Origin: Thermovibrio sp.
Lineage (GTDB): Bacteria > Aquificota > Aquificia > Desulfurobacteriales > Desulfurobacteriaceae
Assembly: GCA_015490195.1 (NCBI GenBank)
Contig: WFYG01000008.1
Location: 62,001 to 126,000 of the forward strand
Reading direction: 5' to 3'
Length of the DNA stretch: 64,000 nucleotides
The position numbers and the translations under genes were made by a program. This document shows, in pieces, positions 1-64,000 of this stretch (within the stretch, counting starts at the first letter, position 1; the number at the start of each line of letters is the position of its first letter). Under the pieces are notes generated by a model, which saw nothing but the letters and a program-made list of their open reading frames with translations, had not been told where the DNA came from and made no database searches.

Positions 1-612
1 GCATCTCTCATAATTGTCCATGGGCTGGGACTTGACGATTGGGCTTTAAAAGGCATTGACAGGAAGAAGGTTCTTGATCTCGGAGAACTTTTTGCCAGAA
101 AGTACCCCGTAGTAAAACAACCGGGATACCACCTCTGGATGAACCCGGTTCTGATGGAGGACGTCTACTTTGAGGTGGCCAAAAGGCTCATAAAGTTTTA
201 CCCGAAAAGGGAAACTTACTACAAAAAGAGAGCCGAAGACTACGCAGCAATGATTGACCAGCTTATAGGAAGAATTGATAACTGTCTGAAGGGAGCAAAG
301 ACAAAAGCGGTGGTTATATACCATCCGGTCTGGAAACCGTTACTTGAAACGTTTGGAATAAAGGTTATAGAAATAGCAAAAACACCTCAGGAGCAGGTAA
401 CCCCAACGAGAATAAAAGAGGTTGTTGAAGAGGCGAGAAAGGCTGGAGCAAAGGTCGTTATAGGGGAACTGTTCTCAGACAGGAAGATTCCACAGCTTGT
501 TGCAAAAGAGATAGGCGGAAGGGTTCTAATTCTCAACCCACTACCCGACAAAGACTATGTGGTGGCACTCTCTGGCTGGGGGGAGAAAATCTGCACTGCT
601 CTCAAGGAGTAA
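1..612 (+). CDS. znuA: Zinc/manganese ABC transporter substrate-binding protein, 5' end outside window
   Basis: The frame is open from base 1, so the signal peptide and first metal-binding residues lie off the window. The visible 203 residues include HGLGLDDW near the start and YHLWMNP at about residue 43, which resembles the metal-ligand His segment of cluster A-I (ZnuA/TroA) solute-binding proteins. The helix rich in Lys/Tyr that follows is typical of the linker between the two lobes. It would deliver a divalent metal to an ABC permease in the periplasm. The stop lies 4 bp before the next gene, so they are probably co-transcribed. Family is fairly secure; metal specificity and symbol are inferred. 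Confidence 0.75.
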
Positions 613-616
613 AACG

Positions 617-1186
617 ATGATTTTAATGATAGACAACTACGATTCCTTTACCTACAACGTAGTTCAGTACTTTGGAAAGTTAGGGACAGAGATCGAGGTT
701 CACAGGAACGACAAGATAACAATAGACGAGATAGAAAGAAAGAAACCCGAAGCCCTTGTGATCTCTCCGGGGCCGTGCACTCCTAAAGAGGCAGGAATTT
801 CTGTTGAGGCGATAAGGCACTTTGCAGGGAAACTGCCCATTTTAGGAATTTGCTTAGGCCATCAGTCTATCGGTTTTGCCTTTGGAGCAAAAATAAGAAG
901 AGCTAAAAAACTCATGCACGGAAAGGCCTCTCTGATTCACCACGATGGAAAATTCCTCTTTGAAGGGATGAAGAACCCGTTTTCTGCAATAAGGTATCAC
1001 TCTTTAGTTATTGATAGGGAAACACTGCCGGAAGTTTTTGAGATAACGGCGGAAAGTGAAGATGATAAGGAAATAATGGGAATAAGGCACAGAGAATTTC
1101 CTGTTTTCGGCGTTCAGTTCCACCCGGAGTCAATTCTTACGGAAGATGGAATAAAGATAATTGAGAATTTCCTTAATCAGATATGA
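617..1186 (+). CDS. trpG: Anthranilate/aminodeoxychorismate synthase glutaminase subunit
   Basis: A 189-residue class I glutamine amidotransferase. The nucleophile Cys79 sits in GICLGHQ, and the catalytic His/Glu pair is in QFHPES near residue 169. The N-terminus [11 protein letters not shown] and the PGPCTP oxyanion loop are diagnostic of TrpG/PabA. It releases ammonia from glutamine for anthranilate synthase or aminodeoxychorismate synthase. The ATG at 617 is chosen because it gives the family-standard N-terminus; an upstream in-frame ATG at 557 lies inside znuA. The stop overlaps the next start (ATGA). TrpG versus PabA cannot be decided from sequence alone because the partner gene is not adjacent. 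Confidence 0.9.
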
Positions 1187-2262
1187 ATATGAAAAAGATA
1201 CTGATAGTAACGGGGGAGCTCTCCGGTTTCCTCTACGCAGAAGAGGTTGTGAAGAAGCTCCCTCAAAACTTCAAAATCTACGGCGTTTACCTGAAAGAGA
1301 TGCCTGGAGCTGAGAGGATTTACGACTCTAAAGAGCTCCTTGCCTTCGGCCTCTTTGAAATTCTCGGGAAACTTCCGAAAATACTAAAGGGAAAGAGGGT
1401 TATTACCGATTTCCTTGAGAGAGAAAAGCCCGATGCCGTTCTCCTCATAGACTTTCCCGGCTTCAACCTGAAAATAGCAAAAGAGGCAAAAAAAAGGGGG
1501 ATAAAGGTTTTCTACTTCATTCCGCCTAAACTCTGGGCATGGGGGAAGTGGAGAGCAAAACAGCTGAGGGAGTTTACAGACAGAGTTTTTGTCATCTTCC
1601 CGTTTGAGGAGGAGTTTTACAGGAGTTTAGGGATAAACGCAGAGTTTGTTGGGAATCCACTCGTTGACATCGTTAAGCCTGAACTCTCCAGGGAGGAGTT
1701 TTTAAAGGAATTTGATTTAAACGGCAATTTTTTCGCCCTTCTTCCAGGGAGCAGGCCTACAGAGATTAAATACCTTTTAGAGCCTCTAAAGGACTTTGCA
1801 GAGAGTTTTGGAGGGAACTGGCTGATTCCCGTTGCAGAGAGCGTTAGGGAGCTCTTTAAAGGTTTTAAATCGGAAAACATAAAGCTGATTCCGGAAAACA
1901 GGCGCTACAGCTTGATGGCATACGCTGAAGCAGGAGTTGTTGCTTCCGGAACTGCCTCTTTAGAAGCTGCTCTTCTGGGGCTTCCGCACGTTGTTGTCTA
2001 TAAACTGAACCCGTTGACCTTTGCCGTTGCAAAGAGGGTTGTTAAACTACCCTACGTTTCTCTTCCGAACCTGATTGCCGGGAGGGAGGTTGTTCCGGAG
2101 CTCCTTCAAAACAGAGTAAACAGAGAGGAGCTGTGGCACACCTTTGAGCTTGTCATTGAAAACAGAGAAACGATGAGGGAGCTCCTTCAAACAGATGTAA
2201 GGTCAAAGCTGAAAGGGGGAGCTGTAAAACTGGTTGTTGAAAGGATAAAAGAGGAGGTCTGA
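1183..2262 (+). CDS. lpxB: Lipid-A-disaccharide synthase
   Basis: A 359-residue GT19 glycosyltransferase. Visible signatures are the N-terminal GELSG, the [10 protein letters not shown] segment, [17 protein letters not shown] and the C-terminal [12 protein letters not shown] nucleotide-sugar site. It joins UDP-2,3-diacylglucosamine to lipid X on the inner membrane face during lipid A synthesis, which implies a Gram-negative envelope. It is slightly short for the family (usually about 380). It starts in an ATGA overlap with trpG; a second ATG two codons on is possible. Its stop overlaps the next gene, so this is a tight operon. Confidence 0.92.
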
Positions 2263-3362
2263 TGGAGCTCTTCGCAGTTTCACAGCCAGGATTGGAGGAG
2301 ATAACGGCTAAGGAGTTAAAAGAGCTTGGAATAGAGGGAAAAGTAGTTCCCGGTGGGGTAGAGTTTGAGGGGGATTTAAGGGAAATCTACTTAACGAACC
2401 TGTGGCTGAGGAGCGCAAACAGGGTTCTTTTAAGGCTCTGCCGGTTTAGGGCAAAACACTTTGCAGAGCTTGTCAGAAAGGCATCAAAGTGCAGCTGGGA
2501 AGATTACATAACAGAGAACCTGCCCATAAAGGTTCGGGCAACCTCTAAACACTCTAAACTCTACCACACAAAGGCCGTAGAGGAGAGGATTTTAAGGGCA
2601 ATAAAGGAGAGGTTAGGCTTTGAGCCAAAGAGGGCAGAGTATGAGGATGAGGGAACCAGCGTAATAGTCAGGTTTGAGAACGACATCTGCACGATAAGTG
2701 TTAACACCTCGGGAGCTCCCCTCCACAAACGGGGCTACAGGGTCTGTGAGGTTGAAGCACCTCTCAGGGAAAACCTCGCTGCTGCAGTGGTTCTGTTTTC
2801 CGGCTGGAAAGGAAAAGTTCCATTAATTGACCCTTTCTGCGGCTCCGGAACGATTCCAATAGAAGCAGCCCTAATTGCCGGAAACATTCCGCCGGGGAGG
2901 AACAGGAGATTCGCCTTTATGGAGTGGAAGACCTTTGACAAAGAGCTATGGGGGGAGCTCCTTAAAGAGGCAGATGAAAGGAGGAAAAGGATAAACGTTC
3001 CCATTTTGGGTTTTGACATAGACCCTGAAGCTATTGAGTGTTCTGTTAAGAATTCAGAAAAGGCTGGAGTTTCAGAGGTTGTTCAGTTTAAAAACCTCTC
3101 ATTTCCGGAAATCTACTACGAAAAGGCCGTTATAGTTACAAATCCCCCCTACGGCGTAAGGCTTCCCAAAAGGCAGGTAGAAATCCTTTACTCAATGCTG
3201 GGAGATTGGGCAGCCCGCCACTTCAAGGAGGCTGAGATTTACTTTCTCTCTCCAAATAGAAAACTTGCAGAGAGGGTTGGTGAAAGGGCGGAGCTCCTCA
3301 CCTACTTCTCTAACGGCGGCATCACTGTTGGACTTTACAGAGTAGCCTATATTTCCAGGTGA
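2262..3362 (+). CDS. THUMP-domain RNA N2-guanine methyltransferase (RlmL N-terminal-like)
   Basis: A 366-residue protein with an N-terminal THUMP region (about residues 1-165) and a C-terminal Rossmann methyltransferase. The SAM motif DPFCGSGTIPIEAA begins at Asp190 and the catalytic NPPYGVRLP is near residue 296. This architecture matches the RlmL/TrmG10/Trm14 group, which makes m2G in 23S rRNA or tRNA. E. coli RlmL carries a second methyltransferase domain that is absent here. The ATG overlaps the lpxB stop by one base. The exact RNA target cannot be read from sequence. Confidence 0.82.
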   Translation: MELFAVSQPGLEEITAKELKELGIEGKVVPGGVEFEGDLREIYLTNLWLRSANRVLLRLCRFRAKHFAELVRKASKCSWEDYITENLPIKVRATSKHSKLYHTKAVEERILRAIKERLGFEPKRAEYEDEGTSVIVRFENDICTISVNTSGAPLHKRGYRVCEVEAPLRENLAAAVVLFSGWKGKVPLIDPFCGSGTIPIEAALIAGNIPPGRNRRFAFMEWKTFDKELWGELLKEADERRKRINVPILGFDIDPEAIECSVKNSEKAGVSEVVQFKNLSFPEIYYEKAVIVTNPPYGVRLPKRQVEILYSMLGDWAARHFKEAEIYFLSPNRKLAERVGERAELLTYFSNGGITVGLYRVAYISR

Positions 3363-3383
3363 AACTTATCGGGAGGTAGCAGA

Positions 3384-4494
3384 ATGATAGAGAAAGTTCA
3401 GGAGCTCTCTGAAGAGGTTAAACGCCTAAAGGAGAGGTATCAAGAGATAAGGGGGTATTTTTGACATAGAGGGGATGAAGAGAGAGCTCTCTGAGATGGA
3501 AGAGGAGATGTCCTCTCCAGACTTTTGGAACGACACACAGAAAGCCCAGAAGCTCTCACAGGAGAGGAATAGAATAGAAGCGCAGTTAAACGTTTTCTCG
3601 TCTGTTGAGCAGAAAATTGAAGATTCAGAAATTCTCATAGAGATGGCAGAGGAAGAGGGGGACGAGGAGCTCCTTAAGGAAGCCGAGGAGAACCTTAAAG
3701 AAGTAGAAAAAGAGCTCAACGACCTTGAAGTAAAAAAAGTTCTTTCCGGTGAATACGACAAGAACAACGCAATAGTAACAATCCACGCGGGGGCTGGAGG
3801 AACAGAGTCCTGCGACTGGGCAGAGATGCTCATGAGGATGTATCTGAGATGGGCTGAGAAGAAAGGTTTTGAAGTTGAAATATTAGACCTTCAGGAAAAC
3901 GAAGAGGCCGGAATAAAGAGCGCAACACTTCTGATAAAAGGCCCCTATGCTTACGGCCTGTTAAAGTCTGAGCACGGAACCCACAGGCTTGTAAGAATCT
4001 CTCCCTTTGACGCCAACGCCCGCCGCCACACCTCCTTCAGCGGGGTGATAGTCGTTCCGGAAATAGACGATGAGGTTGAGGTTGAAATCAGAGATGAGGA
4101 TATAAGAGTGGATACTTACAGGGCTTCAGGTGCAGGCGGTCAGCACGTTAATAAAACAGACTCAGCCGTTCGTATTACACACATTCCAACGGGAATTGTT
4201 GTTACCTGCCAGAGCGAAAGGTCTCAGATACAGAACCGCCAGAGGGCAATGAAAATTCTAAAGGCAAGGCTCTACGAGCTTGAGATGAGAAAGAGAGAGG
4301 AAAAATTAGCTGAGGCAAAAGGGGAACACAAGAGTATTGCCTGGGGGAATCAGATACGCTCATACGTTTTCCAGCCCTACCAGATGGTTAAAGACCACAG
4401 AACCGGTGTTGAAACTTCAAATGTAAACGCCGTAATGGACGGAGAGATAGACCAGTTCATAGAGGCCTACCTCAAGCAGAAGGCCCGGCAGTAG
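3384..4494 (+). CDS. prfB: Peptide chain release factor 2, made by +1 programmed frameshift
   Basis: RF2 recognises UAA/UGA and hydrolyses peptidyl-tRNA. The gene starts at ATG 3384 after RBS GGGAGG. Codons 1-26 end in TAT TTT followed by an in-frame TGA at 3462-3464; skipping T3462 gives GAC ATA GAG and the remaining 343 codons, for 369 residues in total. This matches the usual RF2 length. The body contains the codon-recognition SPF tripeptide ([11 protein letters not shown]) and the GGQ hydrolysis motif ([10 protein letters not shown]). An internal ATG at 3475 would lose the N-terminal helix and is not the true start. RF2 autoregulates by this frameshift. Confidence 0.96.
3450..3465 (+). 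promoter_or_regulatory. RF2 programmed +1 frameshift site
   Basis: The sequence AGG GGG TAT TTT TGA C has an internal Shine-Dalgarno AGGGGG, a short spacer, the slippery TTT-T and a UGA followed by C, a poor termination context. It is the near-universal prfB recoding signal; E. coli has CTT instead of TTT. Low RF2 favours the shift, high RF2 terminates. Confidence 0.95.
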
Positions 4495-4505
4495 CCGGCC
4501 TTTTT
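4481..4505 (+). terminator. Rho-independent terminator after prfB
   Basis: AGGCCCGGC, loop AGTA, GCCGGCC, then five T. The stem overlaps the prfB stop codon and has one bulged C. It separates the znuA-prfB run from the cytochrome gene. Confidence 0.8.
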
Positions 4506-4558
4506 CTTCTCACACTCCTTTAATATACTGTAAGCTTTCTATAAAAATTTTTTTTATT

Positions 4559-4574
4559 TTCTGAACATTCAGAA
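4559..4574. promoter_or_regulatory. Perfect inverted repeat upstream of the cytochrome promoter
   Basis: TTCTGAA-CA-TTCAGAA, a 7+2+7 perfect palindrome in the 164-bp AT-rich gap between prfB and the cytochrome gene, about 25 bp upstream of the candidate -35. Position suggests an activator or repressor site. The factor is unknown and chance is possible in AT-rich DNA. Confidence 0.4.
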
Positions 4575-4598
4575 TTTATTATCTATTTATACTAAAAC

Positions 4599-4626
4599 TT
4601 GAAATTAAGAAAATAAGAGATAACAT
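4599..4626 (+). promoter_or_regulatory. Candidate sigma-70 promoter for the multiheme cytochrome
   Basis: TTGAAA (4599-4604), 16-bp spacer, TAACAT (4621-4626), 32 bp before the start codon and downstream of the prfB terminator. Hexamer fit is moderate; other AT-rich -10-like sites exist in the gap. Confidence 0.4.
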
Positions 4627-4658
4627 AAATTCTAAAGATTGACTATCTGGAGGGAAAG

Positions 4659-7600
4659 ATGAAAGGGAGGCGATGGAAAGTAACGCTGTCTGCGGGAACC
4701 TTGTTTCTCTTAGGATTATCTACTCAGGGATTGGCTCACCCGGCAGTAACTCTTAAAGACATCAACGGAAACCCCATATCAGAAACGCTGAACCAATCAG
4801 ACACAGTAACAATAGGAGGAATTACTTACGAAGCAGGAAACCCTGTAAGCTGGGAAGTTACCTGTGGTGCCTGCCACAAGGAGATTACAGGAGATGTAAG
4901 CACAGGCCTTCACTCTCCCGGCCCTATCCACGCTGCCTACCACATAGGCAGGGGCTGGGAGGAGATGTCAGACTCCTTTGGTGCCGACAGAGTAAGGGAA
5001 GGTATTGACTGGAGAAAGTTCATCAGGTCTTTAGGCGACGACGGTGCCTGGTGACCACCTTCGTACCGCCAGTTGGCGGCTAAACACCCTGCAAACGACC
5101 CAGGCCTTGCCCCTGACATAAACAACGGCATTGATTACAGGGGTAAAGTAGCCTACGACATGGACATGGGAACCCCCGATAAGGTCTTTACCTGTGCCTC
5201 CTGCCACTCCGGCGGAATTATGACTTTTGACAGGGATACAGGTAAGAGGCACGACGAGATTGAAATCTGGGACGATACAAAAGATGGAACAGGTTTTTAC
5301 TCTAAGGCTTCATATACAGACAGCGAGGTTGACGGAGACCTCTTCTCCTACACTCCAGATGAAGAGGCTCGCGGTTACATAGGAATGCCCCACAAGTTCA
5401 ACTGGAAGAAATCTGGTGTTCTTGATACAGACTGCCTCCTCTGCCACTCTGATAGATCTCTGGCTGAAGAAGAAAACTTAGTTGTTAAAACGACAAACGG
5501 CTGGAGTGCAGCAAATCCAACCCCTGCAAACCCCAGAGTATTTGTATTTGTTAAGAAAGACCCAACCGGAAAGGTTGTTGAAATCTCAATGGGATTCCCG
5601 CCTCAGCTAACTCAGGAAGAGGCCCAGAAGGGCTACACAATAGACTCTGCAGCATTCTACTCAGATCCACTTGAGAGGCTGGTTGCTGTTTACTACGGAG
5701 ATGTTATTCAGAAGGTTATCGGAGCGGAGCTCCAGAACTCTAATGTTGACCCCAGCACACTCAACCAGCAGCAGATGATGGCAATCCAGAGCTTCACAAT
5801 CGGCGTCATTACAGGCTACTTGAAACACGGAATGACGACCGGATTCACAATTCCTTACTCACAGTTGAGTCAGAAGATAGGAGTTGACCTTAAAGACTTC
5901 ACCTACAACGATTCAGACTTCAACAACAGGCTTTCAGGATTCTTCGGTCAGTTCTACCTGGATTTGGGAGCTCCCAACTTCTCAGCCAGAGACTACCTGA
6001 GAAACGCCTTCTACGAGTCAACAACTGAAGGTCAGCCCTACGTTGGAGCTGGCTTTTTCCTGAGGGCGGCATCCCCTCAGAACAATTACACTTACAAAAT
6101 AAGTGATACAGACAAAACTGTTCTGTTTGTAAGGCTTGCAAGGGCAGGGCATTTCTTCGGCTGGGCAGCAACCGGAACACTAATGGCAATAGCAGATCCA
6201 AACGACCCCAGTAAACCTTTGGCCTTTGTAAGACTTGAAAAGCAGAGCGATGGAACCTTTAAAGCAGTTGCCTACTACGCAACAGATGTTGACCTTGATA
6301 ACGTAAAACTTCCCATCCTTGAAACAGACGGCCACTATACGCTAATCCAACCCAATCCTGACACAACAACAGACGGAGTTACAGTTTCCCACAATGGAGA
6401 TAAAGATAAAGACCTCTCCCTCATGTGTGCACAGTGTCACTTTGCAGTTCCGGATACAGAAAACAGGTGGCGGGATCCTTACGGGAATTCCTATCCCAGC
6501 TGGTATGTACGCCGGGGGATCATCGGTTTAGGAGCAGACGTTGTTAAGAGGGCTGCCGTCTGTGCTCCAGATGAGAAACAGAACGACCCCAGCGTAGCTC
6601 CAATAGCAATTACTCCAGATGGAGAGATGCCTCAGTACAACAGCATGCAGGATGCCCAGAACATTACTCAGGGTCTTCCCGTTGGATACGACGTCCACAT
6701 GGCAAAGGACGGCGGAAATCTCTCCTGTCTCTCCTGCCACGGTCAGGACAACCTCTCTGAAGAGGAAAGAGAACACCACAATCCACACAACTTCCTTAAA
6801 GGTAATGACCCTGCAGGTGAGGTTATGCCTGCACTTGACTACAACCCTTCCGTTAGAACCTGTACGAGCTGCCACTGGGGAACAGACGCCAACGCTGCAA
6901 AAGCCCACGAGGCCTGGTTCGGACCGGCAGCGGGAGCCCACATCTCTTCTATAGAGTGTCAGGTCTGCCACATTCCGTACAAGACCTACTGGACATTCAG
7001 GTTCTTTGACGACAGTCTTGGATACGTCAACCAATTTGACGACAGGCTGATGAAGTTTGATAAGTCAACGGGAACCGTTAACCAGTTCCCGCCTGAGTGG
7101 GCAATTCCCGCCTTTGGTCCAACCCCAACCTACGGTCTCAACTTCTCCTACGTAATTGCTCAAACGAGCGACGACGGAGAGGATACTGTTCTGCCTATTA
7201 CCAGCGTGGATATGGATCCTTACAGAGCCCTCATGAGGGTCGGAAACAGCCAGTTTGGACTATGGGAGATTAAACCCGGTCTCTTCCCGTGGCGCTGGGC
7301 ACCGGCAATTATTAAGCGCTGGACAATAGATGACAAAGGAAATCCTGTTCTGAGAGCAGGTCTTATCAACCCAATTCAGGTCTTTACCTGGATGGACGCT
7401 GCAACCGGCAGAGCTCTCTTCACAAGAGAGATGAACATGGCAATAGACGGTGTGGCCTACGACTCAAACGGCAAGCCTTTAGGCCGTTCAACGATTGATC
7501 CTGAAGACCCTGATAAGAGTGTTCCGGGACTTACAATTGACCCGAAAACTGGAAAGATCGCCTTCAAGATTCACTACATTGACGGCAACCCTGGAGGACT

Positions 7601-9068
7601 TCCCGACTACATAGACGACGACGACGGAGACATGGTTCCCGAGATAAGCACAGATGCTGAGTACGAAGCCCTGAAAACTGCTCTCAAACAGATTCTTGAT
7701 CATGAAGACCCGGGCCATCCACACAATCCTGTTATCATGACCTTTATGGCACCCTTTGGAGTTGACCACGGAGTTCTTCCTGCAGAGTACGCTTTAGGCG
7801 CTCAAAGGACAGGTCCCCTTTCCTGTAATGCCTGCCACAACCCTGATGAGAGCAAGAACAGGCTCAGCCCGGCAGTCTGGGAAGGAGATGAAAACGCAGG
7901 TAGGGAAGTTACACTTACTGTAAGAGCTCTCCCTGAGCTTGCCATTAAGGAGTCTAAGGAAAACCACGCCTGGTTTCTGCCTGAAGGGACGAAAATTGAG
8001 GATGGTAAGTTTGTTATTACCCAGGGAGCTCTCTGTCGCGTAACGTCGGTTAAAGTTGAAAGCAAAGACTACGCAGCATTCTTCTTGGTAACTCCAGACG
8101 GAACGGTTACAGGTCCCAACTGGAACGAAATAACTGTTGCGGTTCAACCGGGCACTGTTGATACTCCAACGGCAATAAAAGTTGAAAAGGTTGAGGAAAA
8201 CTCCATAGAGGATTCTGCCCTCTCTGCAGCAAAGTCAGCAGGTCTGGGAACACCGGTTCTTGCCACCGAAATCTACAACATTCATACTAAAACCAACAGC
8301 TTCAACGAGCCTGTAACATTTACAGTTAGATATGATCCGTCAAAAGTTGTTAACAAAGTTGTCGTCCTCGCAAGTGAAGACGGCAAAAACTGGAGCGTTG
8401 TAACAACAACCAACGTTGACCCCAACAACCCGTTCGTCTCATTCGCAAGAACAAAACTTAGCTACTTTGCGGTGGTCGGCGAAGCACCTTCACTTAACAA
8501 CTTCAACATTGTTCTTCCCAAGGAAACAATCTCAAGCAATCAGGGAACTGCTGCCACTTTAACAGTTAACCTAAACGGAGAGGAGTTTAAAGTTGACGTA
8601 CAAACAGAAAACGCTTCTATAGAAGGCGTAGCACCTGAAGATACCGTTAAACAAATTGCAGAAGACAAGAAGATAGCCAAAGTACTGACGCAAATCTCTG
8701 TATCACCACAGGCAGATACGTTCACAATTACACTCTCTAACCTGCCGACAGACGCAGTTACAAACGCAACTGTTGCAACAGACAGAGGAACCGTTACAAA
8801 CATTTCCAGAGACACAGAAAATGGAACAATAACAGCTACAATATCCACTACAACAACCAGAGCTACAGAACCGGTAACGGTTGTAGTGGGAGAGCCTTTA
8901 ACAGCAATCACTCCAGTAGAAACAACAACGGCTACGGTAACCGGCGGAGGCGGAGGAGGCTGTTCTATAGCTCCTGAAACTGCTCCTGCTTCCGGAATTG
9001 CCAGCTTCCTGACGATGCTCTCCGGTATTGCAGGACTCTTTATAGGAAGGAGAAAGAGGAGAAATTAA
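4659..9068 (+). CDS. Giant secreted octaheme c-type cytochrome with in-frame TGA; candidate selenoprotein
   Basis: One continuous frame from ATG 4659 (RBS GGAGGG) to TAA 9068, interrupted only by TGA at 5052-5054; with read-through it gives 1469 residues with Sec at 132. Residues 1-26 form a signal peptide ending LAHP. Eight CXXCH heme sites start at Cys69, 179, 259, 590, 690, 735, 767 and 1056; the first lies before the TGA. The region after about 1080 is heme-free, Thr/Val-rich and Ig-like. The tail GGGGGGC (Cys1435), a hydrophobic stretch and RRKRR resembles a C-terminal surface-sorting or anchoring signal. The likely site is periplasm or cell surface, with electron transfer to a sulfur, nitrogen or metal compound; the substrate is unknown. 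The alternative is a gene broken by a nonsense mutation or base error, but all else in the frame is intact. No recognised SelB or SelA gene lies in the window. Confidence 0.72.
5052..5079 (+). promoter_or_regulatory. SECIS-like UGA plus stem-loop
   Basis: TGA (5052-5054) is followed after 11 nt by the perfect hairpin CCGCC-AGTT-GGCGG (5066-5079). The apical loop begins 16 nt after the TGA and has G as its second base. As I recall the family rules, bacterial SECIS loops lie about 16-37 nt from UGA with G among the first loop bases. The bulged U of the E. coli fdhF element is not evident. A weak outer pairing GGTG (5050-5053)/CACC (5085-5088) is possible. Confidence 0.55.
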
Positions 9069-9071
9069 CTA

Positions 9072-9095
9072 AAGGGGGCTCCGTGCCCCCTTTTT
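9072..9095 (+). terminator. Rho-independent terminator after the cytochrome gene
   Basis: AAGGGGGC, loop TCCGT, GCCCCCTT followed by more T (9072-9095). It lies between the cytochrome gene and the convergent small membrane gene, whose stop codon it overlaps. Confidence 0.9.
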
Positions 9096-9243
9096 ATTTC
9101 TCAGAGAAGATTGCAAGAACGTAAACGGCAAACGCAACCAAAAACAGAATGACGATTAACCACCAGGTTGCTTTAAAAATAAAGCGCTTCCAGTCCCTCT
9201 TTTTGTTCCGTTCTCTATAGTAATCTCTGTCGTAGATTCCCAT
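9094..9243 (-). CDS. Small single-span membrane protein, 49 aa
   Basis: Starts at ATG 9243-9241, sharing one base with the cysS stop (TAATG), so translation is probably coupled. The protein starts MGIYDRDYYRERNKK and has a basic, Tyr/Arg-rich cytoplasmic-looking head of about 22 residues. A hydrophobic helix (WWLIVILFLVAFAVYVLAIF) follows, then a short SEK tail. No family recognised; the charge distribution predicts N-in topology. The compact ORF with a clean start-stop overlap and strong TM segment supports a real gene. Confidence 0.6.
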   Translation of the reverse strand: MGIYDRDYYRERNKKRDWKRFIFKATWWLIVILFLVAFAVYVLAIFSEK

Positions 9244-10661
9244 TACAGCCTCTTATAGATTGTTCCCGTAGGTAAGTCCTCAAGGGCGACTCCAAGCTCT
9301 TTTAGTCTATCCCTTATCATATCGGCAAGCTGAAACTCCTTTTTCTTTCGGAGCTCCCCTCTCACTTCTATAAGGAGCTCTATCAGTTTTTCTTCCAAAC
9401 CGCTTTCCTTTTCTTTTTCAAGTTTAAATCCAAGGGTTTTCAGGGCGTTCTCAACGAACTCAACAGCTTCCCTGAAGGAGAGTTTTTCCTCTTTCGTTAT
9501 CCTGCCTTCTTTTAAAGCTCTGTCCTTTAAAAGGTTTGCTCTCTTTACAAGCTCAAAGAGAGCTCCCAGTGCCTTTGCCGTATTGAAGTCGTCATCCATG
9601 GCAGATTCAAACATTTTTCTGAACTCACCAACGGAGATAGTTTCCCCTTCTCCCTCAACCTCTTCAATTCCGTCAATGGCTTTAAGGGAATCTAAGAAGT
9701 TGAGGAGCCTTTTGAGAGCTCTCTCTGCGTCCTCTAACCTTTCAAAGGAGAAGTCAATGGGGCTTCTGTAGTGGGTTGAGAGGAGAAAGAGCCTGAGAAC
9801 GTCTGGAGAGAACCTTTCCAGTATCTCCTTTATAGTGAAGAAGTTACCCAGAGATTTACTCATCTTCTCTTTATTGACCATAACAAAGCCGTTGTGAACC
9901 CAGTAGCGAGCAAATGTCTTTCCCGTGTAGCTCTCAGACTGGGCAATTTCGTTCTCGTGATGGGGGAAGATGAGGTCTAGTCCTCCCCCGTGGATGTCCA
10001 TTGTCTCGCCCAAATATTTCATAGACATAACAGAACACTCAATGTGCCACCCTGGTCTTCCAATTCCCCAGGGAGACTCCCACCCAGGCTCTCCCTCCTT
10101 GCTCCTCTTCCAGAGGGCAAAGTCCAACGGGTCTTTCTTGTTCTCCCCAGGCTCAATGCGGGCGCCGGCACGGAGCTCCTCAACGTTCCTTTTAGAAAGC
10201 TTCCCGTATTCCGGAAACTTCTTAACAGAGAAGTAAACATCTCCGCCGGCCTCGTAGGCATAACCCTTCTCAATGAGGCCGTCTATCATCTCAATAATTT
10301 CCCTTATGTGCTCTGTAACTCTTGGCTTGTAGGTGGGCTCCTTAACGTTGAGGGCTCTCATATCCTCTTCGTAAGAGGCGATGTACTTCCCAGCAACCTC
10401 TTTCCAGCTTATCCCCTCCTCTTTTGCCCTTCTTATTATCTTGTCGTCAACGTCTGTGTAGTTCCGAACGTAAATAACCTTATAACCCCTGTACTCCAGC
10501 CACCTCCTTATAACGTCAAAAACCACTGCGCTCCTTGCGTGGCCTATGTGGGCGTGGTCGTAAACCGTTGGGCCGCAAACGTACATCTTAACTGTTCTAT
10601 CCTCTAAGGGCTTGAACTCTTCCTTTTCACCGCTCATTGTGTTGGTGATATAAATCATCAT
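9243..10661 (-). CDS. cysS: Cysteinyl-tRNA synthetase
   Basis: A class Ia synthetase of 472 residues, the family's usual length. It shows the HIGH motif (HIGHARS) after CGPTVYDHA, the zinc/tRNA segment GRPGWHIECS, GGGLDLIFPHHENE and the KMSKS loop (KEKMSKSLGN). It charges tRNA-Cys in the cytoplasm. RBS GGAGG lies just upstream of ATGATG. It is divergent from mazG, with about 60 bp of shared promoter space. Confidence 0.97.
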   Translation of the reverse strand: MMIYITNTMSGEKEEFKPLEDRTVKMYVCGPTVYDHAHIGHARSAVVFDVIRRWLEYRGYKVIYVRNYTDVDDKIIRRAKEEGISWKEVAGKYIASYEEDMRALNVKEPTYKPRVTEHIREIIEMIDGLIEKGYAYEAGGDVYFSVKKFPEYGKLSKRNVEELRAGARIEPGENKKDPLDFALWKRSKEGEPGWESPWGIGRPGWHIECSVMSMKYLGETMDIHGGGLDLIFPHHENEIAQSESYTGKTFARYWVHNGFVMVNKEKMSKSLGNFFTIKEILERFSPDVLRLFLLSTHYRSPIDFSFERLEDAERALKRLLNFLDSLKAIDGIEEVEGEGETISVGEFRKMFESAMDDDFNTAKALGALFELVKRANLLKDRALKEGRITKEEKLSFREAVEFVENALKTLGFKLEKEKESGLEEKLIELLIEVRGELRKKKEFQLADMIRDRLKELGVALEDLPTGTIYKRL

Positions 10662-10720
10662 CGCCCTCCGGCGTAAATTTCAACGATTATATATAAAGCC
10701 CTTTACAAGGAGGAAGAAAG

Positions 10721-11503
10721 TTGAGCGATAAAAAGTACAGTTTTGAGGATTTAGTGAGGATTATGGAGAAACTCCGCTCGCCGGAAGGTTGCCCGTGGGA
10801 CAGGAAACAGACCCACGAAAGCTTGCTTCCATACCTGTTAGAGGAGACTTACGAGGTTGTTGATGCTGTGAAGAAGGGAAACGATGAAGAACTGAAGGAG
10901 GAGCTAGGAGATTTACTGCTTCAGGTTGTTTTCCACTCCCAGATTGCAAAAGAGAGAGGAGCTTTTGATATTGATGATGTAGTTGACTCAATAGCTAAGA
11001 AGCTCATACACAGGCACCCCCACGTTTTTGAAGGCAGGGAAGATATAAAGACGGCTGAAGATGTAAACAGGGAGTGGGAGAAGCTCAAAGAGAAGGAGGG
11101 AAAGAAGAAAGAGTCTCTTTTAGACGGGATCCCAGAGTCAATGCCTGCTTTAGAGAGGGCTTATAAACTCCAGAAGCGGGCGGCGAAGGTTGGTTTTGAG
11201 TGGGAAAACTTTGACGGAATTAAGGAGAAGCTGATTGAGGAGCTCTCCGAAATAGAAGCAGAACTTAAGAGAGGAGATAGGAAAAAATTAGAGGAAGAGG
11301 TAGGTGATTTACTCTTTATGGCCGTTAACCTCGCCCGCTTTTTAGGTATTCATCCGGAGATTGCACTGAGGAGGGCTAATGAGAAGTTTGAGAGGCGGTT
11401 CCGCCACATAGAGGAGAGGGCTAAGGAGATGGGGAAAAACCCTGAGGAGATGACCCTTGATGAGATGGAAGCCCTGTGGCAGGAGGCCAAAGAGAAGGAG
11501 TAG
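10721..11503 (+). CDS. mazG: Nucleoside triphosphate pyrophosphohydrolase
   Basis: A 260-residue two-domain MazG. The first domain has LRSPEGCPWDRKQTH and the EExxE / ExxD metal motif (LLEETYEVVDA, EELKEELGDLLLQVVFH); the second repeats it (EELSEIEAEL, EEEVGDLLFMAVNLARF). It hydrolyses aberrant or excess NTPs to NMP plus PPi. TTG start with RBS AAGGAGGA 8 bp upstream. The following UspA gene is 33 bp away. Confidence 0.92.
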   Translation: MSDKKYSFEDLVRIMEKLRSPEGCPWDRKQTHESLLPYLLEETYEVVDAVKKGNDEELKEELGDLLLQVVFHSQIAKERGAFDIDDVVDSIAKKLIHRHPHVFEGREDIKTAEDVNREWEKLKEKEGKKKESLLDGIPESMPALERAYKLQKRAAKVGFEWENFDGIKEKLIEELSEIEAELKRGDRKKLEEEVGDLLFMAVNLARFLGIHPEIALRRANEKFERRFRHIEERAKEMGKNPEEMTLDEMEALWQEAKEKE

Positions 11504-11536
11504 TGATAAGATTTTCTAAAACTTTTGGAGGAGACA

Positions 11537-12031
11537 ATGCCCCTTTTCAGGAAGGTTCTATACCCGACGGACTTCTCAGACCTTGCAGAGGTTGCAAAGA
11601 AATACGTTATAAAGCTTAAAGAAGCTGGGACAAAGGAAGTTGTCCTTCTCCACGTTATTCACCCTTTAGAGTTTTCGCTTCCCCAGTTTGACGACCCGTT
11701 TGCCTTAGACGTTGCAACCATTTACGCCCACGTTCCAGAAATTGAAAAGGCAATTCTTGACAATCACGAGAAGATGCTGAAGGAGATTGAGAAGGAGCTC
11801 CGCTCCCACGAGTTTGAGGTAAAGAGGATTATGACTGTTGGAGACCCTAAAGATGAAATTGTTAGGGTTGCGGAGGAAGAGAAGGTAAGCGTCATCGTAA
11901 TCGGCTACCACGGCAAAGGGCTCCTGGAGAGAATCTTAGAGATGGGAAGCACGGCAAAGGCGGTAATAAAGAAGGCAAAGTGCCCTGTTCTTGTAGTTAA
12001 GAAGGTGGAGGAGGCCGATGGGAAGGATTAA
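11537..12031 (+). CDS. Universal stress protein (UspA family)
   Basis: A 164-residue alpha/beta nucleotide-binding protein. The N-terminus has KVLYPTDFSD; the C-terminal ATP-binding signature is VIGYHGKGLLERILEMGSTA, followed by CPVLVVK. The start is placed at ATG 11537 because GGAGGAG (11527-11533) is its RBS; an upstream in-frame TTG would include that RBS. The 3' end overlaps mtnA by 14 bp. Role in stress or metabolic signalling is inferred from the family. Confidence 0.85.
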   Translation: MPLFRKVLYPTDFSDLAEVAKKYVIKLKEAGTKEVVLLHVIHPLEFSLPQFDDPFALDVATIYAHVPEIEKAILDNHEKMLKEIEKELRSHEFEVKRIMTVGDPKDEIVRVAEEEKVSVIVIGYHGKGLLERILEMGSTAKAVIKKAKCPVLVVKKVEEADGKD

Positions 12032-13079
12032 GGACATAAGGCCTTTAAAGTGGACTGGAGAGAGCCTTCTGCTTTTAGACCAGAGAAAGCTCCCCTTAAA
12101 GGAGGAGTGGATTGAGTGCAGAACCTACGAGTGCGTTGCAAGGGCGATTGAGGATATGGTTGTCAGGGGAGCTCCCGCCATCGGCGTTGTTGCCGCATAC
12201 GGCGTTGTTCTGGGTGCAAAGGAGCTGAAAGAGAAGGTAAAGAGCTACGTTGATTTTAAGGCAAAGCTTGAGCTGATAATAAACAGGCTGGCGGCTACAA
12301 GGCCAACGGCTGTTAACCTCTTCTGGGCTCTGAAGAGGATGAAGAAAATTGTTGAGGCCGGCCAGACGATAGATGACATAGTTGCAGCCCTTGAAACAGA
12401 AGCCCTAAACATAGAGAGGCAGGACGTTGAGACAAACAGGAAGATAGGGTTTTACGGTGCGGAGCTCCTCTCCTCCCGTGAGGTCATTCTTACCCACTGC
12501 AACACGGGAGCCCTTGCAACAGCAGGGTATGGAACAGCTTTAGGAGTTGTTAGAGCCGCCGTTGAGATGGGAAAGGAGATAACCGTTTATGTTGACGAAA
12601 CCCGCCCCTACCTTCAGGGGGCAAGGCTTACTGCGTGGGAGCTCCAGCAGGAGGGAATTCCCTACTACCTGATAACTGACAACATGGCCGGCTGGTTCAT
12701 GTCTTTAGGTGAAATAACCTGCATAATAGTTGGGGCAGACAGGATTGCAAGGAACGGAGATACGGCAAACAAAATAGGAACCTACTCCCTCTCAGTCCTT
12801 GCAAAAGAGCACGGAATTCCTTTTTACATAGCAGCTCCAACCTCAACCTTTGACCTTTCCATCTCAAGTGGTGTTGAAATTCCGATAGAGGAGAGGAACC
12901 CTGAAGAAGTTCTATACTGCCATTGCAGGGACTGCCGAATTGCTCCCTACGGCGCAAAAGTGAAAAACCCCGCCTTTGACGTAACTCCCCACGAGAACAT
13001 AACGGGAATAATCACTGAGAAGGGAGTGATAACGGCTCCGAACGAGGAGAACATCGTTGAATTCTTCTCAAAAGCGTAG
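12018..13079 (+). CDS. mtnA: S-methyl-5-thioribose-1-phosphate isomerase
   Basis: A 353-residue member of the eIF2B-alpha/MtnA family. Key stretches are VRGAPAIGVVAAYG, the catalytic-Cys context LTHCNTGALATAGYGTALGV, VDETRPYLQGARLT, the catalytic Asp in VGADRIARNGDTANKIGT, and APTSTFD. It converts MTR-1-P to MTRu-1-P in methionine salvage, or 5-deoxyribose-P disposal. It overlaps uspA upstream and the gspK-like gene downstream, so its mRNA probably continues into the secretion cluster. Confidence 0.93.
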   Translation: MGRIKDIRPLKWTGESLLLLDQRKLPLKEEWIECRTYECVARAIEDMVVRGAPAIGVVAAYGVVLGAKELKEKVKSYVDFKAKLELIINRLAATRPTAVNLFWALKRMKKIVEAGQTIDDIVAALETEALNIERQDVETNRKIGFYGAELLSSREVILTHCNTGALATAGYGTALGVVRAAVEMGKEITVYVDETRPYLQGARLTAWELQQEGIPYYLITDNMAGWFMSLGEITCIIVGADRIARNGDTANKIGTYSLSVLAKEHGIPFYIAAPTSTFDLSISSGVEIPIEERNPEEVLYCHCRDCRIAPYGAKVKNPAFDVTPHENITGIITEKGVITAPNEENIVEFFSKA

Positions 13080-13926
13080 AGGCATCGTCCTCTTCCTCGT
13101 TCTAACCATGGTGGCGGCCGTTGCCGCCTTTCTCTTCTCGGTCTTCTATCTCTCAAACTCAACCTACAGACAGACCGAAGGACTCAAAGACTACGTTACT
13201 TCGTACCACGCAGCCGTTTCAGCCGTAAAAATTGCACTTAAGTACCTGAAGGAAGACAACAACGGCTTTGACGGAGAGGGAGACGACTGGTCTAAACCGA
13301 TAGCCTACAACTACAGAGGAATATTTATCTCCATCAGAATAGCCGACGAGTGCGGGAAGTTCAACGTTAACAAGCTTACAGACCCGAGGTACTACAGAAT
13401 AGGGAAGAGACTCTTCAACGAACTGGGAAAACCGGAAATTGCAGACGCCATAAAAGACTGGATAGATAAAGACAGCGTCTCTTCTACCTTCGGAGCGGAA
13501 GGGAACTACTACGAGTCTTTAGGTTACAGGCCTTCAAACAGACCTATGAAAAGTCTGGGAGAGCTCTTCTACGTAAAGGGAGTAGACAGGAAAACCTTCA
13601 GGGAACTCTCTCCCTACCTCACAGTATACGGAAACGGGAAGATAAACGTAAACTCAGCACCGAAAAAGGTTCTCCTGGCACTCTCAGATCAAATGGGAGA
13701 GGAAGCGGCCGATAGTATAATTGAGGCACGTCCGATAAAGAAATTGGAAACGCTTAAGACGCTCCCGGGGATAGACAGGGAGCTCTACTACGAGATACTG
13801 CCCCTTATAACAAACAAGTGCAACTTCTTCAGGGTGGAGGTAACGGCATCTTACGGAAACTCAACCGTTACCGTTGTAGCTTACACAACAAGGAGCAGAA
13901 TCCTTGAGTGGAAGGTCGTTGAATGA
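13057..13926 (+). CDS. gspK: Type II secretion minor pseudopilin GspK-like
   Basis: A 289-residue protein starting with a positively charged stretch (SSQKRRG) and the hydrophobic pseudopilin helix IVLFLVLTMVAAVAAFLFSV. A soluble GspK-like domain with ADECGKFNVNKLTD follows, and helix-hairpin-helix-like repeats near GKINVNSAPKKVLLAL. GspK caps the pseudopilus tip. The proposed TTG start lies inside the 3' end of mtnA (23-bp overlap) with GAGGAGA upstream. Downstream genes look like gspL, gspM and gspN, which supports the call; they could alternatively serve type IV pili. Confidence 0.72.
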   Translation: MNSSQKRRGIVLFLVLTMVAAVAAFLFSVFYLSNSTYRQTEGLKDYVTSYHAAVSAVKIALKYLKEDNNGFDGEGDDWSKPIAYNYRGIFISIRIADECGKFNVNKLTDPRYYRIGKRLFNELGKPEIADAIKDWIDKDSVSSTFGAEGNYYESLGYRPSNRPMKSLGELFYVKGVDRKTFRELSPYLTVYGNGKINVNSAPKKVLLALSDQMGEEAADSIIEARPIKKLETLKTLPGIDRELYYEILPLITNKCNFFRVEVTASYGNSTVTVVAYTTRSRILEWKVVE

Positions 13927-15143
13927 TAGGGGTTGACTACGGGAGCTCTTCAGTAAAGTGGTTTAACGGAAAGGAGTTCGGAACGGGAATTCCAGAGGGA
14001 AAGAGCTTCACCCTGGGACTCTCATCGTCAGAACTCTTAGTAAGAGAATCTTTCTACCCCCTCTGTGCGGGAGCAAAACTTAAAAAGCTCATCATCAACG
14101 ACGTATCAACGGATCTGTCAGTCCCTCCAGAAGAAATATCTGTAGCCTTCTGCAGGAAGGAAAAACTGGAAAAAGGCTGCAGATTTTTGGTCTTTGTTGA
14201 GAAGAGAAAAAGCTTAGAAGAACTCCCCCAGGAAATCGCATCAAGAGCACAGATAACGGTAGACCTTCTCGGCGGAGTTACAGCAGCGCTGACACTCTCT
14301 GAGAACTTCACACTATTAGACGCAGGAAAGAGAAAAATAGCTCTGGTAAGGGTAGAAAACGGAAAGATTTCAGAAGTTGAAATCCTGAGAGGTGGCTTTG
14401 AGTACCACACAAACTCAGGGGAGCTTGTCTCTGTCCTGAAGGGTAACGAGAAAAATGTAATTCTAGTAGGAGGAGGAGCTTTCTCAGACCGGTTTCGGGA
14501 GGAGCTTTCAAAAATTACAGATTTCTCCGTCCCGGAGTTCCCCCCCTTTGGAAAAGAAACTCCGATCTACTTTAACGCTTACGGACTCTACAGTTTCAAA
14601 AAGAGCCCCTGCAAAGCCTTCTTTAAAAGCTTCTCCAGCCTATCACAGGAGCTCCTCAAGGAGAAGGGAAAAATCATCTTCCTGGGAACGGTAACCGGAC
14701 TCGCCCTCCTTATCCTTACAGGTGGTCTCTTCCTCAGCTACCTGTCTGCCAAAAAGGACTACTACGCTGCAAAGAGGGAAATTACAGGGGAGCTCTCAAA
14801 ACTGCTAGGAGAAAAAGTTTTAGCACCGGAAATTCAGATACCCCAGGAACTTGAGAAGTACAAAAAGCTGGCAGAATTCTTTAGAATAGGCTCCCCCTCC
14901 CTCCTTTACTACTTAAACGGAATCTCAAAGTCTGTAACAAAAGGCGTTACAGTATTCTCCTTAGATGGAAGCCTCTCCTCAGGTCAGTTTACAGTAAAAG
15001 GAAGAGCAGAAGACGAGAAGTCTTTAAAGTCGTTCATTGAGAATCTGAAAAAGTACTTCAAAAAAGTGGCGGTTTCGTCAACAAAAGAGAATAAATCGGG
15101 AATAAACTTTACGGTAAGAGCTGGAGTTGGAAGTGGAGATTAA
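13923..15143 (+). CDS. gspL: Type II secretion inner-membrane platform protein GspL-like
   Basis: A 406-residue protein with an actin-like cytoplasmic domain (MIGVDYGSSSVKW start; TLLDAGKRKIALV; VILVGGGAF) and a single TM helix near residues 247-270 (IIFLGTVTGLALLILTGGLF). A periplasmic ferredoxin-like domain (SVTKGVTVFSLDGS onward) completes the GspL/PilM-PilN pattern. It links the ATPase GspE to the inner-membrane platform. It overlaps gspK by ATGA and the next gene by 17 bp. Identity is by architecture plus neighbours. Confidence 0.68.
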   Translation: MIGVDYGSSSVKWFNGKEFGTGIPEGKSFTLGLSSSELLVRESFYPLCAGAKLKKLIINDVSTDLSVPPEEISVAFCRKEKLEKGCRFLVFVEKRKSLEELPQEIASRAQITVDLLGGVTAALTLSENFTLLDAGKRKIALVRVENGKISEVEILRGGFEYHTNSGELVSVLKGNEKNVILVGGGAFSDRFREELSKITDFSVPEFPPFGKETPIYFNAYGLYSFKKSPCKAFFKSFSSLSQELLKEKGKIIFLGTVTGLALLILTGGLFLSYLSAKKDYYAAKREITGELSKLLGEKVLAPEIQIPQELEKYKKLAEFFRIGSPSLLYYLNGISKSVTKGVTVFSLDGSLSSGQFTVKGRAEDEKSLKSFIENLKKYFKKVAVSSTKENKSGINFTVRAGVGSGD

Positions 15144-15693
15144 CGGTTTAAAAGATAAGTTTACAGAGTACTTCTCCTCACTGTCAGACAGAGAGAAGCG
15201 GGTGGTAGCTCTCGGAATCCCTCTCCTGTTGGTAATCCTGTTTACTTTCGCGGTAATAGTTCCACTCCAATCGTTAAAAACCGGGTATGAAAGAAAAAGA
15301 GCTTTCTTTGAGGAAAAGTTTGAGAAGTTAAAACCGCAGGTTGAAGAACTCCTCTGCCTGAAGAGAGAGTTCAGCCCTATTGAGGAAAAGCTTAAAAGGG
15401 GAGCAAACCTAGACGTTCCGTCTTTCATTCAGACGGTAGCTAGAATGGTGGGGCTTGACGTTAAAAACATAAAGGTTCAGCCAGGAGAGGAGAAATACGG
15501 ATATCAGAAGGAGATAGTTACGGTAACTTTCAAAGAGGCGGACATAAACAGGGTGGCAAGGCTCATCTCCTCCCTTGAGAACGGTTCCTACTACTTCAAG
15601 GCCGACGGGATAACGGTAACAGACTACGACGAGAACGGACTTGTCTCCGGTAAAGTTACCCTCTTCTTCTACAGGAGGGGCAGTGAAGGTTAA
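15127..15693 (+). CDS. gspM: Type II secretion protein GspM-like
   Basis: A 188-residue protein with a short cytoplasmic N-terminus (about 25 residues including SDREKRVVALG, the usual GspM feature). One TM helix (IPLLLVILFTFAVIVPL) and a periplasmic coiled/ferredoxin-like domain follow. TTG start inside the gspL 3' end. GspM partners with GspL in the inner-membrane platform. Sequence similarity to the family is low, as is usual, so the call rests on order and topology. Confidence 0.6.
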   Translation: MEVEINGLKDKFTEYFSSLSDREKRVVALGIPLLLVILFTFAVIVPLQSLKTGYERKRAFFEEKFEKLKPQVEELLCLKREFSPIEEKLKRGANLDVPSFIQTVARMVGLDVKNIKVQPGEEKYGYQKEIVTVTFKEADINRVARLISSLENGSYYFKADGITVTDYDENGLVSGKVTLFFYRRGSEG

Positions 15694-16420
15694 GAGGGCT
15701 CTTCTACTCTTCTCAGTCTTTACCCTCTCTTTTCTGATTTCCCTCTATCTGACCTTTCCCTTTGAGAAGATAGCAGAAAAGGTTCTGGTAGAGAAAGGGT
15801 TCCACCCCCAAAAAGTCTCTTTTTACCACTTTCCGCCACGGTTAACCATAGAAGAACTCCCCTTTAGCAACGTAACCCTGAAAAGTGTCTCTATAGAACC
15901 TAAAGGTTTGAAGAGGTTTCTGGTTAAAGCAGAGCTCTGCGGAGGAAACCTCGAGATAAGAACAAACACCTCTTTAGAGAGAGTAGAGTTTACAGCTCAC
16001 GGGCTGGAGTTCTCCCGCTGTCCGTTAAAATCGGACTTTAAACTGTTGGGAAAGTTAGATGGAAAAGGTTATCTGGTTTTTAGGAAGAGACAGCTAACAG
16101 ATGGCAAGGGAGAGTTTACACTTTCGGGGGTCAGGCTGAAAAACGTCAGATTCGGAATCTTCTCGTTTAAAGAACTTGACCTTGGAGAAGGTAGGGTAAA
16201 CTATAGCGTAATTGGCAAAAACTACTTAAAAGTTTCCGGAGAACTTAACGGAAAAGACGCCCAGGTAGAGATTAAGGGCAACGTTAGCTACAACCCGAAA
16301 AATTACATGAACTCTTACGTAAACCTCAACGTTTCGGTAAATATGAAAACGGGAAAACTGAAAGGTCAGAAGTTCAGGTTTACGGTAAGGGGTAGCTTTA
16401 ACTCTTTAAGGTTCTACTGA
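15683..16420 (+). CDS. gspN: Type II secretion protein GspN-like
   Basis: GTG start at 15683 with RBS AGGAGGGG (15673-15680) gives 245 residues. An N-terminal basic patch and TM helix (ALLLFSVFTLSFLISLYLTF) are followed by a beta-rich periplasmic domain with repeated ENGKxxG-like strands, as in the GspN/AsmA-like fold. It sits last in a gspK-L-M-N order and its stop overlaps ruvA. Earlier GTG codons in frame are inside gspM and lack an RBS. Function beyond envelope association is inferred. Confidence 0.5.
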   Translation: MKVKRALLLFSVFTLSFLISLYLTFPFEKIAEKVLVEKGFHPQKVSFYHFPPRLTIEELPFSNVTLKSVSIEPKGLKRFLVKAELCGGNLEIRTNTSLERVEFTAHGLEFSRCPLKSDFKLLGKLDGKGYLVFRKRQLTDGKGEFTLSGVRLKNVRFGIFSFKELDLGEGRVNYSVIGKNYLKVSGELNGKDAQVEIKGNVSYNPKNYMNSYVNLNVSVNMKTGKLKGQKFRFTVRGSFNSLRFY

Positions 16421-16986
16421 TGGTTGACTACTTAAAGGGAAGAGTATTCAGGAAGTATGGCAACGCCGTAACACTACTGTGTGGCCCCTTAGGCATTAAG
16501 GTCTTCGTCCCTCTTCACCTCCTTAACAGGGTAGAAAAGGGAGAAGAAATTGAGCTCTTTACGGAGTTGATAGTACCGCCGGAGGGAGCTCCCACCCTTT
16601 ACGGATTTGAGACGGAAGAGGAGAGGGAACTCTTCAGGAAGCTGATCAAAGTTCCAAAGGTGGGGAGTAAAGTTGCCATCTCTATCCTTTCTCACGTTGA
16701 GCCGGAAGAGTTCAAGAGAGCAGTACTTGAGGGTGACGCCGACTACCTTTCTAAAATCCCCGGCCTCGGGAAAAAACTCTCAGAAAGGATAATATCCGAG
16801 CTCAGACCGGCAGTTGAAGAGGAAAAAGTAAGAAAAATACCGGCGGAGCTCTACGAGATCCTCACCTCTTTGGGCTACAAAAAGAGCGAAATAAACAGCG
16901 CCCTAAAAGGCATAAATTTAGAAGGGCTCACAGTGAACGACGCCGTAAAGTTAGCTCTTAAACGCCTTTCAGGGAGAAAGTTTTGA
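16420..16986 (+). CDS. ruvA: Holliday junction DNA helicase subunit RuvA
   Basis: A 188-residue protein with an N-terminal OB fold (MVDYLKGRVFRKYGN), tandem helix-hairpin-helix motifs (LIKVPKVGSKVAISIL; LSKIPGLGKKLSERII) and the C-terminal RuvB-binding three-helix domain. It binds four-way junctions and loads RuvB. The start overlaps the gspN-like stop, and the end overlaps ruvB by 4 bp. Confidence 0.95.
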   Translation: MVDYLKGRVFRKYGNAVTLLCGPLGIKVFVPLHLLNRVEKGEEIELFTELIVPPEGAPTLYGFETEEERELFRKLIKVPKVGSKVAISILSHVEPEEFKRAVLEGDADYLSKIPGLGKKLSERIISELRPAVEEEKVRKIPAELYEILTSLGYKKSEINSALKGINLEGLTVNDAVKLALKRLSGRKF

Positions 16987-17933
16987 TAGATAGACCAAAA
17001 ACGTTTGACGAGTTTTTAGGACAGGAGCAGGTAAAGAAACTCCTGAAAGTTGCCGTAGAGTCGGCAAAGAGAAGAGGAGAACCTTTAGACCACGTCCTCT
17101 TTTACGGACCTCCCGGAACGGGAAAGACCACACTTTCCCACATAATTGCCAACGAGATGGGAGCTGAAATCAAAGTTGTAGCAGCTCCAACAATTGAGAG
17201 AAAGGGAGACCTCTTAGGACTTCTGATGAGCCTAAATGAGGGAGACGTCCTCTTTATAGACGAGATCCACAGGCTCAACAGAGCCGTTGAGGAGACCCTC
17301 TACTCTGCAATGGAGGACTTCAGGGTTGACGTTGTTAGCGGGAGCTCCCGCTCAACTGCAGTAACTTTAGAAATTCCACCCTTCACCCTGATAGGAGCAA
17401 CAACGAGACTCAATCTGCTAACCCCTCCTCTCAGATCCCGCTTCGGGCTAATCTGCAGGCTGGAGCTCTATACCGTGGAAGAGATGGTTAAAGTTGCAGA
17501 AGCCGTAAGTAGAAAGCTGGAGCTGAAAGTTGACCCTGAGGGGCTGGAGCTCATTGCCCGGTGCGGAAGGGGAACCCCGAGAATCCTGATACAGGTCATG
17601 AAAAGGATAAGGGACTACGCCGTCGTCCACAACTGGAAAGTAGTTGACAGAGAAAAAGCTGAAAGAGTCCTTAACGAGCTTGGAATAGACTCTTTCGGCC
17701 TTGACAGACTAGACAGAAAGATACTTGAAACAATCGCAGAAAAATTCAAAGGCGGCCCCGTCGGACTCAACACGCTGGCTACGGTCTTAAAGGAAGACGT
17801 AGATACAATAGAAAACGTTCATGAGCCTTACCTAATAGAGATGGGGTTCCTGATTAGAACCCCAAGGGGAAGGAAGATAACGGAGAGAGGCCTTGAGGCC
17901 ATAGGAAAAACCTCTCAGCCTCTCCTGTTTTAA
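16983..17933 (+). CDS. ruvB: Holliday junction DNA helicase RuvB
   Basis: A 316-residue AAA+ motor with Walker A GPPGTGKTTL, Walker B DVLFIDEIHRL, sensor 1 LIGATTR, the arginine finger region PPLRSRFG and a C-terminal winged helix ending PRGRKITERG. It drives branch migration with RuvA. TTG start in the ATGA-like overlap with ruvA. RuvC is not adjacent. The 3' end overlaps the convergent serA end by 4 bp with no obvious terminator. Confidence 0.97.
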   Translation: MIDRPKTFDEFLGQEQVKKLLKVAVESAKRRGEPLDHVLFYGPPGTGKTTLSHIIANEMGAEIKVVAAPTIERKGDLLGLLMSLNEGDVLFIDEIHRLNRAVEETLYSAMEDFRVDVVSGSSRSTAVTLEIPPFTLIGATTRLNLLTPPLRSRFGLICRLELYTVEEMVKVAEAVSRKLELKVDPEGLELIARCGRGTPRILIQVMKRIRDYAVVHNWKVVDREKAERVLNELGIDSFGLDRLDRKILETIAEKFKGGPVGLNTLATVLKEDVDTIENVHEPYLIEMGFLIRTPRGRKITERGLEAIGKTSQPLLF

Positions 17934-19531
17934 AGGTTTATCTGCTTAACCTCTAAAATCTCAGGAATTTCTCTTATCTCTTTCAGGGCTTCTTCCGGAA
18001 CGTCGTCGTCAACGAGGATAACTCCCTTGGCCTCTTTCCCCTTCTCAGTTCTTCCAAGCTGGAAGCCCGCAATATTAACGCTGTACTTACCAAGAATTGA
18101 GCCGAGCTTTCCGATAACCCCCGGAACGTCAAAGTTCCTTATAAGGAGGAGTTTGCCCTCTGGAGTTAGGTCAAAGAGAAAACCGTTAATCTCAACGATC
18201 TTTGGAAAGGTATCGTCCATCACGGTTCCGGAAACCGTGAATTCCTCGCCGTCCCTTCCCTTGCAGACAACCCTTATAAGCTTTTTAAAGTTAACGCCTT
18301 CAGGTTTCCTGACTTCTGTTACAGAGACCCCCTTCTCTTTTGCAAGGAAAGGAGCGTTAATAAGGTTCACGGGAATATCAACAACCTTCTGGAGGAATCC
18401 TTTGAGGAAAGCAGTTGTCAGAGGTTTTGTATCCTCCCCAAGGTCTCCTCTAAACTCCAGAACGACCTCCTTAGCTCTGGAACAGGCCATCTGAACAGCA
18501 AAGAGCCCCAACTTCTCTGCTAAATCCATAAACGGCTTTAGAACTTTAGCTGCAGCCGTATCCTCAAAGGGAGCGTTAACCGCAAACTCAACCTCTTCCC
18601 CTCTAAGTGCTGCAAGAACCTGGTTCGCAATTATTACTGCAACGTTCGTTTGAGACTCAAAAGTGTTGGCTCCAATGTGCGGAGTAACAACAATGTTTGG
18701 AGCGTCAAGGAGGATGTTATCTGTTGCAGGCTCCTTTGAGAAGACGTCAACGGCAGCAGCCCTTACCTTACCGCTAACGAGGGCTTCGTAGAGGTCTCTC
18801 TCGTTTATTATTCCTCCCCTTGCGATGTTAAGGAGAATAACACCGTCTTTCATCTTCTCAATCTCTCTCTTTGTAATCATGTTCCTTGTCTCTTCGGTAA
18901 GGGGGGTGTGAACTGTTATGATGTCTGAGCGCCTCAGAAGCTCGTCAAGTTCATCTACAAGCTCAACGCCAAGCCTTTCAGCCTTTTCCTTCTTTATGTA
19001 GGGGTCGTAAGCTATAACCTTCATATCAAAGGCTTTAGCTCTTATACCGACCCTTGAGCCTATACGACCAAAACCGATAATTCCAAGGGTTTTACCTGCA
19101 AGCTCAACACCCATAAACTTCTTTCTCTCCCACTTCCGCTCTTCCTTTAAAGACTTGTGGGCGTAAGGAATGAGCCTTGCAGCAGCTATCATCATTCCCA
19201 TCGTGTGTTCCGTTGCAGCCAGAGTGTTACCGGTAGGGGCGTTAACAACGAGAATTCCCCTCCTTGAAGCAGCCTCAAGGTCTATATTGTCAACACCGAC
19301 ACCTGCCCTTCCAACAACCTTCAGTCTTTTTCCCCTTTCAAGGAGCTCTTCCGTAACAGGCGTTCCACTCCTTGTAATAAGGGCGTCGTACTCGGGGATA
19401 ATTTCTAAAATCCTCTCAAAGTTCCTGAAGAGCTCCGGGTCGTAAGTAAGCTCAATGTCGGGCTGTTTCCTGAGGAGCTCCACCCCGGCATCCGCTATGT
19501 GTTCTGTTATCAAAACCTTAAACTTGGACAT
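17930..19531 (-). CDS. serA: D-3-phosphoglycerate dehydrogenase (long form with ACT domain)
   Basis: A 533-residue type-1 PGDH. The NAD-binding motif is [16 protein letters not shown], the catalytic Arg/Glu/His positions lie in NIARGGI, VFSKEPA and TPHIGANT, an intervening ASB domain follows, and the C-terminal ACT domain begins near [13 protein letters not shown]. It catalyses the first step of serine synthesis; the ACT domain implies serine feedback. RBS GGAGG lies just upstream of the ATG. Confidence 0.96.
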
Positions 19532-19576
19532 TCCTTAACCTCCAGCTGTTTCGTAAAGGGGATTATAGAAAAAAGT

Positions 19577-20629
19577 TTAAACAGCGCTGAAGAGAAACCT
19601 TAAAGGAACTGTTGCGTAGCTTCCCCGGGGTAGCGTGAAGTTGAAGAGAAGGCCTCCTGAAATCCTCTCTATCTTCAAATTCTCCGGTTTTACAAAGGTT
19701 TTCCTGAAGAAACTGTGAAAGTGTTTTCCGTACGGTTTTAAGGAACTCTCATCTATACCCATGTCCTTTAACAGGTCTCTGTAAACTTCCAGGCCGGGAG
19801 TATAAGAGGGAAGTTCTCCCGGAACCTCAACTTTCTCTAAGGGGAAAAGGAGCTCCCCCGCCCTGTATTTAAACTTTACCGTTTTAACCCCGGAATCCTC
19901 TATAAGGCTTTTGAGCTTTTCGTTAAAGAGAAAAGACTGTAGAACATTCATCTGGAATTCCAGCTCCTCTTCAGGAATCAGCTTAAAAACCTCTTTCAGA
20001 GTGCCTCTCTTCTTCAGAAAAGCCGCGACTTTTCTCCTCCAGCCTCTAAGAAACTTTTCGGCAGTGGCGTAATCTCCAGAAATGAACGCCTTTTTGCCCT
20101 TTCTTTCTCGGGAGCTCTCCCAACCTACCGGCCTAAAGAGAAAGAGAAGAGCTCTCTCTCGTTTCTTTAGGTGGTGAGCGAAGAGCTCCCCGTTCCTGAT
20201 AGAGGCAAACCTCTGCTCTCCGTAGTAGTTGGGAAATCCATACTCCTTTAAAACAGCAAGCCTTTCGGAAGGAACTTCCGACACCCCTTCAACGAGAACT
20301 CCAAACCTGTTACCTGAAACAGCCCTTTCAACTGGAACATTTAAAAAACCGACCTCCTTCAGCTTAAGGTCGGGCAGGTTAAACTCTTTGAGACGAAAAC
20401 GGGAAGAAACGCTTATAAACTGAACCGTTTCGGCATTCTTGTCTTTAAGGCCTCCGTAAGAGATGAATCTGAGGGGGAGGGAGCTCTCTGCCGCAATTCT
20501 CTTTAAAACGGGAAGAGTTTCAAGCCCCCTCTTCCACAGCCTGTACACCCTATACTTTCCGAAAGAGGAAAGGGGCTGCGATAAAAGTTCCTCAACCCTG
20601 AAACTCTCAGGAGTACTTTTGATTTTCAA
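19577..20629 (-). CDS. truD: tRNA pseudouridine(13) synthase
   Basis: A 350-residue TruD-family enzyme. The catalytic Asp is in YGGLKDKNAETVQF, and NYYGEQRFAS / NRFGVLVEG are the family's other conserved blocks. The insertion domain is short. It isomerises U13 in tRNA-Glu. The 5' end is divergent from a small hypothetical gene at 20681. Confidence 0.92.
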   Translation of the reverse strand: MKIKSTPESFRVEELLSQPLSSFGKYRVYRLWKRGLETLPVLKRIAAESSLPLRFISYGGLKDKNAETVQFISVSSRFRLKEFNLPDLKLKEVGFLNVPVERAVSGNRFGVLVEGVSEVPSERLAVLKEYGFPNYYGEQRFASIRNGELFAHHLKKRERALLFLFRPVGWESSRERKGKKAFISGDYATAEKFLRGWRRKVAAFLKKRGTLKEVFKLIPEEELEFQMNVLQSFLFNEKLKSLIEDSGVKTVKFKYRAGELLFPLEKVEVPGELPSYTPGLEVYRDLLKDMGIDESSLKPYGKHFHSFFRKTFVKPENLKIERISGGLLFNFTLPRGSYATVPLRFLFSAV

Positions 20630-20680
20630 TCCGTCTCTCCTTAAAATTTCCTTAGTGAGATATATATAAAGGAGGAGAAA

Positions 20681-20905
20681 ATGAAAATCTACCTAATAGT
20701 CTTTTCACCAAGCTGTGCAGAGGGAACTTTTATGTTTGCAGAAGAGCTTGAGTTCATCAACGACGCCCACGTAAAAGCCTCTGGCTACTTTGCCTTTAAA
20801 GAGGACATATCGGAGTATAAAAGACTAAAAGAAGAAGGAGTTAAAAAGAGAACTCTGATAATTCCCCAGAGCTCCTACAACTTTATAGAGGAGCTGGAGG
20901 TATAA
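20681..20905 (+). CDS. Hypothetical protein, 74 aa
   Basis: A strong RBS (AGGAGGAG) sits just before the ATG. The protein is soluble, with a first beta strand IYLIVFSPSC, a Cys-Ala-Glu-Gly-Thr turn, then alternating helix/strand and an acidic end. The beta-alpha-beta layout and length could fit a ferredoxin-like fold, but no family is recognised. It lies between divergent truD and the rplU promoter, and its stop is 8 bp from that promoter's -35. Confidence 0.65.
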   Translation: MKIYLIVFSPSCAEGTFMFAEELEFINDAHVKASGYFAFKEDISEYKRLKEEGVKKRTLIIPQSSYNFIEELEV

Positions 20906-20910
20906 ACAAC

Positions 20911-20938
20911 TTGACCTCTACACTGTAGCTGGTATAAA
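20911..20938 (+). promoter_or_regulatory. Promoter of rplU-rpmA
   Basis: TTGACC (20911-20916), 16-bp spacer, TATAAA (20933-20938), 37 bp before the rplU start. Strong hexamers, as expected for ribosomal protein genes. Confidence 0.7.
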
Positions 20939-20974
20939 TTATGCTCCACTTCAACCACCTACGGAGGTTCGGTA

Positions 20975-21283
20975 ATGTATGCCGTAATAAAGACAGGCGG
21001 AAAGCAGTACGTTGTGGAGCCCGGTCAGGTTTTAAAGGTTGAGAAGCTCAACCTACCTGAAGGGTCCGAAGTTGAGTTTGAAGCCCTCATGGTAAGAGAC
21101 GACGACGGGAACGTAAAGGTAGGTCCCGAGGCTAAAGGAGCAAAGGTTAAGGCAACAGTTGTTCGCCACGGTAAAGGCAAGAAGATTATTGTTTTCAAGT
21201 ACAAGGCTAAGAAGCACTACCAGAGGAAGTACGGCCACCGCCAGCACTTTACAGAGATTCAGGTTAACGAAATCGTAAGCTAA
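20975..21283 (+). CDS. rplU: 50S ribosomal protein L21
   Basis: A 102-residue L21 beginning [17 protein letters not shown] and ending in the rRNA-binding [19 protein letters not shown] segment. Full family length. RBS GGAGG precedes the ATG. It is followed after 13 bp by rpmA, the standard L21-L27 pair. Confidence 0.98.
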
Positions 21284-21296
21284 TTGGAGGTTTGCC

Positions 21297-21551
21297 ATGG
21301 CACATAAGAAAGGTATGGGTTCTACCAAGAATGGTAGAGACTCTATAGGTAAAAGGCTTGGAGTCAAAAGGCACGACGGCCAGATAGTTAAAGCCGGAAA
21401 CATTATCGTTCGCCAGAGGGGAACTTCCATCCACCCGGGGCAGAATGTTGGAATGGGAAGCGACTACACTCTCTTTGCCCTTATTGACGGCGTTGTCAAG
21501 TTTGAGACAAGGCGCAACAAGAAATTTGTAAGTGTTTATCCTTTACAGTAA
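21297..21551 (+). CDS. rpmA: 50S ribosomal protein L27
   Basis: An 84-residue L27 with [16 protein letters not shown] start and [19 protein letters not shown]. The N-terminus reaches the peptidyl-transferase centre. No cleavable N-terminal extension of the Firmicutes type is present. The stop overlaps the following terminator. Confidence 0.98.
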
Positions 21552-21573
21552 GCCCCCCTTTTGGGGGCTTTCC
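21551..21573 (+). terminator. Rho-independent terminator after rpmA
   Basis: AGCCCCC, loop CTTTT, GGGGGCT then TTCCCC. The stem overlaps the rpmA stop and lies between convergent genes. The U-tract is short, so efficiency may be modest. Confidence 0.75.
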
Positions 21574-21576
21574 CCT

Positions 21577-22839
21577 CTAAACTACCAGGTAGAGAACAAG
21601 AACACCAATAACTTCTCCAACCGCAAGAAGAATAAATCCAGGAGTAACAAGTCTAAACAGCTCCTTCGTTCCCATAGAGAGAGTTAAGAACCACTTAAAA
21701 AGAGTATTAACAAAAGCTGAAAGCAGAACTGCAATAACCGCCGGAATGAGCGCAACGGTACCTGAGGAAAAAAGTTTTGAAACAGAAAGGGTTAAAGGGT
21801 CAACGTCTGAAAGACCAGACAGAGCCGCAACGGTGTAGAGGCCAAAGTTCCCAAAGTACCTGAGAGCTTCTCTGGAAACAAAGAGGATAAAGGCGTAGAA
21901 GAGTCCAAACTTAAAGGCGGTTGAGAGTTCAAAAGGGTTACTGACGTTAACCTGAGCCTGTTTCTTTGAAATCCTCTTCGTCAACCAGTAAGCGTAAACA
22001 ACGCCAAACCCGAAAGCTATTAATGAAGGAACAATGAGGTACTTGGCAAAGCTGGGACTTATTATAGCCGCAAGAACTGTCATCCTCGGGAACATTATCG
22101 CAGACGCTCCAACAATACCTGCAGCGTACTCTCTCGTAAGGACCGGGTTTGTTTTTGCAAGCGGAGAGAATGTTGCAGTAACAGCAGTACTTGATACAAG
22201 GCCACCAATAAGTCCAGCTATGAGAACTCCCTTTTCTCCTGCAAACTTCGTAAGTATGTAACCCAGAAAGTCTATTGACGAAATTACAACAACCATTGCC
22301 CATACTTCCCTGGGGTTTACGCCGTAGAAGTTCCTGTCTGGGAGGAGCGGGTAGATAACAACCGTTACGGCTGCAAACTTTAGAAATGCGTAGAGGTCTT
22401 CAAGGGTAAGATGTTTAACAAAGGTATGCATCTGCTCTTTGAATGAGAGAACCGTTAGAACGGATATGGTAAGCAGCGCTGCAAGCTGATAGTTTCCCGT
22501 GTACGATAGAAGACCTATCAAGTAGGCGATAAGTCCCGATACTTCAGATGTAAGGCCGGGAGCTCTCTCAAGGAGTTCAGAAATCCCGATAAGGAAAACA
22601 AGGCCGAGGAAGGAGATGTAAACGAGAGGAAGCCCAAACTTTGAGGAGAGAGCTCCCGAGAGAGCCCCTAAGAGCGAGATAAGGGTAAAAGTCCTTACTC
22701 CTCCAAAAAATCCCTTCTTCTCCCTCTGTTTCTTAAACTCCCTTTCAACCCCTATTAGCCCTCCCAGGAGGAGGGCTACAACATAGGGCTCGTAGAGCTT
22801 CCAGACATCTGAGTTAACGAGCTCTTTAAGTATTTCCAC
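21577..22839 (-). CDS. MgtC/SapB-family membrane protein with DUF4010 domain
   Basis: A 420-residue polytopic membrane protein. The N-terminal MgtC-like part has the family motif GGLIGVEREFKKQ with TM helices before and after it. The C-terminal half, with about eight more helices, matches the DUF4010 arrangement (GGLVSSTAVTATFS; GASAIMFPRM). MgtC homologues are linked to Mg2+ limitation or ATP-synthase modulation, but the role of this long form is unclear. Its start overlaps the aroE stop. Confidence 0.8.
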   Translation of the reverse strand: MEILKELVNSDVWKLYEPYVVALLLGGLIGVEREFKKQREKKGFFGGVRTFTLISLLGALSGALSSKFGLPLVYISFLGLVFLIGISELLERAPGLTSEVSGLIAYLIGLLSYTGNYQLAALLTISVLTVLSFKEQMHTFVKHLTLEDLYAFLKFAAVTVVIYPLLPDRNFYGVNPREVWAMVVVISSIDFLGYILTKFAGEKGVLIAGLIGGLVSSTAVTATFSPLAKTNPVLTREYAAGIVGASAIMFPRMTVLAAIISPSFAKYLIVPSLIAFGFGVVYAYWLTKRISKKQAQVNVSNPFELSTAFKFGLFYAFILFVSREALRYFGNFGLYTVAALSGLSDVDPLTLSVSKLFSSGTVALIPAVIAVLLSAFVNTLFKWFLTLSMGTKELFRLVTPGFILLAVGEVIGVLVLYLVV

Positions 22840-23683
22840 CGTAGAGCTCCCTCTTCAGAACCTCCCTCATAGTCTCAACCGGCGCCTTCTCTCCCGTCCA
22901 GATCTCAAAGGCCACTGCCCCCTGATGAACGAGCATTCCAAGGCCGTTAACCGTTTTGCACCCCTTCTCTCTGGCAGCCTTCAACAGGGGAGTTTCCGGC
23001 GGGTTGTAAATAATGTCAATGACGGTAATACCTGAAGGGATTTTAGAGTAGTCAAACAGGTGAGGGTCGCCGGGTTTCATCCCCAGAGAGGTTGTGTTTA
23101 CAATCAGATCAACGTCTCTTAAGAGAACCTCCACGGTTGACTCCTTAAGGGGATAAACCAGAACGTTTCCCAGCTTCCCAAGGAGCTCCCCCACCTCCTT
23201 GCCTCTTGAGAAGTTCCTATTAACTACGTTAAGGAACTTAACACCGCCTTTTAAGAGTGCGTAACCTACCGCCCTTGCAGCTCCGCCGGCGCCAAACATA
23301 AGAGCTCTCTTTCCCTCAAGCTCAACCCCTTCTTCTACTAAAGACCTTAAAAAGCCCTCAGCATCTGTGTTGTAGCCTGTAAGCTCTCCGTTTTCGTTCT
23401 TAACTGTGTTAACAGCGCCAAGAAGTTCAGCCTCGTCGGAGAGGTAGTCAAGGTACTCAACAATCCTCTCCTTGTGAGGAACGGTAACGTTAAGTCCCTT
23501 TACTTTTAAAGCTTTAACTCCTCCAACTGCTTCCTTCAGGTTCTCCGGAGAAACCTCAAAGGGAACGTAAACTGCGTCTATACCCCTTTCTGAAAAGGCA
23601 GCGTTCTGCATTAACGGAGAGAGTGAGTGTTTAACGGGATACCCGAAAATACCATAAACTGCCGTCTTCCCCGTTACTTTCAT
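22826..23683 (-). CDS. aroE: Shikimate dehydrogenase
   Basis: A 285-residue enzyme. The substrate-binding segment is GYPVKHSLSPLMQNAAF, the catalytic Lys is in NVTVPHKE, NADP binding is GAGGAARAVGYAL, and the C-terminus has NGLGMLVHQGAVAFEIW. It reduces 3-dehydroshikimate in aromatic amino acid synthesis. It overlaps both flanking minus-strand genes by short ends, so these are co-transcribed. Confidence 0.95.
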   Translation of the reverse strand: MKVTGKTAVYGIFGYPVKHSLSPLMQNAAFSERGIDAVYVPFEVSPENLKEAVGGVKALKVKGLNVTVPHKERIVEYLDYLSDEAELLGAVNTVKNENGELTGYNTDAEGFLRSLVEEGVELEGKRALMFGAGGAARAVGYALLKGGVKFLNVVNRNFSRGKEVGELLGKLGNVLVYPLKESTVEVLLRDVDLIVNTTSLGMKPGDPHLFDYSKIPSGITVIDIIYNPPETPLLKAAREKGCKTVNGLGMLVHQGAVAFEIWTGEKAPVETMREVLKRELYGGNT

Positions 23684-24609
23684 ACCGCCTCCTTAAACCT
23701 ACACCTGGCTCCCTGACGAGTATTCCTCTCCTCAAACCGTTTCCTTATAAGGTTAATCACCCTGTTTTTCTCTCTGTGGCTGCACCAGGAGGGACCTATT
23801 AACAACTCTTCGGGAGCCTCTCCAGTAACTCTTTGAATAACTGTTTTTTCGGGAAGTCGCTCTATAAAATCAACAACTAAGTCTGCGTACTCCTCAACAG
23901 AAAGAAGGGAGAACTGCTCTTTCAGGTAAATCTCCTCTAACTTTGTTCCTCTTATCACATGTAACGGGTGGATTTTAACGCCGTCAAGCTTTAAAGCAGC
24001 TAAAAAGTCTGCCGTCTCCATCATATCCTCGTAGTCTTCCATCGGAAGACCTAAAATAACGTGGGTGCAAATGTTTATCCCTTTAAACTTCCTCGTCCTT
24101 AAAACGGCGTCAATAAAGTCTGAAACCCCGTGCCCCCTGTTCATCCACTTTAACGATTTGAAGTGGGAGCTCTCAAGGCCGTACTCTACCCAAACAAGAT
24201 AGTCTTTTGAGTAAGAAGCAATGAGCTCAAGAGTCTCATTGGGAACGCAGTCCGGCCGCGTTCCGACTATCAGACCTACAACCTCGGGAAACTCCCTTAT
24301 AACATCATAGATGGGTTTAAGCTGAGAGGGTGGAGCGTAAGTGTTGGTGTATGCCTGAAAGTAGACCAGAAACTTCTCGGCTCCGTAGCGCCGTCTTACC
24401 CTCTCTATACCCTCAGCTATCTGTTCTCTTACAGACCTTCTCCTCTTATCTGGATCGTAGTCAGACCCCGAGTAACAGTAAATACAGCCGCCTGTTCCTT
24501 TAGTTCCATCTCTGTTGGGACAGGTAAAACCGGCATCCACCGTTACTCTGAAAACCTTCTCTCCAAAGAGCTCCTTCAGGTAACGGGAGTAGGAGTAGTA
24601 GCGCTCCAA
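23680..24609 (-). CDS. TIGR01212/YhcC-family radical SAM protein
   Basis: A 309-residue radical SAM enzyme. The cluster motif is Cys-rich (FTCPNRDGTKGTGGCIYC), longer-spaced than the usual CX3CX2C, as is characteristic of YhcC/Elp3-like proteins. GLIVGTRPDC and VEYGLESS are conserved downstream, and a C-terminal GPSWCSHREKN lies near the end. The E. coli homologue is connected to RNA modification, but the precise reaction is not settled. It abuts the next minus-strand gene with no gap. Confidence 0.85.
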   Translation of the reverse strand: MERYYSYSRYLKELFGEKVFRVTVDAGFTCPNRDGTKGTGGCIYCYSGSDYDPDKRRRSVREQIAEGIERVRRRYGAEKFLVYFQAYTNTYAPPSQLKPIYDVIREFPEVVGLIVGTRPDCVPNETLELIASYSKDYLVWVEYGLESSHFKSLKWMNRGHGVSDFIDAVLRTRKFKGINICTHVILGLPMEDYEDMMETADFLAALKLDGVKIHPLHVIRGTKLEEIYLKEQFSLLSVEEYADLVVDFIERLPEKTVIQRVTGEAPEELLIGPSWCSHREKNRVINLIRKRFEERNTRQGARCRFKEAV

Positions 24610-24984
24610 CTACTCCTCCTCCTCAAACTCAATCCCTATGGGAACAAACTCTGCAACGTCTGAAAGTCCCCACTTTTCAAATTTCTCCTTCCCGAGTTCT
24701 TCACACTCTATAGGAACGACAAATATGAAACCCTCCCCGGAGCGTCTGCAGTGGTCGGCAATGGCTTTTGCCCTCTTCTCTGCCTCTCCAGTCTCAAGTG
24801 TCTGGCAGTCTTCAACCTGAACGGCTATCTGCTGTTTCTCCCCCTCCTCGTTCTCAAAAACGGCCAGAAAGTCGGGAAGGTACTCCTCTCCTTCAGCCTC
24901 AGGTTCGTAGAGGTCAAACCCTTCCTCCTCCATAAGAATAGCCATGATCTCAACTAGTTCTTCCCTAGAAAGTCCTTTTTCCAT
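24610..24984 (-). CDS. Acidic hypothetical protein, possible nuclease-like fold
   Basis: A 124-residue, very acidic protein (ends EFEEEE). The middle has PDFLAVFENEEGEKQQIAV then VEDCQTLETGEAEKRAKA. A strand-turn-strand with D and E-x-Q followed by a helix is reminiscent of restriction-endonuclease-like (PD-D/E-XK) folds, but the Lys is replaced, so this is only a suggestion. RBS GGAGG precedes the ATG. It probably heads the 24984-21577 minus-strand operon. Confidence 0.6.
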   Translation of the reverse strand: MEKGLSREELVEIMAILMEEEGFDLYEPEAEGEEYLPDFLAVFENEEGEKQQIAVQVEDCQTLETGEAEKRAKAIADHCRRSGEGFIFVVPIECEELGKEKFEKWGLSDVAEFVPIGIEFEEEE

Positions 24985-25093
24985 ATCTACCTCCAGATTT
25001 CTGTTCCAGTTAACTTATACCTTCACCCCCTACTAACCAAATTTTATAGCTTATAATTTTCTGACAAAGGGCTAAATACAGGAAAAAGGAAAA

Positions 25094-25672
25094 ATGCTGA
25101 GTTCTTCTGGAATCAAAGAGAAAACGCAGGAAGTTCTGAAACCTTTTGCCGAAAACATCGGCAACCTCGGAATTTCTCCCAACACCGTTACTTTAACAGG
25201 TTTTATTTTCTCAGCTCTGTCAGGCATACTCCTTGGCACGGGAAATTTTTTCCATGGAACAGTTTTCTTAGCCCTTTCAGGAGCCTGCGACGTTCTTGAC
25301 GGAGTCCTTGCCAGAACGATGAGAAAAACGACAAGATTTGGAGCATTTCTTGACTCCTTTTTAGACAGATATGCAGACTTTTTTCCTCTGGCAGGTCTCC
25401 TCTATTTTGGCCACACAATCGGAAACGAACTTCTCCTGTTGGGCTCTCTCTTCTCAATAGCCGGAGCGTTCGCCACAAGTTACGCAAGAGCAAGAGCTGA
25501 GTCTTTAGGGGCTGATTGTAAATCAGGAATCGTTGAAAGACCCGAGAGGGTTCTCCTTCTACTTGGAGGTCTGATTCTTGGCTATCCTGCTGAAACAACG
25601 CTCATCCTGGCGGTACTGTCTAACGTAACGGCTGTTCAGAGACTTTTCTGTGCCTCTGAGAGGCTCCGTTGA
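25094..25672 (+). CDS. CDP-alcohol phosphatidyltransferase family protein
   Basis: A 192-residue membrane enzyme. The signature D-G-x2-A-R-x8-G-x3-D-x3-D is intact (LDGVLARTMRKTTRFGAFLD then DRYAD). Several TM helices follow. The family makes phosphatidylglycerol-P, phosphatidylinositol or archaetidyl lipids from a CDP-lipid; the acceptor is not readable here. Its stop overlaps the mltG start. A TATAAT at 25052-25057 may be its -10. Confidence 0.87.
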   Translation: MLSSSGIKEKTQEVLKPFAENIGNLGISPNTVTLTGFIFSALSGILLGTGNFFHGTVFLALSGACDVLDGVLARTMRKTTRFGAFLDSFLDRYADFFPLAGLLYFGHTIGNELLLLGSLFSIAGAFATSYARARAESLGADCKSGIVERPERVLLLLGGLILGYPAETTLILAVLSNVTAVQRLFCASERLR

Positions 25673-26697
25673 GAGGACTTCTACTCTTCATAATTACCGT
25701 ACTCCTTGCAATTATTCTGGGGTTCCTCGGGCTTTTCTTCATTTTTAAGGAGAACCTGTCAGAGAAAAGGGAGCTCCATTTCAGCCTGAGAGTGGAAGAA
25801 GGAAAATCTCTGAAAGGGTTGATAGAGGAACTCCATTCAAAAGGGATTGTAAAGTATCCTCAGATTGTCTACTACTGGGCAAGGTACGAGGAGATTCAAC
25901 CAAAGGCCGGCTGTTATCGCATAGAGGGAAAGCTGAGCCTTGAAGAGCTCTTTAAAGAGTTTGAAAAAGGAAGCCCATGTTTGAAGAAGTTCACAATCCC
26001 TCCCGGCTCAGACCTCTTTCTACTTGACAGGCTCTTTTCAGAGGAGAAAATCTGCAAAAAGGGGGAGCTCCTGAAGCTCGCAAAAGAGAGAGAATTTCTG
26101 TCAGAACTTAAAGTTCCCGTTCTTAACGGCTTCCTCTTCCCCGACACCTACTACATAAACGAGAAGGCAGGCTGCAAGAAGGCAGTAGAAGTAGCCGTTA
26201 AAAGGTTTAAAGAGGTGGTTGTCCCTCTCTACCGCAGCTATAAACCGCCTCCAAAAGTCAAAAAAGCCTTAAAAAAACCTTCACTGCTACAGATTCTAAC
26301 AGTTGCATCCATAGTTGAAAAAGAGACCTCAATACCTGAGGAGAGACCTCTAATAGCAGCAGTTATATACAACAGGCTTGCCAGAGGAATGAAACTTCAG
26401 TGCGATCCTACGGTAATCTACGCCCTCAAGCTTAAAGGAAGAGAAACCAAAAAACTCACCTACGAGGACTTAAAGATTGCCTCTCCCTACAACACCTATT
26501 ACACAAAAGGGCTACCGCCGGCTCCCATCTGCAACCCCTCTCTCTCCTCTATAAAGGCCGCCCTTTACCCTGCCAGCGTTGACTATCTTTACTTTGTCGC
26601 AAACGGCAAGGGAGGTCACGTTTTCAGCAGAAGCTATAATCAACACTTAAAAAATGTAGAGAAACTGAGACAATGGCAAAAAAGAAACGGTTTGTAG
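25669..26697 (+). CDS. mltG: Endolytic murein transglycosylase
   Basis: A 342-residue protein with one N-terminal TM helix (LLLFIITVLLAIILGFLGLFF), a LysM-like region, and the YceG/MltG catalytic domain. Catalytic-core blocks are LQILTVASIVEKETSIPEE (catalytic Glu in ASIVEKE), YNRLARGMKLQCDPTV and SPYNTYYTKGLPPAPICNP. It cleaves nascent glycan strands. TTG start overlapping the previous stop. The 3' end overlaps the next gene by 25 bp. Confidence 0.94.
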   Translation: MRGLLLFIITVLLAIILGFLGLFFIFKENLSEKRELHFSLRVEEGKSLKGLIEELHSKGIVKYPQIVYYWARYEEIQPKAGCYRIEGKLSLEELFKEFEKGSPCLKKFTIPPGSDLFLLDRLFSEEKICKKGELLKLAKEREFLSELKVPVLNGFLFPDTYYINEKAGCKKAVEVAVKRFKEVVVPLYRSYKPPPKVKKALKKPSLLQILTVASIVEKETSIPEERPLIAAVIYNRLARGMKLQCDPTVIYALKLKGRETKKLTYEDLKIASPYNTYYTKGLPPAPICNPSLSSIKAALYPASVDYLYFVANGKGGHVFSRSYNQHLKNVEKLRQWQKRNGL

Positions 26698-27818
26698 TAG
26701 ACAGCTCCGGAGAGAAGTACCCTTTCTCAAAAGGTGTTTTAGCAAGGTCTTTAATGAAGGTAGGCCTATCCATTGAGGAGGCCTACAGAGTAGCAGACTC
26801 CGTGGCGTCTAAGTTTAAAGGAACCGTCTCTACAGAAGAGCTCATAAACCTCGTTTACGAAACCCTTAAGAAGAAGTTCGGGAAAAAAGTAGCAAACAGG
26901 TACAGAGTTTTAGTAAGCGAAAGGGAAGTTCTTGTATGCGAAGAGTGCGGAAAGGCTTTTGTCCCTTTTTCAAAGGGAATACTCGCAGCGTCTATCAGGT
27001 CTGCCGGCGTTGATATAAACGAGGCTTTTGAAATTGCAAAAGAGGTTCACGACACCCTCGTTAAAAAGGGAAAGTTCAGGGTAAAGAGGGCGGAGCTCCG
27101 ACAGTTAACAGCAAAACTGCTTGAAAAACGGTTAGGTAAGGAGTTTGCAAAGAGGTACCTCCTGTGGCGAAAGGCCAAAAAGCTTGAGAAACCTATAATT
27201 ATTCTAATTGGAGGAGCTACCGGAGTAGGAAAGTCTAGGCTTGCAGCAGAGCTTGCGGGCACCTTAGAGATAAACAGAACTGCCTCTACAGACTCCATAA
27301 GGGAAGTTATGAGGAAGATGGTTTCAAAAGAGCTCACCCCTTCCCTCCACGTCTCCTCCTACGAGGCAGGAGAGTTCCTTCCGCAGCTCTCCGAAGCCCC
27401 CAAGGAAAACAGGATAATCTACGGGTTCCTTGATCAGAGCGAGAAGGTTTTAACCGGCGTAAAAGCCGTAGTCAACAGGGCAATAAAAGAGAACGTAAGC
27501 CTCGTTGTTGAGGGGATACACCTCATTCCGGGAATTGCAGATCTCTTCAAAGACAAAGCCCACGTTGTCCACATCGTTCTGACAACCTTAGATGAAGAGC
27601 TCCACAGAGGAAGGTTTAAATCAAGAGAGAAGAGTTCCCAGAGAACCAGCAAAAAGTACCTCAAGAACTTTAAAGCCATCAGGAAAATTCAAGAGTTCAT
27701 CTACCAGAAGGCAAAAGAGAAAGGCGTTCCCGTAATAGAGAACATAGACTTTGACGAGACCAGAAAGAGAGCCCTTGATATTATTACAGAACAACTCCTG
27801 AAAGAAGTTGAGGTGTAA
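26673..27818 (+). CDS. ATP-cone domains fused to 2-phosphoglycerate kinase-like P-loop domain
   Basis: A 381-residue protein. Residues about 1-85 form an ATP-cone (VVDSSGEKYPFSKGVLARSL), partly repeated at about 90-165 (CEECGKAFVPFSKGILAASI). The C-terminal kinase domain has Walker A GGATGVGKSRLAAELA and STDSIREVMRKMV. This arrangement matches archaeal 2-phosphoglycerate kinases that start synthesis of cyclic 2,3-diphosphoglycerate, a thermoprotectant. Bacterial homologues exist but their substrate is often unproven. It overlaps mltG and crcB, so is operonic. Confidence 0.75.
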   Translation: MAKKKRFVVDSSGEKYPFSKGVLARSLMKVGLSIEEAYRVADSVASKFKGTVSTEELINLVYETLKKKFGKKVANRYRVLVSEREVLVCEECGKAFVPFSKGILAASIRSAGVDINEAFEIAKEVHDTLVKKGKFRVKRAELRQLTAKLLEKRLGKEFAKRYLLWRKAKKLEKPIIILIGGATGVGKSRLAAELAGTLEINRTASTDSIREVMRKMVSKELTPSLHVSSYEAGEFLPQLSEAPKENRIIYGFLDQSEKVLTGVKAVVNRAIKENVSLVVEGIHLIPGIADLFKDKAHVVHIVLTTLDEELHRGRFKSREKSSQRTSKKYLKNFKAIRKIQEFIYQKAKEKGVPVIENIDFDETRKRALDIITEQLLKEVEV

Positions 27819-27819
27819 G

Positions 27820-28194
27820 TTGACCTGGTTATTTGTTGGACTGGGAGGTTTCTTTGGAGCAGTGGCGAGATTTCTAATTGCTGGTTTCGCACAGAAAGTT
27901 GCAGGAACTACTTTTCCGGTTGGAACGCTAACCGTAAACGTTTTAGGAAGTTTTCTGATTGGATTCCTCGTACTGCTCTTTGAAAACCTAATAGCTCCCC
28001 AGTGGAAGGCCTTCTTCGTAACAGGCTTCCTGGGAGCTCTGACAACTTTTTCCACCTTCAGCTACGAAACGACGGTTCTTCTACAGGAGGGACTCTGGTT
28101 TAAAGCCCTCCTGAATGTATTTCTCAACGTTACCCTCTGTTTAACAGCAACCCTTTCTGGCATGGCACTCTTTAAAGCCATCTTCAGAGTTTAA
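27820..28194 (+). CDS. crcB: Fluoride efflux channel CrcB/Fluc
   Basis: A 124-residue protein with four TM helices. Conserved GGFFGAVARF, the central PVGTLTVNVLGSFLIG (fluoride/sodium site Asn) and the C-terminal Phe-box GFLGALTTFSTFSYE are visible. It works as an antiparallel dimer. TTG 27820 is chosen because GAGGTG lies just upstream; the in-frame TTG at 27808 overlaps that RBS. No fluoride riboswitch can be placed, since the upstream gene overlaps. Confidence 0.9.
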   Translation: MTWLFVGLGGFFGAVARFLIAGFAQKVAGTTFPVGTLTVNVLGSFLIGFLVLLFENLIAPQWKAFFVTGFLGALTTFSTFSYETTVLLQEGLWFKALLNVFLNVTLCLTATLSGMALFKAIFRV

Positions 28195-28248
28195 TTTTTT
28201 GCCTCTCCCTCCTACATTTAAAAACAGAACAGAAAAGAGGAGGGAGAG

Positions 28249-28854
28249 ATGCTACTTGACCTTGAGAAGGGAAAGTTCCTGGTAAAACTGGCAAGGGCAG
28301 CTGTTGAGGAATACCTGAGGAGCGGAGTAAAGATAGAGCCTCCGCCGGGCACGCCGCCGGAACTTTACGAGAAGAGAGGGGTCTTTGTAACGCTGAAAAC
28401 TTACCCTCAGAGAGAGCTCCGCGGTTGTATAGGTTATCCGGAACCGATAATGCCCTTAGTCCTTGCAACGATAGATGCGGCAATATCTTCAGCAACCAGA
28501 GACCCCAGGTTCTACCCTGTAGGCGTTGAAGAACTTCCCAAACTTCTCTTTGAAGTAACCGTTCTAACTCCACCTCAGCCCATAGATGTTCCTCCAGAGG
28601 AGCTCCCCAGAGCAATAAAAGTTGGAAGAGACGGACTAATCGTCAGATGCGGCTACACAAGTGGACTGCTTCTGCCTCAAGTTCCCGTTGAGTGGGGCTG
28701 GAACGAGGAAGAGTTCTTAGCCCAAACCTGCGTGAAAGCTGGCCTTCCTCCCAACTGCTGGCTTGACCCAAGGTGTCAGTTCTATAAGTTTCAGGGGCAG
28801 ATATTCACAGAAGTGGAACCATACGGAGAAGTTGTAGAAGAGAAAATCTCTTAA
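28249..28854 (+). CDS. AMMECR1 / AmmeMemoRadiSam system protein A
   Basis: A 201-residue AMMECR1-domain protein. Conserved blocks are VFVTLKTYPQRELRGCIGY, AAISSATRDPRFYPVGVEEL and the C-terminal GLLLPQVPVEWGWNEEEFL. In many genomes it is linked to a Memo-like protein and a radical SAM enzyme; those partners are not in this window. Molecular function is unknown. RBS GGAGGGAG precedes the ATG. Confidence 0.9.
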   Translation: MLLDLEKGKFLVKLARAAVEEYLRSGVKIEPPPGTPPELYEKRGVFVTLKTYPQRELRGCIGYPEPIMPLVLATIDAAISSATRDPRFYPVGVEELPKLLFEVTVLTPPQPIDVPPEELPRAIKVGRDGLIVRCGYTSGLLLPQVPVEWGWNEEEFLAQTCVKAGLPPNCWLDPRCQFYKFQGQIFTEVEPYGEVVEEKIS

Positions 28855-28861
28855 GGAGGAG

Positions 28862-29491
28862 ATGTTGCACGATTGGATACTCAACTTCCTGATAGCACTG
28901 CCGGGAATTCTGTGGGCTATGACAATACACGAGTTTGCCCACGGTTACATTGCCTACAAACTGGGAGATCCCACTCCAAAACTGGCTGGAAGGCTAACCC
29001 TAAACCCATTGGCTCACATAGACATAATCGGATTCATAGCCCTGTTCCTCGTTCACTTTGGCTGGGCAAAACCGGTTCCTATAAACCCCAGAAACTTCAG
29101 GAAAACCTCCTTCTGGAAGCTGGGAGAGGTACTCGTAGCCTTTGCCGGCCCAATGGCAAACTTCATAAGCGCGTTCGTTTTTGTTCTCTTACTTAAGTAC
29201 CTTCCTTTCTCTTCACTTTCCCCTTCGGTAGCAGAGCCTCTCTTCCTGATGCTTAAGTACGGAGTATTCATAAACGTTGCTTTCGGTATCTTCAACCTCA
29301 TTCCCGTTCCACCCCTTGACGGGTCAAAAATACTTGAAACCCTGCTTCCACCAAAACTGTGGATAAAGTACAAGCAGATAGAACCTTACGGTCCCATTAT
29401 TCTGATAATACTCATAATAAGTCCTGTGTTAAACTGGATACTGATACCTCTGGTAAACGGAATGGTAAAGGCAATGTTTCTCTTAACCTGA
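28862..29491 (+). CDS. Site-2 protease family (M50) membrane metalloprotease
   Basis: A 209-residue polytopic protein. The zinc motif HEFAHG (HExxH) sits in TM helix 1, and the third ligand Asp is in FNLIPVPPLDGSKIL. It has the compact, PDZ-free SREBP/YwhC architecture, so is not RseP. It probably cleaves a membrane substrate in the bilayer. RBS AAGGAGGAG precedes the ATG, 7 bp after the AMMECR1 stop. Confidence 0.9.
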   Translation: MLHDWILNFLIALPGILWAMTIHEFAHGYIAYKLGDPTPKLAGRLTLNPLAHIDIIGFIALFLVHFGWAKPVPINPRNFRKTSFWKLGEVLVAFAGPMANFISAFVFVLLLKYLPFSSLSPSVAEPLFLMLKYGVFINVAFGIFNLIPVPPLDGSKILETLLPPKLWIKYKQIEPYGPIILIILIISPVLNWILIPLVNGMVKAMFLLT

Positions 29492-29506
29492 ATAAAAGAG
29501 GCAGAG

Positions 29507-30778
29507 ATGCTCTTTAAAGAACTGATAAAGAAAAAGAGAGACGGAGAAGTACTCTCCGGGGAAGAAATTGAGTTTATAGTCAGGTCTTACACTGCAGGGG
29601 AAACCCCCGACTACCAGATGGCCGCCCTCTTAATGGCAATATTCTTTCAGGGTTTGAACTACAATGAGACCCTTCACCTCACAGACTCCATGCTCCGTTC
29701 GGGAAAGAGGGTAACGGTAAAAGCAAAAGGGACGCTGGTTGATAAACACAGTACCGGAGGAATAGGGGACAAAGTTTCCCTGGTTATAGCCCCGGTCCTT
29801 GCGGAGCTCGGTTTCAAAGCACCTCTCCTTGCTGGGAGGGCTCTGGGTTTCACCGGGGGAACCATTGACAAGCTGGAAAGTACGGGAATGAAGGTGGAGC
29901 TCTCAGACAAGGAAATCTCTGAAGTAACAGAGAAGTTCGGTTTCTCAATTTCAGCCCAAACTCCAGAGATAGCTCCGGCCGACAGAAAGATATACGCCCT
30001 TAGAGATGCAACAGCCACGGTTGAGAGTATTCCGCTAATAGTTTCAAGTATCCTGAGCAAAAAGTTAGCCGTAAACACAGAGGCGATAGTTTTTGACGTT
30101 AAAGTGGGAAGTGGAGCCTTTATGAAAACGATGAAAAAGGCTAAAGAGCTTGCAGAAGGGCTTGTTCAGGTAAGCAAGCTCTACGGTAAGAAGGCGGGAG
30201 CTCTCATAACCGAAATGAGCCAACCACTGGGACTCTTTGCAGGAAACGCGTTAGAAGTGAGGGAAGCGGCAGATGCTTTGAAAGGAACAGTTCAGCCAGA
30301 CCTTCTGGAAGTGGTCTCTTCCTTGATAGGGCTTCTCTACGAACTTACAGGGAAAGGAACTTTCTCCCGAGGAAAAACAGAAGCGGAAGAGGTTATAAAG
30401 AGCGGAAAAGCCATTAAGCGTTTTGAAGAGTGGGTTAAATACCTGGGAGGTAATCCCTATCCTGAAATAAAGGCAAAGCACCTGGTAGTTGAATCTCCAG
30501 CCTCTGGTTACGTCTCTGACATAAACGGAGAAGCCTTAGGCTGGCTCATCGTTGAAATGGGAGGCGGAAGAAAGAGAGCCGATGACAGGATAGACTACTC
30601 CGTAGGCTTGGCCTTCTTCAAGAAAATTGGAGACAGGGTTGAAAAAGGAGAACCTATAGGAGAAATATACTGGAACACCGGAGACAGAGAGCAGTTCCTT
30701 AACTCCTTTATTTCAGCCTTCAAACTGTCGGAAGAAGAGGTAAGTAGACCAGAACTGATTAAAGAAAAAGTGGTTTAA
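29507..30778 (+). CDS. deoA: Pyrimidine-nucleoside / thymidine phosphorylase
   Basis: A 423-residue enzyme of the family-usual length. The phosphate-binding signature is KHSTGGIGDKVSLV, followed by GRALGFTGGTIDKLE, LRDATATVESIPLI and DVKVGSGAFMK. The C-terminal barrel-sandwich domain ends near DRIDYSVGLAFFKKIGDRV. It phosphorolyses pyrimidine nucleosides for salvage. pdp is an equally valid name. Start ATG with RBS GAGG. Confidence 0.93.
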   Translation: MLFKELIKKKRDGEVLSGEEIEFIVRSYTAGETPDYQMAALLMAIFFQGLNYNETLHLTDSMLRSGKRVTVKAKGTLVDKHSTGGIGDKVSLVIAPVLAELGFKAPLLAGRALGFTGGTIDKLESTGMKVELSDKEISEVTEKFGFSISAQTPEIAPADRKIYALRDATATVESIPLIVSSILSKKLAVNTEAIVFDVKVGSGAFMKTMKKAKELAEGLVQVSKLYGKKAGALITEMSQPLGLFAGNALEVREAADALKGTVQPDLLEVVSSLIGLLYELTGKGTFSRGKTEAEEVIKSGKAIKRFEEWVKYLGGNPYPEIKAKHLVVESPASGYVSDINGEALGWLIVEMGGGRKRADDRIDYSVGLAFFKKIGDRVEKGEPIGEIYWNTGDREQFLNSFISAFKLSEEEVSRPELIKEKVV

Positions 30779-30787
30779 ACAGATTTG

Positions 30788-30816
30788 TTGCATAAATTGA
30801 TAGAGAAATCTAACAC
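30788..30816 (+). promoter_or_regulatory. Candidate promoter of the YlbF-like gene
   Basis: TTGCAT (30788-30793), 17-bp spacer, TAACAC (30811-30816). It lies 12 bp before the start; the fit is moderate and the leader would be very short. Confidence 0.3.
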
Positions 30817-30827
30817 CAGGAGGCAGT

Positions 30828-31190
30828 ATGTCTACGGAAGTGATTAAAAAAGCGTCTGAGCTTGCTCAGGCAATCGCAGAGAGCGAAGAGCTCGCAAACT
30901 TTAGAGCAGCTGAAGCAAAGCTCAGAATGGATCCGGAGGCAAGCAAGCTATTAAACGAAGTTCAGAGACTCCAGCAGATGGCACAGATGTCTGGAAGTCC
31001 AGAAGCCATGCAGCAGCTTGAAGAGGCTTTCCAGAAGTTTGCAGAACACCCTGTAGGTAAAGAGTACCTTGAGGCAAATCAAAGGTTTAGCCAGATGCTT
31101 GAAACCGTTAACGCTCTACTCCAGGAGGCCATAGAAGGACCCAAACAGCACGGTCACGGCTGTTCTGGATGTTCTGGCTGCAGTATGTAA
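30828..31190 (+). CDS. YlbF/YmcA-family protein with Cys-rich tail
   Basis: A 120-residue helical protein of the YlbF/YmcA group (ELAQAIAESEELANFRAAEAKLR; then QRLQQMAQMSG). Firmicutes members form a complex affecting RNA processing and competence; the role here is unknown. The C-terminal GHGCSGCSGCSM tail is reminiscent of the Cys tail of YlbF that carries an Fe-S cluster with YmcA/YaaT. RBS AGGAGG precedes the ATG. Confidence 0.8.
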   Translation: MSTEVIKKASELAQAIAESEELANFRAAEAKLRMDPEASKLLNEVQRLQQMAQMSGSPEAMQQLEEAFQKFAEHPVGKEYLEANQRFSQMLETVNALLQEAIEGPKQHGHGCSGCSGCSM

Positions 31191-31194
31191 TCGG

Positions 31195-31217
31195 TGGCGG
31201 GGACTACCTCCCCGCCA
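31195..31217. terminator. Bidirectional terminator hairpin between convergent genes
   Basis: TGGCGGGGA, loop CTACC, TCCCCGCCA, then TTTC on the plus side. It overlaps the stop of the minus-strand phosphoribosyltransferase. The U-tract is short. Confidence 0.55.
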
Positions 31218-31863
31218 TTTCTCTGTTCCTTCTCAAAATTTCAACAACTTCCTCATCAGTCGTCTGTGAAAAGTCCTGGTAGAACTGCCCTACCGCTTGG
31301 AAGAACTCGGGAGCGTAAAGAACAATAAGGTCGTCAACAAGTTTACTGAACTCCGGTACCCCATCTGCAGGCATAACGGGAACGGCAAGGATTATTCTGT
31401 TTGGACTCTGCCTTCTTAAGGAAGCTATAGCAGCTTTCACGGTTAAACCTGTTGCTATGCCGTCGTCAACCAGTATAACGTCTCTTCCCTCAAGGGATAT
31501 CCTATTAAGTCCAGACAGGTATTTTCTTTTCCTTCTATCAATTTCGGCTAACTCTTCACGGGCTTTCCTCTCAATGTAGTCCTCTGTTACACCAAGCCTC
31601 TCCAGTGGAACAGAGGGGTTCAGCAGAACATATCCGTCTTCTGTTACAGCCCCAACGGCAAACTCTTCGTTGAAGGGAGCTCCTATCTTCCTCGGTATCA
31701 CGAGCTCAATGGGAGCTCCCAGTGCCTCAGCAATCGGCTCTGCAACAACAACTCCACCTCTGGGAATTGCAACAACAACCGGGTTTACAAGAGTTCCGTC
31801 AAATTTCTCCAAAATTGCACGGGCAAGGAGCTCCCCTGCGTGGCGCCTGTTTCTAAAAACCAT
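31204..31863 (-). CDS. Phosphoribosyltransferase-family protein
   Basis: A 219-residue type I PRTase fold. The PRPP loop is VILVDDGIATGLTVKAA; the N-terminal VVAIPRGGVVVAEPIAEALG and LVIPRKIGAP match the group of predicted PRTases often annotated ComF-like or dienelactone-hydrolase-linked. Substrate is unknown. ATG 31863 is used because GGAGGGAG, its RBS, lies just upstream; a TTG four codons earlier would include the RBS. Confidence 0.85.
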   Translation of the reverse strand: MVFRNRRHAGELLARAILEKFDGTLVNPVVVAIPRGGVVVAEPIAEALGAPIELVIPRKIGAPFNEEFAVGAVTEDGYVLLNPSVPLERLGVTEDYIERKAREELAEIDRRKRKYLSGLNRISLEGRDVILVDDGIATGLTVKAAIASLRRQSPNRIILAVPVMPADGVPEFSKLVDDLIVLYAPEFFQAVGQFYQDFSQTTDEEVVEILRRNREMAGR

Positions 31864-31917
31864 CTCTCCCTCCAAATCTTTTTAATTCAAATTACTGCCA
31901 CGCAGGGAGAAACTCAA

Positions 31918-32760
31918 CTACTCAACGAGGGAGTAGAGGAGCTCTATCTCCTCCTTCCAGATTGAAGGGTCAATCGTTTCAAGGATAAGAGGAATGTTGT
32001 CAAGCCTCGGGTCGTTCATTATGAAGCGGAAGGCCTCCAAACCGATGTTTCCCTTTCCAATTGAGTGGTGCCTGTCAACACGGCTCCCAAGCTGTGATTT
32101 GGCATCGTTCAGGTGCATACCTTTTAGGTATTTAAACCCTACAATTTGGTCAAACTCTTCCATCGTTTTTTCGTAAGCTTCCCGGGTTCTAATATCGTAG
32201 CCGGCAGCAAAGAGGTGGCAGGTATCAAGGCAAACCCCAATACGGCTCTTATCCTCTACAAGCTCAATAATCTGAGCTATATGCTCAAATCGGTACCCCA
32301 CGTTAGAGCCCTGACCGGCAGTATTCTCAATAACGAGAACAATATCTCTGGTTCTTGAGATGGCCTCGTTTACAGAGTCTGCAACAATTTTCAAACATTC
32401 CTCTTCAGAAATCTTCCTCAGATGGCTTCCCGGGTGGAAGTTGAGATACTTAAGACCCAGCTGGTAACACCGTTCCACCTCGTCTATAAACGCCTCCAAA
32501 GACTTCCTCCTCTTTTCCGGATCAGGACTTCCAAGATTAATAAGGTAACTGTCGTGGGGCAAAACGTGCTCAGGCTTAATTCCCACAGCTTTCAGATTCT
32601 CCTTAAACTTCCTAACAGCATCTTCAGTCAGCGGTTTTGCCTTCCACTGCCTCTGGTTCTTCGTAAAAATAGCAAACGCCTTCGCTCCAATTTCTTTAGC
32701 ATTGATAGGGGCATTGAAAACTCCACCGGCAGCGCTCACGTGTGCTCCTACAAACTTCAA
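31918..32760 (-). CDS. nfo: Deoxyribonuclease IV (AP endonuclease)
   Basis: A 280-residue TIM-barrel enzyme. Zinc ligands are visible in [53 protein letters not shown] and the C-terminal LETIDPS. It incises abasic sites in base-excision repair. TTG 32760 with GGAGG just upstream gives the normal [13 protein letters not shown]-terminus; longer in-frame reading would run back through the tRNA gene. Confidence 0.95.
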
Positions 32761-32827
32761 GGTTTCCTCCTTAACAGAAAAGTGGTTGTTAATTTTGCCA
32801 GATTGACTAAATTTTGTATGGCAGAAA

Positions 32828-32914
32828 GCCCGGGTGGCGGAATTGGCAGACGCGCAGGACTCAGGATCCTGTGGGCTCACGCCCGTGCGGGTTCAAATCC
32901 CGCCCCGGGCACCA
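32828..32914 (+). tRNA. tRNA-Leu (anticodon CAG), likely prophage attachment gene
   Basis: An 87-nt class II tRNA. Acceptor arms GCCCGGG/CCCGGGC, discriminator A and encoded CCA (32912-32914). The anticodon loop CTCAGGA gives CAG, reading CUG. A long variable arm (GTGGGCTCACGCCCGT region) and the T-arm GTTCAAATC are intact. Prophage genes begin about 70 bp downstream, so its 3' end is the natural attB/attL candidate; the partner copy must lie beyond the window. Confidence 0.96.
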
Positions 32915-32983
32915 TGAAAATCAAAAAATTTCCTACCTTATCTAATTCCCGCAAATTGAATTTGTGCCCAAAATGTGCCCTCC

Positions 32984-33012
32984 TTGTGTCTTTCAATCGT
33001 TTGATTTAAAAT
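32984..33012 (+). promoter_or_regulatory. Promoter/operator of the prophage repressor gene
   Basis: TTGTGT (32984-32989), exactly 17-bp spacer, TAAAAT (33007-33012). The element TTCAATCGTTTGATTTAA (32992-33009) spans spacer and -10; a near copy sits in the next promoter (33678-33695) and an exact reverse-complement copy at 52925-52942. Likely a repressor autoregulation site. Confidence 0.7.
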
Positions 33013-33040
33013 AAAAAAGAAGCCAGCAGGGAGGAGGATT

Positions 33041-33673
33041 GTGTCTGAGATAGGAAAAAGGTTGAAGAAGCTACGGGAGAAAAAGGGAATAACAAGAATG
33101 CAGTTAGCTAAGGAGCTGGTAGAAAAAGGGCTCCTCAATTTTGAGTCTCCTGAATCTCTCAATCAGTATCTCTACCTGATTGAAAAAGGAAGAAGAAAAC
33201 CTAAGGACGAAACTCTTAAGCCGATAGCAGAATACTTTGGTGTTCCTCTCCAGTGGCTTAAAGGGGAAATCATCTACGTGCCGATAATTGGAGAGACTAA
33301 GGCAGGTAAGTTCGGAGGGTATATTCAGGAAAAGGCGGAAGAACTTTTTCCTCTTCCGGCTGGGATTATCTCTATTCCGGAACCTGAGGAAAGAACGTTT
33401 TTCTTAAGGGTAGAGGGAAACAGTATGTATCCTGAGTTTGAGCCCGGAGACCTGGTTCACCTTGCAGATTCCTCTTTTTACCCTCCTAAGAATGGAGATG
33501 AGGTTGTAGTCATAAAGGACGGTGAAGCTACTTTAAAAAAGTTCTACTACGAGGATGGAAAAGTTAAACTTGTTCCGGTAAATGGAGACTATGAGCCAAT
33601 AGAGCTTGGAGATGAAGAGCTTGGAGAGGTTGCCGTTTTTAAGGTTATAGGCGTTTACAGGAAGAAACGTTGA
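33041..33673 (+). CDS. LexA/CI-like prophage repressor with S24 autoprotease domain
   Basis: A 210-residue protein. The N-terminal XRE-type helix-turn-helix (IGKRLKKLREKKGITRMQLAKEL) is followed by a linker and an S24 peptidase domain. A probable Ala-Gly self-cleavage site lies in GETKAGKFGG, the nucleophile Ser in VEGNSMYPEFEPGD, and the general-base Lys in EATLKKFYY. It should keep the prophage silent until RecA-stimulated cleavage after DNA damage. GTG start with RBS GGAGGA. Its own promoter and the next one share an operator-like element. Confidence 0.88.
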   Translation: MSEIGKRLKKLREKKGITRMQLAKELVEKGLLNFESPESLNQYLYLIEKGRRKPKDETLKPIAEYFGVPLQWLKGEIIYVPIIGETKAGKFGGYIQEKAEELFPLPAGIISIPEPEERTFFLRVEGNSMYPEFEPGDLVHLADSSFYPPKNGDEVVVIKDGEATLKKFYYEDGKVKLVPVNGDYEPIELGDEELGEVAVFKVIGVYRKKR

Positions 33674-33698
33674 CTTGTTCAATCAAATGATTTAAATT
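33670..33698 (+). promoter_or_regulatory. Promoter/operator downstream of the repressor
   Basis: TTGACT (33670-33675, overlapping the repressor stop), 17-bp spacer, TAAATT (33693-33698). It contains TTCAATCAAATGATTTAA (33678-33695), which matches the repressor-promoter element at every base except three central ones. Confidence 0.65.
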
Positions 33699-33722
33699 TG
33701 ACTGTGGAAAACGGAGGTAGGG

Positions 33723-33923
33723 ATGGAGAAGAAGGAAAGCAACAAAATAGAGATGGAGAAGTTCGTTAAGCTTCTATCCCGAAGGGAAAAAAGTATGAGT
33801 TTCCGAATCAACCCCTCCCTGAAGGAAATTTTTGAAGAAACCTGTAAAGAAGAAGGAATAACACCATCAGACTGCCTTAATTACTTAATAATCAGGTATT
33901 TACAGGAAAAAGGGAAACTTTAA
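33723..33923 (+). CDS. Small ribbon-helix-helix-like protein
   Basis: A 66-residue basic/acidic protein. After a charged N-terminus comes MSFRINPSLKEIFEETCKEEG, then ITPSDCLNYLIIRYLQEKG, the strand-helix-turn-helix layout of CopG/Arc DNA-binding proteins. RBS GGAGG precedes the ATG. Immediately downstream of the repressor with its own operator promoter, it may be the Cro-like counterpart; this is inference. Confidence 0.65.
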   Translation: MEKKESNKIEMEKFVKLLSRREKSMSFRINPSLKEIFEETCKEEGITPSDCLNYLIIRYLQEKGKL

Positions 33924-33947
33924 TGAGTTGTCTATGTAATACAAATG

Positions 33948-33976
33948 TTGACAATAATGGGATAACGATATATATT
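33948..33976 (+). promoter_or_regulatory. Early promoter without the palindrome
   Basis: TTGACA (33948-33953), 17-bp spacer, TATATT (33971-33976); near-consensus. It precedes the 65-aa gene by 40 bp. Unlike the other early promoters, its spacer lacks the GCAAAT palindrome, so it may be constitutive or differently regulated. Confidence 0.7.
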
Positions 33977-33980
33977 CTTC

Positions 33981-34011
33981 CTTGACGATGGCAAAAAAAC
34001 TAAACGGGAGG
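33981..34011 (+). repeat. Recurring leader motif, copy 1
   Basis: CTTGACGATGGCAAAAAAAC followed by TAAACGGGAGG. The same leader, ending in the RBS, recurs at 35249-35279 and 40331-40362. It starts about 5 nt after the promoter -10, so is 5' untranslated RNA. Confidence 0.5.
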
Positions 34012-34016
34012 TAGTC

Positions 34017-34214
34017 ATGGAAATCAGAAAGGTTCTACAGAACATGCTGGATGGAACACTCACTATCACAGTAAACGGACAGGGGGTTAAAGCGGTAATA
34101 GAAGACCAGGGAGTCTGCGCAGTCTACTGTGCAGACACGGTGGAGGAGCTCCTTGAAAAACTCCAGACATTTGACCCCCTCAAGCTGTGCAGAGACAACC
34201 GTTTAGAGGAGTAG
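34017..34214 (+). CDS. Hypothetical early phage protein, 65 aa
   Basis: A small acidic protein with two beta-like segments (TLTITVNGQG; GVKAVIEDQGVCAVYCADTV) and a helix. Three Cys residues (two close together as VCAVYC, one near the end). No family recognised. It has a strong promoter and a shared leader motif with RBS GGGAGG. It is followed by a 7-bp hairpin (AGGTTGC-TTAG-GCAACCT, 34213-34230) without a proper U-tract. Confidence 0.6.
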   Translation: MEIRKVLQNMLDGTLTITVNGQGVKAVIEDQGVCAVYCADTVEELLEKLQTFDPLKLCRDNRLEE

Positions 34215-34240
34215 GTTGCTTAGGCAACCTGCTTGCCTTA

Positions 34241-34269
34241 TTGACAAGGCAAATTGTTAGCACTAACCT
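34241..34269 (+). promoter_or_regulatory. Palindrome-spacer promoter of the annealing-protein gene
   Basis: TTGACA (34241-34246), 17-bp spacer AGGCAAATTGTTAGCAC, TAACCT (34264-34269). The spacer is a degenerate member of the prophage's GCAAAT-N-ATTTGC palindrome family. The predicted TSS is near 34276, 12 nt before the chosen start codon. Confidence 0.65.
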
Positions 34270-34287
34270 CATTGGATGGAGGAAGCG

Positions 34288-35229
34288 ATGGCAGAGACAA
34301 AAACAGCAGAAAACATAAGAATCAAAGTGGCAGAAGAACTTGAGAAACAGTGGTTAGACCTCACAAAGATCAAGGGTTGGTTAAAAGGGCACAAAGGCAT
34401 CCCTGAAAAAGCTCAGGAACAACTTGCCCATCAAATAAGGGCGCTTTACGCAGAGTTTGGACTTCGCCCTGACTTAGGACATGTAATAGTAATGGGCGAT
34501 AGACCCTACGTAACGAAAGAAGGGCTCATTTATTACGCCCAAAGGACTAAGAAGCTTGCCGGGATAGAGGTAGAAATTGTTGAAAGAAAGCAAAATTTTT
34601 GCCTTGTTAAGGCTCGTGTTCTTACAAAGGATGGTGGAAGATACGAAGCTTACGGCGATGCCGACGCCAACAATACCAATAGAATGGTAACTCCTCACCT
34701 TATAAGGATGGCAGAGACCCGGGCAGTAAACCGGGCGCTTCGTGTAGCGTTTCCAATCGGCTTGTGTTCCTTTGAGGAGTTAGCAGAACAGGATGTAATA
34801 GATCCTGTTACCGGTGAAGAAGTTAAGGTAGAGGTGGAAAAAGAGGCGACTCAAAGGCAGTTGAACACTGTAAACCTTATAGCTGAGAAAAGAGGGCTGA
34901 CGGGGGAGCTCCTCAAAGAGTTCATTGAGATTCACATAGGAAAGAGCTCCCTTGAGGAGCTTAACAGAGAAGAAGTATCAACGCTTATATCCACCCTTAA
35001 CGACCTTGCTCCAAAGGGAATGCTTATAGAGATACAGAAACAGCTCAAAGATCTTGGTATTAAGAACGGAGAACGCAGGAAACTATATGAGGAAACTGTT
35101 GGAAAGAGCTCCTCAAAGATTTTTACCAGAGAAGAAGCCAGGGCTTTCCTGGATTACCTGGAACAGCTTAAAGCAGAGAGAGAAAAGAAGGGAAAGGAGG
35201 AAGAGAACGGAAACGACATTGAGTTTTAG
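34288..35229 (+). CDS. Probable phage single-strand annealing / recombination protein
   Basis: A 313-residue protein. The N-terminal domain has ARVLTKDGGRYEAYGDAD, then HLIRMAETRAVNRALRVAF, a block typical of phage annealing-type recombinases (Rad52/ERF-like). The C-terminal part (ATQRQLNTVNLIAEKRGLT and the Leu-rich repeats after it) resembles the helical tail seen in many such proteins. I place the start at ATG 34288, because GGAGGA is just upstream and the predicted transcript begins near 34276, at an earlier in-frame ATG. The exact family is not certain. Confidence 0.6.
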   Translation: MAETKTAENIRIKVAEELEKQWLDLTKIKGWLKGHKGIPEKAQEQLAHQIRALYAEFGLRPDLGHVIVMGDRPYVTKEGLIYYAQRTKKLAGIEVEIVERKQNFCLVKARVLTKDGGRYEAYGDADANNTNRMVTPHLIRMAETRAVNRALRVAFPIGLCSFEELAEQDVIDPVTGEEVKVEVEKEATQRQLNTVNLIAEKRGLTGELLKEFIEIHIGKSSLEELNREEVSTLISTLNDLAPKGMLIEIQKQLKDLGIKNGERRKLYEETVGKSSSKIFTREEARAFLDYLEQLKAEREKKGKEEENGNDIEF

Positions 35230-35230
35230 T

Positions 35231-35248
35231 AGGGGGCTTTTGCCCCCT
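35231..35248 (+). terminator. Hairpin after the annealing-protein gene, no U-tract
   Basis: AGGGGGC-TTTT-GCCCCCT, a perfect 7-bp stem right after the stop codon, followed by ATGACG rather than T-rich sequence. It is either a weak or degenerated terminator or a processing/stability stem. Confidence 0.4.
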
Positions 35249-35279
35249 ATGACGACGGAAAAAACCTCAAACGTGGAGG
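35249..35279 (+). repeat. Recurring leader motif, copy 2 (orphan)
   Basis: TATGACGACGGAAAAAACCT then CAAACGTGGAGG. It ends in a GGAGG RBS but no start codon follows at the normal distance, so it looks like the leader of a lost gene. Confidence 0.45.
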
Positions 35280-35295
35280 CTCTATTCAAGATTTT

Positions 35296-35312
35296 ATGCA
35301 AACAATTAGTTT
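35296..35312. promoter_or_regulatory. Degenerate 17-bp palindrome before the replication pseudogene
   Basis: ATGCAAACAATTAGTTT, related to the promoter-spacer palindromes elsewhere, but flanked by GATTTT and TGTCAA, which are not usable hexamers. Probably a decayed promoter/operator. Confidence 0.35.
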
Positions 35313-35328
35313 TGTCAAGGAGGTTAAA

Positions 35329-35721
35329 ATGATTGATAAAGAAACAGCAGAAGTTCTTAATTCTATGTTTCCTAATAGAGGAACTTTCAAAGGAACTTTT
35401 TACAGTAAAACTTATCTACGTTGATATGTGCGGAGATTTAATAGCTGGAATTATTTTAGGACAAATAGCATACTGGTATTCTTCAAATACTTCTACAACA
35501 AAGCTTAGGATTTTAAAAGAAGGCAAACTTTGGCTTGTAAAGCGTAGAGAAGACTGGGGAATGAGTGCAGGATAACTCCAAAGCAGGTTGATAGAGCATT
35601 AAAAATCCTATGAGAAAAGGGATTTATAGAAGTAAAGAGATTCAAATTTGAAGGAACTCCCACTTTACATATCAGATTAACAACAAAATTCGTAGAAGAA
35701 TTTAAAAGGAGGATAAAATGA
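35329..35721 (+). pseudogene. Decayed phage replication-initiation gene (helix-turn-helix type)
   Basis: ATG 35329 with RBS AAGGAGG starts MIDKETAEVLNSMF and stops after 31 codons. The coding sense then continues in other frames: YVDMCGDLIAGIILGQIAYW and KLWLVKRREDW, then ITPKQVDRALKIL, a TGA, and EKGFIEVKRFKFEGTPTLHI to TGA 35719-35721. At least two frame changes plus an in-frame stop. The pieces match the order of an N-terminal phage replication (O-like) domain that selects HTH reading (TPKQVDRALKIL). A related intact N-terminus follows immediately, so this looks like a redundant, dying paralogue. Confidence 0.75.
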
Positions 35722-36221
35722 TGACAAAGACAGATAGAATTCTTCAAGCTATGCTTAAGCTTAACCTTGAAGGTAATATTATCCCTCATACATGGTTTAA
35801 AACTCTGGTTAAAAAAACTGAAAAAGGAAAAATCGTTCCTCATATACATGCAATTCTATTGCTTTCGGAAATAGTCTACTGGTGGAGACCAAGTCTTGAG
35901 AGAGATGAAATCTCCGGTAAAATTGTTGGAATAAGGAAAAAATTCAAAGATGAAGCTCCTCAGATTTCCTATCAACAGCTATCCGAACGCTTTGGCATGT
36001 CAAAGCGTCAGGTAAAGATGGCTATGGACTTTCTGGAAGAGGTTGGGGTTATTAAAAGAGAATTTAGAACGGTGAGGACTTCTAATGGAAAAATACCAAA
36101 TGTTCTTTTTATATGGGTAGATGCTGAAGCTCTTATAGAGGTAACAATCCTACAGAAATTTGTAGGATATCCCATAAAAAAATTAACGGTGAATCTACAA
36201 AAATTTGTAAGACAAATATAG
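35718..36221 (+). CDS. Phage replication-initiation-like protein, N-terminal part (frameshifted)
   Basis: A 167-residue product. The segment VPHIHAILLLSEIVYWWRPS and the HTH-like ISYQQLSERFGMSKRQVKMA match N-terminal domains of phage replication proteins that later recruit a DnaC-like loader, here encoded at 37382. After about residue 143 it has the repeat LQKFVGYP...LQKFVRQI, then stops. The -1 frame stays open across this end and continues into the next ORF with the typical ETTTENTTDITERD linker. The two were almost certainly one gene. The start overlaps the pseudogene stop (ATGA). Confidence 0.7.
   Translation: MMTKTDRILQAMLKLNLEGNIIPHTWFKTLVKKTEKGKIVPHIHAILLLSEIVYWWRPSLERDEISGKIVGIRKKFKDEAPQISYQQLSERFGMSKRQVKMAMDFLEEVGVIKREFRTVRTSNGKIPNVLFIWVDAEALIEVTILQKFVGYPIKKLTVNLQKFVRQI
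36146..36218 (+). repeat. Related TACA...TGTA inverted repeats and A7 run inside the replication gene
   Basis: TCCTACA-GAAATT-TGTAGGA (perfect 7+7) lies at about 36148-36167, and CTACAAAAATTTGTAAG at about 36195-36211 is a near copy. Between them is the heptamer AAAAAAA (36176-36182), in frame as A AAA AAA. The repeats could be replication-origin iterons, as origins in phage O genes are; the heptamer is a classic -1 slippage site. Confidence 0.4.
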
Positions 36222-36292
36222 AGACTACTACAGAGAATACAACAGATATTACAGAGAGAGATATATATAGGGAGCTCCCTCATAAGGAAAAA

Positions 36293-36742
36293 TTGGAACC
36301 TCCTAAAGAAACTAATCTTGAAAAGAGAGGGCAGGCTGGCGGCGAGCCGTTTGACGCCGTCAAAGAACGCCAGCCTGAAACTTCCGCAAACAGATTGCCT
36401 AAACAATTATACATCTCCCCCCACGCCAAACAAATAGTAAACGCCTTTAAAGACCAGTTCCTAACTAAATTCGGCATTCCGCCAACGATAACCACAAAAG
36501 CCGTTCAGGAGCTTGAAGCAGTCCTCTCAAGGCTTTCCGACACTGAGAAGTTTGCCTTTGTTGAGAGGGCTGCAGGAGCCATAGAGAGATACCTGAAAAG
36601 TGATGAACCTTTCCTCAAAAAGGCTGGTTACTCCTTTCAGGTGTTCGTCTCTACTATGCAGAAATACATGCTTGAAGAGAAAAAGGAAGAAAAACTGAAG
36701 TCTGAACGCAAGGACGGAATTATTGAGGAAATGGATCTATGA
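36293..36742 (+). CDS. Phage replication-initiation-like protein, C-terminal part (frameshifted)
   Basis: A 149-residue product if started at TTG 36293. The same frame is open back to about 36130 and encodes an ETTTENTTDITERDIYRE linker, the usual connector in phage replication proteins. The body (KQIVNAFKDQFLTKFGIPP; TEKFAFVERAAGAIERYL) resembles the C-terminal helical domain of such proteins. A weak RBS-like AAGGA precedes the TTG. It is either a gene broken by a 1-nt indel or the second half of a recoded protein. The stop overlaps the DpdA-like gene. Confidence 0.55.
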   Translation: MEPPKETNLEKRGQAGGEPFDAVKERQPETSANRLPKQLYISPHAKQIVNAFKDQFLTKFGIPPTITTKAVQELEAVLSRLSDTEKFAFVERAAGAIERYLKSDEPFLKKAGYSFQVFVSTMQKYMLEEKKEEKLKSERKDGIIEEMDL

Positions 36743-37392
36743 GGGTTTACATAGGAGAGTGCAGAGGGGAAAAGTTCAAAGAGGCTATGGCATTAGGTTT
36801 TGGAATCTGTATATCTCCACAGACCTTTAGAACCCCTAAATCGCTTCCCAACTTCTTCTTCATAGATAACGGAGCCTTTTACAAGTGGAAGAGGCAGGAG
36901 AAATTCTCAGATTGGGAGTTCAGGAGCTTTTTGAGGAAAGTCCTTGAATCTTACCCTTTCCTCCCCGACTTTGTAGTTATCCCGGACGTAGTTGCCGACT
37001 CAAAAGCCACTGTGGAGTCTTTCCTGAAGTGGTATCCTGAGCTAAGGCGATTAATTAGCATTGATAGATTGGCTTTTGTCGTTCAGGACGGAATGGAGAG
37101 AGAGGAAGTGGTGGAGCTCCTCTCTAAATACCCTGTTGGTTACCTCTTTGTAGGCGGAAGCCTTGAGTGGAAACTCCTGACTGGGAGAATGTGGGTAGAA
37201 GTGGCAAGGGAGCTCTCCATAAAGTGCCACATCGGTAGAGTTGGAACTCCCAGGAGAGTAACCTGGGCAAAAGTAATAGGTGCAGACAGCATAGACAGCT
37301 CTCTGCCTCTCTTTTCAAAAGATAAATGGAAACGTTTCGTCAGAGCCGTTACTCAGGAGGTTCTCTTTTCAGGAGGAGAGTATGTTGGGTAA
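36739..37392 (+). CDS. DpdA-like 7-deazaguanine DNA ribosyltransferase (TGT family)
   Basis: A 217-residue phage protein with the block order of short phage DpdA proteins: IDNGAFYKW (42-50), PDFVVIPDVV (76-85), VVQDGM (114-119), FVGGSLEWK (137-145), HIGRVGTPRR (164-173) and GADSIDSS (181-188). These correspond to the substrate pocket of tRNA-guanine transglycosylases. DpdA swaps guanine in DNA for a 7-deazaguanine such as preQ0, which shields DNA from host restriction. No preQ0 synthesis gene is seen nearby, so host supply would be needed. It overlaps both neighbours slightly. Confidence 0.7.
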   Translation: MRVYIGECRGEKFKEAMALGFGICISPQTFRTPKSLPNFFFIDNGAFYKWKRQEKFSDWEFRSFLRKVLESYPFLPDFVVIPDVVADSKATVESFLKWYPELRRLISIDRLAFVVQDGMEREEVVELLSKYPVGYLFVGGSLEWKLLTGRMWVEVARELSIKCHIGRVGTPRRVTWAKVIGADSIDSSLPLFSKDKWKRFVRAVTQEVLFSGGEYVG

Positions 37393-38095
37393 GAAGCCGG
37401 TTTCTGTGGAAGAAGTGGAGAAGTATGAGCTTCAACTAAGGCTTATTACGTTCAGGAGGAAGCTTGAGATTGCAAGGCTTGAGGAGTTTGACTTTGAGGA
37501 AACGTTCAGAGAGTTTAAGAGGAAAACAGAGAAAGAGAGAACAAGGGCAATGGACGTTATAGACAGCTGGATGAGGTCGGGAAAGAGAGTTCTCGTTCTC
37601 TCCTCTCCGCCAGGAACGGGAAAAACCTTTGCAGCCGCCCTCTGGCTCTACTGTCTGTGGAAAAGAGCCTGGAGGAAAAACCTGAAGTGGACGTTTTACT
37701 TCTTTCAGGAAAAAGAGCTGTTTGGAGCCTCATCTCTATCAGAGGAAGAAAGGAGAGAAATAATTCAGGATGCCCGACAAGCAACCTTTTTGGTAGTTGA
37801 TGATTTTGGTCAGGTCAAGCCGAGAGGAGAGTATGAAGAAGCCAATATGAGGCTCTACTACGAAGACCTGATAGACTGGAGGAGAAAACTCAAGAAGTGC
37901 GAAGGCACAGTTCCAAGGTTGATTCTAACCACAAACTTGGAGATAGAGAGGATAAAGGAACTTCCCTACCTATCCAACAGGTTCTGGTCCAGAATAAAGG
38001 GAATTGCAGAGTATAAGAGAATCGGAGATAGAGACTATAGGGAGCTGGGTTTCCCGGACTTCCTGCCGTCAAGGGTCAAAATTGGTAAAGTTTAA
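37382..38095 (+). CDS. DnaC-like AAA+ helicase loader
   Basis: A 237-residue ATPase. Walker A is SSPPGTGKTFAAALW, Walker B FLVVDDFGQ, sensor 1 RLILTTNLE, and the arginine-finger region LSNRFWSRIKG. It fits the DnaC/DnaI/IstB group, which loads the replicative helicase. Its position after the replication-initiation genes supports this; no phage helicase is visible, so the host DnaB is the likely partner. RBS AGGAGGAG precedes the ATG. Confidence 0.82.
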   Translation: MLGKKPVSVEEVEKYELQLRLITFRRKLEIARLEEFDFEETFREFKRKTEKERTRAMDVIDSWMRSGKRVLVLSSPPGTGKTFAAALWLYCLWKRAWRKNLKWTFYFFQEKELFGASSLSEEERREIIQDARQATFLVVDDFGQVKPRGEYEEANMRLYYEDLIDWRRKLKKCEGTVPRLILTTNLEIERIKELPYLSNRFWSRIKGIAEYKRIGDRDYRELGFPDFLPSRVKIGKV

Positions 38096-38124
38096 TTGAC
38101 AACGCAAATCATTAGCGTTATATT
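38096..38124 (+). promoter_or_regulatory. Palindrome-spacer promoter (best example)
   Basis: TTGACA (38096-38101), spacer ACGCAAATCATTAGCGT (17 bp), TATATT (38119-38124). The spacer is itself a near-perfect palindrome with ACGC/GCGT ends. It starts 1 bp after the AAA+ gene stop and drives the 38151 operon. Confidence 0.8.
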
Positions 38125-38150
38125 CAGAAGAAACAGAAAGGGAGGAAGTA

Positions 38151-38399
38151 ATGACAGTTAAAACAGAAATTGAGAGGAGGATACTTAACAGGACTGCCGG
38201 GATGACGATAACGATGAAGGCTCCCGACGTAATAGCCCTCCAGAGGTTCTTTAAGGAGGAGTTGAAAACAAAACAGTCAACGTTTTTCAGGGAGCTCCTT
38301 AAATCTGAGGAGTTTGACGCTTTCTGCCGTAGGGAATACGGAAAGAGCTGGCAGGAATACTACAGAAAACAGTTCGGAAAAGAGTTTGGAGAGGAGTAA
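38151..38399 (+). CDS. Hypothetical phage protein, 82 aa
   Basis: RBS GGGAGGAAG precedes the ATG. A short strand (MTITMKAPDVIALQRFFKEE) is followed by two helices ending KSWQEYYRKQFGKEFGEE, vaguely like ribbon-helix-helix proteins but not convincingly. First gene after a palindrome-spacer promoter. Function unknown. Confidence 0.6.
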   Translation: MTVKTEIERRILNRTAGMTITMKAPDVIALQRFFKEELKTKQSTFFRELLKSEEFDAFCRREYGKSWQEYYRKQFGKEFGEE

Positions 38400-38400
38400 A

Positions 38401-39144
38401 GTGGAAGTTAAAGAAGCAGTAAAGATAAAAGTTGCCCCGCTAACACGGGAAATCAGAGAAGCCGTCAAGAACATTGAGGCAACTTACCTGCGCCTCGGCA
38501 GACTGCTGGCTGTTGCAAAAGAAAAGCAGGTTCACTTTCAGGAAGGGTTTGAAGACTTCTACACCTACGCAAAGTCTGTCACCCAGAGGGAAAAGAGAAC
38601 GATTGACATGCTCCTTTTCATAGACCGCTACATCGGGGCAAAAGGAGAGGTTCCGATAGAGAGGGAGCTCCTCTCAGAGATACGCTACACAAAGGCTTAT
38701 TACCTATCAGTTCTGGTAAAAGAGGGAATAGTGAAATCCAGGGAAGGAGCTATCCCCTGGATAGACAGGGCTAAGTCAATGTCAACAGCCGAATTTAAGG
38801 AAGCGGTTAATGAGGCACTGGGAAAGGAGATTCCTGAAACTCAGAGCTGGAAACCCCTCTCCTCCTACAGGGTTCCGCCGGAAGAGAAGGAAGCCATTGA
38901 CCAGGCAATAGAGCTTGCAGCTCAGCTTGAGGGAATTCCAAAAGAAGAACTTGACGCCGGCAAAAAGGGGATTCTTCTCTCCAGGATCGTTGAAGACTGG
39001 AAAGGCTACTACGCCGATGTTGTCTTTCAGAGACAGCCGGAGTTAGGAATCCTTAAAAAGAGAAAAGAGATAACAGAAGCACAGTTTCCGGAGATTGAGG
39101 TTATTTATGTCAAAAAGGATTCTAAAGAGAGAGTAGAGCTGTGA
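38401..39144 (+). CDS. Hypothetical phage protein, helical, 247 aa
   Basis: GTG 38401 with RBS GGAGAGGAG is chosen; a longer in-frame reading from 38314 would cover the previous gene in another frame. The protein is mostly helical: EIREAVKNIEATYLRLGRLL and the long central helices through KAYYLSVLVKEG suggest a DNA-associated coiled protein, similar in style to DUF3102-like phage proteins. No family is assigned. The stop overlaps recU by 4 bp. Confidence 0.6.
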   Translation: MEVKEAVKIKVAPLTREIREAVKNIEATYLRLGRLLAVAKEKQVHFQEGFEDFYTYAKSVTQREKRTIDMLLFIDRYIGAKGEVPIERELLSEIRYTKAYYLSVLVKEGIVKSREGAIPWIDRAKSMSTAEFKEAVNEALGKEIPETQSWKPLSSYRVPPEEKEAIDQAIELAAQLEGIPKEELDAGKKGILLSRIVEDWKGYYADVVFQRQPELGILKKRKEITEAQFPEIEVIYVKKDSKERVEL

Positions 39145-39656
39145 AAAACCGCTATAGAAAGAACTTAGGTCTCTATCTGGAAAGAATTGTTGACGTCTCA
39201 ATTGAGTTCTACAAAGAACGAGGAGTCTGTCTGATAGATAAAATCCCTACTCCCATTAAAGTCCACAGGCATCTGAGGGGCTCTCTCTACGAGGCTTTCT
39301 TTCAGAAAAAGAGCACCGTTGACTACATCGGCATCCTGAAAGGCGGAATACCCATAGCCTTTGACGCCAAGTCAACAACCGATAAGGTTTTCAAGTGGAA
39401 AAAAGCCGTTAAGGAGCATCAAAAGGAGTATCTCCGCAGATTTCATCAGCTGGGAGGGCTCTCCTACATACTCCTCCACTTTGATTGGATTGGAAGATGG
39501 GACAACTTCTTCTTTGTTCCGTTTGAGTTTCTGGAAAGTTCAAAGGGCAGTTTGGCTCCAGAAGACCTTTCTGAATTTAAAGTGAACTACGATTTTAAGA
39601 AAGGAGTTCTCCTCTTTCTGGATGGGGTAGGTGAACTGGATAAAAGAGCTACTTAA
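39141..39656 (+). CDS. recU: RecU-like Holliday junction resolvase
   Basis: A 171-residue PD-(D/E)XK nuclease. Core residues are Asp61 in STVDYIGIL and the D-x-K in IAFDAKST (74-77), preceded by a Glu-containing helix and followed by HQKEYLRRFHQLGG, as in RecU. It resolves four-way junctions made during phage recombination or replication. GTG start in the ATGA-like overlap with the previous gene. The 3' end overlaps the sigma gene by 26 bp. Confidence 0.82.
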   Translation: MKNRYRKNLGLYLERIVDVSIEFYKERGVCLIDKIPTPIKVHRHLRGSLYEAFFQKKSTVDYIGILKGGIPIAFDAKSTTDKVFKWKKAVKEHQKEYLRRFHQLGGLSYILLHFDWIGRWDNFFFVPFEFLESSKGSLAPEDLSEFKVNYDFKKGVLLFLDGVGELDKRAT

Positions 39657-40266
39657 CAATGCAATTGAATTGCCCGAAGATAAAAAGAGAGAACTAATAA
39701 GAAGTGCACAGGAAGGGGATAAACGCTCAAAGGAGCTCCTAATCCTTTCCGACATAAAGCTGATATACAGAGTAGCCTGCGAAACCTGCCGTTACATAGA
39801 GAACTTTGAGCACCTTGAAGACGTGGTTCAGTTCCTGATAGAGGTCTATCTGAAAACCATTCCCTCCTACTCCCGGGAAAAGGGAACGAAGTTCACAACG
39901 TTTGTTTATCGGGCTCTCGTCTGGGGAAAGAAGGAATACATTAGGCGCCACAGGAGCCTGTTTAACACTGAAAAGAACCACCAGGAAGCTATAGATAAAA
40001 AGACCTACAGCATGGAAGAAGTAGAGATTCCGTCAATCTGGGAAGATGGGCTAATTAACAGGATTTCTTTTGAACAGATGAAAGAGAAGATATACAGGGA
40101 ACTCCACTCTGTAGATCCAAAGTTAGCTCTTATCGTTTTAAGGCGATTAGAGGGTAAGACTCTTAAAGAGATTGGACTTGAGCTCGGCTGCACGAAACAG
40201 AGGGTTAACCAGATACTAAAAGAGAACAAAAACATACTTTTCAGAATTTGCTCAAAATACCTGTAA
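39631..40266 (+). CDS. Phage-encoded sigma-70-family factor
   Basis: A 211-residue protein. Region 2-like sequence YIENFEHLEDVVQFLIEVYL and KGTKFTTFVYRALVWGKKEYIRRH (core binding and -10 recognition) is followed by a region 4 HTH, TLKEIGLELGCTKQRVNQIL. It has the size of a small group 3/ECF-type sigma. It may switch RNA polymerase to phage middle or late genes. A palindrome-like ATGCAATTGAATTGC lies inside its 5' end. Followed by a palindrome-spacer promoter. Confidence 0.8.
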   Translation: MNWIKELLNNAIELPEDKKRELIRSAQEGDKRSKELLILSDIKLIYRVACETCRYIENFEHLEDVVQFLIEVYLKTIPSYSREKGTKFTTFVYRALVWGKKEYIRRHRSLFNTEKNHQEAIDKKTYSMEEVEIPSIWEDGLINRISFEQMKEKIYRELHSVDPKLALIVLRRLEGKTLKEIGLELGCTKQRVNQILKENKNILFRICSKYL

Positions 40267-40299
40267 AAACAGGCTAATCTCTCCGTTCAGTAAAAACTG

Positions 40300-40327
40300 T
40301 TGACAATGCAAGTAATTTGCATAAATT
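40300..40327 (+). promoter_or_regulatory. Palindrome-spacer promoter downstream of the sigma gene
   Basis: TTGACA (40300-40305), then ATGCAAGTAATTTGCAT (40306-40322) with perfect ATGCAA/TTGCAT ends. The best -10, TAAATT (40322-40327), overlaps the last base, giving a 16-bp spacer. Confidence 0.65.
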
Positions 40328-40330
40328 CCA

Positions 40331-40362
40331 TCTTGACGACGGAAAAACTCAAATCGTGGAGG
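40331..40362 (+). repeat. Recurring leader motif, copy 3
   Basis: TCTTGACGACGGAAAAACTC followed by AAATCGTGGAGG, directly upstream of the next start codon. Nearly identical to copy 2 and similar to copy 1. Confidence 0.5.
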
Positions 40363-40367
40363 CGAAA

Positions 40368-40547
40368 ATGAAGAGGAAAAGACGAAATTCCGGGGGAGCT
40401 CCGGGCGGCTGGGAATCCGTAGTAAGGAAAAGACTTGCGAAAAGAAGGAAAAAAGCCCAACGCTGGAAGTTCGTTAAGAATCTTCTATCACTCCTTTTAA
40501 AAGCAAATAATTTGCTTAATAAACCAGTATTATGGAGGGCAAAATGA
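40368..40547 (+). CDS. Very basic small phage protein, 59 aa
   Basis: ATG 40368 follows GGAGG at normal spacing. The protein is strongly Arg/Lys-rich (MKRKRRNSGG; RKRLAKRRKKAQRW), then a hydrophobic helix LLSLLLKANNLL. It probably binds nucleic acid; no family recognised. Its 3' end contains a perfect 17-bp palindrome (40501-40517) that belongs to the prophage operator set. Confidence 0.55.
   Translation: MKRKRRNSGGAPGGWESVVRKRLAKRRKKAQRWKFVKNLLSLLLKANNLLNKPVLWRAK
40501..40517. promoter_or_regulatory. Perfect 17-bp palindrome AAGCAAAT-A-ATTTGCTT
   Basis: 8+1+8 perfect palindrome, the cleanest copy of the operator family. It sits within the end of the basic-protein gene, 27 bp before the next start. 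Flanking TTTTAA and AATAAA are poor hexamers, so promoter activity is doubtful. Confidence 0.6.
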
Positions 40548-40831
40548 GAGTAACACACACAACGCTGCTGGAAACTGTAGACGGAAAAAGATATCTGATA
40601 GAACACTACGCAGATAAAGACGGGCTGTGCTGGCGCAAGTCCGGTCATCCCTGTCGCAGACTGTTCAGACTATACAAAAACGGAAAAAGGAAGGAGATAA
40701 AGAGTTACTGGGCTGTTGGTTCTGGTTGGTCGTCAAAAGGAGGATATGTGGCAAAGTCATTACAGGTAGGCAAAAGGTTATACCCTCTGAAGTATGAAGA
40801 TGGAGGTAATCATGGTTCAGCTCAGAAATAA
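40544..40831 (+). CDS. Hypothetical phage protein, 95 aa
   Basis: ATG 40544 is chosen because GGAGGG lies just upstream (40534-40539), and the previous gene's stop overlaps it. The protein is beta-rich with paired aromatic/basic strands (GKRYLIEHYADKDGLCWRK; LFRLYKNGKRKEIKSYWAV) and two Cys in the first half. No family recognised. It overlaps the ParB-like gene by 20 bp. Confidence 0.6.
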   Translation: MRVTHTTLLETVDGKRYLIEHYADKDGLCWRKSGHPCRRLFRLYKNGKRKEIKSYWAVGSGWSSKGGYVAKSLQVGKRLYPLKYEDGGNHGSAQK

Positions 40832-41843
40832 GGGGAAAGTTGGAGATAGGGTCAAGGTCAGGATAACAGAGGGAAGCAAATCCATAACGAGAACCGTTAA
40901 ACCTGAAACTCTTAACGTTCTTAAACAGCAGGCAGACAAACTTAACCTTGAAACTGCAGAGGAGCTAATCTACCAGTTAGAGGGGGAAAAGGATTCACTG
41001 AGGGAGCTCCCCCTCTCCCTCATTGAATTCCCGGAGTTCAACGTCCCTAAAAGTTTTTTGAAAAGTGTGGAAGAACACGGAATCCTTGAGCCTCCAGTTG
41101 TAGAACCGTTAGGGAACGGAAGTTATCGGGTAATAGCCGGAAGAAGGCGGCTTAACGCTGCAAGGCTCCTTGGATTTGACACTGTCAAATGTATCGTAAA
41201 AAAGGACGGAGATGCCACTGTTCTTACTCTTGTAGAGAACTTCCACAGAACAGACAATCCTGCCCTTGAAGCCCAGCTCATTGCAAAACTGATAGAGGAG
41301 AGGAACCTCAAAAAGAGCGAAGTTGCAAGGCTACTCAACGTCTCTCCAGCACACATAACAAAAAGGCTCAGGCTGCTCAACTTAATCCCTGAAATCTTTG
41401 AGAAGCTCAAACGGTTTGAAATTAACACAACAGTAGCGAGAGAGCTTGCAAGACTGAAGCCGGAAGAACAGAAAGAGTATCTCAACAACCCGGAGAGCAA
41501 ATGGACCGTGGAAGACGTAGAGCGCTTCGTTAGACAGAAGAAGATAGAAAGCTCCGCTAGGCTTGCACTATCACAGGTTTCTGTTTTAGAAACTCCGGCT
41601 ATTGACGTTGATTCAGAGAAAATCCTGAACCCTCAAGCTATCTCCTCTCCTGATCAGGAAGAACGGTCAACCATTCATAACTCCAATAACCAAGCCGAAA
41701 ACGAAAGCCTGATAAAGGATATGGAAGAAATCCGCCGAATTGCCGAAACGATAAAAATACTTGCCCGTGGTAATAAGGCTTTAGTTGAGAATGCAAATAG
41801 ATTGCTAAAGATAGCAGACAAATACCTACCTGTGGAGGTGTAA
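40812..41843 (+). CDS. ParB/Spo0J-like partition or regulatory protein
   Basis: ATG 40812 with RBS GGAGG gives 343 residues. The ParB nuclease-like box is GSYRVIAGRRRLNAARLLG, then VENFHRTDNPALEAQLIAKL and the HTH KSEVARLLNVSPAHITKRL. A C-terminal helix could dimerise. No ParA is visible nearby, so this may be a stand-alone transcription or DNA-organising factor. It precedes another, shorter ParB-like gene at 44401. Confidence 0.82.
   Translation: MVQLRNKGKVGDRVKVRITEGSKSITRTVKPETLNVLKQQADKLNLETAEELIYQLEGEKDSLRELPLSLIEFPEFNVPKSFLKSVEEHGILEPPVVEPLGNGSYRVIAGRRRLNAARLLGFDTVKCIVKKDGDATVLTLVENFHRTDNPALEAQLIAKLIEERNLKKSEVARLLNVSPAHITKRLRLLNLIPEIFEKLKRFEINTTVARELARLKPEEQKEYLNNPESKWTVEDVERFVRQKKIESSARLALSQVSVLETPAIDVDSEKILNPQAISSPDQEERSTIHNSNNQAENESLIKDMEEIRRIAETIKILARGNKALVENANRLLKIADKYLPVEV
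41785..41813 (+). promoter_or_regulatory. Weak palindrome-spacer promoter candidate inside the ParB-like gene
   Basis: TTGAGA, spacer ATGCAAATAGATTGCTA (41791-41807), AAGATA. The -10 is poor. It lies 32 bp before the 41845 gene. Confidence 0.3.
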
Positions 41844-41844
41844 A

Positions 41845-42543
41845 ATGAGAGGCTGTGGAGAGAGGAAAGACAAGGGACTCTACCTTGAGAGTATCCCTGG
41901 TGAAGATGGGCTCCCGATTGAACACTTCATCTTTGACCTGCCCATCCCTATAAACCAGGAGCCGTTCAGAGCTCCCATCCTTTACAGAGACGAAAAGAGC
42001 GGCGTCTATCACGTTCTGATCTGGGTTGGTAAAAAGTTCTACGAGTCTCCTTTTGACTTTATTGAGGAGGCATCGGTAAAAGGGGTTAGCCGCAGAATTC
42101 CCAAAAACTTCCCCATAGAGAAACTCTCCCGTAAATCTGTAATGCTCTTTGTCCACTCAGACGCCATACTTCAAAACTGGCGTGAACTTACAGAAAAGCT
42201 AAAAGAGCAGGGAATTTCCCACATCCCCTGTCCCAAAAACAGAGAAGAACATCAATCGCTAAAGGAAAACTGCATAGCGTTGCTCTACTACCTGATGAAA
42301 GGAGAAGAAACAGGCAAAGAGGATTCTGCCGGCAGGTGGGTCAAAAGACGGATAGGAGACCTTGATTATTCAATCCCCAACCCTGTTGAAGAGCTGAACT
42401 TTATGCCGGTATTCAAAACGGGAATATTCCTCTACGCCCCGATAACTAACATAGCCTACATAAGCAAAGATGGAAAAGTAGAGGAATCAATAGCTGAGAA
42501 GGCGAATGAGTGCAAACTACCGGTAATTGTAAAGGAGGAGTGA
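41845..42543 (+). CDS. Hypothetical phage protein, 232 aa
   Basis: Starts one base after the ParB-like stop, RBS GGAGG. The protein is globular with alternating strands and helices (PILYRDEKSGVYHVLIWVGKKF; RKSVMLFVHSDAILQNW), no TM segment or known motif. It is followed after 1 bp by DUF488. I see no family; the tight coupling suggests a shared task with DUF488 and the radical SAM gene. Confidence 0.6.
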   Translation: MRGCGERKDKGLYLESIPGEDGLPIEHFIFDLPIPINQEPFRAPILYRDEKSGVYHVLIWVGKKFYESPFDFIEEASVKGVSRRIPKNFPIEKLSRKSVMLFVHSDAILQNWRELTEKLKEQGISHIPCPKNREEHQSLKENCIALLYYLMKGEETGKEDSAGRWVKRRIGDLDYSIPNPVEELNFMPVFKTGIFLYAPITNIAYISKDGKVEESIAEKANECKLPVIVKEE

Positions 42544-42544
42544 G

Positions 42545-42991
42545 ATGAAAATCTTTATGACAGGCTACTCTAACCTACCAGAGAAAGAGTTTATTGAGAA
42601 CCTTAAACAGAACGGCATCACAATGGTTATTGACATCAGAGAACGTCCCTACAGCAGGTTTCAGAAGTGGACTTCTATCAAAAAACTCCCCGATATCCTC
42701 TATAAGCACGGGATTAAATACAGGTGGATGGGAGGCAGTTTGGGAGGCTCGCTGTTCTGGAAAGAGGGAGATGAGTGCGGTCTGTTTAAGGAAACAGAGC
42801 AGAAAGTCTTTTTGGGACTTGAAAAGGTTGTTGACTGCGCCAGGGAGGAAACTGTCTGCCTTATGTGTGCCTGCGGTGACTTTGACAGGTGCCACAGGAG
42901 TGTAATTGCCACCTTTCTCATATCCGACTTTGGAACTGACGTTTACGACATTGATAAAACAGGTGCAGCTCAGAAGGTCTCCTTGACTTAG
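42545..42991 (+). CDS. DUF488-family protein
   Basis: A 148-residue protein with the DUF488 core: TGYSNLPEKEFIENLKQNGI, VIDIRERPYSRF, the Cys-rich loop LMCACGDFDRCHRSVIA. The arginine and CxxxxxxCHR residues are conserved in the family, whose biochemical role is unknown. Its end contains the -35 of the next promoter. RBS AAGGAGG lies before the ATG. Confidence 0.82.
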   Translation: MKIFMTGYSNLPEKEFIENLKQNGITMVIDIRERPYSRFQKWTSIKKLPDILYKHGIKYRWMGGSLGGSLFWKEGDECGLFKETEQKVFLGLEKVVDCAREETVCLMCACGDFDRCHRSVIATFLISDFGTDVYDIDKTGAAQKVSLT

Positions 42992-43011
42992 CAAACTATT
43001 TGCCTTAAAAT
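42983..43011 (+). promoter_or_regulatory. Palindrome-spacer promoter followed by a 5' hairpin
   Basis: TTGACT (42983-42988), spacer TAGCAAACTATTTGCCT (17 bp), TAAAAT (43006-43011). Seven nt later a terminator-like hairpin begins. It serves the radical SAM gene at 43075. Confidence 0.75.
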
Positions 43012-43018
43012 AGCTACA

Positions 43019-43058
43019 AGGGACTGCGGGTAATAGAAAGCCCGTTAGTCCCTTTTTC
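43019..43058 (+). terminator. 5'-terminal attenuator-like hairpin, copy 1
   Basis: AGGGACTGCGGG (43019-43030) pairs with CCCGT-T-AGTCCCT (43041-43053), then TTTTT. The predicted transcription start is the first base of the stem. Same layout as copies at 53721 and 61416. Confidence 0.7.
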
Positions 43059-43074
43059 TATTCTGGAGGAAGTA

Positions 43075-44142
43075 TTGACAAGGAAGGTTACGTTCTTTAA
43101 AGAGAACAACAACTTCACAGTGTTTGGCTCTATCCCGGCATTCCCGATAGGAGTTAACTACGAGGCTTACCGATGGTGCTTCAGGGGCTGCGCATACTGT
43201 TTTGCCTGTATCAACAAAAAGAAGATCTTTGACCTGTCTGTGGGAGGGCTTGGGAGCCCCTCGGAGATGATAAAAGCTACAGTTGCCAGAATAGAGAAAG
43301 CCGATAAAAACCCTAACCCCAACAGTTTTCTAGACTGGTATTTAAAGAACCGATACCCAATCTATGCCTCCAACAACTCAGACATTTTCGTTCCCGGATG
43401 CGAAGGAATCTCAAGGCAGATACTTGAAATATTTGACAGGTATGGCTTTCCATTCTTCTTCACTACGAAAGGAATTCACACAGAGGAGCTCCTCTCCACC
43501 CTCTTCCAGATGTCCACAAAGAGGGCAGGTCTGATAACAGTAACTTCCCTTAGCGACCGCTACAGGAAGAAATACGAGCCTGAGTCTTTACCGCCTGAGG
43601 AGAGGTTTGAGCTCGTTGCCAGGCTTAACGAAGCCGGTGTTCCAACCGGCATAAACGTTGTCCCCTTTCTCCACTCCCAGTTTCCCACACTGAAAGAAAT
43701 AGAGAAACTTTTGGCAAAGGCAAAAGATGCAGGAGCGAAAGAGGTAACCTTTGGAGCCCTCAACTTCAGAGGCGGAACCCTCAAAATTGTTCCGGAGGAG
43801 TTTAAACTCTTGGAGCTCTCTCCCCCGGCAAATCGCTACTACTACATCAACCGGAGAGGAGTTTACGCCAACTTCACAAGGTTAATTGAACTCTTTAAAG
43901 AGATTGAGGAAATAGTAAAAGGTCTGAAAATTAGAGTAAGCTACCAGTGGGAGCTCAACACACTGATAAAAGCCATTGCCTACCCTGACGGAGTTCCGGA
44001 ATCTTATACAACCACTTATCAAAACCTGATAGATACTTTCTACCCGAAAGTAGTTCCTACAATTCAGATGGTCTTAAACGAACTCCGCCGGCAGTGGAAC
44101 GAAAGGAAGCGCAAGAAAAACTGCAAAAGTAAAGGCATCTAA
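43075..44142 (+). CDS. SPL/Rv2578c-like radical SAM protein, phage-encoded
   Basis: A 355-residue protein. The 4Fe-4S motif is CX3CX2C in WCFRGCAYCFAC; further conserved segments are ASNNSDIFVPGCEG and FFTTKGIHTE. It resembles spore-photoproduct-lyase-like radical SAM proteins. Substrate unknown; nucleic acid is a possibility. TTG start with RBS GGAGGA (43065-43070). Its last 16 codons lie over a decayed copy of the next gene, so the C-terminus may have been replaced by recombination. Confidence 0.78.
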   Translation: MTRKVTFFKENNNFTVFGSIPAFPIGVNYEAYRWCFRGCAYCFACINKKKIFDLSVGGLGSPSEMIKATVARIEKADKNPNPNSFLDWYLKNRYPIYASNNSDIFVPGCEGISRQILEIFDRYGFPFFFTTKGIHTEELLSTLFQMSTKRAGLITVTSLSDRYRKKYEPESLPPEERFELVARLNEAGVPTGINVVPFLHSQFPTLKEIEKLLAKAKDAGAKEVTFGALNFRGGTLKIVPEEFKLLELSPPANRYYYINRRGVYANFTRLIELFKEIEEIVKGLKIRVSYQWELNTLIKAIAYPDGVPESYTTTYQNLIDTFYPKVVPTIQMVLNELRRQWNERKRKKNCKSKGI

Positions 44143-44230
44143 GGTTAACAGGAGAACAAGATCAACGGTAAGAGCCCTCAAACACGGAACTTTCGCCGGT
44201 TCAGGATACAGAACCGGTAAAAAACGCTAA
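44078..44230 (+). pseudogene. Start-less remnant of a small basic protein gene
   Basis: A frame offset from the radical SAM gene is open from 44078 to TAA 44228-44230 and encodes SGTKGSARKTAKVKA, then a basic tail ending GYRTGKKR. No ATG/GTG/TTG precedes it. It matches SGTKGTAKKAAKK of the intact gene at 44244, and the DNA shares GCAGTGGAAC (44091 and 44272). It looks like a duplicated copy whose start was lost when the radical SAM 3' end fused into it. Confidence 0.45.
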
Positions 44231-44243
44231 AGGAGGATTAGCT

Positions 44244-44354
44244 ATGCCAATGAGTCCGGGAGCCACAAGGAGCAGTGGAACTAAAGGGACTGCCAAGAAG
44301 GCTGCTAAGAAAACTACTGAAAAGGGAAACAAAAAAGCAGCTAAAACCAAGTAA
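44244..44354 (+). CDS. Lys/Ala-rich tiny basic protein, 36 aa
   Basis: ATG 44244 with RBS AGGAGG. MPMSPGATRSSGTKG is followed by KKAAKKTTEKGNKKAAKTK, a histone-H1-tail-like composition that should bind DNA nonspecifically. A short hairpin GGGGGC-TACT-GCCCCC (about 44361-44376) follows, without a U-tract. Function is inferred from composition only. Confidence 0.55.
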   Translation: MPMSPGATRSSGTKGTAKKAAKKTTEKGNKKAAKTK

Positions 44355-44400
44355 CTCTCCGGGGGCTACTGCCCCCGCCTAAATCAACCGGGGAGGAACC

Positions 44401-45204
44401 ATGCCGTTTAAACCGAGACTTTCGGAGATAGCCGCAAAAGTGAGAGCTGACGAGATAAGATCTCCTATAAGGCTTGAGGTTTTAAAACTCAAAGATGTAG
44501 AACCGAACAACTACAACCCCAACGTAATGGGGGAAACAGCGTTTAAAAAGCTTGCCGAGTCTGTCAGAAAGGTCGGCTACATAGAACCTATCCTGGTCAG
44601 GTATGACGGGGAGAGGAAGAAATACGTAATCATAGATGGAGAACACCGTTACTACCTCTTAAAGCACGCCGGGGTTGAGGAAGCTCCTTTCTTAATAGCC
44701 GACATCCCGGAAGAGAAGGCAGTTTTAGCAACCGGTCTTATAGATACCATCAGAGGGAAGTTTGATAGTGATGAAGAAGCTTACAGGGAATACCTGAAAC
44801 TCCTTGAGGAGACGGTTCCGACGGAGCTCCTTGAGGGATTCTTTGACGACGACATAGAAGCCCTTAAATCAGCAATTGAGGAGGACGAAGAAGAAACTCA
44901 GGAACTCTTCAACCACGCCGAAATTGAACAGCAGGTAGAAAACGTAAAGAGAGAAGCCTTTACAGTTATGCTATCTAAGGAGAACATGAACGTTGTTAAA
45001 ACCCTCATAGATAAGTATAAGAGGGATCTTCAGTTAACAGACGAAGATGCCTTTATGAAGCTCATCAAAGCCCCTATCGCAGAAATTGAAAACGGCTACG
45101 TTGTAGCCGGGATTGCCTACGCCATTAAGAGAGACCTTGAGGAAAACGGCGAAAAGTTAGAAACAGAACCACTTCCAGAACCTGAAGAGAATGATGAGAC
45201 TTAA
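44401..45204 (+). CDS. ParB-like N-terminal domain protein
   Basis: A 267-residue protein. The ParB/sulfiredoxin-type domain comprises NYNPNVMGETAFKKLAESV, GYIEPILVR and VIIDGEHRYYLLKHAG, the GEHR box being typical of phage ParB-domain proteins. The C-terminal half is acidic and helical without an HTH. Next to terminase, such proteins may help packaging or have nuclease activity. RBS GGGGAGGA precedes the ATG. Confidence 0.78.
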   Translation: MPFKPRLSEIAAKVRADEIRSPIRLEVLKLKDVEPNNYNPNVMGETAFKKLAESVRKVGYIEPILVRYDGERKKYVIIDGEHRYYLLKHAGVEEAPFLIADIPEEKAVLATGLIDTIRGKFDSDEEAYREYLKLLEETVPTELLEGFFDDDIEALKSAIEEDEEETQELFNHAEIEQQVENVKREAFTVMLSKENMNVVKTLIDKYKRDLQLTDEDAFMKLIKAPIAEIENGYVVAGIAYAIKRDLEENGEKLETEPLPEPEENDET

Positions 45205-45247
45205 AATCCACTTTAAGAGCAGCTTTAAATGTTGAGGTTTTAAAGAG

Positions 45248-45733
45248 ATGGCGAAAAGAGCCACACGTTCCAAAAAGAGCTATGAGCTCCGAAGCAAAGT
45301 AATAAAACTCTTAGCCAGAGGGCTGTCCCAGACAGAGATAGCAAAGCTCCTTGGTAAAACTCCCCAGAGGATAAACCAGATTGTCAGGGAGATAAGGGAG
45401 GGGGACGAAGACGGTCTCCACCCGTGGGACGTCAAGGTCAAGTTCCAGGCAATAGAAAAAGAGCTCTGGAAGAACTACGACAAAGCTAAAGACGTCAGAG
45501 AAAGAGTGATGGTATTGGCAGAAATAAGGGAAACAAACGCCCGTGGAGTTCAGATAATGCAGAGCATGGGGCTTCTTCCGAAAGTTCCCGACGAGGTCAA
45601 CATGGTAGCAACCCAGCAGATACAGGTTGACAGCAAAGTGGCAGAAATTCCTAAAGAGGAAAGAGAGAAGTTGGCTCAGGTAATAGACGCTCTGCAGGTT
45701 CTAAAGAGGAAAAAGAGCGGAGAGGGGAACTAA
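45248..45733 (+). CDS. Probable terminase small subunit
   Basis: A 161-residue protein. An N-terminal HTH (LLARGLSQTEIAKLLGKTPQRINQIVREI) is followed by a helical oligomerisation region and a charged tail. Together with its place two genes before terminase large subunit, this fits a TerS that recognises the packaging site. Sequence identity to a specific TerS family is not evident. RBS precedes ATG weakly. Confidence 0.65.
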   Translation: MAKRATRSKKSYELRSKVIKLLARGLSQTEIAKLLGKTPQRINQIVREIREGDEDGLHPWDVKVKFQAIEKELWKNYDKAKDVRERVMVLAEIRETNARGVQIMQSMGLLPKVPDEVNMVATQQIQVDSKVAEIPKEEREKLAQVIDALQVLKRKKSGEGN

Positions 45734-45931
45734 ATGGCTGGCTTGTGCACTCTAATGGCATTATTAACAATAGTTGCCTGTATCTACACAGCTTTTTGCC
45801 ATGCGGGTGAGAGAGAAAGAAGAACAGAAGTTCCAAGGGAGTGCAGCAGGCTGCACAGACCCGTTAAGGGAGGGGAGCTCCCCCACTGGAACGAGGTTCC
45901 AGAAATACCGCCGATCTACATAAAGGTATGA
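45734..45931 (+). CDS. Small phage protein with one TM helix, 65 aa
   Basis: ATG overlaps the previous stop (TAAATG), with RBS GAGAGGGG. The N-terminal hydrophobic helix AGLCTLMALLTIVACIYTAF is followed by a hydrophilic tail rich in Arg, Glu and Pro. Its stop overlaps the terminase ATG (TATGA). The position between the terminase genes is unusual. It could be a holin-type or membrane accessory protein, but nothing proves it. Confidence 0.5.
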   Translation: MAGLCTLMALLTIVACIYTAFCHAGERERRTEVPRECSRLHRPVKGGELPHWNEVPEIPPIYIKV

Positions 45932-47787
45932 AAGACCTTGTTCAGGCTGTTAACCAGATACAGAAGTCTGGACCATCTGAGATTGAAGAAGTTGTAGAGA
46001 GGTTCAATCTCTCTCCTGAAGCGATTGACCTGCTCATAGAAATCCTGAAAGAAATTCAAAAATACGGCTACTCGCCCCTACTTGACCAGATACGCTACGC
46101 TGACTACAGGTTTAAACCCGTTTCCATCAGAGAGTTTGTCATCTCCCCCTACTACCTCAACAAGGCAAAGTATATCCGTCCGAAGCTCCTCAAAGAGCTT
46201 GAGAAATTTTTCAGCGGCGACTACATCATAGCCCTGCTTACAGGCTCAATAGGCTGGGGGAAAACAACCTTTGGCATCATAGCCATGGCTTACATCTTCT
46301 ACAGGCTCTTTATTCTCAAAAACCCGCAGGAGTTTTACGGCTTAGATCCATCCACAGAAATTGCTCTCGTCAACTTTTCCGTTAACCTGAAGACCGCCCT
46401 CACATCCTTTTTCAACAGGCTCAAAAACGACCTTTTGGCAAGTCCGTTCTTCAAGCACTTTATCTTAGAGGGAGAGATAGAGGTAAAAAAGGAGGAGCTC
46501 CGCTCAAACAGCAACATAATTCTCCAGCCACTTCCAATAAGCAACGAAGCTATTTCCTTAAACGTCTTCTCAGCAGTGATTGACGAAGCCAACTCCTTAG
46601 GACAGAAGAAAAGGGGCAACGAGGTTTACGACATTGCAGAGGAGCTCTTTGACTCCCTCTACAGACGCCTTGAGTCAAGGTTTCAGAGGAACGGGAAAGT
46701 TCCGGGAAAGCTCATCGTCCTCTCATCTGCAAAATACCCTGAAGACTTCACGGAGAGGATGATAAAGGAGTTTAAAGGCAATCCACTTGCCTACATCCGC
46801 CGATACGCCATCTACGACGTTAAGAGCGGCTACGAGAACTCTAAAAGGTTTAGAGTTTGTCTTGGAAGCCTCTCACAGCCGCCAAGGATAATTGACAGCG
46901 AGAAAGACTGTGCCGACTGCTTTATCGCCAAAGGGAAAACCTACCAGAACTGCGGTTTTGAACAGATACTTGTTCCTGAGGAGTTCAGGTTCTCGTTTGA
47001 AAGGAACATAGAGAAAGCCATTAGAGACATAGCAGGAAGACCTGTCCTAACAACAGCTCCGTTCTTCCACAACAGGGAAGCCATACTCAGCTGCATAGAC
47101 CCTGAAAAGAGACATCCGTTCAGCAGGGATGTCTCTGTTGAGCTTGAAGACATCCAGATAGACTACGGGAAAATGAACCTTGACAAAAGTCTGAAACGCT
47201 ACATCCACATAGACCTGGGCGTAACCGGAGACGCAACCGGTATAGCAATGGTCCACTTTGCAGGCTTTAAGAAAGTTAAAAGAGTTCTTCCAGACGGCAG
47301 TGAAAGGTATGAGGAGCTCCCAGTTGCCGAAGTTGACTTTGTCTTGAGAGTCCTGCCCAAATCGGAGATTCCGATATCCAGGATAAGGGAGTTCATCTAC
47401 GCAGTAGTTGAGAAAAACGGACTCTACGTCAGGAAAATTACTTACGACCAGTTCCAGAGCTGGGAGTCCATTCAGCAGTTTAAACAGAGGGGATACAGTG
47501 CCGAAAGGCTCTCGGTTGACGCCTCTTTAGAGCCATACATGAGCCTGAAAGAGGCGTTCTTTGACAGGAGAGTCATCCTCTACCGATACGAACCTCTACT
47601 GCAGGAGCTCTTTGCTTTAGAATTTGACGGCGCCAGAGTTGACCACCCGCCAGACGGCAGTAAAGACGTAGCAGACGCCCTCTGCGGAGCAGTCTACAGC
47701 TGCTTTACAGACAATCAAATTTCAAAAGTCATAGCTCCCAGCGTAGGGGAGCACGAAGAAAACGACGAAGAAGAATGGTGGTGGTAG
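45928..47787 (+). CDS. Terminase large subunit
   Basis: A 619-residue packaging motor. Walker A is GSIGWGKTTFG, Walker B VFSAVIDEANSL, and the C-terminal RNase H-like nuclease has YIHIDLGVTGDATGIAMVHF, VEKNGLYVRKITYDQFQSW and DGSKDVADALCGAVYS. It pumps and cuts concatemeric DNA. A Cys cluster CADCFIAKGKTYQNC mid-protein could bind metal. Start overlaps the small TM gene. Confidence 0.9.
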   Translation: MKDLVQAVNQIQKSGPSEIEEVVERFNLSPEAIDLLIEILKEIQKYGYSPLLDQIRYADYRFKPVSIREFVISPYYLNKAKYIRPKLLKELEKFFSGDYIIALLTGSIGWGKTTFGIIAMAYIFYRLFILKNPQEFYGLDPSTEIALVNFSVNLKTALTSFFNRLKNDLLASPFFKHFILEGEIEVKKEELRSNSNIILQPLPISNEAISLNVFSAVIDEANSLGQKKRGNEVYDIAEELFDSLYRRLESRFQRNGKVPGKLIVLSSAKYPEDFTERMIKEFKGNPLAYIRRYAIYDVKSGYENSKRFRVCLGSLSQPPRIIDSEKDCADCFIAKGKTYQNCGFEQILVPEEFRFSFERNIEKAIRDIAGRPVLTTAPFFHNREAILSCIDPEKRHPFSRDVSVELEDIQIDYGKMNLDKSLKRYIHIDLGVTGDATGIAMVHFAGFKKVKRVLPDGSERYEELPVAEVDFVLRVLPKSEIPISRIREFIYAVVEKNGLYVRKITYDQFQSWESIQQFKQRGYSAERLSVDASLEPYMSLKEAFFDRRVILYRYEPLLQELFALEFDGARVDHPPDGSKDVADALCGAVYSCFTDNQISKVIAPSVGEHEENDEEEWWW

Positions 47788-47792
47788 TAAAT

Positions 47793-48323
47793 TCAAAATA
47801 TCCACTGTTTACAACAACTACCATTTTCAGGATATACTCTTAAAATTCCTGCCTTTCCTTGTGATAACGCCAGAATCTCTTTTAAAAACTCTTCATCACT
47901 TTTATCCAATTTTGTTTTAATAAACTTGTCAAAAACAAGTAGCAAAACAAAAGCATTGGGGCAATTTTGCAAATGTTTACAGGCGTATAATAACTGAACA
48001 ATTCCCTCATCATAAGACCAGTTTTTATTTTGTCTGTTAAGTTTAAGTTCAATATACAGCTGAAACGTTTCAGAAAGATCCAAACGTAAATCTAATCTCT
48101 TTGGAACTTTAAACTTTGTTCCTATTTTTGGTTCTTTTGATTCTATTTTTAAACCTGGATATTGCTTCTGCAACCTTTCTAATATTTTTTTTAGGCGCTT
48201 TCTAACAGTCGGTTCCCTGAGATAAGTTCCGTTTCCTAAGAACCACTCCGCAAAGTTTTCTCCTTCTGCCAGTAAGGAATCCACAGCTGTTTCCATTATT
48301 TTCTTGAACGTAGCATAGTACAT
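47793..48323 (-). CDS. Minus-strand cargo gene, possible PD-(D/E)XK nuclease
   Basis: A 176-residue protein on the opposite strand to the late operon, in visibly AT-rich DNA. ATG 48323 follows AGGGAGGG; an ATG five codons earlier includes this RBS. DLRLDLSETFQLYIELKLN gives a D...E-x-K arrangement preceded by a helix, as in PD-(D/E)XK nucleases. A C-terminal CC pair follows. It has the hallmarks of a moron with lysogenic expression, possibly restriction or exclusion. The fold call is tentative. Confidence 0.6.
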   Translation of the reverse strand: MYYATFKKIMETAVDSLLAEGENFAEWFLGNGTYLREPTVRKRLKKILERLQKQYPGLKIESKEPKIGTKFKVPKRLDLRLDLSETFQLYIELKLNRQNKNWSYDEGIVQLLYACKHLQNCPNAFVLLLVFDKFIKTKLDKSDEEFLKEILALSQGKAGILRVYPENGSCCKQWIF

Positions 48324-48376
48324 AGTCCCTCCCTGCATCCAGCTGAATATTTATTCAAAGTATAACCTTTAGAGAG

Positions 48377-48405
48377 TTGATAATCCTAATAATTTGCATT
48401 ACACT
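48377..48405 (+). promoter_or_regulatory. Palindrome-spacer promoter of the portal operon
   Basis: TTGATA (48377-48382), spacer ATCCTAATAATTTGCAT (17 bp), TACACT (48400-48405). Only the right palindrome half (ATTTGCAT) is well conserved. No 5' hairpin follows. It lies in the divergent gap beside the minus-strand cargo gene. Confidence 0.6.
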
Positions 48406-48442
48406 TACGAAGAATAGTGAATATTATGAGGTCCAAACTGCC

Positions 48443-49156
48443 ATGAAAGTGTCCATTGACCTGCCGGAAGATGTTTTTAAGAAGATCGTAATGATGCAGG
48501 GAACGGTTAAGGAAGTTGTTGAGAATATTGTTATAGAGGCTATAAAAGGGAATAAAGGTAGCTGGCGGTTAAAGAGGCTGAAGGAGGAGAACAAAAGGCT
48601 GAGGGAGAAACTTCAGAAAGTAGAGGAAGAAAAGGAGAGGCTTGAGTCTCTGTTTTCTGAAAAGGCAGTTTCGGCAGAGAGAGTGATTGAGGAGCTCCGC
48701 CGTGAAAACCAGAACCTAAAAGAACGGCTGAAAGAATCTGAAAAGGTAGCTAAAACCGAAATAGACTACAGCCTCATCGGCATAGCGGTCAGGGAAAGCG
48801 TTAAGAGGGCGTTCCACGACATTCTTAAAGAGTATGAAACTGCAGGTTTTAAGTTAAAAGTCTCTTTTGTTGAAAGATGCAGACAGGTTGTAGTTGCGGT
48901 TAACAAATACCTTGACTCGGCAGACGAACCTGTAAGACTTGCTATGCACGTTCAGAACGGAGAGCTGGTTCTCTGCGAACCGAAAGTAACGGCAACTTTC
49001 CTTGACTACTACTCCATACACCCCAACAAACTCAAAAGTATTGGCTCCCTGATAAGAGAGCTTGACCCTGAAATAAAAGTGGAGGTTGTTGAGTCAGACA
49101 TCTCTAAAGGTTACATTTTGCTAAAATCTAATGCAAATGGATTGCGTGGAGAATAG
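48443..49156 (+). CDS. Coiled-coil phage protein, 237 aa
   Basis: ATG 48443 is used; the upstream in-frame reading lies in the promoter region. A short strand-helix (MKVSIDLPEDVFKKIVMM) is followed by a long coiled coil (KRLKEENKRLREKLQKVEEE through KERLKESEK) and a globular alpha/beta C-terminus. It precedes the portal gene and may be a head or packaging accessory. No family recognised. Its last codons contain an operator-like palindrome (49131-49147). Confidence 0.65.
   Translation: MKVSIDLPEDVFKKIVMMQGTVKEVVENIVIEAIKGNKGSWRLKRLKEENKRLREKLQKVEEEKERLESLFSEKAVSAERVIEELRRENQNLKERLKESEKVAKTEIDYSLIGIAVRESVKRAFHDILKEYETAGFKLKVSFVERCRQVVVAVNKYLDSADEPVRLAMHVQNGELVLCEPKVTATFLDYYSIHPNKLKSIGSLIRELDPEIKVEVVESDISKGYILLKSNANGLRGE
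49131..49147. promoter_or_regulatory. 17-bp palindrome directly before the portal RBS
   Basis: ATGCAAATGGATTGCGT, without usable -35/-10 hexamers, abutting GGAG and 12 bp before the portal ATG. If bound by the prophage regulator it would act as a roadblock rather than a promoter site. Confidence 0.4.
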
Positions 49157-49158
49157 AA

Positions 49159-50445
49159 ATGTCCATCTTTGAGCTTTTCAGGAAAAAAGAGGAAAAGATA
49201 AAAGAGCCGGAACCTAAAGGCTACAGCTACGATGCCACTTCTCCGCTGGGAGCTCTCCTAAAGCTATCTACAGGCAGACTTGAAAGGTATGAAGAGTATG
49301 AGAAGATGATGGAGATGCCCTACATAGCAGCTGCTGCAAAAGTTTATGCAGACGAGTGCTGCCAGAGAAACCCAGATACAGGCAAGATATTTGCATACTC
49401 ATCAGAAAACCAGAAGGTTGAGAGGTTAATCGGGGAGCTCCTTAACAGAATAAAGATTGAAGAAAAGTGCCCGTTCATAGCCAAGGAGCTCTTTAAACTC
49501 GGAGACTCTTTCTGGGAAGTTGTTTCAGAAGATGGTAAGGGGGTTTTGGGCTTCTACCACAGACCCGCAAGAACCGTTGAGAGGGAGGAAGACAACAAAG
49601 GCAGGCTTGAAAAGTTTGTCCAGAGGGTAGCCGGCAGCAACACAGAGTTTATGCCAGACGAAATGGTCCACTTCAGGCTCCTTGAAGACGTCAAGTTCTA
49701 CCCCTACGGCTATCCCATCCTTGAAGACGCCCGCCGAATTTACAGACAGTTAGCCCTCATGGAAGATGCCGTTGTTATCTACAGGCTCACGAGAGCTCCC
49801 AACAGGTGGGTTTTCTACATAGACGTAGGCAACATGCCACCGGAGAAAGCAGAAACCTTCATAGAGAAGTTGAAGAAGAAGTTTAAGAAGAAAAGGCTCA
49901 TAGACCCGAAAACGGGAAAGTTCGTAGCAAAGCCGGACTTTCTCGCTGCTGACGAGGACTTCTACTTCCCGGTCTTTGAAGGTGGCAGAGGCTCCAGAGT
50001 TGAGAGCTTAGCCGGGGCTTCCAACATAGGCGACATTGCAGACATTGAGTATTTCCAGAAGATGCTCTTTGCCGCACTGAAAATTCCCAAAGCCTACCTT
50101 GCCAACGAAGAAGGGTTCTCTACCAGGGCAACCCTTTCTTCCATCTCCATCCAGTTCAGCCGTTCCGTTAAAAGCCTCCAGAACGCCATTGTTGACGGCG
50201 TCAAAAAACTCATAGAGATACACCTCAAAAAGAACGGCATCACAGATGCTAACTTCACAATCACAATGTATTCTCCCAACTACATAGAAGAAGAACTGAG
50301 AATGGAATCAATGCTCAAGAGGGTTCAGGTTGCACAGGAGCTCCTCTCGCTGACAGACAAAGAGGGAAATCCCATAGTAAGCGCCAATTACATCCTTAAA
50401 ACCGTTTTGAAGGTAAACGATGATGAACTACACAGCAAGGATTAA
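49159..50445 (+). CDS. Portal protein (T4 gp20-like)
   Basis: A 428-residue portal. The segment MEDAVVIYRLTRAPNRWVFY followed by DVGNMPPEKAETFIEKLKKK is the most recognisable block of T4 gp20 homologues, then LAADEDFYFPVF and FSTRATLSSISIQFSRSV. It forms the dodecameric DNA gateway. It is shorter than T4 gp20 (524). It points to a T4-type head module in a temperate phage. Confidence 0.88.
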   Translation: MSIFELFRKKEEKIKEPEPKGYSYDATSPLGALLKLSTGRLERYEEYEKMMEMPYIAAAAKVYADECCQRNPDTGKIFAYSSENQKVERLIGELLNRIKIEEKCPFIAKELFKLGDSFWEVVSEDGKGVLGFYHRPARTVEREEDNKGRLEKFVQRVAGSNTEFMPDEMVHFRLLEDVKFYPYGYPILEDARRIYRQLALMEDAVVIYRLTRAPNRWVFYIDVGNMPPEKAETFIEKLKKKFKKKRLIDPKTGKFVAKPDFLAADEDFYFPVFEGGRGSRVESLAGASNIGDIADIEYFQKMLFAALKIPKAYLANEEGFSTRATLSSISIQFSRSVKSLQNAIVDGVKKLIEIHLKKNGITDANFTITMYSPNYIEEELRMESMLKRVQVAQELLSLTDKEGNPIVSANYILKTVLKVNDDELHSKD

Positions 50446-50632
50446 AAAGTATTCCGGGGTATTGGTTGTGGAAGTTCTAAACTCCTGCGGAGATGCTCTT
50501 ATAGTCCTATGCAAGATATTTGCTTTGTTAGTGGTCATTCTCCTTTTGCCTATCCTCGCCTTTATAAATATGGAGGAGATAGAAGATGGGGAACGACAGA
50601 TGGCGATCTCTAATGGCAGAGAGGGAAGTTGA
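50420..50632 (+). CDS. Small single-TM protein overlapping the portal end
   Basis: A 70-residue frame starting ATGATG with AAGG upstream. It overlaps the portal by 26 bp. The helix ALIVLCKIFALLVVILLLPILAF is strongly hydrophobic, and the C-terminal tail is acidic. The TM segment and position favour a real gene, such as a lysis or membrane accessory. Confidence 0.45.
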   Translation: MMNYTARIKKYSGVLVVEVLNSCGDALIVLCKIFALLVVILLLPILAFINMEEIEDGERQMAISNGREGS

Positions 50633-50756
50633 CTGCGAAGACTTTGAGCCGAGGAACCTGTGTGAAAGGTGCAGCAGAGATTGTAAGAACCCGGTTCCAG
50701 ACGCCAGAGTTGTTGACTGCGAAAAGTTTAAACCGAAAAGGAGAAAGAGATGTTAA
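50586..50756 (+). CDS. Cys-rich small phage protein, 56 aa
   Basis: ATG 50586 with GGAGGAG upstream; stop TAA 50754-50756 overlaps the next ATG. The sequence has an internal repeat (VDCEDFEP and VDCEKFKP) flanking CERCSRDC, giving a CxxCxxxC cluster that may bind zinc. Basic C-terminus KRRKRC. It overlaps the small TM gene in another frame. No family recognised. Confidence 0.5.
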   Translation: MGNDRWRSLMAEREVDCEDFEPRNLCERCSRDCKNPVPDARVVDCEKFKPKRRKRC

Positions 50757-51163
50757 CGGCAGAGTTTAAAGACATAGACCAGAACCGCTACTTCATAAGC
50801 GTAAACGGCTACTGCTTCTTAGAGCTCAACTGCGACACTAAAAAGAGGGTAAGGAGAATTGCCAGGATACTGGAAGACGAAATAATCAAGAAGGAAAACG
50901 GCAGAGGAATTCACAGGAAAACAATGAGTTTCGGCTTCCCATATGAGCTCCTGAAAAAGGCGGAGCTCCGCGGCGTTAAAAGGGTTGTAGTTATCTTCAA
51001 CGGCTCAGTATTTACAACCGACATTGAGAACTTCTTTAAGAAGGGCTTTGTCCTCTACTTTAAGAACAGAGCAGAGAGGAGAATCTACCTGCCGATGAGC
51101 TGTTTTGAGGAAATTAAAGACGCAAGGTATTTGCAGTATTACCTGATGGCAATAGGAGGGTAA
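50750..51163 (+). CDS. Hypothetical phage protein, 137 aa
   Basis: Alternating strands and helices (YFISVNGYCFLELNCDTKKR; VKRVVVIFNGSVFTTDIENFF), ending LPMSCFEEIKDARYLQYYL. RBS AAGGAG with the start in the previous gene's stop. No motif recognised. It stands in the late operon before dUTPase. Confidence 0.55.
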   Translation: MLTAEFKDIDQNRYFISVNGYCFLELNCDTKKRVRRIARILEDEIIKKENGRGIHRKTMSFGFPYELLKKAELRGVKRVVVIFNGSVFTTDIENFFKKGFVLYFKNRAERRIYLPMSCFEEIKDARYLQYYLMAIGG

Positions 51164-51165
51164 GA

Positions 51166-51363
51166 GTGATTGGAAAAGAGCTTCTGGAGAAAGCCTTAGA
51201 GATATCACAGGAAACAGAGAAACTGACGGAGCTCCTTGGCAAATACCTGAAAAGTGAAGATAGGGAGCTCTACCACAAAATTCGGGAGCTCAGCAGAAAG
51301 ATATCAACAGACCTTGAGACGTGGAGATACCACTTCAGGAAAACCTTTAAAAGGAGCAGGTAG
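51166..51363 (+). CDS. Hypothetical helical phage protein, 65 aa
   Basis: GTG start with GGAGGG upstream. The protein is almost entirely helical and charged (LEKALEISQETEKLTELLGKY; LYHKIRELSRKISTDLE). It ends exactly before the dUTPase ATG. No function can be assigned. Confidence 0.55.
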   Translation: MIGKELLEKALEISQETEKLTELLGKYLKSEDRELYHKIRELSRKISTDLETWRYHFRKTFKRSR

Positions 51364-51933
51364 ATGGAGACAAGGGAAATACCGGAAAACCTGGAAGATT
51401 TTGAGAAGTGGACAAAGACCATTAAAAACACCAGCATTGTAATAGTAGCCAGATCCCCTGAGCTCTTACCCGTTGTTAAGTATAACTCCAACGGAATAGA
51501 CTGCCGTGCCGACCTTTCAGAAGGGATCCTTTTCAGGGATAAGAACAACAGAGAGTATGTAAGGAAAGGGTTAAAAGAATACCTCTTTACCTACGAGAGA
51601 GCTCTTGTATCGCTGGGAATAAGGGTATATATGCCTCAAGACTGCTATATGGACGTAAGACCAAGGAGCGGCTTAGCCTGGAAATATGGAATAACGGTTC
51701 TGAACAGCCCGGGATTTGTTGACAACGACTACAGGGACACTGTGAAGGCACTTCTCATAAACCTTTCCCTTGAGGAGTTTGAGATAAACCACGGGGATAG
51801 AATCTGCCAGGTTGTCTTCAGCAGAGAATATCCCGTCTACTTGGGAGTAAGCGCTGAAATCTTTGGAAAGTTTGAGGAGTTCTTCCCGTCTGGAAGGGGA
51901 AAGAGAGGATTCGGCAGTTCGGGGGTGAAATGA
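51364..51933 (+). CDS. dut: dUTPase / dCTP deaminase-family protein
   Basis: A 189-residue trimeric dUTPase-type fold. Motifs in order: NGIDCRADL (motif 1), RPRSGLAWK (2), GFVDNDYRDTVKALLINL (3), GDRICQVVF (4) and RGKRGFGSSG (5, the Gly-rich P-loop-like tail). The catalytic Asp of motif 3 is present. It removes dUTP, limiting uracil in phage DNA. It is long for a dUTPase and has a helical N-terminal extension. Its placement inside the head gene cluster is unusual. Stop overlaps the next gene. Confidence 0.85.
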   Translation: METREIPENLEDFEKWTKTIKNTSIVIVARSPELLPVVKYNSNGIDCRADLSEGILFRDKNNREYVRKGLKEYLFTYERALVSLGIRVYMPQDCYMDVRPRSGLAWKYGITVLNSPGFVDNDYRDTVKALLINLSLEEFEINHGDRICQVVFSREYPVYLGVSAEIFGKFEEFFPSGRGKRGFGSSGVK

Positions 51934-52706
51934 AAGAGGACTTTCCACTTCCCGTAGTGATAGTTGAAGGGAAAACGTTTGGAACGAGAAGGGCAAGGAG
52001 ACCGGAGAGAGATGCAGAGAGCTCCCTCTGGTTTCAGGCTCTCAGAAGTGAATACTACAGGGAGAAAAAGAGAGCTACAGACAGGGCTTTTAAAAAATAC
52101 AAAAGGCTCAAAGAAAAGTTCAGAAACGAGGGGTGGGAGCTCATAGAAAACTTCCTCAAGGGAGAACTGAAAGCCGGTCAGCTCAGGTTCAGACTGAAAA
52201 AACTCTTTAAAGAGACCTACTTCAGAGCGTACAGCCTGGGAATGGAAGCCTCTGGAGTTCCATTTGTAAAGCCTGAAAAGACAGACCTGAGCTGGTTAGA
52301 CGGCGCAAGGAAGCACGAGTATCAGTATCTCAACAGCTTCCTCAGAGACATTGAAACAAAGTCCGGAAAAATGGACTACAAACGGCGCTGGGAGATGTAT
52401 GTTAATACTCTTGACTTTGTTTACCGGGCTGGAAAAGTAGAGGCTCTACCTGCTCAATACGTTATAGACTGGATAATGACCGATGCAGAGCACTGTGAGA
52501 GCTGTCTTTTCCTTGAAAGGCACTCTCCCTATACGAAGTGGACTCTTCCCTGCATCCCCAGAGACGGAACCACAAAGTGCCTCAGCAACTGCAGGTGCTA
52601 CCTGAGATTAAGACCCCCAAACAGCCGCAAAGAGTGGCTTCAGGCAAACAGTGTTAATAAGAACTGGATGTTAAGGGAGCTCAAAAGGATAAAGAAAGGG
52701 AGGTAG
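51930..52706 (+). CDS. Probable minor head / head morphogenesis protein
   Basis: A 258-residue basic protein. The C-terminal part has MTDAEHCESCLFLERHSPYT and CIPRDGTTKCLSNCRCYLRLR, the Cys/Pro pattern of the Mu gpF/SPP1 gp7 minor-head family. It follows the portal by a few genes, as such proteins do. N-terminal helices are highly charged. Family assignment is tentative. Confidence 0.6.
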   Translation: MKEDFPLPVVIVEGKTFGTRRARRPERDAESSLWFQALRSEYYREKKRATDRAFKKYKRLKEKFRNEGWELIENFLKGELKAGQLRFRLKKLFKETYFRAYSLGMEASGVPFVKPEKTDLSWLDGARKHEYQYLNSFLRDIETKSGKMDYKRRWEMYVNTLDFVYRAGKVEALPAQYVIDWIMTDAEHCESCLFLERHSPYTKWTLPCIPRDGTTKCLSNCRCYLRLRPPNSRKEWLQANSVNKNWMLRELKRIKKGR

Positions 52707-52707
52707 G

Positions 52708-52941
52708 ATGTCTGACAGGAGCGGAATTGTGAACATGGAGGAAATCAACGCTATCTCTGCTTTTATAGTAGCTCTAAAACAGCAGGGATTCAGGGGGAAC
52801 GTGGTAATAGGAATGAAAGACAGGAATATGGTTGTAAAGCTTGAGACCTTTGTAAAGGTTGGAGACCTGAAAGAGATGATTAGAAAGCCTCTTGACGAGG
52901 TTATTCTCCAGGGAAATGGTATAATTAAATCAAACGATTGA
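52708..52941 (+). CDS. Hypothetical phage protein, 77 aa
   Basis: RBS GGGAGG. Begins MSDRSGIVNMEEINAISAFI and contains strand GNVVIGMKDRNMVVKLET. No TM or motif. The stop lies within an 18-bp element (52925-52942) that matches the repressor operator in reverse. Confidence 0.5.
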   Translation: MSDRSGIVNMEEINAISAFIVALKQQGFRGNVVIGMKDRNMVVKLETFVKVGDLKEMIRKPLDEVILQGNGIIKSND

Positions 52942-52942
52942 A
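52925..52942 (-). promoter_or_regulatory. Reverse copy of the repressor-promoter element
   Basis: TTAAATCAAACGATTGAA is the exact reverse complement of 32992-33009. On the minus strand flanking hexamers are weak (TTCCAC, TAATTA). It sits before a two-TM gene; it may be a distant operator. Confidence 0.5.
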
Positions 52943-52951
52943 TGGTGGAAT

Positions 52952-53182
52952 ATGAAATCGGTTGAGGCAAGAATAGACTTCTACCGTGACCTGATAAAAA
53001 TCTTTGCTGCCTACATTTTCGCAATAGGTGGTGGAATTGTAGGTCTTCTGTTTAAAGAGAGCTCCCCCTTAACCGTATTCCTGATTATTGCAGGGCTACT
53101 TGCAGAGCTAACTTTATTAACAGCAGTTGTTAAGCTATATTTGAAAATAGAAAGACTTATAAAGGAGCTCCACGATGAGTAG
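52952..53182 (+). CDS. Two-TM small membrane protein, holin-like
   Basis: A 76-residue protein with two helices (IFAAYIFAIGGGIVGLLF; PLTVFLIIAGLLAELTLLTAV) and a charged cytoplasmic tail ending ELHDE. The size and topology fit class II holins, but no neighbouring endolysin is recognised. Overlaps the next tiny gene by 8 bp. Confidence 0.55.
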   Translation: MKSVEARIDFYRDLIKIFAAYIFAIGGGIVGLLFKESSPLTVFLIIAGLLAELTLLTAVVKLYLKIERLIKELHDE

Positions 53183-53276
53183 TTTTGAGATATTCGGTAT
53201 AGTTGTTGTAGCTTTGATAACAGTTTTCTTCCTCTATTTTGTCTTTACTGTAATACGTAAAGTAGAGGAAGCTTAA
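53175..53276 (+). CDS. Tiny single-TM protein, 33 aa
   Basis: ATG 53175 with RBS AAGGAGCTC, overlapping the previous gene. Protein: short SSFEIFG head, then the helix IVVVALITVFFLYFVFTVI and a KVEEA tail. Two consecutive small membrane genes suggest a holin/antiholin-type pair or membrane accessory, without proof. Confidence 0.45.
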   Translation: MSSFEIFGIVVVALITVFFLYFVFTVIRKVEEA

Positions 53277-53294
53277 ACAGTTGAGGTGCTTACA

Positions 53295-53603
53295 ATGGCA
53301 AAAGAAATTATTAAGATTACTATTGAAGACAAACTTGAAATTCATGATAATGTAAAAGGGAAAGTAAAGGAAAAAGGGCAAAAGAAACCTATCTATGAAT
53401 TTAAGGTTGGTGATAGTTATCACCACAAAACGGGCAAATGGAATCACAGAAGAATGGAAATTGATAGAAAAAACGACAAATACAGGGAAGTAGTCATTGA
53501 TAAAGAGACAGGAGAAATAATTCACTCTTGTGAAGAACCGTTATCTCAACACAAAGGTCACGGAAGCGCTAAATTTAAAAAGACTGGCAAAGGAAAAAAG
53601 TAG
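53295..53603 (+). CDS. Conserved-looking hypothetical protein, 102 aa, AT-rich
   Basis: ATG 53295 with GAGGTG upstream. KVGDSYHHKTGKWNHRRMEI then YREVVIDKETGEIIHSCEEP and LSQHKGHGSAK. I recall the last block (CEEPLSxHxGHGSAK) from widespread bacterial hypothetical proteins of unknown function. It is AT-richer than neighbours and sits just before a hairpin promoter, so looks like inserted cargo. Confidence 0.6.
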   Translation: MAKEIIKITIEDKLEIHDNVKGKVKEKGQKKPIYEFKVGDSYHHKTGKWNHRRMEIDRKNDKYREVVIDKETGEIIHSCEEPLSQHKGHGSAKFKKTGKGKK

Positions 53604-53684
53604 ATATTGCTAATTTAGGTTATTAGGTCTGGCTTTTATCTACTTTGCTCTGCCTCAAAAAGCTGAGAAGAGGCGCAGCCATCC

Positions 53685-53713
53685 TTGACCTTGCGAAAGT
53701 TTTGCGTTAACAT
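53685..53713 (+). promoter_or_regulatory. Palindrome-spacer promoter of the capsid operon
   Basis: TTGACC (53685-53690), spacer TTGCGAAAGTTTTGCGT (17 bp), TAACAT (53708-53713). The palindrome is a variant (GCGAAA/TTTTGC). A long hairpin follows after 7 nt. Confidence 0.7.
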
Positions 53714-53720
53714 AACTCTG

Positions 53721-53759
53721 AAGGGCTAAGACTTTCGGTCGGTCTTAGCCCTTATTTTA
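53721..53759 (+). terminator. 5'-terminal attenuator-like hairpin, copy 2
   Basis: AAGGGCTAAGAC (53721-53732), loop TTTCGGTCG, GTCTTAGCCCTT (53742-53753): a perfect 12-bp stem, followed by ATTTTATTT. Predicted transcription start equals the first stem base. Loop and 3' arm resemble copy 3. Confidence 0.75.
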
Positions 53760-53775
53760 TTTCTGGGGGATGCAG

Positions 53776-54612
53776 ATGGATGTTCTTCAGAAACTCCTCA
53801 AAGAGAGCTTTGAGTCAAAGGCAGAAGAAATCAGGCAGAGAATTTCTGAGTCCCTTGACGGCGTCAAAATCCTCGGAACGTTCAAGGATGGAGCAATTAT
53901 TTTGCATGAAGGGAAACACTACAGAGCCTACCTGAGAGAGAATGGAGTTGAGCTTAAACCGATTGAGGAAACTGCAGTTACTCCGGAAGAAGTTGTTGAA
54001 GCCTTTCTATCGGGGAAACCTCTAAAGGGAAAAATAGAAAAGCTCATAGAGAGTGCAGCAAGGAGCTCCCCCAAAACCTCACTCCTCAAACCGGTGGTTG
54101 AGAAACTAAACAGCCTATACGGAAAAGAAAAAGTAGATAGGGAGCTCCTTGAAACCATCAGAGTTGGCGTAAGGAAGATGAGGCACAGAGTAGTTCCCGC
54201 TACCGTCAGGGCAAAGAGAAGAGCCTACTACCGCAGAAACAGATCAAAGATACTAAGGGCAGTGAAGCAGTGGGCAAAGAGGCACAAGGCTGCTCTCAAA
54301 CAGTATAGAAAGAAGTTCAGACAGAGGTTCGGGGAGTCTGAAAACGCAACCCAATTGCCTACAATAGACGAACTCCTTGAAAGGATAAACGCTCTTCTTG
54401 AGATATTAGGAGAGCTTGAAGACGTCAGCGAGATAAAGTCAGCGATTGCAGAACTTGAATTCCTCTCAGACTTCCTTGAAGGACTGAAAGAGAGCGACGT
54501 TGACGAGGAAGAAGTTGAAGCTGCCATTGAGAACGTAGATGCCCTCTTAACAGACTTAGAGGAGCTCTTCTTCGGAGAAGATGGAGGAGATGATGAAACA
54601 GATAATAGTTGA
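53776..54612 (+). CDS. Hypothetical head-region phage protein, 278 aa
   Basis: ATG 53776 is preferred over ATG 53770 because GGGGGA (53765-53770) serves as RBS. The middle is very basic (RAKRRAYYRRNRSKILRAVK; KKFRQRFGE), while the C-terminal third is acidic and helical (LLERINALLEILGELEDVSE; ending GEDGGDDETDNS). Position before the protease-scaffold gene suggests a prohead core component. No family recognised. Confidence 0.6.
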   Translation: MDVLQKLLKESFESKAEEIRQRISESLDGVKILGTFKDGAIILHEGKHYRAYLRENGVELKPIEETAVTPEEVVEAFLSGKPLKGKIEKLIESAARSSPKTSLLKPVVEKLNSLYGKEKVDRELLETIRVGVRKMRHRVVPATVRAKRRAYYRRNRSKILRAVKQWAKRHKAALKQYRKKFRQRFGESENATQLPTIDELLERINALLEILGELEDVSEIKSAIAELEFLSDFLEGLKESDVDEEEVEAAIENVDALLTDLEELFFGEDGGDDETDNS

Positions 54613-55729
54613 CTTTGTCTCTGAGATAACTCCACAGCTCATTGAGAGCAAAGACGGGGAATACAAATTCAGGGGCATCTTCCAGAGAGCAGACGTAGAG
54701 AACGGCAACGGCAGGATATACCCAAGGAAAGTTTTAGAGAAAGCAGTAGCCAAATACCAGAAGCTGATAAAAGAGGGCAGAGCCCTCGGGATGATAGAAC
54801 ACCCGCCAGACGGAAAAACAAGGCTTGACGAGGCTGCAATCAAGGTAACCTCTCTCACAATGAACGATAGAGGAGAGGTAATCGGAGAAGCAGAAGTCCT
54901 TGGAACTCCAAAGGGAGAGATCCTCAAAAACCTGATAGACAACGGCGTGAAGTTCGGAATCTCATCAAGGGGTTCCGGAACCCTCATAAAGAGGGCAGAC
55001 GGCAGAGTAGTTGTAGGAGAGGACTACGAGTTTTTAGCCTTTGACGTTGTATACGACCCATCAACTCCAGGAGCTTTCCCGACTGCAATAAAAGAGTCTA
55101 AGGAGGATAAACCGATGGAGCTCACCCTTGAAACGCTCAAAGAAAACTACCCCGATTTAGTTGAAGCGATTAAAAAAGAGGCGAGAGAGGAGGCTAAAGA
55201 GGAGCTCCGCCAGGAGTTTGAGGAAAGAGTTATAGAGGCAATAGAGAAAAAGACGGAGAAAATGAGGGAGGAGATAAAGGAGGAACTCCTCTCAGACCCT
55301 GACGTTGCCGGAGCAAAGGTAGCAGTTGAGGGAATCATTGACATACTCAAGCCCTTTATAACCGAAGGAGTGGCTGGAGAGCACGTTGAGGAACTAAAAG
55401 AGAAAGTTAAGCAGATGGAAGAATCTCTGAGGGAAAAGGAGAAAGAAGTAAAGAACCTTAAAGAGGAGCTTAAGCGCAAAGAGATTGCCTTATACATAGA
55501 GCAGAAACTCTCTGAATCCCCCTACGGGGAGAGAATCAGAGAGGCAGACATCCTCAAGGAAGCAAGGTCAAAAGAGCAGGTTGACAGGCTGATTAACGAG
55601 TTTGAGGAGAGCATAAGGAAGACCATTGGAGAGAGCTCCAAGGAACCAAAGGGAAGAGGAGAGATAAACGGGGAGAGAGTTCCCGTAAAAACAATCTACG
55701 AAAGACTCGGATTACCGATAAGGAGGTAA
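54593..55729 (+). CDS. Prohead protease (T4 gp21-like) with scaffold-like C-terminus
   Basis: ATG 54593 is used because GGAGGAG is upstream; ATGs at 54581 and 54590 are alternatives. The N-terminal ~180 residues show gp21/S77-type blocks: NGNGRIYPRKVLEKAV, GMIEHPPDG (catalytic His), KFGISSRGSG (catalytic Ser) and FDVVYDPSTPGAF. The rest is a long Glu/Lys coiled coil (EAKEELRQEFEERVIEAIEK on) like the gp22 scaffold. One gene thus seems to combine protease and scaffold. Confidence 0.82.
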   Translation: MKQIIVDFVSEITPQLIESKDGEYKFRGIFQRADVENGNGRIYPRKVLEKAVAKYQKLIKEGRALGMIEHPPDGKTRLDEAAIKVTSLTMNDRGEVIGEAEVLGTPKGEILKNLIDNGVKFGISSRGSGTLIKRADGRVVVGEDYEFLAFDVVYDPSTPGAFPTAIKESKEDKPMELTLETLKENYPDLVEAIKKEAREEAKEELRQEFEERVIEAIEKKTEKMREEIKEELLSDPDVAGAKVAVEGIIDILKPFITEGVAGEHVEELKEKVKQMEESLREKEKEVKNLKEELKRKEIALYIEQKLSESPYGERIREADILKEARSKEQVDRLINEFEESIRKTIGESSKEPKGRGEINGERVPVKTIYERLGLPIRR

Positions 55730-55732
55730 GAG

Positions 55733-57172
55733 ATGGCTCACATTTCCTTTGAAAGCCACGAGGAATACAGAGAGTTTGGTCTGGAGCTTGCAAAAGACTA
55801 CAGCGATTACATTCCGGAACACCTTTCTCCAGACGACAAAGCCTCTATGGCTATACTGATTAACAACGCCTTTGAACAGGTAGCAAGAACGGCAAAGGTT
55901 CCGAGGGAAAAAGTTGTTGAATCTTTCATGAAAGGCAGTTCCGTGATCTGCGAGTCAAACACAACTGCAGACATTCCAGCCTTTGATCTCAACTACCTCG
56001 GAATGGTTACATACGTCTATCAGAACCTGTCAGCCTTTGAGGTCGTTCACGTAAGAGGTCTTAACGCTCCAGAGGGCAACATCTTCTACAGAAAGCCCAT
56101 AATGGACGGCACAAAGGGCTACCTCACGCCGGGAACAGAGCTTGCAGCGACAAACACCAACAGCAAATACCATCCATACGTAGCTGCCGACCTGGTTGTT
56201 GACGACCCGTCACTTGGAGAGGGAGACGGCACGAACAAAAACTTTGGCGGGAAGCTCCAGTATAAGCCGGTAATTCCAGGAACCATGACAGTTGTTGCCG
56301 GAACGGTAGTTGGAAGTGACGATGGAGCCGGGAACATTAAAGGGGACGGAGTATCCGGAACGGTCAACTATGCAACCGGAGAGGTTTCTGTAAGCTTCTC
56401 CACTGCCCCTGCAGCTGGAACGGTAGTTAAGGCTACCTACAGGTATGACCAGGAAAACGGCGGCTATGCAGAGATAAAGTTCAAATACGAGAAAGAAAAG
56501 GTCAAAGTAATTTCAAGGAAGATTGGAGCCTCCTGGACTTCAGAGTTTGAGGAGGACGTTCAGACTTACTTCGGTATTTCCATAGAGAGCGATATGGTCT
56601 CTGCCATGAGCCAGCAGGCAATCTTTGAGACAGAGGCAAAGATCCACCTTGAGCTCTACGCCCTTGCACAGGCTTCAGGAGCCAAAGCTACCTGGTCTGT
56701 AACCCCTCCCAACGGAGTGAGCGACAAAGACCACATGTTCATGCTCAAAAAGGCTATCAACCAGGTAGATGCCGCCATTGCCAAGCAGTTAGGATACATC
56801 CCCGTTGGCAACAGGTTCCTCATCTGCGGAACTGACGCCCTTGCCCACGTTGGAGACCTTGACGGTTTTGAGGGGAACGCAAACGTTCAGGGAAACGTAG
56901 GCTCGGCAAAAGTGGGAACGTTAAACAAGAAGTATTCTATTTACTTCAACCCCACTCTCCCCGATAACGCAATAGTAGTAGGCGTAAAACCTGCCGACCC
57001 GCTCCTCATGGGATTTGGCTACTTCCCCTACAGGTTTGAGATATCTCCCTCAGTCCCTGAAGTTGTAAACGGGAAGATTGACCCGTTCACAAAGAAAAAG
57101 GCTTTAAGGAGCAGGGAAGCGTTCAAGGCTGTCAACCCAAGGCTCTACGGTCTTGTAACCATCACAGGATAG
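55733..57172 (+). CDS. Major capsid protein (T4 gp23-like)
   Basis: A 479-residue HK97-fold capsid. Conserved segments: DIPAFDLNYLGMVTYVYQNL, EMAEIKFKYEKE-like strand, FEEDVQTYFGISIESDMVSA and FGYFPYRFEISPSV near the end, all in gp23 order. Residues about 155-243 hold an inserted Gly/Thr/Val-rich domain (TVVGSDDGAG; VNYATGEVSVSF) like an Ig-type decoration. The N-terminus begins MAHISFESHEEY; cleavage after a Glu by the protease is likely. RBS AGGAGG. Confidence 0.88.
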   Translation: MAHISFESHEEYREFGLELAKDYSDYIPEHLSPDDKASMAILINNAFEQVARTAKVPREKVVESFMKGSSVICESNTTADIPAFDLNYLGMVTYVYQNLSAFEVVHVRGLNAPEGNIFYRKPIMDGTKGYLTPGTELAATNTNSKYHPYVAADLVVDDPSLGEGDGTNKNFGGKLQYKPVIPGTMTVVAGTVVGSDDGAGNIKGDGVSGTVNYATGEVSVSFSTAPAAGTVVKATYRYDQENGGYAEIKFKYEKEKVKVISRKIGASWTSEFEEDVQTYFGISIESDMVSAMSQQAIFETEAKIHLELYALAQASGAKATWSVTPPNGVSDKDHMFMLKKAINQVDAAIAKQLGYIPVGNRFLICGTDALAHVGDLDGFEGNANVQGNVGSAKVGTLNKKYSIYFNPTLPDNAIVVGVKPADPLLMGFGYFPYRFEISPSVPEVVNGKIDPFTKKKALRSREAFKAVNPRLYGLVTITG

Positions 57173-57180
57173 GGGGAACT

Positions 57181-57540
57181 ATGTGGGTTAAGGTAACGCC
57201 TGGAGTCATAGCGGGTTATTTCAGGGGAAAGAGGATAAACGTTAAACAGGGAGATAGAGTTGAGGACGCCGGGCTGGTCAGCCTTTTTCCACGGGATTTC
57301 AGGGAGCTCTCCCTGGTAGTTCCCTCTTCCTCCTCCCCACAGGAGCCCTCCGGGGCTCCTCCCTTAACGAAAGAAGAACTTGAGAGGAAGAGTAAGAGGG
57401 AGCTCCTTGCCATAGCCAGAGAGCTGGGAATAGAGTCTGACAGCATGAAAAAAGATGAGCTCATCACAGCAATACTGGAGGCTGAAGATGTTCGTAAACG
57501 GGAAGACTCTAAAGAGCCTGCAGAAGAAATATCCGGCTAA
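57181..57540 (+). CDS. Hypothetical head protein with HeH/Rho-N-like C-terminus, 119 aa
   Basis: Begins MWVKVTPGVIAGYFRGKRIN, a beta-rich head-tail-connector style N-terminus. A Ser/Pro linker leads to LTKEELERKSKRELLAIARE and LGIESDSMKKDELITAILE, the two-helix Rho-N/HeH motif found in phage head proteins. Overlaps the next gene by 53 bp. Confidence 0.6.
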   Translation: MWVKVTPGVIAGYFRGKRINVKQGDRVEDAGLVSLFPRDFRELSLVVPSSSSPQEPSGAPPLTKEELERKSKRELLAIARELGIESDSMKKDELITAILEAEDVRKREDSKEPAEEISG

Positions 57541-57802
57541 CGCACTTCAGAAACTCCTCAAACTTCCGAAAGACGTTAGCCTTGACCAGCTCAGCAGTGC
57601 CGTAAGAAGTGCGTTCAGGAAAGCCGTAGGAAATGAAGACATCTGGATTAGCGAGATATACAAAGACCACGTAATAGCCCACTCTTCCAGTGATGCCAAA
57701 TACTACAAAATCCCATTTTCCATAGACGGAACGGACATCAAGTTTGACTTCTCCAGGAAAGTAGAGGTTGTAAGGTGCTGGAAAGAGGTAGAGAGTAAAT
57801 GA
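57488..57802 (+). CDS. Hypothetical phage neck/tail protein, 104 aa
   Basis: ATG 57488 with GGAGG (57477-57481 area) is preferred to an earlier GTG-type start. VNGKTLKSLQKKYPANALQK start; YYKIPFSIDGTDIKFDFSRK near the end. No recognised family. Ends overlapping the neck gene by 4 bp. Confidence 0.55.
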   Translation: MFVNGKTLKSLQKKYPANALQKLLKLPKDVSLDQLSSAVRSAFRKAVGNEDIWISEIYKDHVIAHSSSDAKYYKIPFSIDGTDIKFDFSRKVEVVRCWKEVESK

Positions 57803-58458
57803 CCTTTAGCGAGGCAAAAGAAGCTATCCTTAAAGATCTTGGCTACCCTACGGTAAACGTTGAACTGACAGACGACCAGATAAAGAGGTGCATCTCTTTT
57901 GCCCTCTCAAGGATAAACGGCGACTTCGTAAAGAAAAACAAGGTCGCTCTCCTCCTCATCCCCGGCAAACAGTCATACCCTTTTCCTTACGAGCCCTACA
58001 GAGTTACATACATACCTGACCCTCCCTCAGATGTTGCAGAGCTCCTCCCAACCTGCCAGCCTGTAAGCATATCCTCAGTAGTAAGGCTGAGGGAGTGGGC
58101 TGAGATGGCAGAGAGGGTTTACGGAACAGACCCCGACTGGGAGTGGGAAGACGGAGTTCTCTACATCAGTCCTCCACCGAACTCCTCGTCTGTCTGCACG
58201 GTTGAGTATTCCACTCCCTATACACTTGAGGAGATAGAACAGGGAAGCGAAATCGGGGAGCTCTTTCTGCTCTTAGCGGGAGCAAAGGCAAGGAGGATAT
58301 TGAGGGCTGTAAGGGGGAAATTCTCAGGCGTTCCATCTCCGGGAGGAAGCGTTCAGCTTGACGCCGACGTTCTGCTTGAAGAAGCCCGTGAGGCTGAGGA
58401 GGAGTATAGACGGAGAGTGAACGGGAGTAAGTTCTGCGGCTTTTTCACAACGGGGTAG
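57799..58458 (+). CDS. Neck / head-completion adaptor-like protein
   Basis: A 219-residue protein. FSEAKEAILKDLGYPTVNVE then LTDDQIKRCISFALSRINGD is the helical adaptor N-terminus seen in T4 gp13/gp6-type connectors. The middle has Pro-rich strands (YSTPYTLEEIEQGSEIGEL) and the C-terminus helices. Position after the capsid supports a head-tail connector. Confidence 0.65.
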   Translation: MTFSEAKEAILKDLGYPTVNVELTDDQIKRCISFALSRINGDFVKKNKVALLLIPGKQSYPFPYEPYRVTYIPDPPSDVAELLPTCQPVSISSVVRLREWAEMAERVYGTDPDWEWEDGVLYISPPPNSSSVCTVEYSTPYTLEEIEQGSEIGELFLLLAGAKARRILRAVRGKFSGVPSPGGSVQLDADVLLEEAREAEEEYRRRVNGSKFCGFFTTG

Positions 58459-58461
58459 GTT

Positions 58462-58743
58462 ATGGGATGGTATAGACACTACGTTAAAGCAGTTGTCTTT
58501 GAAACCAGACAGAAGTTAGAGAACAGAGAGAAACAGAAGTGCCTTGATAAATATACAGTTCACGACGGCTCTAAGATAGTTCACTTCAAGGGTAGAGCAG
58601 GAACCGGAGAAAGGTTTGCCAGCTGCGTTGAATATCACAAGTGCATAGGCTACTCTGAGAAAAAGGCTTACGAGACCTGCAAAATAATCGCAATCAAGAA
58701 GAGAAACAGACAGATAGCAGGCAGAGGAGCTAACAGAAAGTGA
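58462..58743 (+). CDS. Hypothetical Cys-containing phage protein, 93 aa
   Basis: Begins MGWYRHYVKAVVFETRQKLE. Four Cys residues spaced over the chain (KCLDKYTVHD, SCVEYHKCIGYSE, YETCKIIA) and a very basic end. No family recognised. Its stop overlaps the next start. Confidence 0.55.
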   Translation: MGWYRHYVKAVVFETRQKLENREKQKCLDKYTVHDGSKIVHFKGRAGTGERFASCVEYHKCIGYSEKKAYETCKIIAIKKRNRQIAGRGANRK

Positions 58744-59174
58744 AGTTTGGAGAAAAAGAATTAGACCTTATAGAGAAACTTAACGGAGAACTTTTCAGGC
58801 TTTACTTTGAAAGGGTTAGGGTGAAGACGCTTGACAGGAGCTCCACTTCAGTTGACAACCTCTACGGGGAGTCAAAGGAGCGGGTTTATAAAAACCCTGT
58901 GGAGATTGATGCCTTTGTGGTCCGGAACCCGGCTGAGGAGCTTCTTACAAAGTTTGGGATAGACGAGAGGCGGGAGCTCCTCATCACTTTCTCTAAGCCT
59001 CTCCTTGACGAGATGAACCTAACGGTATCAATCGGAGACAGAGTAGTTCTAAGGGGCGGAGAGGAGTATGAAATACTCTCTATAACTTCCGATAGGGGAG
59101 ACTACTTCGGGAATACAGGAAAAGCTGTTCAGATCATAGCCACAGCTAAAAGGGCAACGGAAAATGCCGGTTAA
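58740..59174 (+). CDS. Hypothetical head-tail connector protein, 144 aa
   Basis: GTG start at 58740 in the previous stop. The chain contains VRVKTLDRSSTSVDNLYGE and DEMNLTVSIGDRVVLRGGE with beta character, as in neck proteins next to tail-terminator genes. Overlaps the next gene by 11 bp. Call rests on position. Confidence 0.5.
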   Translation: MKFGEKELDLIEKLNGELFRLYFERVRVKTLDRSSTSVDNLYGESKERVYKNPVEIDAFVVRNPAEELLTKFGIDERRELLITFSKPLLDEMNLTVSIGDRVVLRGGEEYEILSITSDRGDYFGNTGKAVQIIATAKRATENAG

Positions 59175-59652
59175 AGTCCAGGTAAGTGGTAGAAACTATC
59201 TGCCGGCAAAGAGGATAAAACAGAAGTTAAAGGAAAAAGGAGAAAAGTTAGGCAGAGGCTTTGATAAGTTCGTAGCTGAAAAAATCGTTGAAACTGCAAA
59301 AACTGCCATTTTAGAGCAGAGATGGGCTACAAAGTGGAAACCGTTATCTCCCCCTTACCTTGAGTGGAAAAAGAGAAAAGGACTTGACACGAGAATTCTT
59401 ATAGCCACAGGGCAGTATTTAGACAGCTTCAAGGTCTACCGCTCAGGGAACTTCTACGTTGCAGGAGTGGAAAAGGAGAGGCTCCACTACTTTGAAGGGA
59501 GAGCCGTTAGAATGGGAGAACTTGCCAGCTGGCTTGAGTTCGGAACCAGGAAAATGCCACCAAGACCCCACTGGAGACCGGCTTTTGACTACGTCTCAAA
59601 GAACATCAGGTATTTCTGGAAAAGATTCCTCAGAGAGAAGGGAAGATGGTAA
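59164..59652 (+). CDS. Probable tail completion / virion morphogenesis protein (HK97 gp10-like)
   Basis: A 162-residue basic protein. ATKWKPLSPPYLEWKKRKGL, LIATGQYLDSFKV and LASWLEFGTRKMPPRPHWRP are typical of Mu gpG / HK97 gp10-like proteins (the FGT..MPPRP block). It stands before a tail-terminator-like gene. Confidence 0.7.
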   Translation: MPVKVQVSGRNYLPAKRIKQKLKEKGEKLGRGFDKFVAEKIVETAKTAILEQRWATKWKPLSPPYLEWKKRKGLDTRILIATGQYLDSFKVYRSGNFYVAGVEKERLHYFEGRAVRMGELASWLEFGTRKMPPRPHWRPAFDYVSKNIRYFWKRFLREKGRW

Positions 59653-60209
59653 CCCTCAGAGAAGTTGACGAAGGTCTGAAGGCAGTTCTTGAGAGGCTCG
59701 TCTACTTAAACAGGAGAGGAGAAAAGACTCCTGTCAGAGTGGTCTATTCAACCCCGGAGAAAGCGTTTGCCGGGGATGTGAGGAGGGAGCTCCCCTTTAT
59801 CTCTTTCTTCAGAATCTCTGCAATGCCAAACCCTGAAAGGTTCAACGCCTTTATTAGACCCTGGTATGGCGTTCCTGCAAGGAAAGAAAATGGAAACTTT
59901 GAAATAACAAAGTTCACTCCCGTTGACCTGCAGTATCAGATTGATGTCTGGTGTAAGTTCTACTCTGACGTCTCTTTTCTCCAGACCCAGCTGATTCACT
60001 GGTTTTCCTACGGCGGGAAGATAAACTGTTCTGGTCTCCTCTTTCCTGTTTTCCTTGAAGATCTTTCTGACCTCTCTCAGCTTGAATCTGACTCCGACGA
60101 CCGCCTTTTGAGATTTTCTGCGACCCTGAGGATTGAGAGCTGGCTTTCCGCTGAAGAAGATATTTCAACACAGGTAGACCAAATAATTTACAATTTGGAT
60201 TCTCCTTAA
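59646..60209 (+). CDS. Probable tail terminator protein
   Basis: A 187-residue protein. VRVVYSTPEKAFAGDVRREL then PFISFFRISAMPNPERFNAF and VDLQYQIDVWCKFYSD resemble T4 gp15/gp3-type terminators. Its 3' end (59914-60209) is covered antisense by a minus-strand membrane gene, and just past its stop the DNA becomes AT-rich. It may have lost its native C-terminus. Confidence 0.55.
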   Translation: MVTLREVDEGLKAVLERLVYLNRRGEKTPVRVVYSTPEKAFAGDVRRELPFISFFRISAMPNPERFNAFIRPWYGVPARKENGNFEITKFTPVDLQYQIDVWCKFYSDVSFLQTQLIHWFSYGGKINCSGLLFPVFLEDLSDLSQLESDSDDRLLRFSATLRIESWLSAEEDISTQVDQIIYNLDSP

Positions 60210-61353
60210 AAAGAAACTTACAAAAGTCACTACATTCTTCAAGAGAATCAAAATATAAAACTTGAACCCTATTAATATCGTTTGGCTCTACTTTAAGTAT
60301 TTGATAAATATGTTCATGTTCTTTAACTTTCTTACTATCTTTCTTATTATCTTCGTTCAACTTTTCTTGTTTCTCATTTTTATCAAAGCAGTTACATGGA
60401 CTTGATAGATCAATAATAATAGCTTTTGAAGTCACCCAAGGAGAAAAATAAGGAGCAACTAAAACTTTATCCTTCAAATGCCATTCTATTAGAACATATT
60501 TTGCTCCAATACCAACAGTTCTAAAGGGAAATATTATTGCCTTCCTACCACCGATTATTAATAATAGAATTATACCAACAAAGACTAGTGATAAAATATA
60601 CAATAGATGCTTCGCAAACTGTAACTTTATATATCTAAGGTAGTTAGAGGAACCACTATTTTTCATCAATTTCAGCCGGTTTAACACACCAAGAAACCTC
60701 AATTGCAAGCAAGCAGAAACAATAGAATATGCTGATACAATAAGACCAATTAAAAAGAACCCCCATCCCTTAGTTTCAATAATAAATTGCCATCCAAATA
60801 GGGAAAATACGACATAAAGTAATAAATTAGCAAAAATTGCAGGTGTTCTTATGCTAGAAACATAATTCCTACATTCTAAACAATCACAGAAAATAGGAAT
60901 AAGGATATAAGGAAGCGCTATTTCAATTATCACTAACAACCAGAAGTAAAATAAAGAATGATATGGGTTAGACTTTAAGGATATAGATACATATACTATT
61001 AATTGAGAAACAACAGTCGCAAAATTTACTAAAATATAAAACTTCCACGGAAACTGAAATCTTTCTTTCTTTATCTGCTTTTTTCTTTTCTTCTGATAAG
61101 AAAGAAATATAGGTATAAACTGGAAAAGTAAATAGATGAGTATAAATACAATTCCTACAATAACAAGATATACAATTCCTGATAAGCTGGAAACAAGAGA
61201 AACTGGGAAAAAGTTAACTTCCCATCCAACATAAAAGAAAAACCAAATGATACCTATGATTAGTGATAGGAGTGATAAAACCCTAATTCCATAAAACAGT
61301 ATGTCCCACAAGAATTGCAAAGTTTCACGAACGATTTCAAGGAAAGAACTCAT
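59914..61353 (-). CDS. Minus-strand multi-TM cargo protein, AT-rich
   Basis: A frame of 479 codons. Residues 1 to about 285 hold seven to nine TM helices (LSLLSLIIGIIWFFFYVGW; GIVYLVIVGIVFILIYLLF; LVFVGIILLLIIGG), then a soluble domain (KYVLIEWHLKDKVLVAPYFS). The last ~100 residues are low-complexity (SSQSSGSQKISKGGRRSQIQ) and antisense to the tail gene, so the native end was probably lost on insertion. A moron, possibly superinfection exclusion or defence. RBS is weak. No family recognised. Confidence 0.55.
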   Translation of the reverse strand: MSSFLEIVRETLQFLWDILFYGIRVLSLLSLIIGIIWFFFYVGWEVNFFPVSLVSSLSGIVYLVIVGIVFILIYLLFQFIPIFLSYQKKRKKQIKKERFQFPWKFYILVNFATVVSQLIVYVSISLKSNPYHSLFYFWLLVIIEIALPYILIPIFCDCLECRNYVSSIRTPAIFANLLLYVVFSLFGWQFIIETKGWGFFLIGLIVSAYSIVSACLQLRFLGVLNRLKLMKNSGSSNYLRYIKLQFAKHLLYILSLVFVGIILLLIIGGRKAIIFPFRTVGIGAKYVLIEWHLKDKVLVAPYFSPWVTSKAIIIDLSSPCNCFDKNEKQEKLNEDNKKDSKKVKEHEHIYQILKVEPNDINRVQVLYFDSLEECSDFCKFLFKENPNCKLFGLPVLKYLLQRKASSQSSGSQKISKGGRRSQIQAERGQKDLQGKQERGDQNSLSSRRRKTSESAGSGEKRRQSRTYTRHQSDTAGQRE

Positions 61354-61379
61354 AACATGAAGTTTAATTTCTTTCCCTC

Positions 61380-61408
61380 TTTACTTAGCAAATGATTTGC
61401 GTTAAAAT
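61380..61408 (+). promoter_or_regulatory. Palindrome-spacer promoter of the tail operon
   Basis: TTTACT (61380-61385), spacer TAGCAAATGATTTGCGT (17 bp), TAAAAT (61403-61408). Palindrome core GCAAAT-G-ATTTGC is perfect. A hairpin follows after 7 nt. It lies next to the minus-strand membrane gene start. Confidence 0.75.
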
Positions 61409-61415
61409 ATCCCAG

Positions 61416-61456
61416 AGGGACTAAGGCTCTCAGTCGGTCTTAGTCCCCTTTTTTAT
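61416..61456 (+). terminator. 5'-terminal attenuator-like hairpin, copy 3
   Basis: AGGGACTAAGGC (61416-61427) pairs with GTCTTAGTCCC (61437-61447), followed by CTTTTTTATTT. It shares GTCGGTCTTAG with copy 2 and GACT/AGTCCC with copy 1. Confidence 0.75.
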
Positions 61457-61474
61457 TTCTATCAGGGAGGCGAC

Positions 61475-61705
61475 ATGGCAGGAGAGAAATCGGTTAATTC
61501 CCAGAAAGGTAAAGAAAAACAAGGAGCTCAGCAGAGGAAGGGAACCTACCTGATAAGGAACACTTCAGGTCAGGACTTAACAATCTGCGGCGTAAGGGTG
61601 AACCCTTTTGAGAAGCTCCAGATTGACCTGGTCAAAATTCCAGAAAACCTGAAAAGGCTTGAGGAGAGAGGTCTCATAGAAATTACCGAAGTTAACGGAG
61701 GCTGA
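61475..61705 (+). CDS. Hypothetical protein before the tail sheath, 76 aa
   Basis: RBS GGGAGGCG precedes ATG. A Lys/Gln-rich N-terminus (SQKGKEKQGAQQRKG) is followed by TYLIRNTSGQDLTICGVRVN and PFEKLQIDLVK, a small beta domain. Such a protein often stands before sheath genes in contractile tails. Function unknown. Confidence 0.6.
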   Translation: MAGEKSVNSQKGKEKQGAQQRKGTYLIRNTSGQDLTICGVRVNPFEKLQIDLVKIPENLKRLEERGLIEITEVNGG

Positions 61706-61707
61706 AA

Positions 61708-63183
61708 ATGGGAGTTTTTGTAGTTCCCGGAGCTTACACTGAAGAAAAGGACTTTTCCCTATACGCACCAGTCCTTTCCACCTCTATCTGTGCCATGCCG
61801 ATAGTTTCACCTAAGGGAGAGAGTTTTAAACCAACTCTTACAGCAACAGCTGATATGCTGATTAACACTTTCTTCGGAGACAACGGTCAACCCATACTCT
61901 CTGCAATAAATCAGGATTTCTTCAGTGCTCTGGCTTTCCTTGAAAAGGGAAACATGCTCTACTGCATTAGAGTTGTTCCAGACGACGCAAAGAAGGCTAA
62001 CGCTACGCTGAAAGATTCTTCAGGGAACAACGTTCTGCAGGTAGAAGCTATAGGAGAGGGAAGTTACTACAACAGTATTCTGGTTACGGTTAAGTCAATA
62101 GATGCCGACTACTACAGGGTTCTGGTTTCCCTTGGAAGGGCAGAAAACGTTGTGGAAGTTCTTGACTACAAAACCTCAAAATTTCCAGAAGCTAAAGAGT
62201 TTATCCAGAACGCCAGGAGCCGCTATGTTAGGTTCAAAGTTCTCTCAACGGTCAATCCAAAGGAGGGAACGGTTCAGCTCTCTGGAGGAAGTGACGGGAG
62301 CTCCGTCTCAATCGGCAACGTAATGAAAGCCGTTGAAACCGTCTCAAATCCAAACGACATAGACGTAAACCTCATTACAGCTCCCGGATGGACAGACCCG
62401 GAGGTTATAAACAAGTGCCTCTCTATATGCGAAAAGAGAGGCGACTGTATGAGCATCCACACAACGCCGCAGGGGATGACTCCACAGGAAGCCGTTGAGT
62501 GGCACAACGGGAACGGCGGAGAGTTCCAGGCTTTCAACAGCTCCTACGGAGCGATGTATTACGGCTGGCTTAAAGTCTACGATCAGTGGAGGGACAGGGA
62601 AGTCTGGGTTCCTCCAGAAGGTTTTGTAGCCGGAGTTTACGCCTACACAGACACAGTTGCAGAGCCGTGGTTTGCTCCGGCTGGTCTTAGTAGGGGAAGG
62701 CTCGTCACTCCACTCAACGTTGAGTATAACCCCACCCACGGCGAAATGGAGCTCATGTATGGCAACCAGAACGCCCTCAACCCAATAATGAGATTTAAGA
62801 AAGACGGCATAGCCATCTGGGGACAGAAAACCCTCCAGAGGAAACCCTCTGCCCTTGACAGAGTAAACGTTCGGAGACTTCTCCTCTACATAAGGAAAGT
62901 GATAGCAACCTCCACCAAATACCTGGTATTTGAGCCAAACGACCCGTTCACCTGGAGGCAGTGGAAAGGTCTTGTTGACCCGTTCCTTGAAGACATCAAG
63001 AGAAGACGGGGACTCTACGACTTTAAGACCATCTGCGACGAGACGACCAACACTCCAGAGAGGATAGATAAATACCTCATGTATGGAAAGGCACTGATCA
63101 AGCCAACAAAGGCTGCCGAAATAGTTGTAAGTGAGTTTGGAATACTGAGAACAGGAGCAGAGTTCAATGAATACGTTCAGTAG
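61708..63183 (+). CDS. Tail sheath protein
   Basis: A 491-residue contractile sheath. N-terminus MGVFVVPGAYTEEKDFSLYA; C-terminal conserved sheath domain with INRRRLLLYIRK-like segment (VNVRRLLLYIRKVIATSTKY), FEPNDPFTWRQWKGLVDPFL and YGKALIKPTKAAEIV. The sheath contracts to drive the tube through the envelope, defining a myovirus morphology. RBS overlaps the previous stop. Confidence 0.92.
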   Translation: MGVFVVPGAYTEEKDFSLYAPVLSTSICAMPIVSPKGESFKPTLTATADMLINTFFGDNGQPILSAINQDFFSALAFLEKGNMLYCIRVVPDDAKKANATLKDSSGNNVLQVEAIGEGSYYNSILVTVKSIDADYYRVLVSLGRAENVVEVLDYKTSKFPEAKEFIQNARSRYVRFKVLSTVNPKEGTVQLSGGSDGSSVSIGNVMKAVETVSNPNDIDVNLITAPGWTDPEVINKCLSICEKRGDCMSIHTTPQGMTPQEAVEWHNGNGGEFQAFNSSYGAMYYGWLKVYDQWRDREVWVPPEGFVAGVYAYTDTVAEPWFAPAGLSRGRLVTPLNVEYNPTHGEMELMYGNQNALNPIMRFKKDGIAIWGQKTLQRKPSALDRVNVRRLLLYIRKVIATSTKYLVFEPNDPFTWRQWKGLVDPFLEDIKRRRGLYDFKTICDETTNTPERIDKYLMYGKALIKPTKAAEIVVSEFGILRTGAEFNEYVQ

Positions 63184-63199
63184 AGCAATTTAATTGCCT
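63183..63199. promoter_or_regulatory. 17-bp palindrome between sheath and tube genes
   Basis: GAGCAATTTAATTGCCT abuts the RBS GGAGG of the tube gene and has no flanking promoter hexamers. Core GCAATT-T-AATTGC is perfect. Confidence 0.4.
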
Positions 63200-63210
63200 G
63201 GAGGTAAGAG

Positions 63211-63765
63211 ATGGGATTTAGTTTCAACTTCACTCCGCCAACGGTTGGAGATATGAGCCCTATGGCTCCGCTCCTTGACGTCATAAGGAAGAACATGGCG
63301 GTTATGGAGGTCTACCCGCCGCCAGCCGTTTTAGCCGCAATAAACGGTCAGTCAAAGATAATCTCTATGGAGATAGCGGTTGTTGACATTCAGGGAAACG
63401 AGGTCCAGGAGGTTGAGGTTCCATATCTCAACTTTGTTGACAGGCTTCCGGGGCAGTTAAGGGCTGGAGACCTCACGTTCAACGTTGACATAAGAAAAGA
63501 TACAAACCTTACAGGAGTCAAGTTCATTGAAGCCTGCACGAAACTCCTCTTTGACCCGTCAAACGGGGGAGCTCAGCAGGACATCAAAGACATAGCTTTT
63601 GACGGAAGACTGATAGTTCTTGATACAACGGGAAAAAAGCTGTTCAGCTACAAAATAGCCTCTATGTGGCTGAAGCCTGCAAACCACAACTGGGACTGGT
63701 CTGCATCTGAAAAGCAGCAGTATGAAGTCCAGGGAGTTTACCGCTACATGGAGTTGGAAGTATAA
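63211..63765 (+). CDS. Tail tube protein
   Basis: A 184-residue protein following the sheath, the normal order in contractile tails. Beta-rich blocks SKIISMEIAVVDIQGNEVQE, GDLTFNVDIRKDTNLTG and QDIKDIAFDGRLIVLD fit a gp19-like tube. RBS GGAGG 3' of the palindrome. The call combines size, beta content and neighbours. Confidence 0.78.
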   Translation: MGFSFNFTPPTVGDMSPMAPLLDVIRKNMAVMEVYPPPAVLAAINGQSKIISMEIAVVDIQGNEVQEVEVPYLNFVDRLPGQLRAGDLTFNVDIRKDTNLTGVKFIEACTKLLFDPSNGGAQQDIKDIAFDGRLIVLDTTGKKLFSYKIASMWLKPANHNWDWSASEKQQYEVQGVYRYMELEV

Positions 63766-63780
63766 ACCGGGGAGGAAGTT

Positions 63781-64000
63781 ATGGCGTTTGTTGAACCTGA
63801 AGCTACAGAAGTGAAGCTGCCAAGCAGAGGACTGATTGGCTACCCGGAAACGGTTTTGATAAGACCGATAACCGGCAGAGAGGAGAAGATAATAGCCTCG
63901 GCAGGAGGGGAGAACGTTGAGGGAGCAATCAACAGGGTTTTAAACAGATGTATAAAAGAGGGAGCAAAAGCAGAAGAGCTGACAGAGGGAGATAAGTCTT
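63781..64000 (+). CDS. Baseplate/tail-assembly protein, 3' end outside window
   Basis: ATG 63781 with RBS GGGGAGGA. The visible 73 residues include EVKLPSRGLIGYPETVLIRP and TGREEKIIASAGGENVEGAI, resembling the N-terminus of T4 gp26-like and related baseplate proteins (LPSRGL...ITGREEK). The rest is cut off by the window edge. Confidence 0.6.
   Translation, partial: MAFVEPEATEVKLPSRGLIGYPETVLIRPITGREEKIIASAGGENVEGAINRVLNRCIKEGAKAEELTEGDKS

Follow-up and report, generated by a model that had tools for sequence, protein, structure and literature searches.

Does the single in-frame TGA in a cytochrome gene of Thermovibrio sp., a thermophilic vent bacterium, stop translation, or is it decoded as selenocysteine (Sec), and what would such a protein do? 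The window analyzed was a stretch of 64,000 nt. On its forward strand, 4659–9068 formed one frame of 1469 codons followed by a TAA stop, and the sole in-frame TGA lay at 5052–5054 (codon 132). The first-pass annotation had described the frame in this way, with coding in the same frame on both sides of the TGA, a signal peptide and heme site 1 before it and seven CXXCH motifs after it, and the translated frame bore this out.

The encoded protein, of about 160 kDa and with eight CXXCH motifs (one before the TGA and seven after), met the criteria for a multiheme c-type cytochrome, namely a signal peptide and several CXXCH motifs. The features of the locus were as follows.

4649–4654 (+), ribosome-binding site GGAGGG, a short distance 5' of the ATG (from the sequence)
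4659–9068 (+), complete octaheme c-type selenocytochrome gene of group A, 1469 aa, with TGA 132 very probably read as Sec
4659–4736 (+), signal peptide, about residues 1–26, MKGRRWKVTLSAGTLFLLGLSTQGLA (from the sequence; homologues have equivalent hydrophobic N-termini)
4863–4877 (+), heme motif 1, CGACH (residues 69–73), 5' of the TGA
5052–5054 (+), in-frame TGA, Sec132, in the context W-U-P-P-S-Y-R-Q-L-A-A-K (TGA in 27/27 homologues)
5055–5063 (+), codons 133–135 (P-P-S), amino acids invariant and synonymous codons varying, between the TGA and the possible restart
5066–5079 (+), SECIS hairpin CCGCC(AGTT)GGCGG, loop starting 16 nt past the TGA (from invariance, uniqueness and fold)
5193–5207 (+), heme motif 2, CASCH (179–183)
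5433–5447 (+), heme motif 3, CLLCH (259–263)
6426–6440 (+), heme motif 4, CAQCH (590–594)
6726–6740 (+), heme motif 5, CLSCH (690–694)
6861–6875 (+), heme motif 6, CTSCH (735–739)
6957–6971 (+), heme motif 7, CQVCH (767–771)
7824–7838 (+), heme motif 8, CNACH (1056–1060)
8946–9065 (+), C-terminal tail of GGGGGC-S, hydrophobic stretch and RRKRR, resembling JDVT/MYXO-CTERM but below the model cut-offs
9073–9098 (+), terminator-like inverted repeat AAGGGGGC..GCCCCCTTTTT, 3' of the gene (read from the sequence)

Another TGA-joined frame in the window (28838–30775) was found to consist of two ordinary adjacent genes and was not a recoding candidate.

Mechanical ORF calling divided the selenocytochrome frame into two ORFs, 4659–5054 and 5073–9068. 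The called start of the second was the TTG at 5073, which lies inside the hairpin. Public annotation, of which none was seen, is likely to split the gene in the same way, as the standard rules would. This split is what supports one alternative, that the TGA is a true stop, in a locus that is a pair of genes, a pseudogene or the product of a sequencing error.

Conservation of the TGA and its hairpin

Of 136 Aquificota genomes searched, 17 had homologues; all 17 were Desulfurobacteriaceae, and they covered six of the seven genera of this family. This distribution refers to Aquificota only, and the contig scan with a single-protein query reaches only close relatives. No relatives were found in plasmid and viral sequence collections, and sequence and profile searches of PDB gave no convincing one.

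With N-terminal matches joined, 27 genes were counted across 22 Desulfurobacteriaceae genomes: the gene at 4659–9068 and 26 relatives. They comprised 13 genes of group A and 14 of group B, paralogous groups of ancient origin that were separated by a long branch (FastTree). The B paralogue in the same genome (contig C41) had the same plan with eight CXXCH motifs, was 35% identical, and carried its TGA at the same codon. D. thermolithotrophum had A and lacked B.

Each of the 27 genes contained exactly one TGA, at the same place. An alignment of position 132 had been proposed as a check, with Cys to be looked for in homologues and a random residue there as a refutation; neither Cys nor any other residue occurred at this position in the 27 homologues.

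Resequencing that gave another codon or a frameshift had also been named as a refutation. The identical TGA was found in two finished isolate genomes, those of T. ammonificans HB-1T (chromosome of 1,682,965 bp; PMC3570795) and D. thermolithotrophum BSAT (1,541,968 bp; PMC3368423). This excluded a sequencing error or an artifact of metagenome assembly.

The earliest codon at which translation could restart after the TGA, and the only one nearby, is TTG 5073; residues 133–138 precede it. At P133, P134 and S135 only synonymous changes were seen, among proteins that are 35% identical. This indicated that the TGA is translated and that the frame is read from upstream, since a true stop would not leave these codons evolving as coding sequence. 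Purifying selection was evident on both sides of the TGA, with dN/dS of about 0.11–0.14 upstream and 0.04–0.10 downstream, which likewise argues against a stop. Translation of UGA 132 is thus well supported; the true-stop reading, already refuted by the conservation data, is hardly tenable.

The hairpin CCGCC-AGTT-GGCGG had been noted in the first-pass annotation with its loop 16 nt past the TGA, and was confirmed at 5066–5079. It was invariant alongside the TGA in all 27 homologues (17 genomes). Its 14-mer occurred 27 times in the 22 family genomes, every time within an A or B gene, and the reversed 14-mer, used as a control, did not occur in them at all.

Among 23 sequences aligned by codon, 221 columns had an invariant amino acid, Met and Trp being left out. 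The codon itself was invariant at all five hairpin positions (136–140, TAC CGC CAG TTG GCG), whereas of the 215 columns left when these five and the TGA are set aside, just 2 kept a single codon (Fisher p 5.1e-9). This test compares alignment columns, with no phylogenetic correction. Three of the five fixed codons are rare in these genes: CGC makes up 7.5% of Arg codons, TTG 5.7% of Leu and GCG 6.8% of Ala. On either side of the hairpin, at P133, P134 and S135 before it and A141 and K142 after it, the residue was fixed and the wobble base was free.

The RNA was predicted to fold into a 5-bp stem with an AGUU loop, at a minimum free energy (MFE) of -9.4 kcal/mol. This energy was unremarkable against shuffled sequences (z = -0.66) and was not counted as evidence, so the case for a recoding signal rests on conservation. 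The published bSECIS model calls for an upper stem of 4–16 bp, a loop of 3–9 nt, a distance of 16–37 nt from the UGA, G in the first two loop positions, and an MFE of at most -7.5 (PMC13188914). The hairpin satisfied 4/4 of the published constraints, and its codons are under selection at the RNA level, so that the bSECIS check suggested earlier was passed. We regard the assignment of 5066–5079 as the recoding signal (bSECIS) as well supported. Most simply, the TGA and the hairpin date at least to the common ancestor of A and B, given the long branch between the two groups.

Selenocysteine machinery and known Sec cytochromes

Lack of the Sec machinery would also have refuted the proposal. In the assembly that carries the gene (G000, Desulfurobacteriaceae; 1.68 Mb, 99.8% complete), SelA (605 bits), SelB (439 bits), SelD (376 bits) and a tRNA-Sec (selC; 81.7 bits, anticodon TCA by ARAGORN) were all present, and this refutation failed. 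The selD gene has its own in-frame TGA (RASG-U-GAKLS), followed by a hairpin, AGCCC-GGTC-GGGCT, with its loop 17 nt downstream as read from the sequence; it served as a SECIS control. The Fdh-alpha matches of G000, examined as a second control, contained no in-frame TGA.

SelB was above cut-off in 20 of the 22 Desulfurobacteriaceae genomes, and earlier work describes tRNA-Sec in both T. ammonificans and D. thermolithotrophum (PMC4227106). That the genome is equipped for synthesis and incorporation of Sec is well supported. Five family members with SelB lacked both A and B, so the selenocytochrome is not universal in the family.

We are therefore nearly certain that the UGA is decoded as Sec within an octaheme cytochrome, in the absence of any evidence at the protein level, by mass spectrometry or by 75Se. 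In this reading tRNA-Sec and SelB decode UGA 132, and the hairpin at 5066–5079 directs them to it.

A Sec-containing multiheme cytochrome had been put forward as something striking. The recoding is supported, but such a protein is not without precedent. ExtKL of Geobacter (GSU2937-GSU2936) was predicted in 2007 (PMC1914089) and discussed in 2018 (PMC5877670), and a 2026 review lists an octaheme selenoprotein annotated in GenBank under TIGR04315, WP_331457571.1 (PMC13188914). This review made no mention of Aquificota, Thermovibrio or Desulfurobacterium, and a literature search for octaheme or multiheme cytochromes in Desulfurobacteriaceae found none.

ExtKL, too, is a multiheme c-type cytochrome predicted to be secreted and to contain a single Sec, and its in-frame TGA had likewise split one gene into two. 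On the other hand, it has five hemes, in the N-terminal part (PMC1914089), a size of about 50 kDa and a place in the ext cluster, whereas the protein studied here has its Sec between the first heme and the other seven, a size of about 160 kDa and a sorting-like tail. The ExtKL cluster has been linked to reduction of selenite and tellurite (PMC5877670), and a role for our protein in this reduction or in selenium handling might be inferred by analogy. However, the NCBI model for ExtKL (NF040886 cyt_C_like_Sec, cut-off 250 bits) was above cut-off in none of the 22 genomes. The selenocytochrome itself gave no match to it, the best score in the family being 21.9 bits from elsewhere in the genome, and no ext-like neighbors were seen at the loci inspected. 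We consider this role the most doubtful of the functional alternatives.

The tetrathionate-reductase-family octahemes of TIGR04315 are also c-type cytochromes with eight hemes. The selenocytochrome gave a weak, partial match of 35 bits to this model, against a cut-off of 375; only the region of hemes 5–7 aligned and the remainder did not. The heme number and this match would favor an octaheme reductase of the HAO/OTR/MccA type that has gained a Sec and acts on nitrite, hydroxylamine or sulfite. Apart from the low score, all eight motifs are plain CXXCH, and D. thermolithotrophum, which bears A, uses neither nitrate nor nitrite (PMC3368423). A reductase of this type is improbable, if slightly less so than selenite reduction; sulfite as a substrate cannot be excluded.

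A third octaheme group occurs in the same family (contig C19 of G000; intact in L062). It shares the eight CXXCH motifs, a similar N-terminal plan and the same C-terminal tail, with 32% identity to the selenocytochrome at the N-terminus and 51% at the C-terminus in the matched stretches. It differs in that the Sec position has neither TGA nor Cys nor Sec, and several of the His invariant in A and B are not matched in the alignment. The A and B proteins fit neither the ExtKL nor the TIGR04315 model, and form a separate, second family of rare Sec multiheme cytochromes.

Heme ligation, surface anchor and possible function

Across 23 sequences the Cys and His of every one of the eight CXXCH motifs were invariant. 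Eight His outside these motifs, and no more, were invariant too (27, 91, 680, 707, 710, 750, 761 and 1037), which would allow bis-His ligation of all eight hemes. Apart from the heme cysteines, Sec132 was the only invariant Cys or Sec in the heme-bearing part. Because the eight spare His could ligate all the hemes, we infer that Sec132 is probably available for reaction with a substrate or partner; the geometry between Sec and hemes is unknown. A heme-ligand role for it is unnecessary but not excluded. AlphaFold2 (residues 26–1170, four sequences) gave no usable structure model (pLDDT 27).

The C-terminal tail scored below the cut-offs of the JDVT and MYXO-CTERM models (14.0 of 27 and 12.7 of 20 bits), and the shape of its motif was conserved among homologues. 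A distant MrtJ-like protease in the genome was also below cut-off (49 bits against 75). From these we infer, with the reservation that the scores impose, that the tail may anchor the selenocytochrome on the cell surface. Probably, again by inference, the protein is a terminal redox protein, that is, a surface-anchored terminal reductase.

The gene stands alone in the window between prfB and a convergent cysS, housekeeping neighbors that provide no functional context, and the B gene is flanked by alaS and a PPIC-type prolyl isomerase gene. Only in D. thermolithotrophum was A seen next to an operon, convergent with it, that encodes 7-, 7-, 6-, 3- and 28-heme cytochromes and a cytochrome b561-like protein.

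This arrangement, the many hemes and the inferred surface anchor would suit a conduit for extracellular electron transfer or a reductase of metals or minerals, in which Sec132 would not attack a substrate as a nucleophile but would ligate a heme or metal or serve as a point of contact. Short domain matches to MtrC/MtrF (Pfam domain II/IV) and cytochrome c7 point the same way, as do porin-cytochrome clusters described in T. ammonificans and D. thermolithotrophum (PMC4245776).

The outer-membrane cytochromes MtrC/MtrF, OmcA and Pcc are likewise large multiheme proteins, probably at the cell surface, but they differ in heme number and do not align overall with the selenocytochrome. To our knowledge, none of these families has been described with Sec. 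Against a conduit it can also be said that the eight extra His already suffice for bis-His ligation of eight hemes, that a Sec conserved without exception is not something a carrier cytochrome usually requires, and that the operon link comes from one genome only. A conduit or metal reductase is unlikely on its own merits, and ranks close behind the function that we favor.

This function is suggested by the physiology of the hosts. D. thermolithotrophum grows with sulfur (S0), thiosulfate, sulfite and polysulfides (PMC3368423), and T. ammonificans with S0 and nitrate (PMC3570795); S0 is the acceptor common to the two. D. thermolithotrophum HR11 is reported to be without several known sulfur reductases, namely a molybdopterin thiosulfate/polysulfide reductase, dissimilatory sulfite reductase and membrane-bound sulfane reductase, and to reduce thiosulfate by an unknown mechanism (PMC12724263).

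The selenocytochrome probably takes part in respiration of sulfur or another external electron acceptor. From the acceptors of the hosts and the reductases reported missing in HR11, we chose one function as the most likely, a surface reductase of sulfur species in which a selenol is the nucleophile. The choice is tentative, falling short of an even chance, and rests on host physiology and elimination only, with no activity data.

In such a reductase, the heme chain would deliver electrons, and Sec132 would attack the substrate, for which a sulfur compound (S0, polysulfide or thiosulfate) is the likeliest candidate. A Se-S adduct would form and then be reduced by the hemes. Sec132 would act without a conserved partner thiol, since it is the only invariant non-heme Cys or Sec. 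We know of no sulfur reductase described with such a catalytic design, a heme-wired selenol cleaving S-S bonds. It is conceivable, though rather doubtful, that the terminal S0/polysulfide/thiosulfate reductase still missing from Desulfurobacteriaceae is a Sec-dependent, surface-anchored octaheme enzyme of this design.

Very few Sec cytochromes are known, and none with a characterized catalytic role was found. If the gene has been annotated as fragments, proteomic and comparative studies of these organisms have missed the full-length protein. The recoding signature is unusually clean and occurs in T. ammonificans and D. thermolithotrophum, both of them type strains that can be cultured. The family that carries it is absolutely Sec-dependent, with no Cys form seen, and belongs to vent bacteria that metabolize hydrogen and sulfur.

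Homologues of the predicted window selenocytochrome in the same genome

Two homologues of the window gene (A, the octaheme cytochrome in which TGA 132 is inferred to be read as selenocysteine) were located on other contigs.

C41:15099-19688 (locus L015:5097-9692), minus strand: paralogue B, a second predicted selenocysteine octaheme cytochrome, with a TGA and hairpin identical to those of A
C19:11113-14493 (locus L016), minus strand: third octaheme homologue, without selenocysteine, frame broken by two in-frame TAG codons

B is neighbored by alaS and a gene for a PPIC-type prolyl isomerase lipoprotein, and its surroundings in T. ammonificans (L064) resemble these. The third homologue has an unbroken frame in a sister genome (L062:911-4309). 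The broken copy is either a pseudogene or an assembly error. The gene adjoining the third homologue (L062:4325-5305, L016:2109-3107) encodes a fusion of a C_GCAxxG_C_C redox protein with a short multiheme segment. Selenocysteine forms of PF09719 proteins are known elsewhere.

Other multiheme and TGA-joined genes

In D. thermolithotrophum, A is convergent with a multiheme operon that ends with a 28-heme cytochrome (L065:972-4046 and L099:12938-17969). The other products of this operon are four cytochromes with 7, 7, 6 and 3 hemes, one protein resembling cytochrome b561 and one NHL protein.

In the window, two further frames joined by a TGA (28838-30775) resemble a site-2-protease gene followed, in the same frame, by a pyrimidine phosphorylase gene. 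This TGA looks like an ordinary stop.

SelD and selenocysteine use in the family

In the genome of the window, SelD (C43:1536-2462, locus L060) is itself a predicted selenoprotein, with selenocysteine in RASGUGAKLS; a hairpin with a G-U loop lies 17 nt downstream of the selD TGA.

SelB scored above the cut-off in G123-G126 (genus g3) and G120, Desulfurobacteriaceae genomes from which both A and B are absent. This indicated that selenocysteine use in the family is independent of the A and B cytochromes.

Follow-up and report, generated by a model that had tools for sequence, protein, structure and literature searches.

The closest described counterparts of the protein considered here are the DpdA enzymes of phages, the tRNA-guanine transglycosylases (TGT) of bacteria, and Cap10 of type IV CBASS. 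For phages that carry DpdA together with a preQ0 pathway, Hutinet et al. (2019; PMC6884629) report widely differing shares of modified guanines: about 28% in Rosebush, 32% in CAjan and 1.7% in Dp-1, and in nt-1 around 0.1% or below for any single base. The same paper groups phages that have DpdA and lack preQ0 genes separately; among such dpdA-only phages, it reports no modification in Orion DNA and dADG at about 0.02% of Gs in Salmonella phage 7-11. Pantoea phage MED16, which has only dpdA, is reported to contain dADG at about 0.13% of Gs, with minimal effect on the restriction enzymes tried (PMC8306585). Hutinet et al. also suggest that phages with preQ0 genes and no DpdA could raise Q in host tRNA (PMC6884629). 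Cap10 is described as binding a deazaguanylated protein N-terminus (PMC11996544); its TGT-family fold is used outside tRNA.

Here we examine a gene in a 64,000-nucleotide stretch of DNA (the window, at its full length of 64 kb) from Thermovibrio sp., a genus of the Desulfurobacteriaceae (Aquificota). A preliminary description, made from the letters alone, had read the gene as that of a prophage DpdA-like enzyme.

A Transglycosylase-Like Gene in a Prophage Replication Module

The prophage that carries the gene is about 47.5 kb long and is bounded by a 58-bp direct repeat of the tRNA-Leu(CAG) 3' end. Its right end lies outside the 64-kb window, and the ORF just inside the right repeat copy reads by eye as a putative tyrosine integrase. 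Terminase, portal, head protease, major head protein and tail sheath are all present and, with the tRNA-Leu repeat, bear out the prophage setting given in the preliminary description; the phage is of the contractile-tailed type. Coordinates are collected in Table 1.

The gene at 36739-37392 is an intact ORF with an ATG start and a stop codon inside that span. The frame is complete, at 217 aa, and contains every sequence block quoted for it in the preliminary description. It overlaps the 149-aa ORF upstream and the gene for a DnaC-like helicase loader downstream, and a replication initiation protein is encoded nearby, which makes it part of the phage replication module. RecU and a sigma factor are encoded farther downstream.

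Table 1. Features of the prophage and of the transglycosylase gene; positions are those of the window unless another frame of reference is given.
Feature	Position	Strand	Evidence or remark
Left attachment repeat, 58 bp, tRNA-Leu(CAG) 3' end	32858..32915	+	direct repeat
Right attachment repeat (twin)	contig C8:142306-142363, beyond window		direct repeat
Prophage HTH/S24 repressor	33041..33673	+	Pfam Peptidase_S24 1.8e-21
Replication initiation protein, upstream	35718..36221	+	phrog_270 E 5e-15
Upstream ORF, 149 aa	36293..36742	+	no family matched; stop overlaps transglycosylase start (ATGA)
Short DpdA/TGT-like transglycosylase, 217 aa	36739..37392	+	phrog_15826, predicted structure, motifs
Block IDNGAFYKW	residues 42-50 of 217-aa protein		
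Block PDFVVIPDVV	residues 76-85 of 217-aa protein		
Block VVQDGM	residues 114-119 of 217-aa protein		
Blocks FVGG and EWK	residues 137-140 and 143-145 of 217-aa protein		
Block HIGRVGTPRR	residues 164-173 of 217-aa protein		
D43 of DNGAF	36865..36867	+	invariant in alignment A2; aligned with D of TDSGGF in host TGT; putative general base
D83 of IPDVV	36985..36987	+	invariant in A2; motif-only counterpart of TGT base-binding D; hhalign register differs
Q116 of VQDG	37084..37086	+	invariant in A2; aligned with Q of VQGG in host TGT
H164 of HIGRVG	37228..37230	+	invariant in A2; motif counterpart of H196 (VHGFG) in 9g DpdA
D186 of SIDSS	37294..37296	+	aligned with D of MFDCV in host TGT; like CDSSS of 9g DpdA; putative nucleophile
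DnaC-like helicase loader, downstream	37382..38095	+	phrog_50 E 3.8e-13; start overlaps transglycosylase gene end
Structural region, terminase large subunit (45928) to tail sheath (61708-63183)	45928..63183	+	

Several other prophage genes are recorded here in their own right. A RecT/Bet-like annealing protein is encoded at 34276-35229, with a match to the Mu GemA family in its C-terminal part (Pfam 6.7e-6). Two different ParB-like proteins occur in this one integrated prophage (40794-41843 and 44401-45204), as do a DUF488 protein (42545-42991) and a radical SAM protein (43075-44142; CX3CX2C by eye), with a terminator-like sequence, also seen by eye, between the genes of the latter two. We asked whether the two ParB-like genes, the radical SAM gene and DUF488 might form part of a modification cassette; this reading was dropped because, among 98 loci, one RecT-like and one weak ParB-like match were the only recurrences of prophage neighbors.

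Fold and Active Site

An AlphaFold model (AF2; 53 sequences) has a pLDDT of 94.4. When it was searched against the PDB with Foldseek, transaldolases and other TIM barrels ranked above TGT, and Cap10-CdnD with NDG (9ntn) was sixth (E 1.3e-4). After re-alignment with VIA, the 50 best rows listed all belonged to TGT, with Z from 15.2 to 15.7 and 205 to 210 aligned residues; the top one had Z 15.7 over 208 residues. A good Z alone is common among barrels, since 980 of the 999 Foldseek chains re-aligned by VIA score Z of at least 8. Because only VIA put TGT first, the assignment leans also on sequence motifs and on the HMM link to DpdA described below. In a viral structure library, nine of the 30 matches at E<=0.001 were named queuine or queuosine ribosyltransferase, and an unnamed protein of phage nt-1 was at Foldseek rank 42 (E 8.8e-3).

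Alignment A2, which holds the window protein and 52 of the 53 viral cluster representatives (L084 was left out), has 13 columns that are invariant in all 53 sequences, including D43, D83, Q116, G139, G140, K145, H164, R167 and D186. An hhalign comparison with the host TGT (E 0.012) paired DNGAF with DSGGF, VQDG with VQGG, the GG loops, GRVGTP with MGVGTP, and SIDSS with MFDCV. The protein thus combines a TGT-type TIM barrel with invariant D43, D83, Q116 and D186, of which D43, Q116 and D186 are in register with TGT. We take these four residues to be the counterparts of D102, D156, Q203 and D280 of Z. mobilis TGT. The preliminary description had named a lack of the TGT active-site aspartates as evidence against its reading; D43, D83 and D186 are present throughout the alignment. 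There is also a conserved histidine, H164, at the position named as H196 in 9g DpdA by Hutinet et al. (PMC6884629), matched by motif and not by structural superposition. Apparent N-terminal extensions in four relatives (L066, L071, L104, L125) look by eye like wrong starts, and these were not counted as fusions.

A Short Family Distinct From Described DpdA

The best PHROGs family for the 217-aa protein is phrog_15826, listed as "unknown function" (E 4.6e-29), and the phage TGT/DpdA (queuine) family phrog_887 matches it at 1.8e-4 over 65 residues only. Pfam (no family at E<=0.1), NCBIfam and PADLOC, the last searched with the 217-aa protein alone, returned no family for it, and sequence searches of the PDB yielded no significant match (best E 0.65 and 0.12). 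By tblastn, 50 of 50,697 phage records match at E<=0.01, four of these over at least 80% of the query. A scan of IMG/VR with the single sequence found no relative; a scan with a 7-row alignment did, with 407 of the 446 stretches that match the peptide pattern encoding one. The resemblance is therefore not due to chance.

All six phage relatives tested belong to phrog_15826 (R6L, Sonali gp81, Phegasus gp54, Aoka gp40, Ssp-JY42, ReqiPine5 gp03). Sonali gp87 is a phrog_887 protein and adjoins that phage's own QueC, QueD, QueE and FolE genes. Several actinophage members of phrog_15826 already bear the annotation "DpdA-like tRNA-guanine transglycosylase," so the kind of enzyme is already known by annotation. 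In the parts of the literature that our search covered, we found no experimental account of the short family and no phrog_15826 member with a measured product; Cui et al. (2023, NAR; cited in PMC12783734) may describe the family.

Five members score 158 to 232 bits with an HMM of the family, seven DpdA-type proteins 11 to 33 bits, and the host TGT -1.9. The enzymes of phages 7-11 and BTP1 reach only 24 and 33 bits, so neither is a member of the short family. With an early 7-row alignment, hhalign paired the family with Sonali gp87 at E 2.7e-4 (probability 41%), and the comparison with 9g DpdA was not significant (E 0.15).

Motif comparisons agree with a placement beside DpdA. The seven DpdA-type proteins examined (9g, Sonali gp87 and D105 of phrog_887; CAjan, PenguinLover67, 7-11 and BTP1 by annotation) have in common with the window protein the D[SN]GAF motif and a DSS or DST nucleophile motif, and all seven, like it, lack the CxCxxC zinc motif. 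Phage DpdA genes may adjoin preQ0 genes, as may those of short-family relatives. The DpdA proteins belong to a different PHROG, however, and are longer (234 to 329 aa vs. 217 aa), and four of the seven (9g, Sonali gp87, D105, BTP1) have a WH or FH motif where the window protein has VQDG, a match made by motif and not by alignment. DpdA2 of phage nt-1 is described as lacking the H196 histidine, whose motif counterpart H164 the window protein has. Bacterial TGT (PF01702) shares with the window protein the fold (Z 15.7) and the order of the D, Q, GG and D active-site motifs, but the window protein has neither of the marks of a canonical tRNA TGT, a PF01702 match and the CxCxxC zinc site, and is shorter than the 365-aa host TGT. 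The phrog_15826 enzymes of actinophages (Phegasus gp54, Sonali gp81, Aoka gp40) are 29 to 32% identical to it and have the same invariant residues.

Judged by sequence, then, the 217-aa protein is homologous to the phrog_887 DpdA enzymes but belongs to a separate family outside the described DpdA, and is best regarded as a DpdA-side relative with the TGT-type glutamine and without the TGT zinc motif. The earlier statement that its blocks match phage DpdA is therefore correct for the TGT/DpdA-type fold and active site, but the protein is not a standard DpdA, being shorter, of another family, and equipped with VQDG.

Association of the Short Family With preQ0 Genes

To assess gene neighborhoods, the best 80 of the 407 IMG/VR relatives were kept, giving 53 clusters at 80% identity, and flanks of up to 6 kb a side, ending at contig ends, were searched for preQ0 genes with iterated HMMs. 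QueC, QueD, QueE, FolE or a YhhQ-type transporter is encoded in the flank of at least one member in 31 of the 53 viral clusters, and within 60 bp of the stop-to-stop open frame in 28. QueC was found in 11 clusters, QueD in 9, QueE in 7, YhhQ in 14 and FolE in 1; two clusters had only a PAPS-reductase-like gene, and in 20 no gene of the set was found. The gene caller identified both genes in 18 clusters, and in 16 of these they are immediate neighbors, compared to 2.8 expected by random placement. Against tblastn backgrounds among the 50,697 phage records, QueC (11/53 vs. 329) and YhhQ (14/53 vs. 36) stand out, a rough contrast since the backgrounds come from single queries and the cluster counts from other methods.

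Sample checks supported these assignments. The QueC of L054 and the Phegasus transporter passed the Pfam cut-off, as did nine of ten further proteins, the tenth being the L067 PAPS-reductase-like protein, without a Pfam match. In NCBIfam, the expected family was on top in 9 of 9, three of which passed the stricter cut-off.

We also searched 18 whole viral records of such clusters, which are fragmentary, for phrog_887, the sole DpdA family sought. Of the 15 with a preQ0 gene in their own flank, 14 have no separate phrog_887 DpdA, and L086 has a clear one; the records of L022, L038 and L079 represent clusters in which another member carries the preQ0 gene, and one of these other members, L023, has a DpdA as well. 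In six records, weak phrog_887 matches have coordinates that fall within the short gene. Read most simply, most of those preQ0-gene phages use the short enzyme as their transferase, and with a preQ0 gene or preQ0-type transporter close by in 31 of 53 clusters, the phrog_15826 family very probably handles 7-deazaguanines.

In three phages (Sonali, L005; L023; L086), the short enzyme coexists with a full DpdA and preQ0 genes. The short enzyme thus need not do the job of DpdA, and the two are probably not redundant there.

Host Pathway and the Branch of the Window Protein

Following the suggestion in the preliminary description to look for queC, queD and queE in the host, we found QueC (6.1e-76), QueD/PTPS (2.5e-32) and a QueE-like protein (4.4e-26) in the host genome, along with QueF (3e-32) and TGT (4e-164). 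Since QueC, QueD, the QueE-like protein and QueF are encoded, preQ0 and preQ1 should be available, and a DpdA-type function would have its precursor supply through the host. No preQ0 gene is present among the scanned genes of the window. The host also encodes a type I HsdR (8e-33). Thermovibrio grows at about 75°C; the host is indeed Thermovibrio-like, and "hyperthermophile phage," the term used earlier, is a loose one for such a genus.

The family's link to preQ0 genes is uneven across the tree, which was built without L026 (a 50-aa domain) and took 22 of the 48 genome-contig loci, with Burkholderiaceae making up 24 of the 26 left out. The branch of the window protein, weakly supported (82/77), has 13 rows, which include L015, L016, L019, L021, L044, L045, L051, L053, a copy from a genome of the host's own genus (G001), two Halorubrum copies and a fusion protein from another genus (G010, below). 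A preQ0 gene or transporter was found in none of the eight viral clusters on this branch, whereas 31 of the 45 other clusters have one (Fisher p 4e-4, with the branch picked once the tree had been seen), and none of the eight whole virus records of the branch has QueC. The thermophile prophage copy differs in this respect from the actinophage enzymes. Active-site residues are unchanged in the members of the branch that are in A2. The Halorubrum copies (L137, L146) sit on a very long stem.

Without preQ0 genes on its branch, this prophage would need host precursors. The preQ0 link holds for the family at large and was not seen on the window branch, where dependence on the host pathway or another function would both explain the absence. 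The short gene is sporadic, occurring in 3 of 61 genomes searched, this genome included, and its copies in three Desulfurobacteriaceae genomes have different gene settings. The genome-contig scan relied on a single peptide pattern, to which the FVGGSLEWK of the window protein does not conform, and may therefore have overlooked close relatives in genomes.

A PP-Loop Enzyme Beside Some Relatives

A second kind of partner recurs in the family. In G010, from another genus of Desulfurobacteriaceae, one open 595-aa frame (contig C1:159979-161766; L147 9480-11267, minus strand) joins an N-terminal PAPS-reductase-type PP-loop enzyme (Pfam 4.6e-25), for which the best PADLOC match is SspD (6e-24), to a C-terminal short-family DpdA-like domain. 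Burkholderiaceae loci from the genome scan have a PP-loop enzyme in the flank in 26 of 31 cases, and within 60 bp of the open frame in 23 of 31; in L115, the one tested, it is DndC-like (8e-45). Several Burkholderiaceae matches extend over two or more open frames, which suggests that some copies may be broken, and a Gp3-like recombination directionality factor in L115 hints at prophage origin. These loci may represent a prophage remnant that has been retained, or else a modification or defense cassette not described before. Paraburkholderia, Caballeronia and Burkholderia loci are often accompanied by SbcC-like and SbcD-like genes (by eye; Pfam just under the cut-off).

A PP-loop gene also lies in the flanks, 55 to 3448 bp away, of R6L, ReqiPine5, Aoka, L036, L054, L067, L082, L084 and L143, and the pairing of short enzyme and PP-loop gene is seen in phages of Erythrobacter and Rhodococcus as well as in Burkholderiaceae. 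PP-loop genes are frequent in phages (57 phage records match the PP-loop part of the G010 protein), so nearness alone is weak evidence; the G010 fusion and the Burkholderiaceae pairs are stronger. A PAPS-reductase-like partner was also considered for the window itself and was dropped, as a crude motif search there found no PP-loop motif.

A link between a short TGT-like enzyme and an SspD/DndC-like ATPase was not found in the literature searched; a search combining TGT, PAPS reductase and phage returned, by title, only a bacterial genome study. The nearest published parallel is Cap9/Cap10 deazaguanylation in CBASS (PMC11996544). It is conceivable, if doubtful, that phrog_15826 is a separate class of deazaguanine transferases whose partners are PP-loop ATPases of the SspD/DndC (phosphorothioation) type. 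Together they would produce a hybrid mark not described so far, for example a deazaguanine that undergoes further thiolation or amidation in situ, or a nucleobase linked to protein.

Proposed Function and Alternatives

From the computed fold, the conserved catalytic residues, the family's link to preQ0 genes and the host pathway, we infer what activity, target, level of modification and purpose the gene product might have, and we lean, with somewhat better than even confidence, toward DNA base exchange with a host-made 7-deazaguanine. The protein would belong to the TGT/DpdA superfamily as a minimal base-exchange enzyme with a single domain. If it works as TGT does, D186 would attack C1' of the target (deoxy)guanosine and guanine would be released; a 7-deazaguanine (preQ0, preQ1 or a related base) supplied by the queuosine pathway of the host would bind between D83, Q116 and the GG loop and then be joined to the sugar, with D43 as general base. 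The target would be phage DNA during replication. DNA is the likeliest target given the overlap with the replication module, the lack of the zinc motif as in the phage DpdAs examined, and a sequence nearer DpdA than TGT; tRNA or protein is a less likely one. The outcome would be sparse marks, perhaps in set sequence contexts, that blunt host restriction, for which the type I HsdR of the host is a candidate.

The claim that the gene implies 7-deazaguanine DNA goes too far in view of the dpdA-only precedents Orion, 7-11 and MED16. By analogy with them, the cautious expectation is that this prophage modifies DNA sparsely, if at all. Dense replacement of guanine appears unlikely, as does an effect on duplex stability, which the trace levels in those phages would hardly change.

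The same precedents are what favor a different account, in which the gene is a real DpdA relative but an orphan of little effect, with virion DNA unmodified or trace-modified in this host. The sporadic occurrence of the gene fits this as well, but the ORF is intact with its active-site residues kept, the copies in the three family genomes sit in different gene settings, and this host makes the precursors, unlike the host of Orion as described by Hutinet et al. (PMC6884629); we regard so idle a gene as rather improbable. It also seems unlikely that the protein is a minimal TGT acting on RNA, which would insert a 7-deazaguanine (preQ1, preQ0 or another) into tRNA or other RNA and so tune phage translation. 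The fold and base-binding residues are as in TGT, VQ.G motif included, and the suggestion of Hutinet et al. on Q in host tRNA offers a precedent for such an aim (PMC6884629), yet the zinc motif is absent, the protein falls about 150 aa short of the full TGT that the host already has, and the family HMM is nearer DpdA than TGT.

A role like that of Cap10, with a TGT-family protein handling protein-attached 7-deazaguanine and a PP-loop partner (QueC-like or SspD/DndC-like) doing the chemistry, would account for the sixth Foldseek rank of Cap10-CdnD and for the PP-loop enzyme fused to one relative and near others, and Cap9/Cap10 chemistry of this kind is published (PMC11996544). Cap10 stands in an operon with a CD-NTase and the QueC-like Cap9, however. 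Around the window gene, the neighbors scanned with Pfam and PHROGs are replication and phage genes with no CD-NTase or other CBASS gene among them, and the window showed no PP-loop motif. The protein has kept its catalytic residues, while Cap10 is described as remodelled (PMC11996544), and the QueC, QueD, QueE and YhhQ neighbors of relatives fit simple base supply, so that we hold a Cap10-like role to be very unlikely.

If the window protein exchanges bases in DNA as we propose, it would rank with the smallest base-exchange enzymes of the DpdA-like kind, and 7-deazaguanine chemistry would extend to the DNA of a thermophilic Aquificota phage. A heat-stable, single-domain DNA-guanine transglycosylase of 217 aa would be handy for structure work and for DNA labelling. 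The SspD/DndC-like partner of some relatives offers a testable two-enzyme system. For the family as a whole, an active enzyme would give a function to phrog_15826, which has hundreds of relatives in viral metagenomes.
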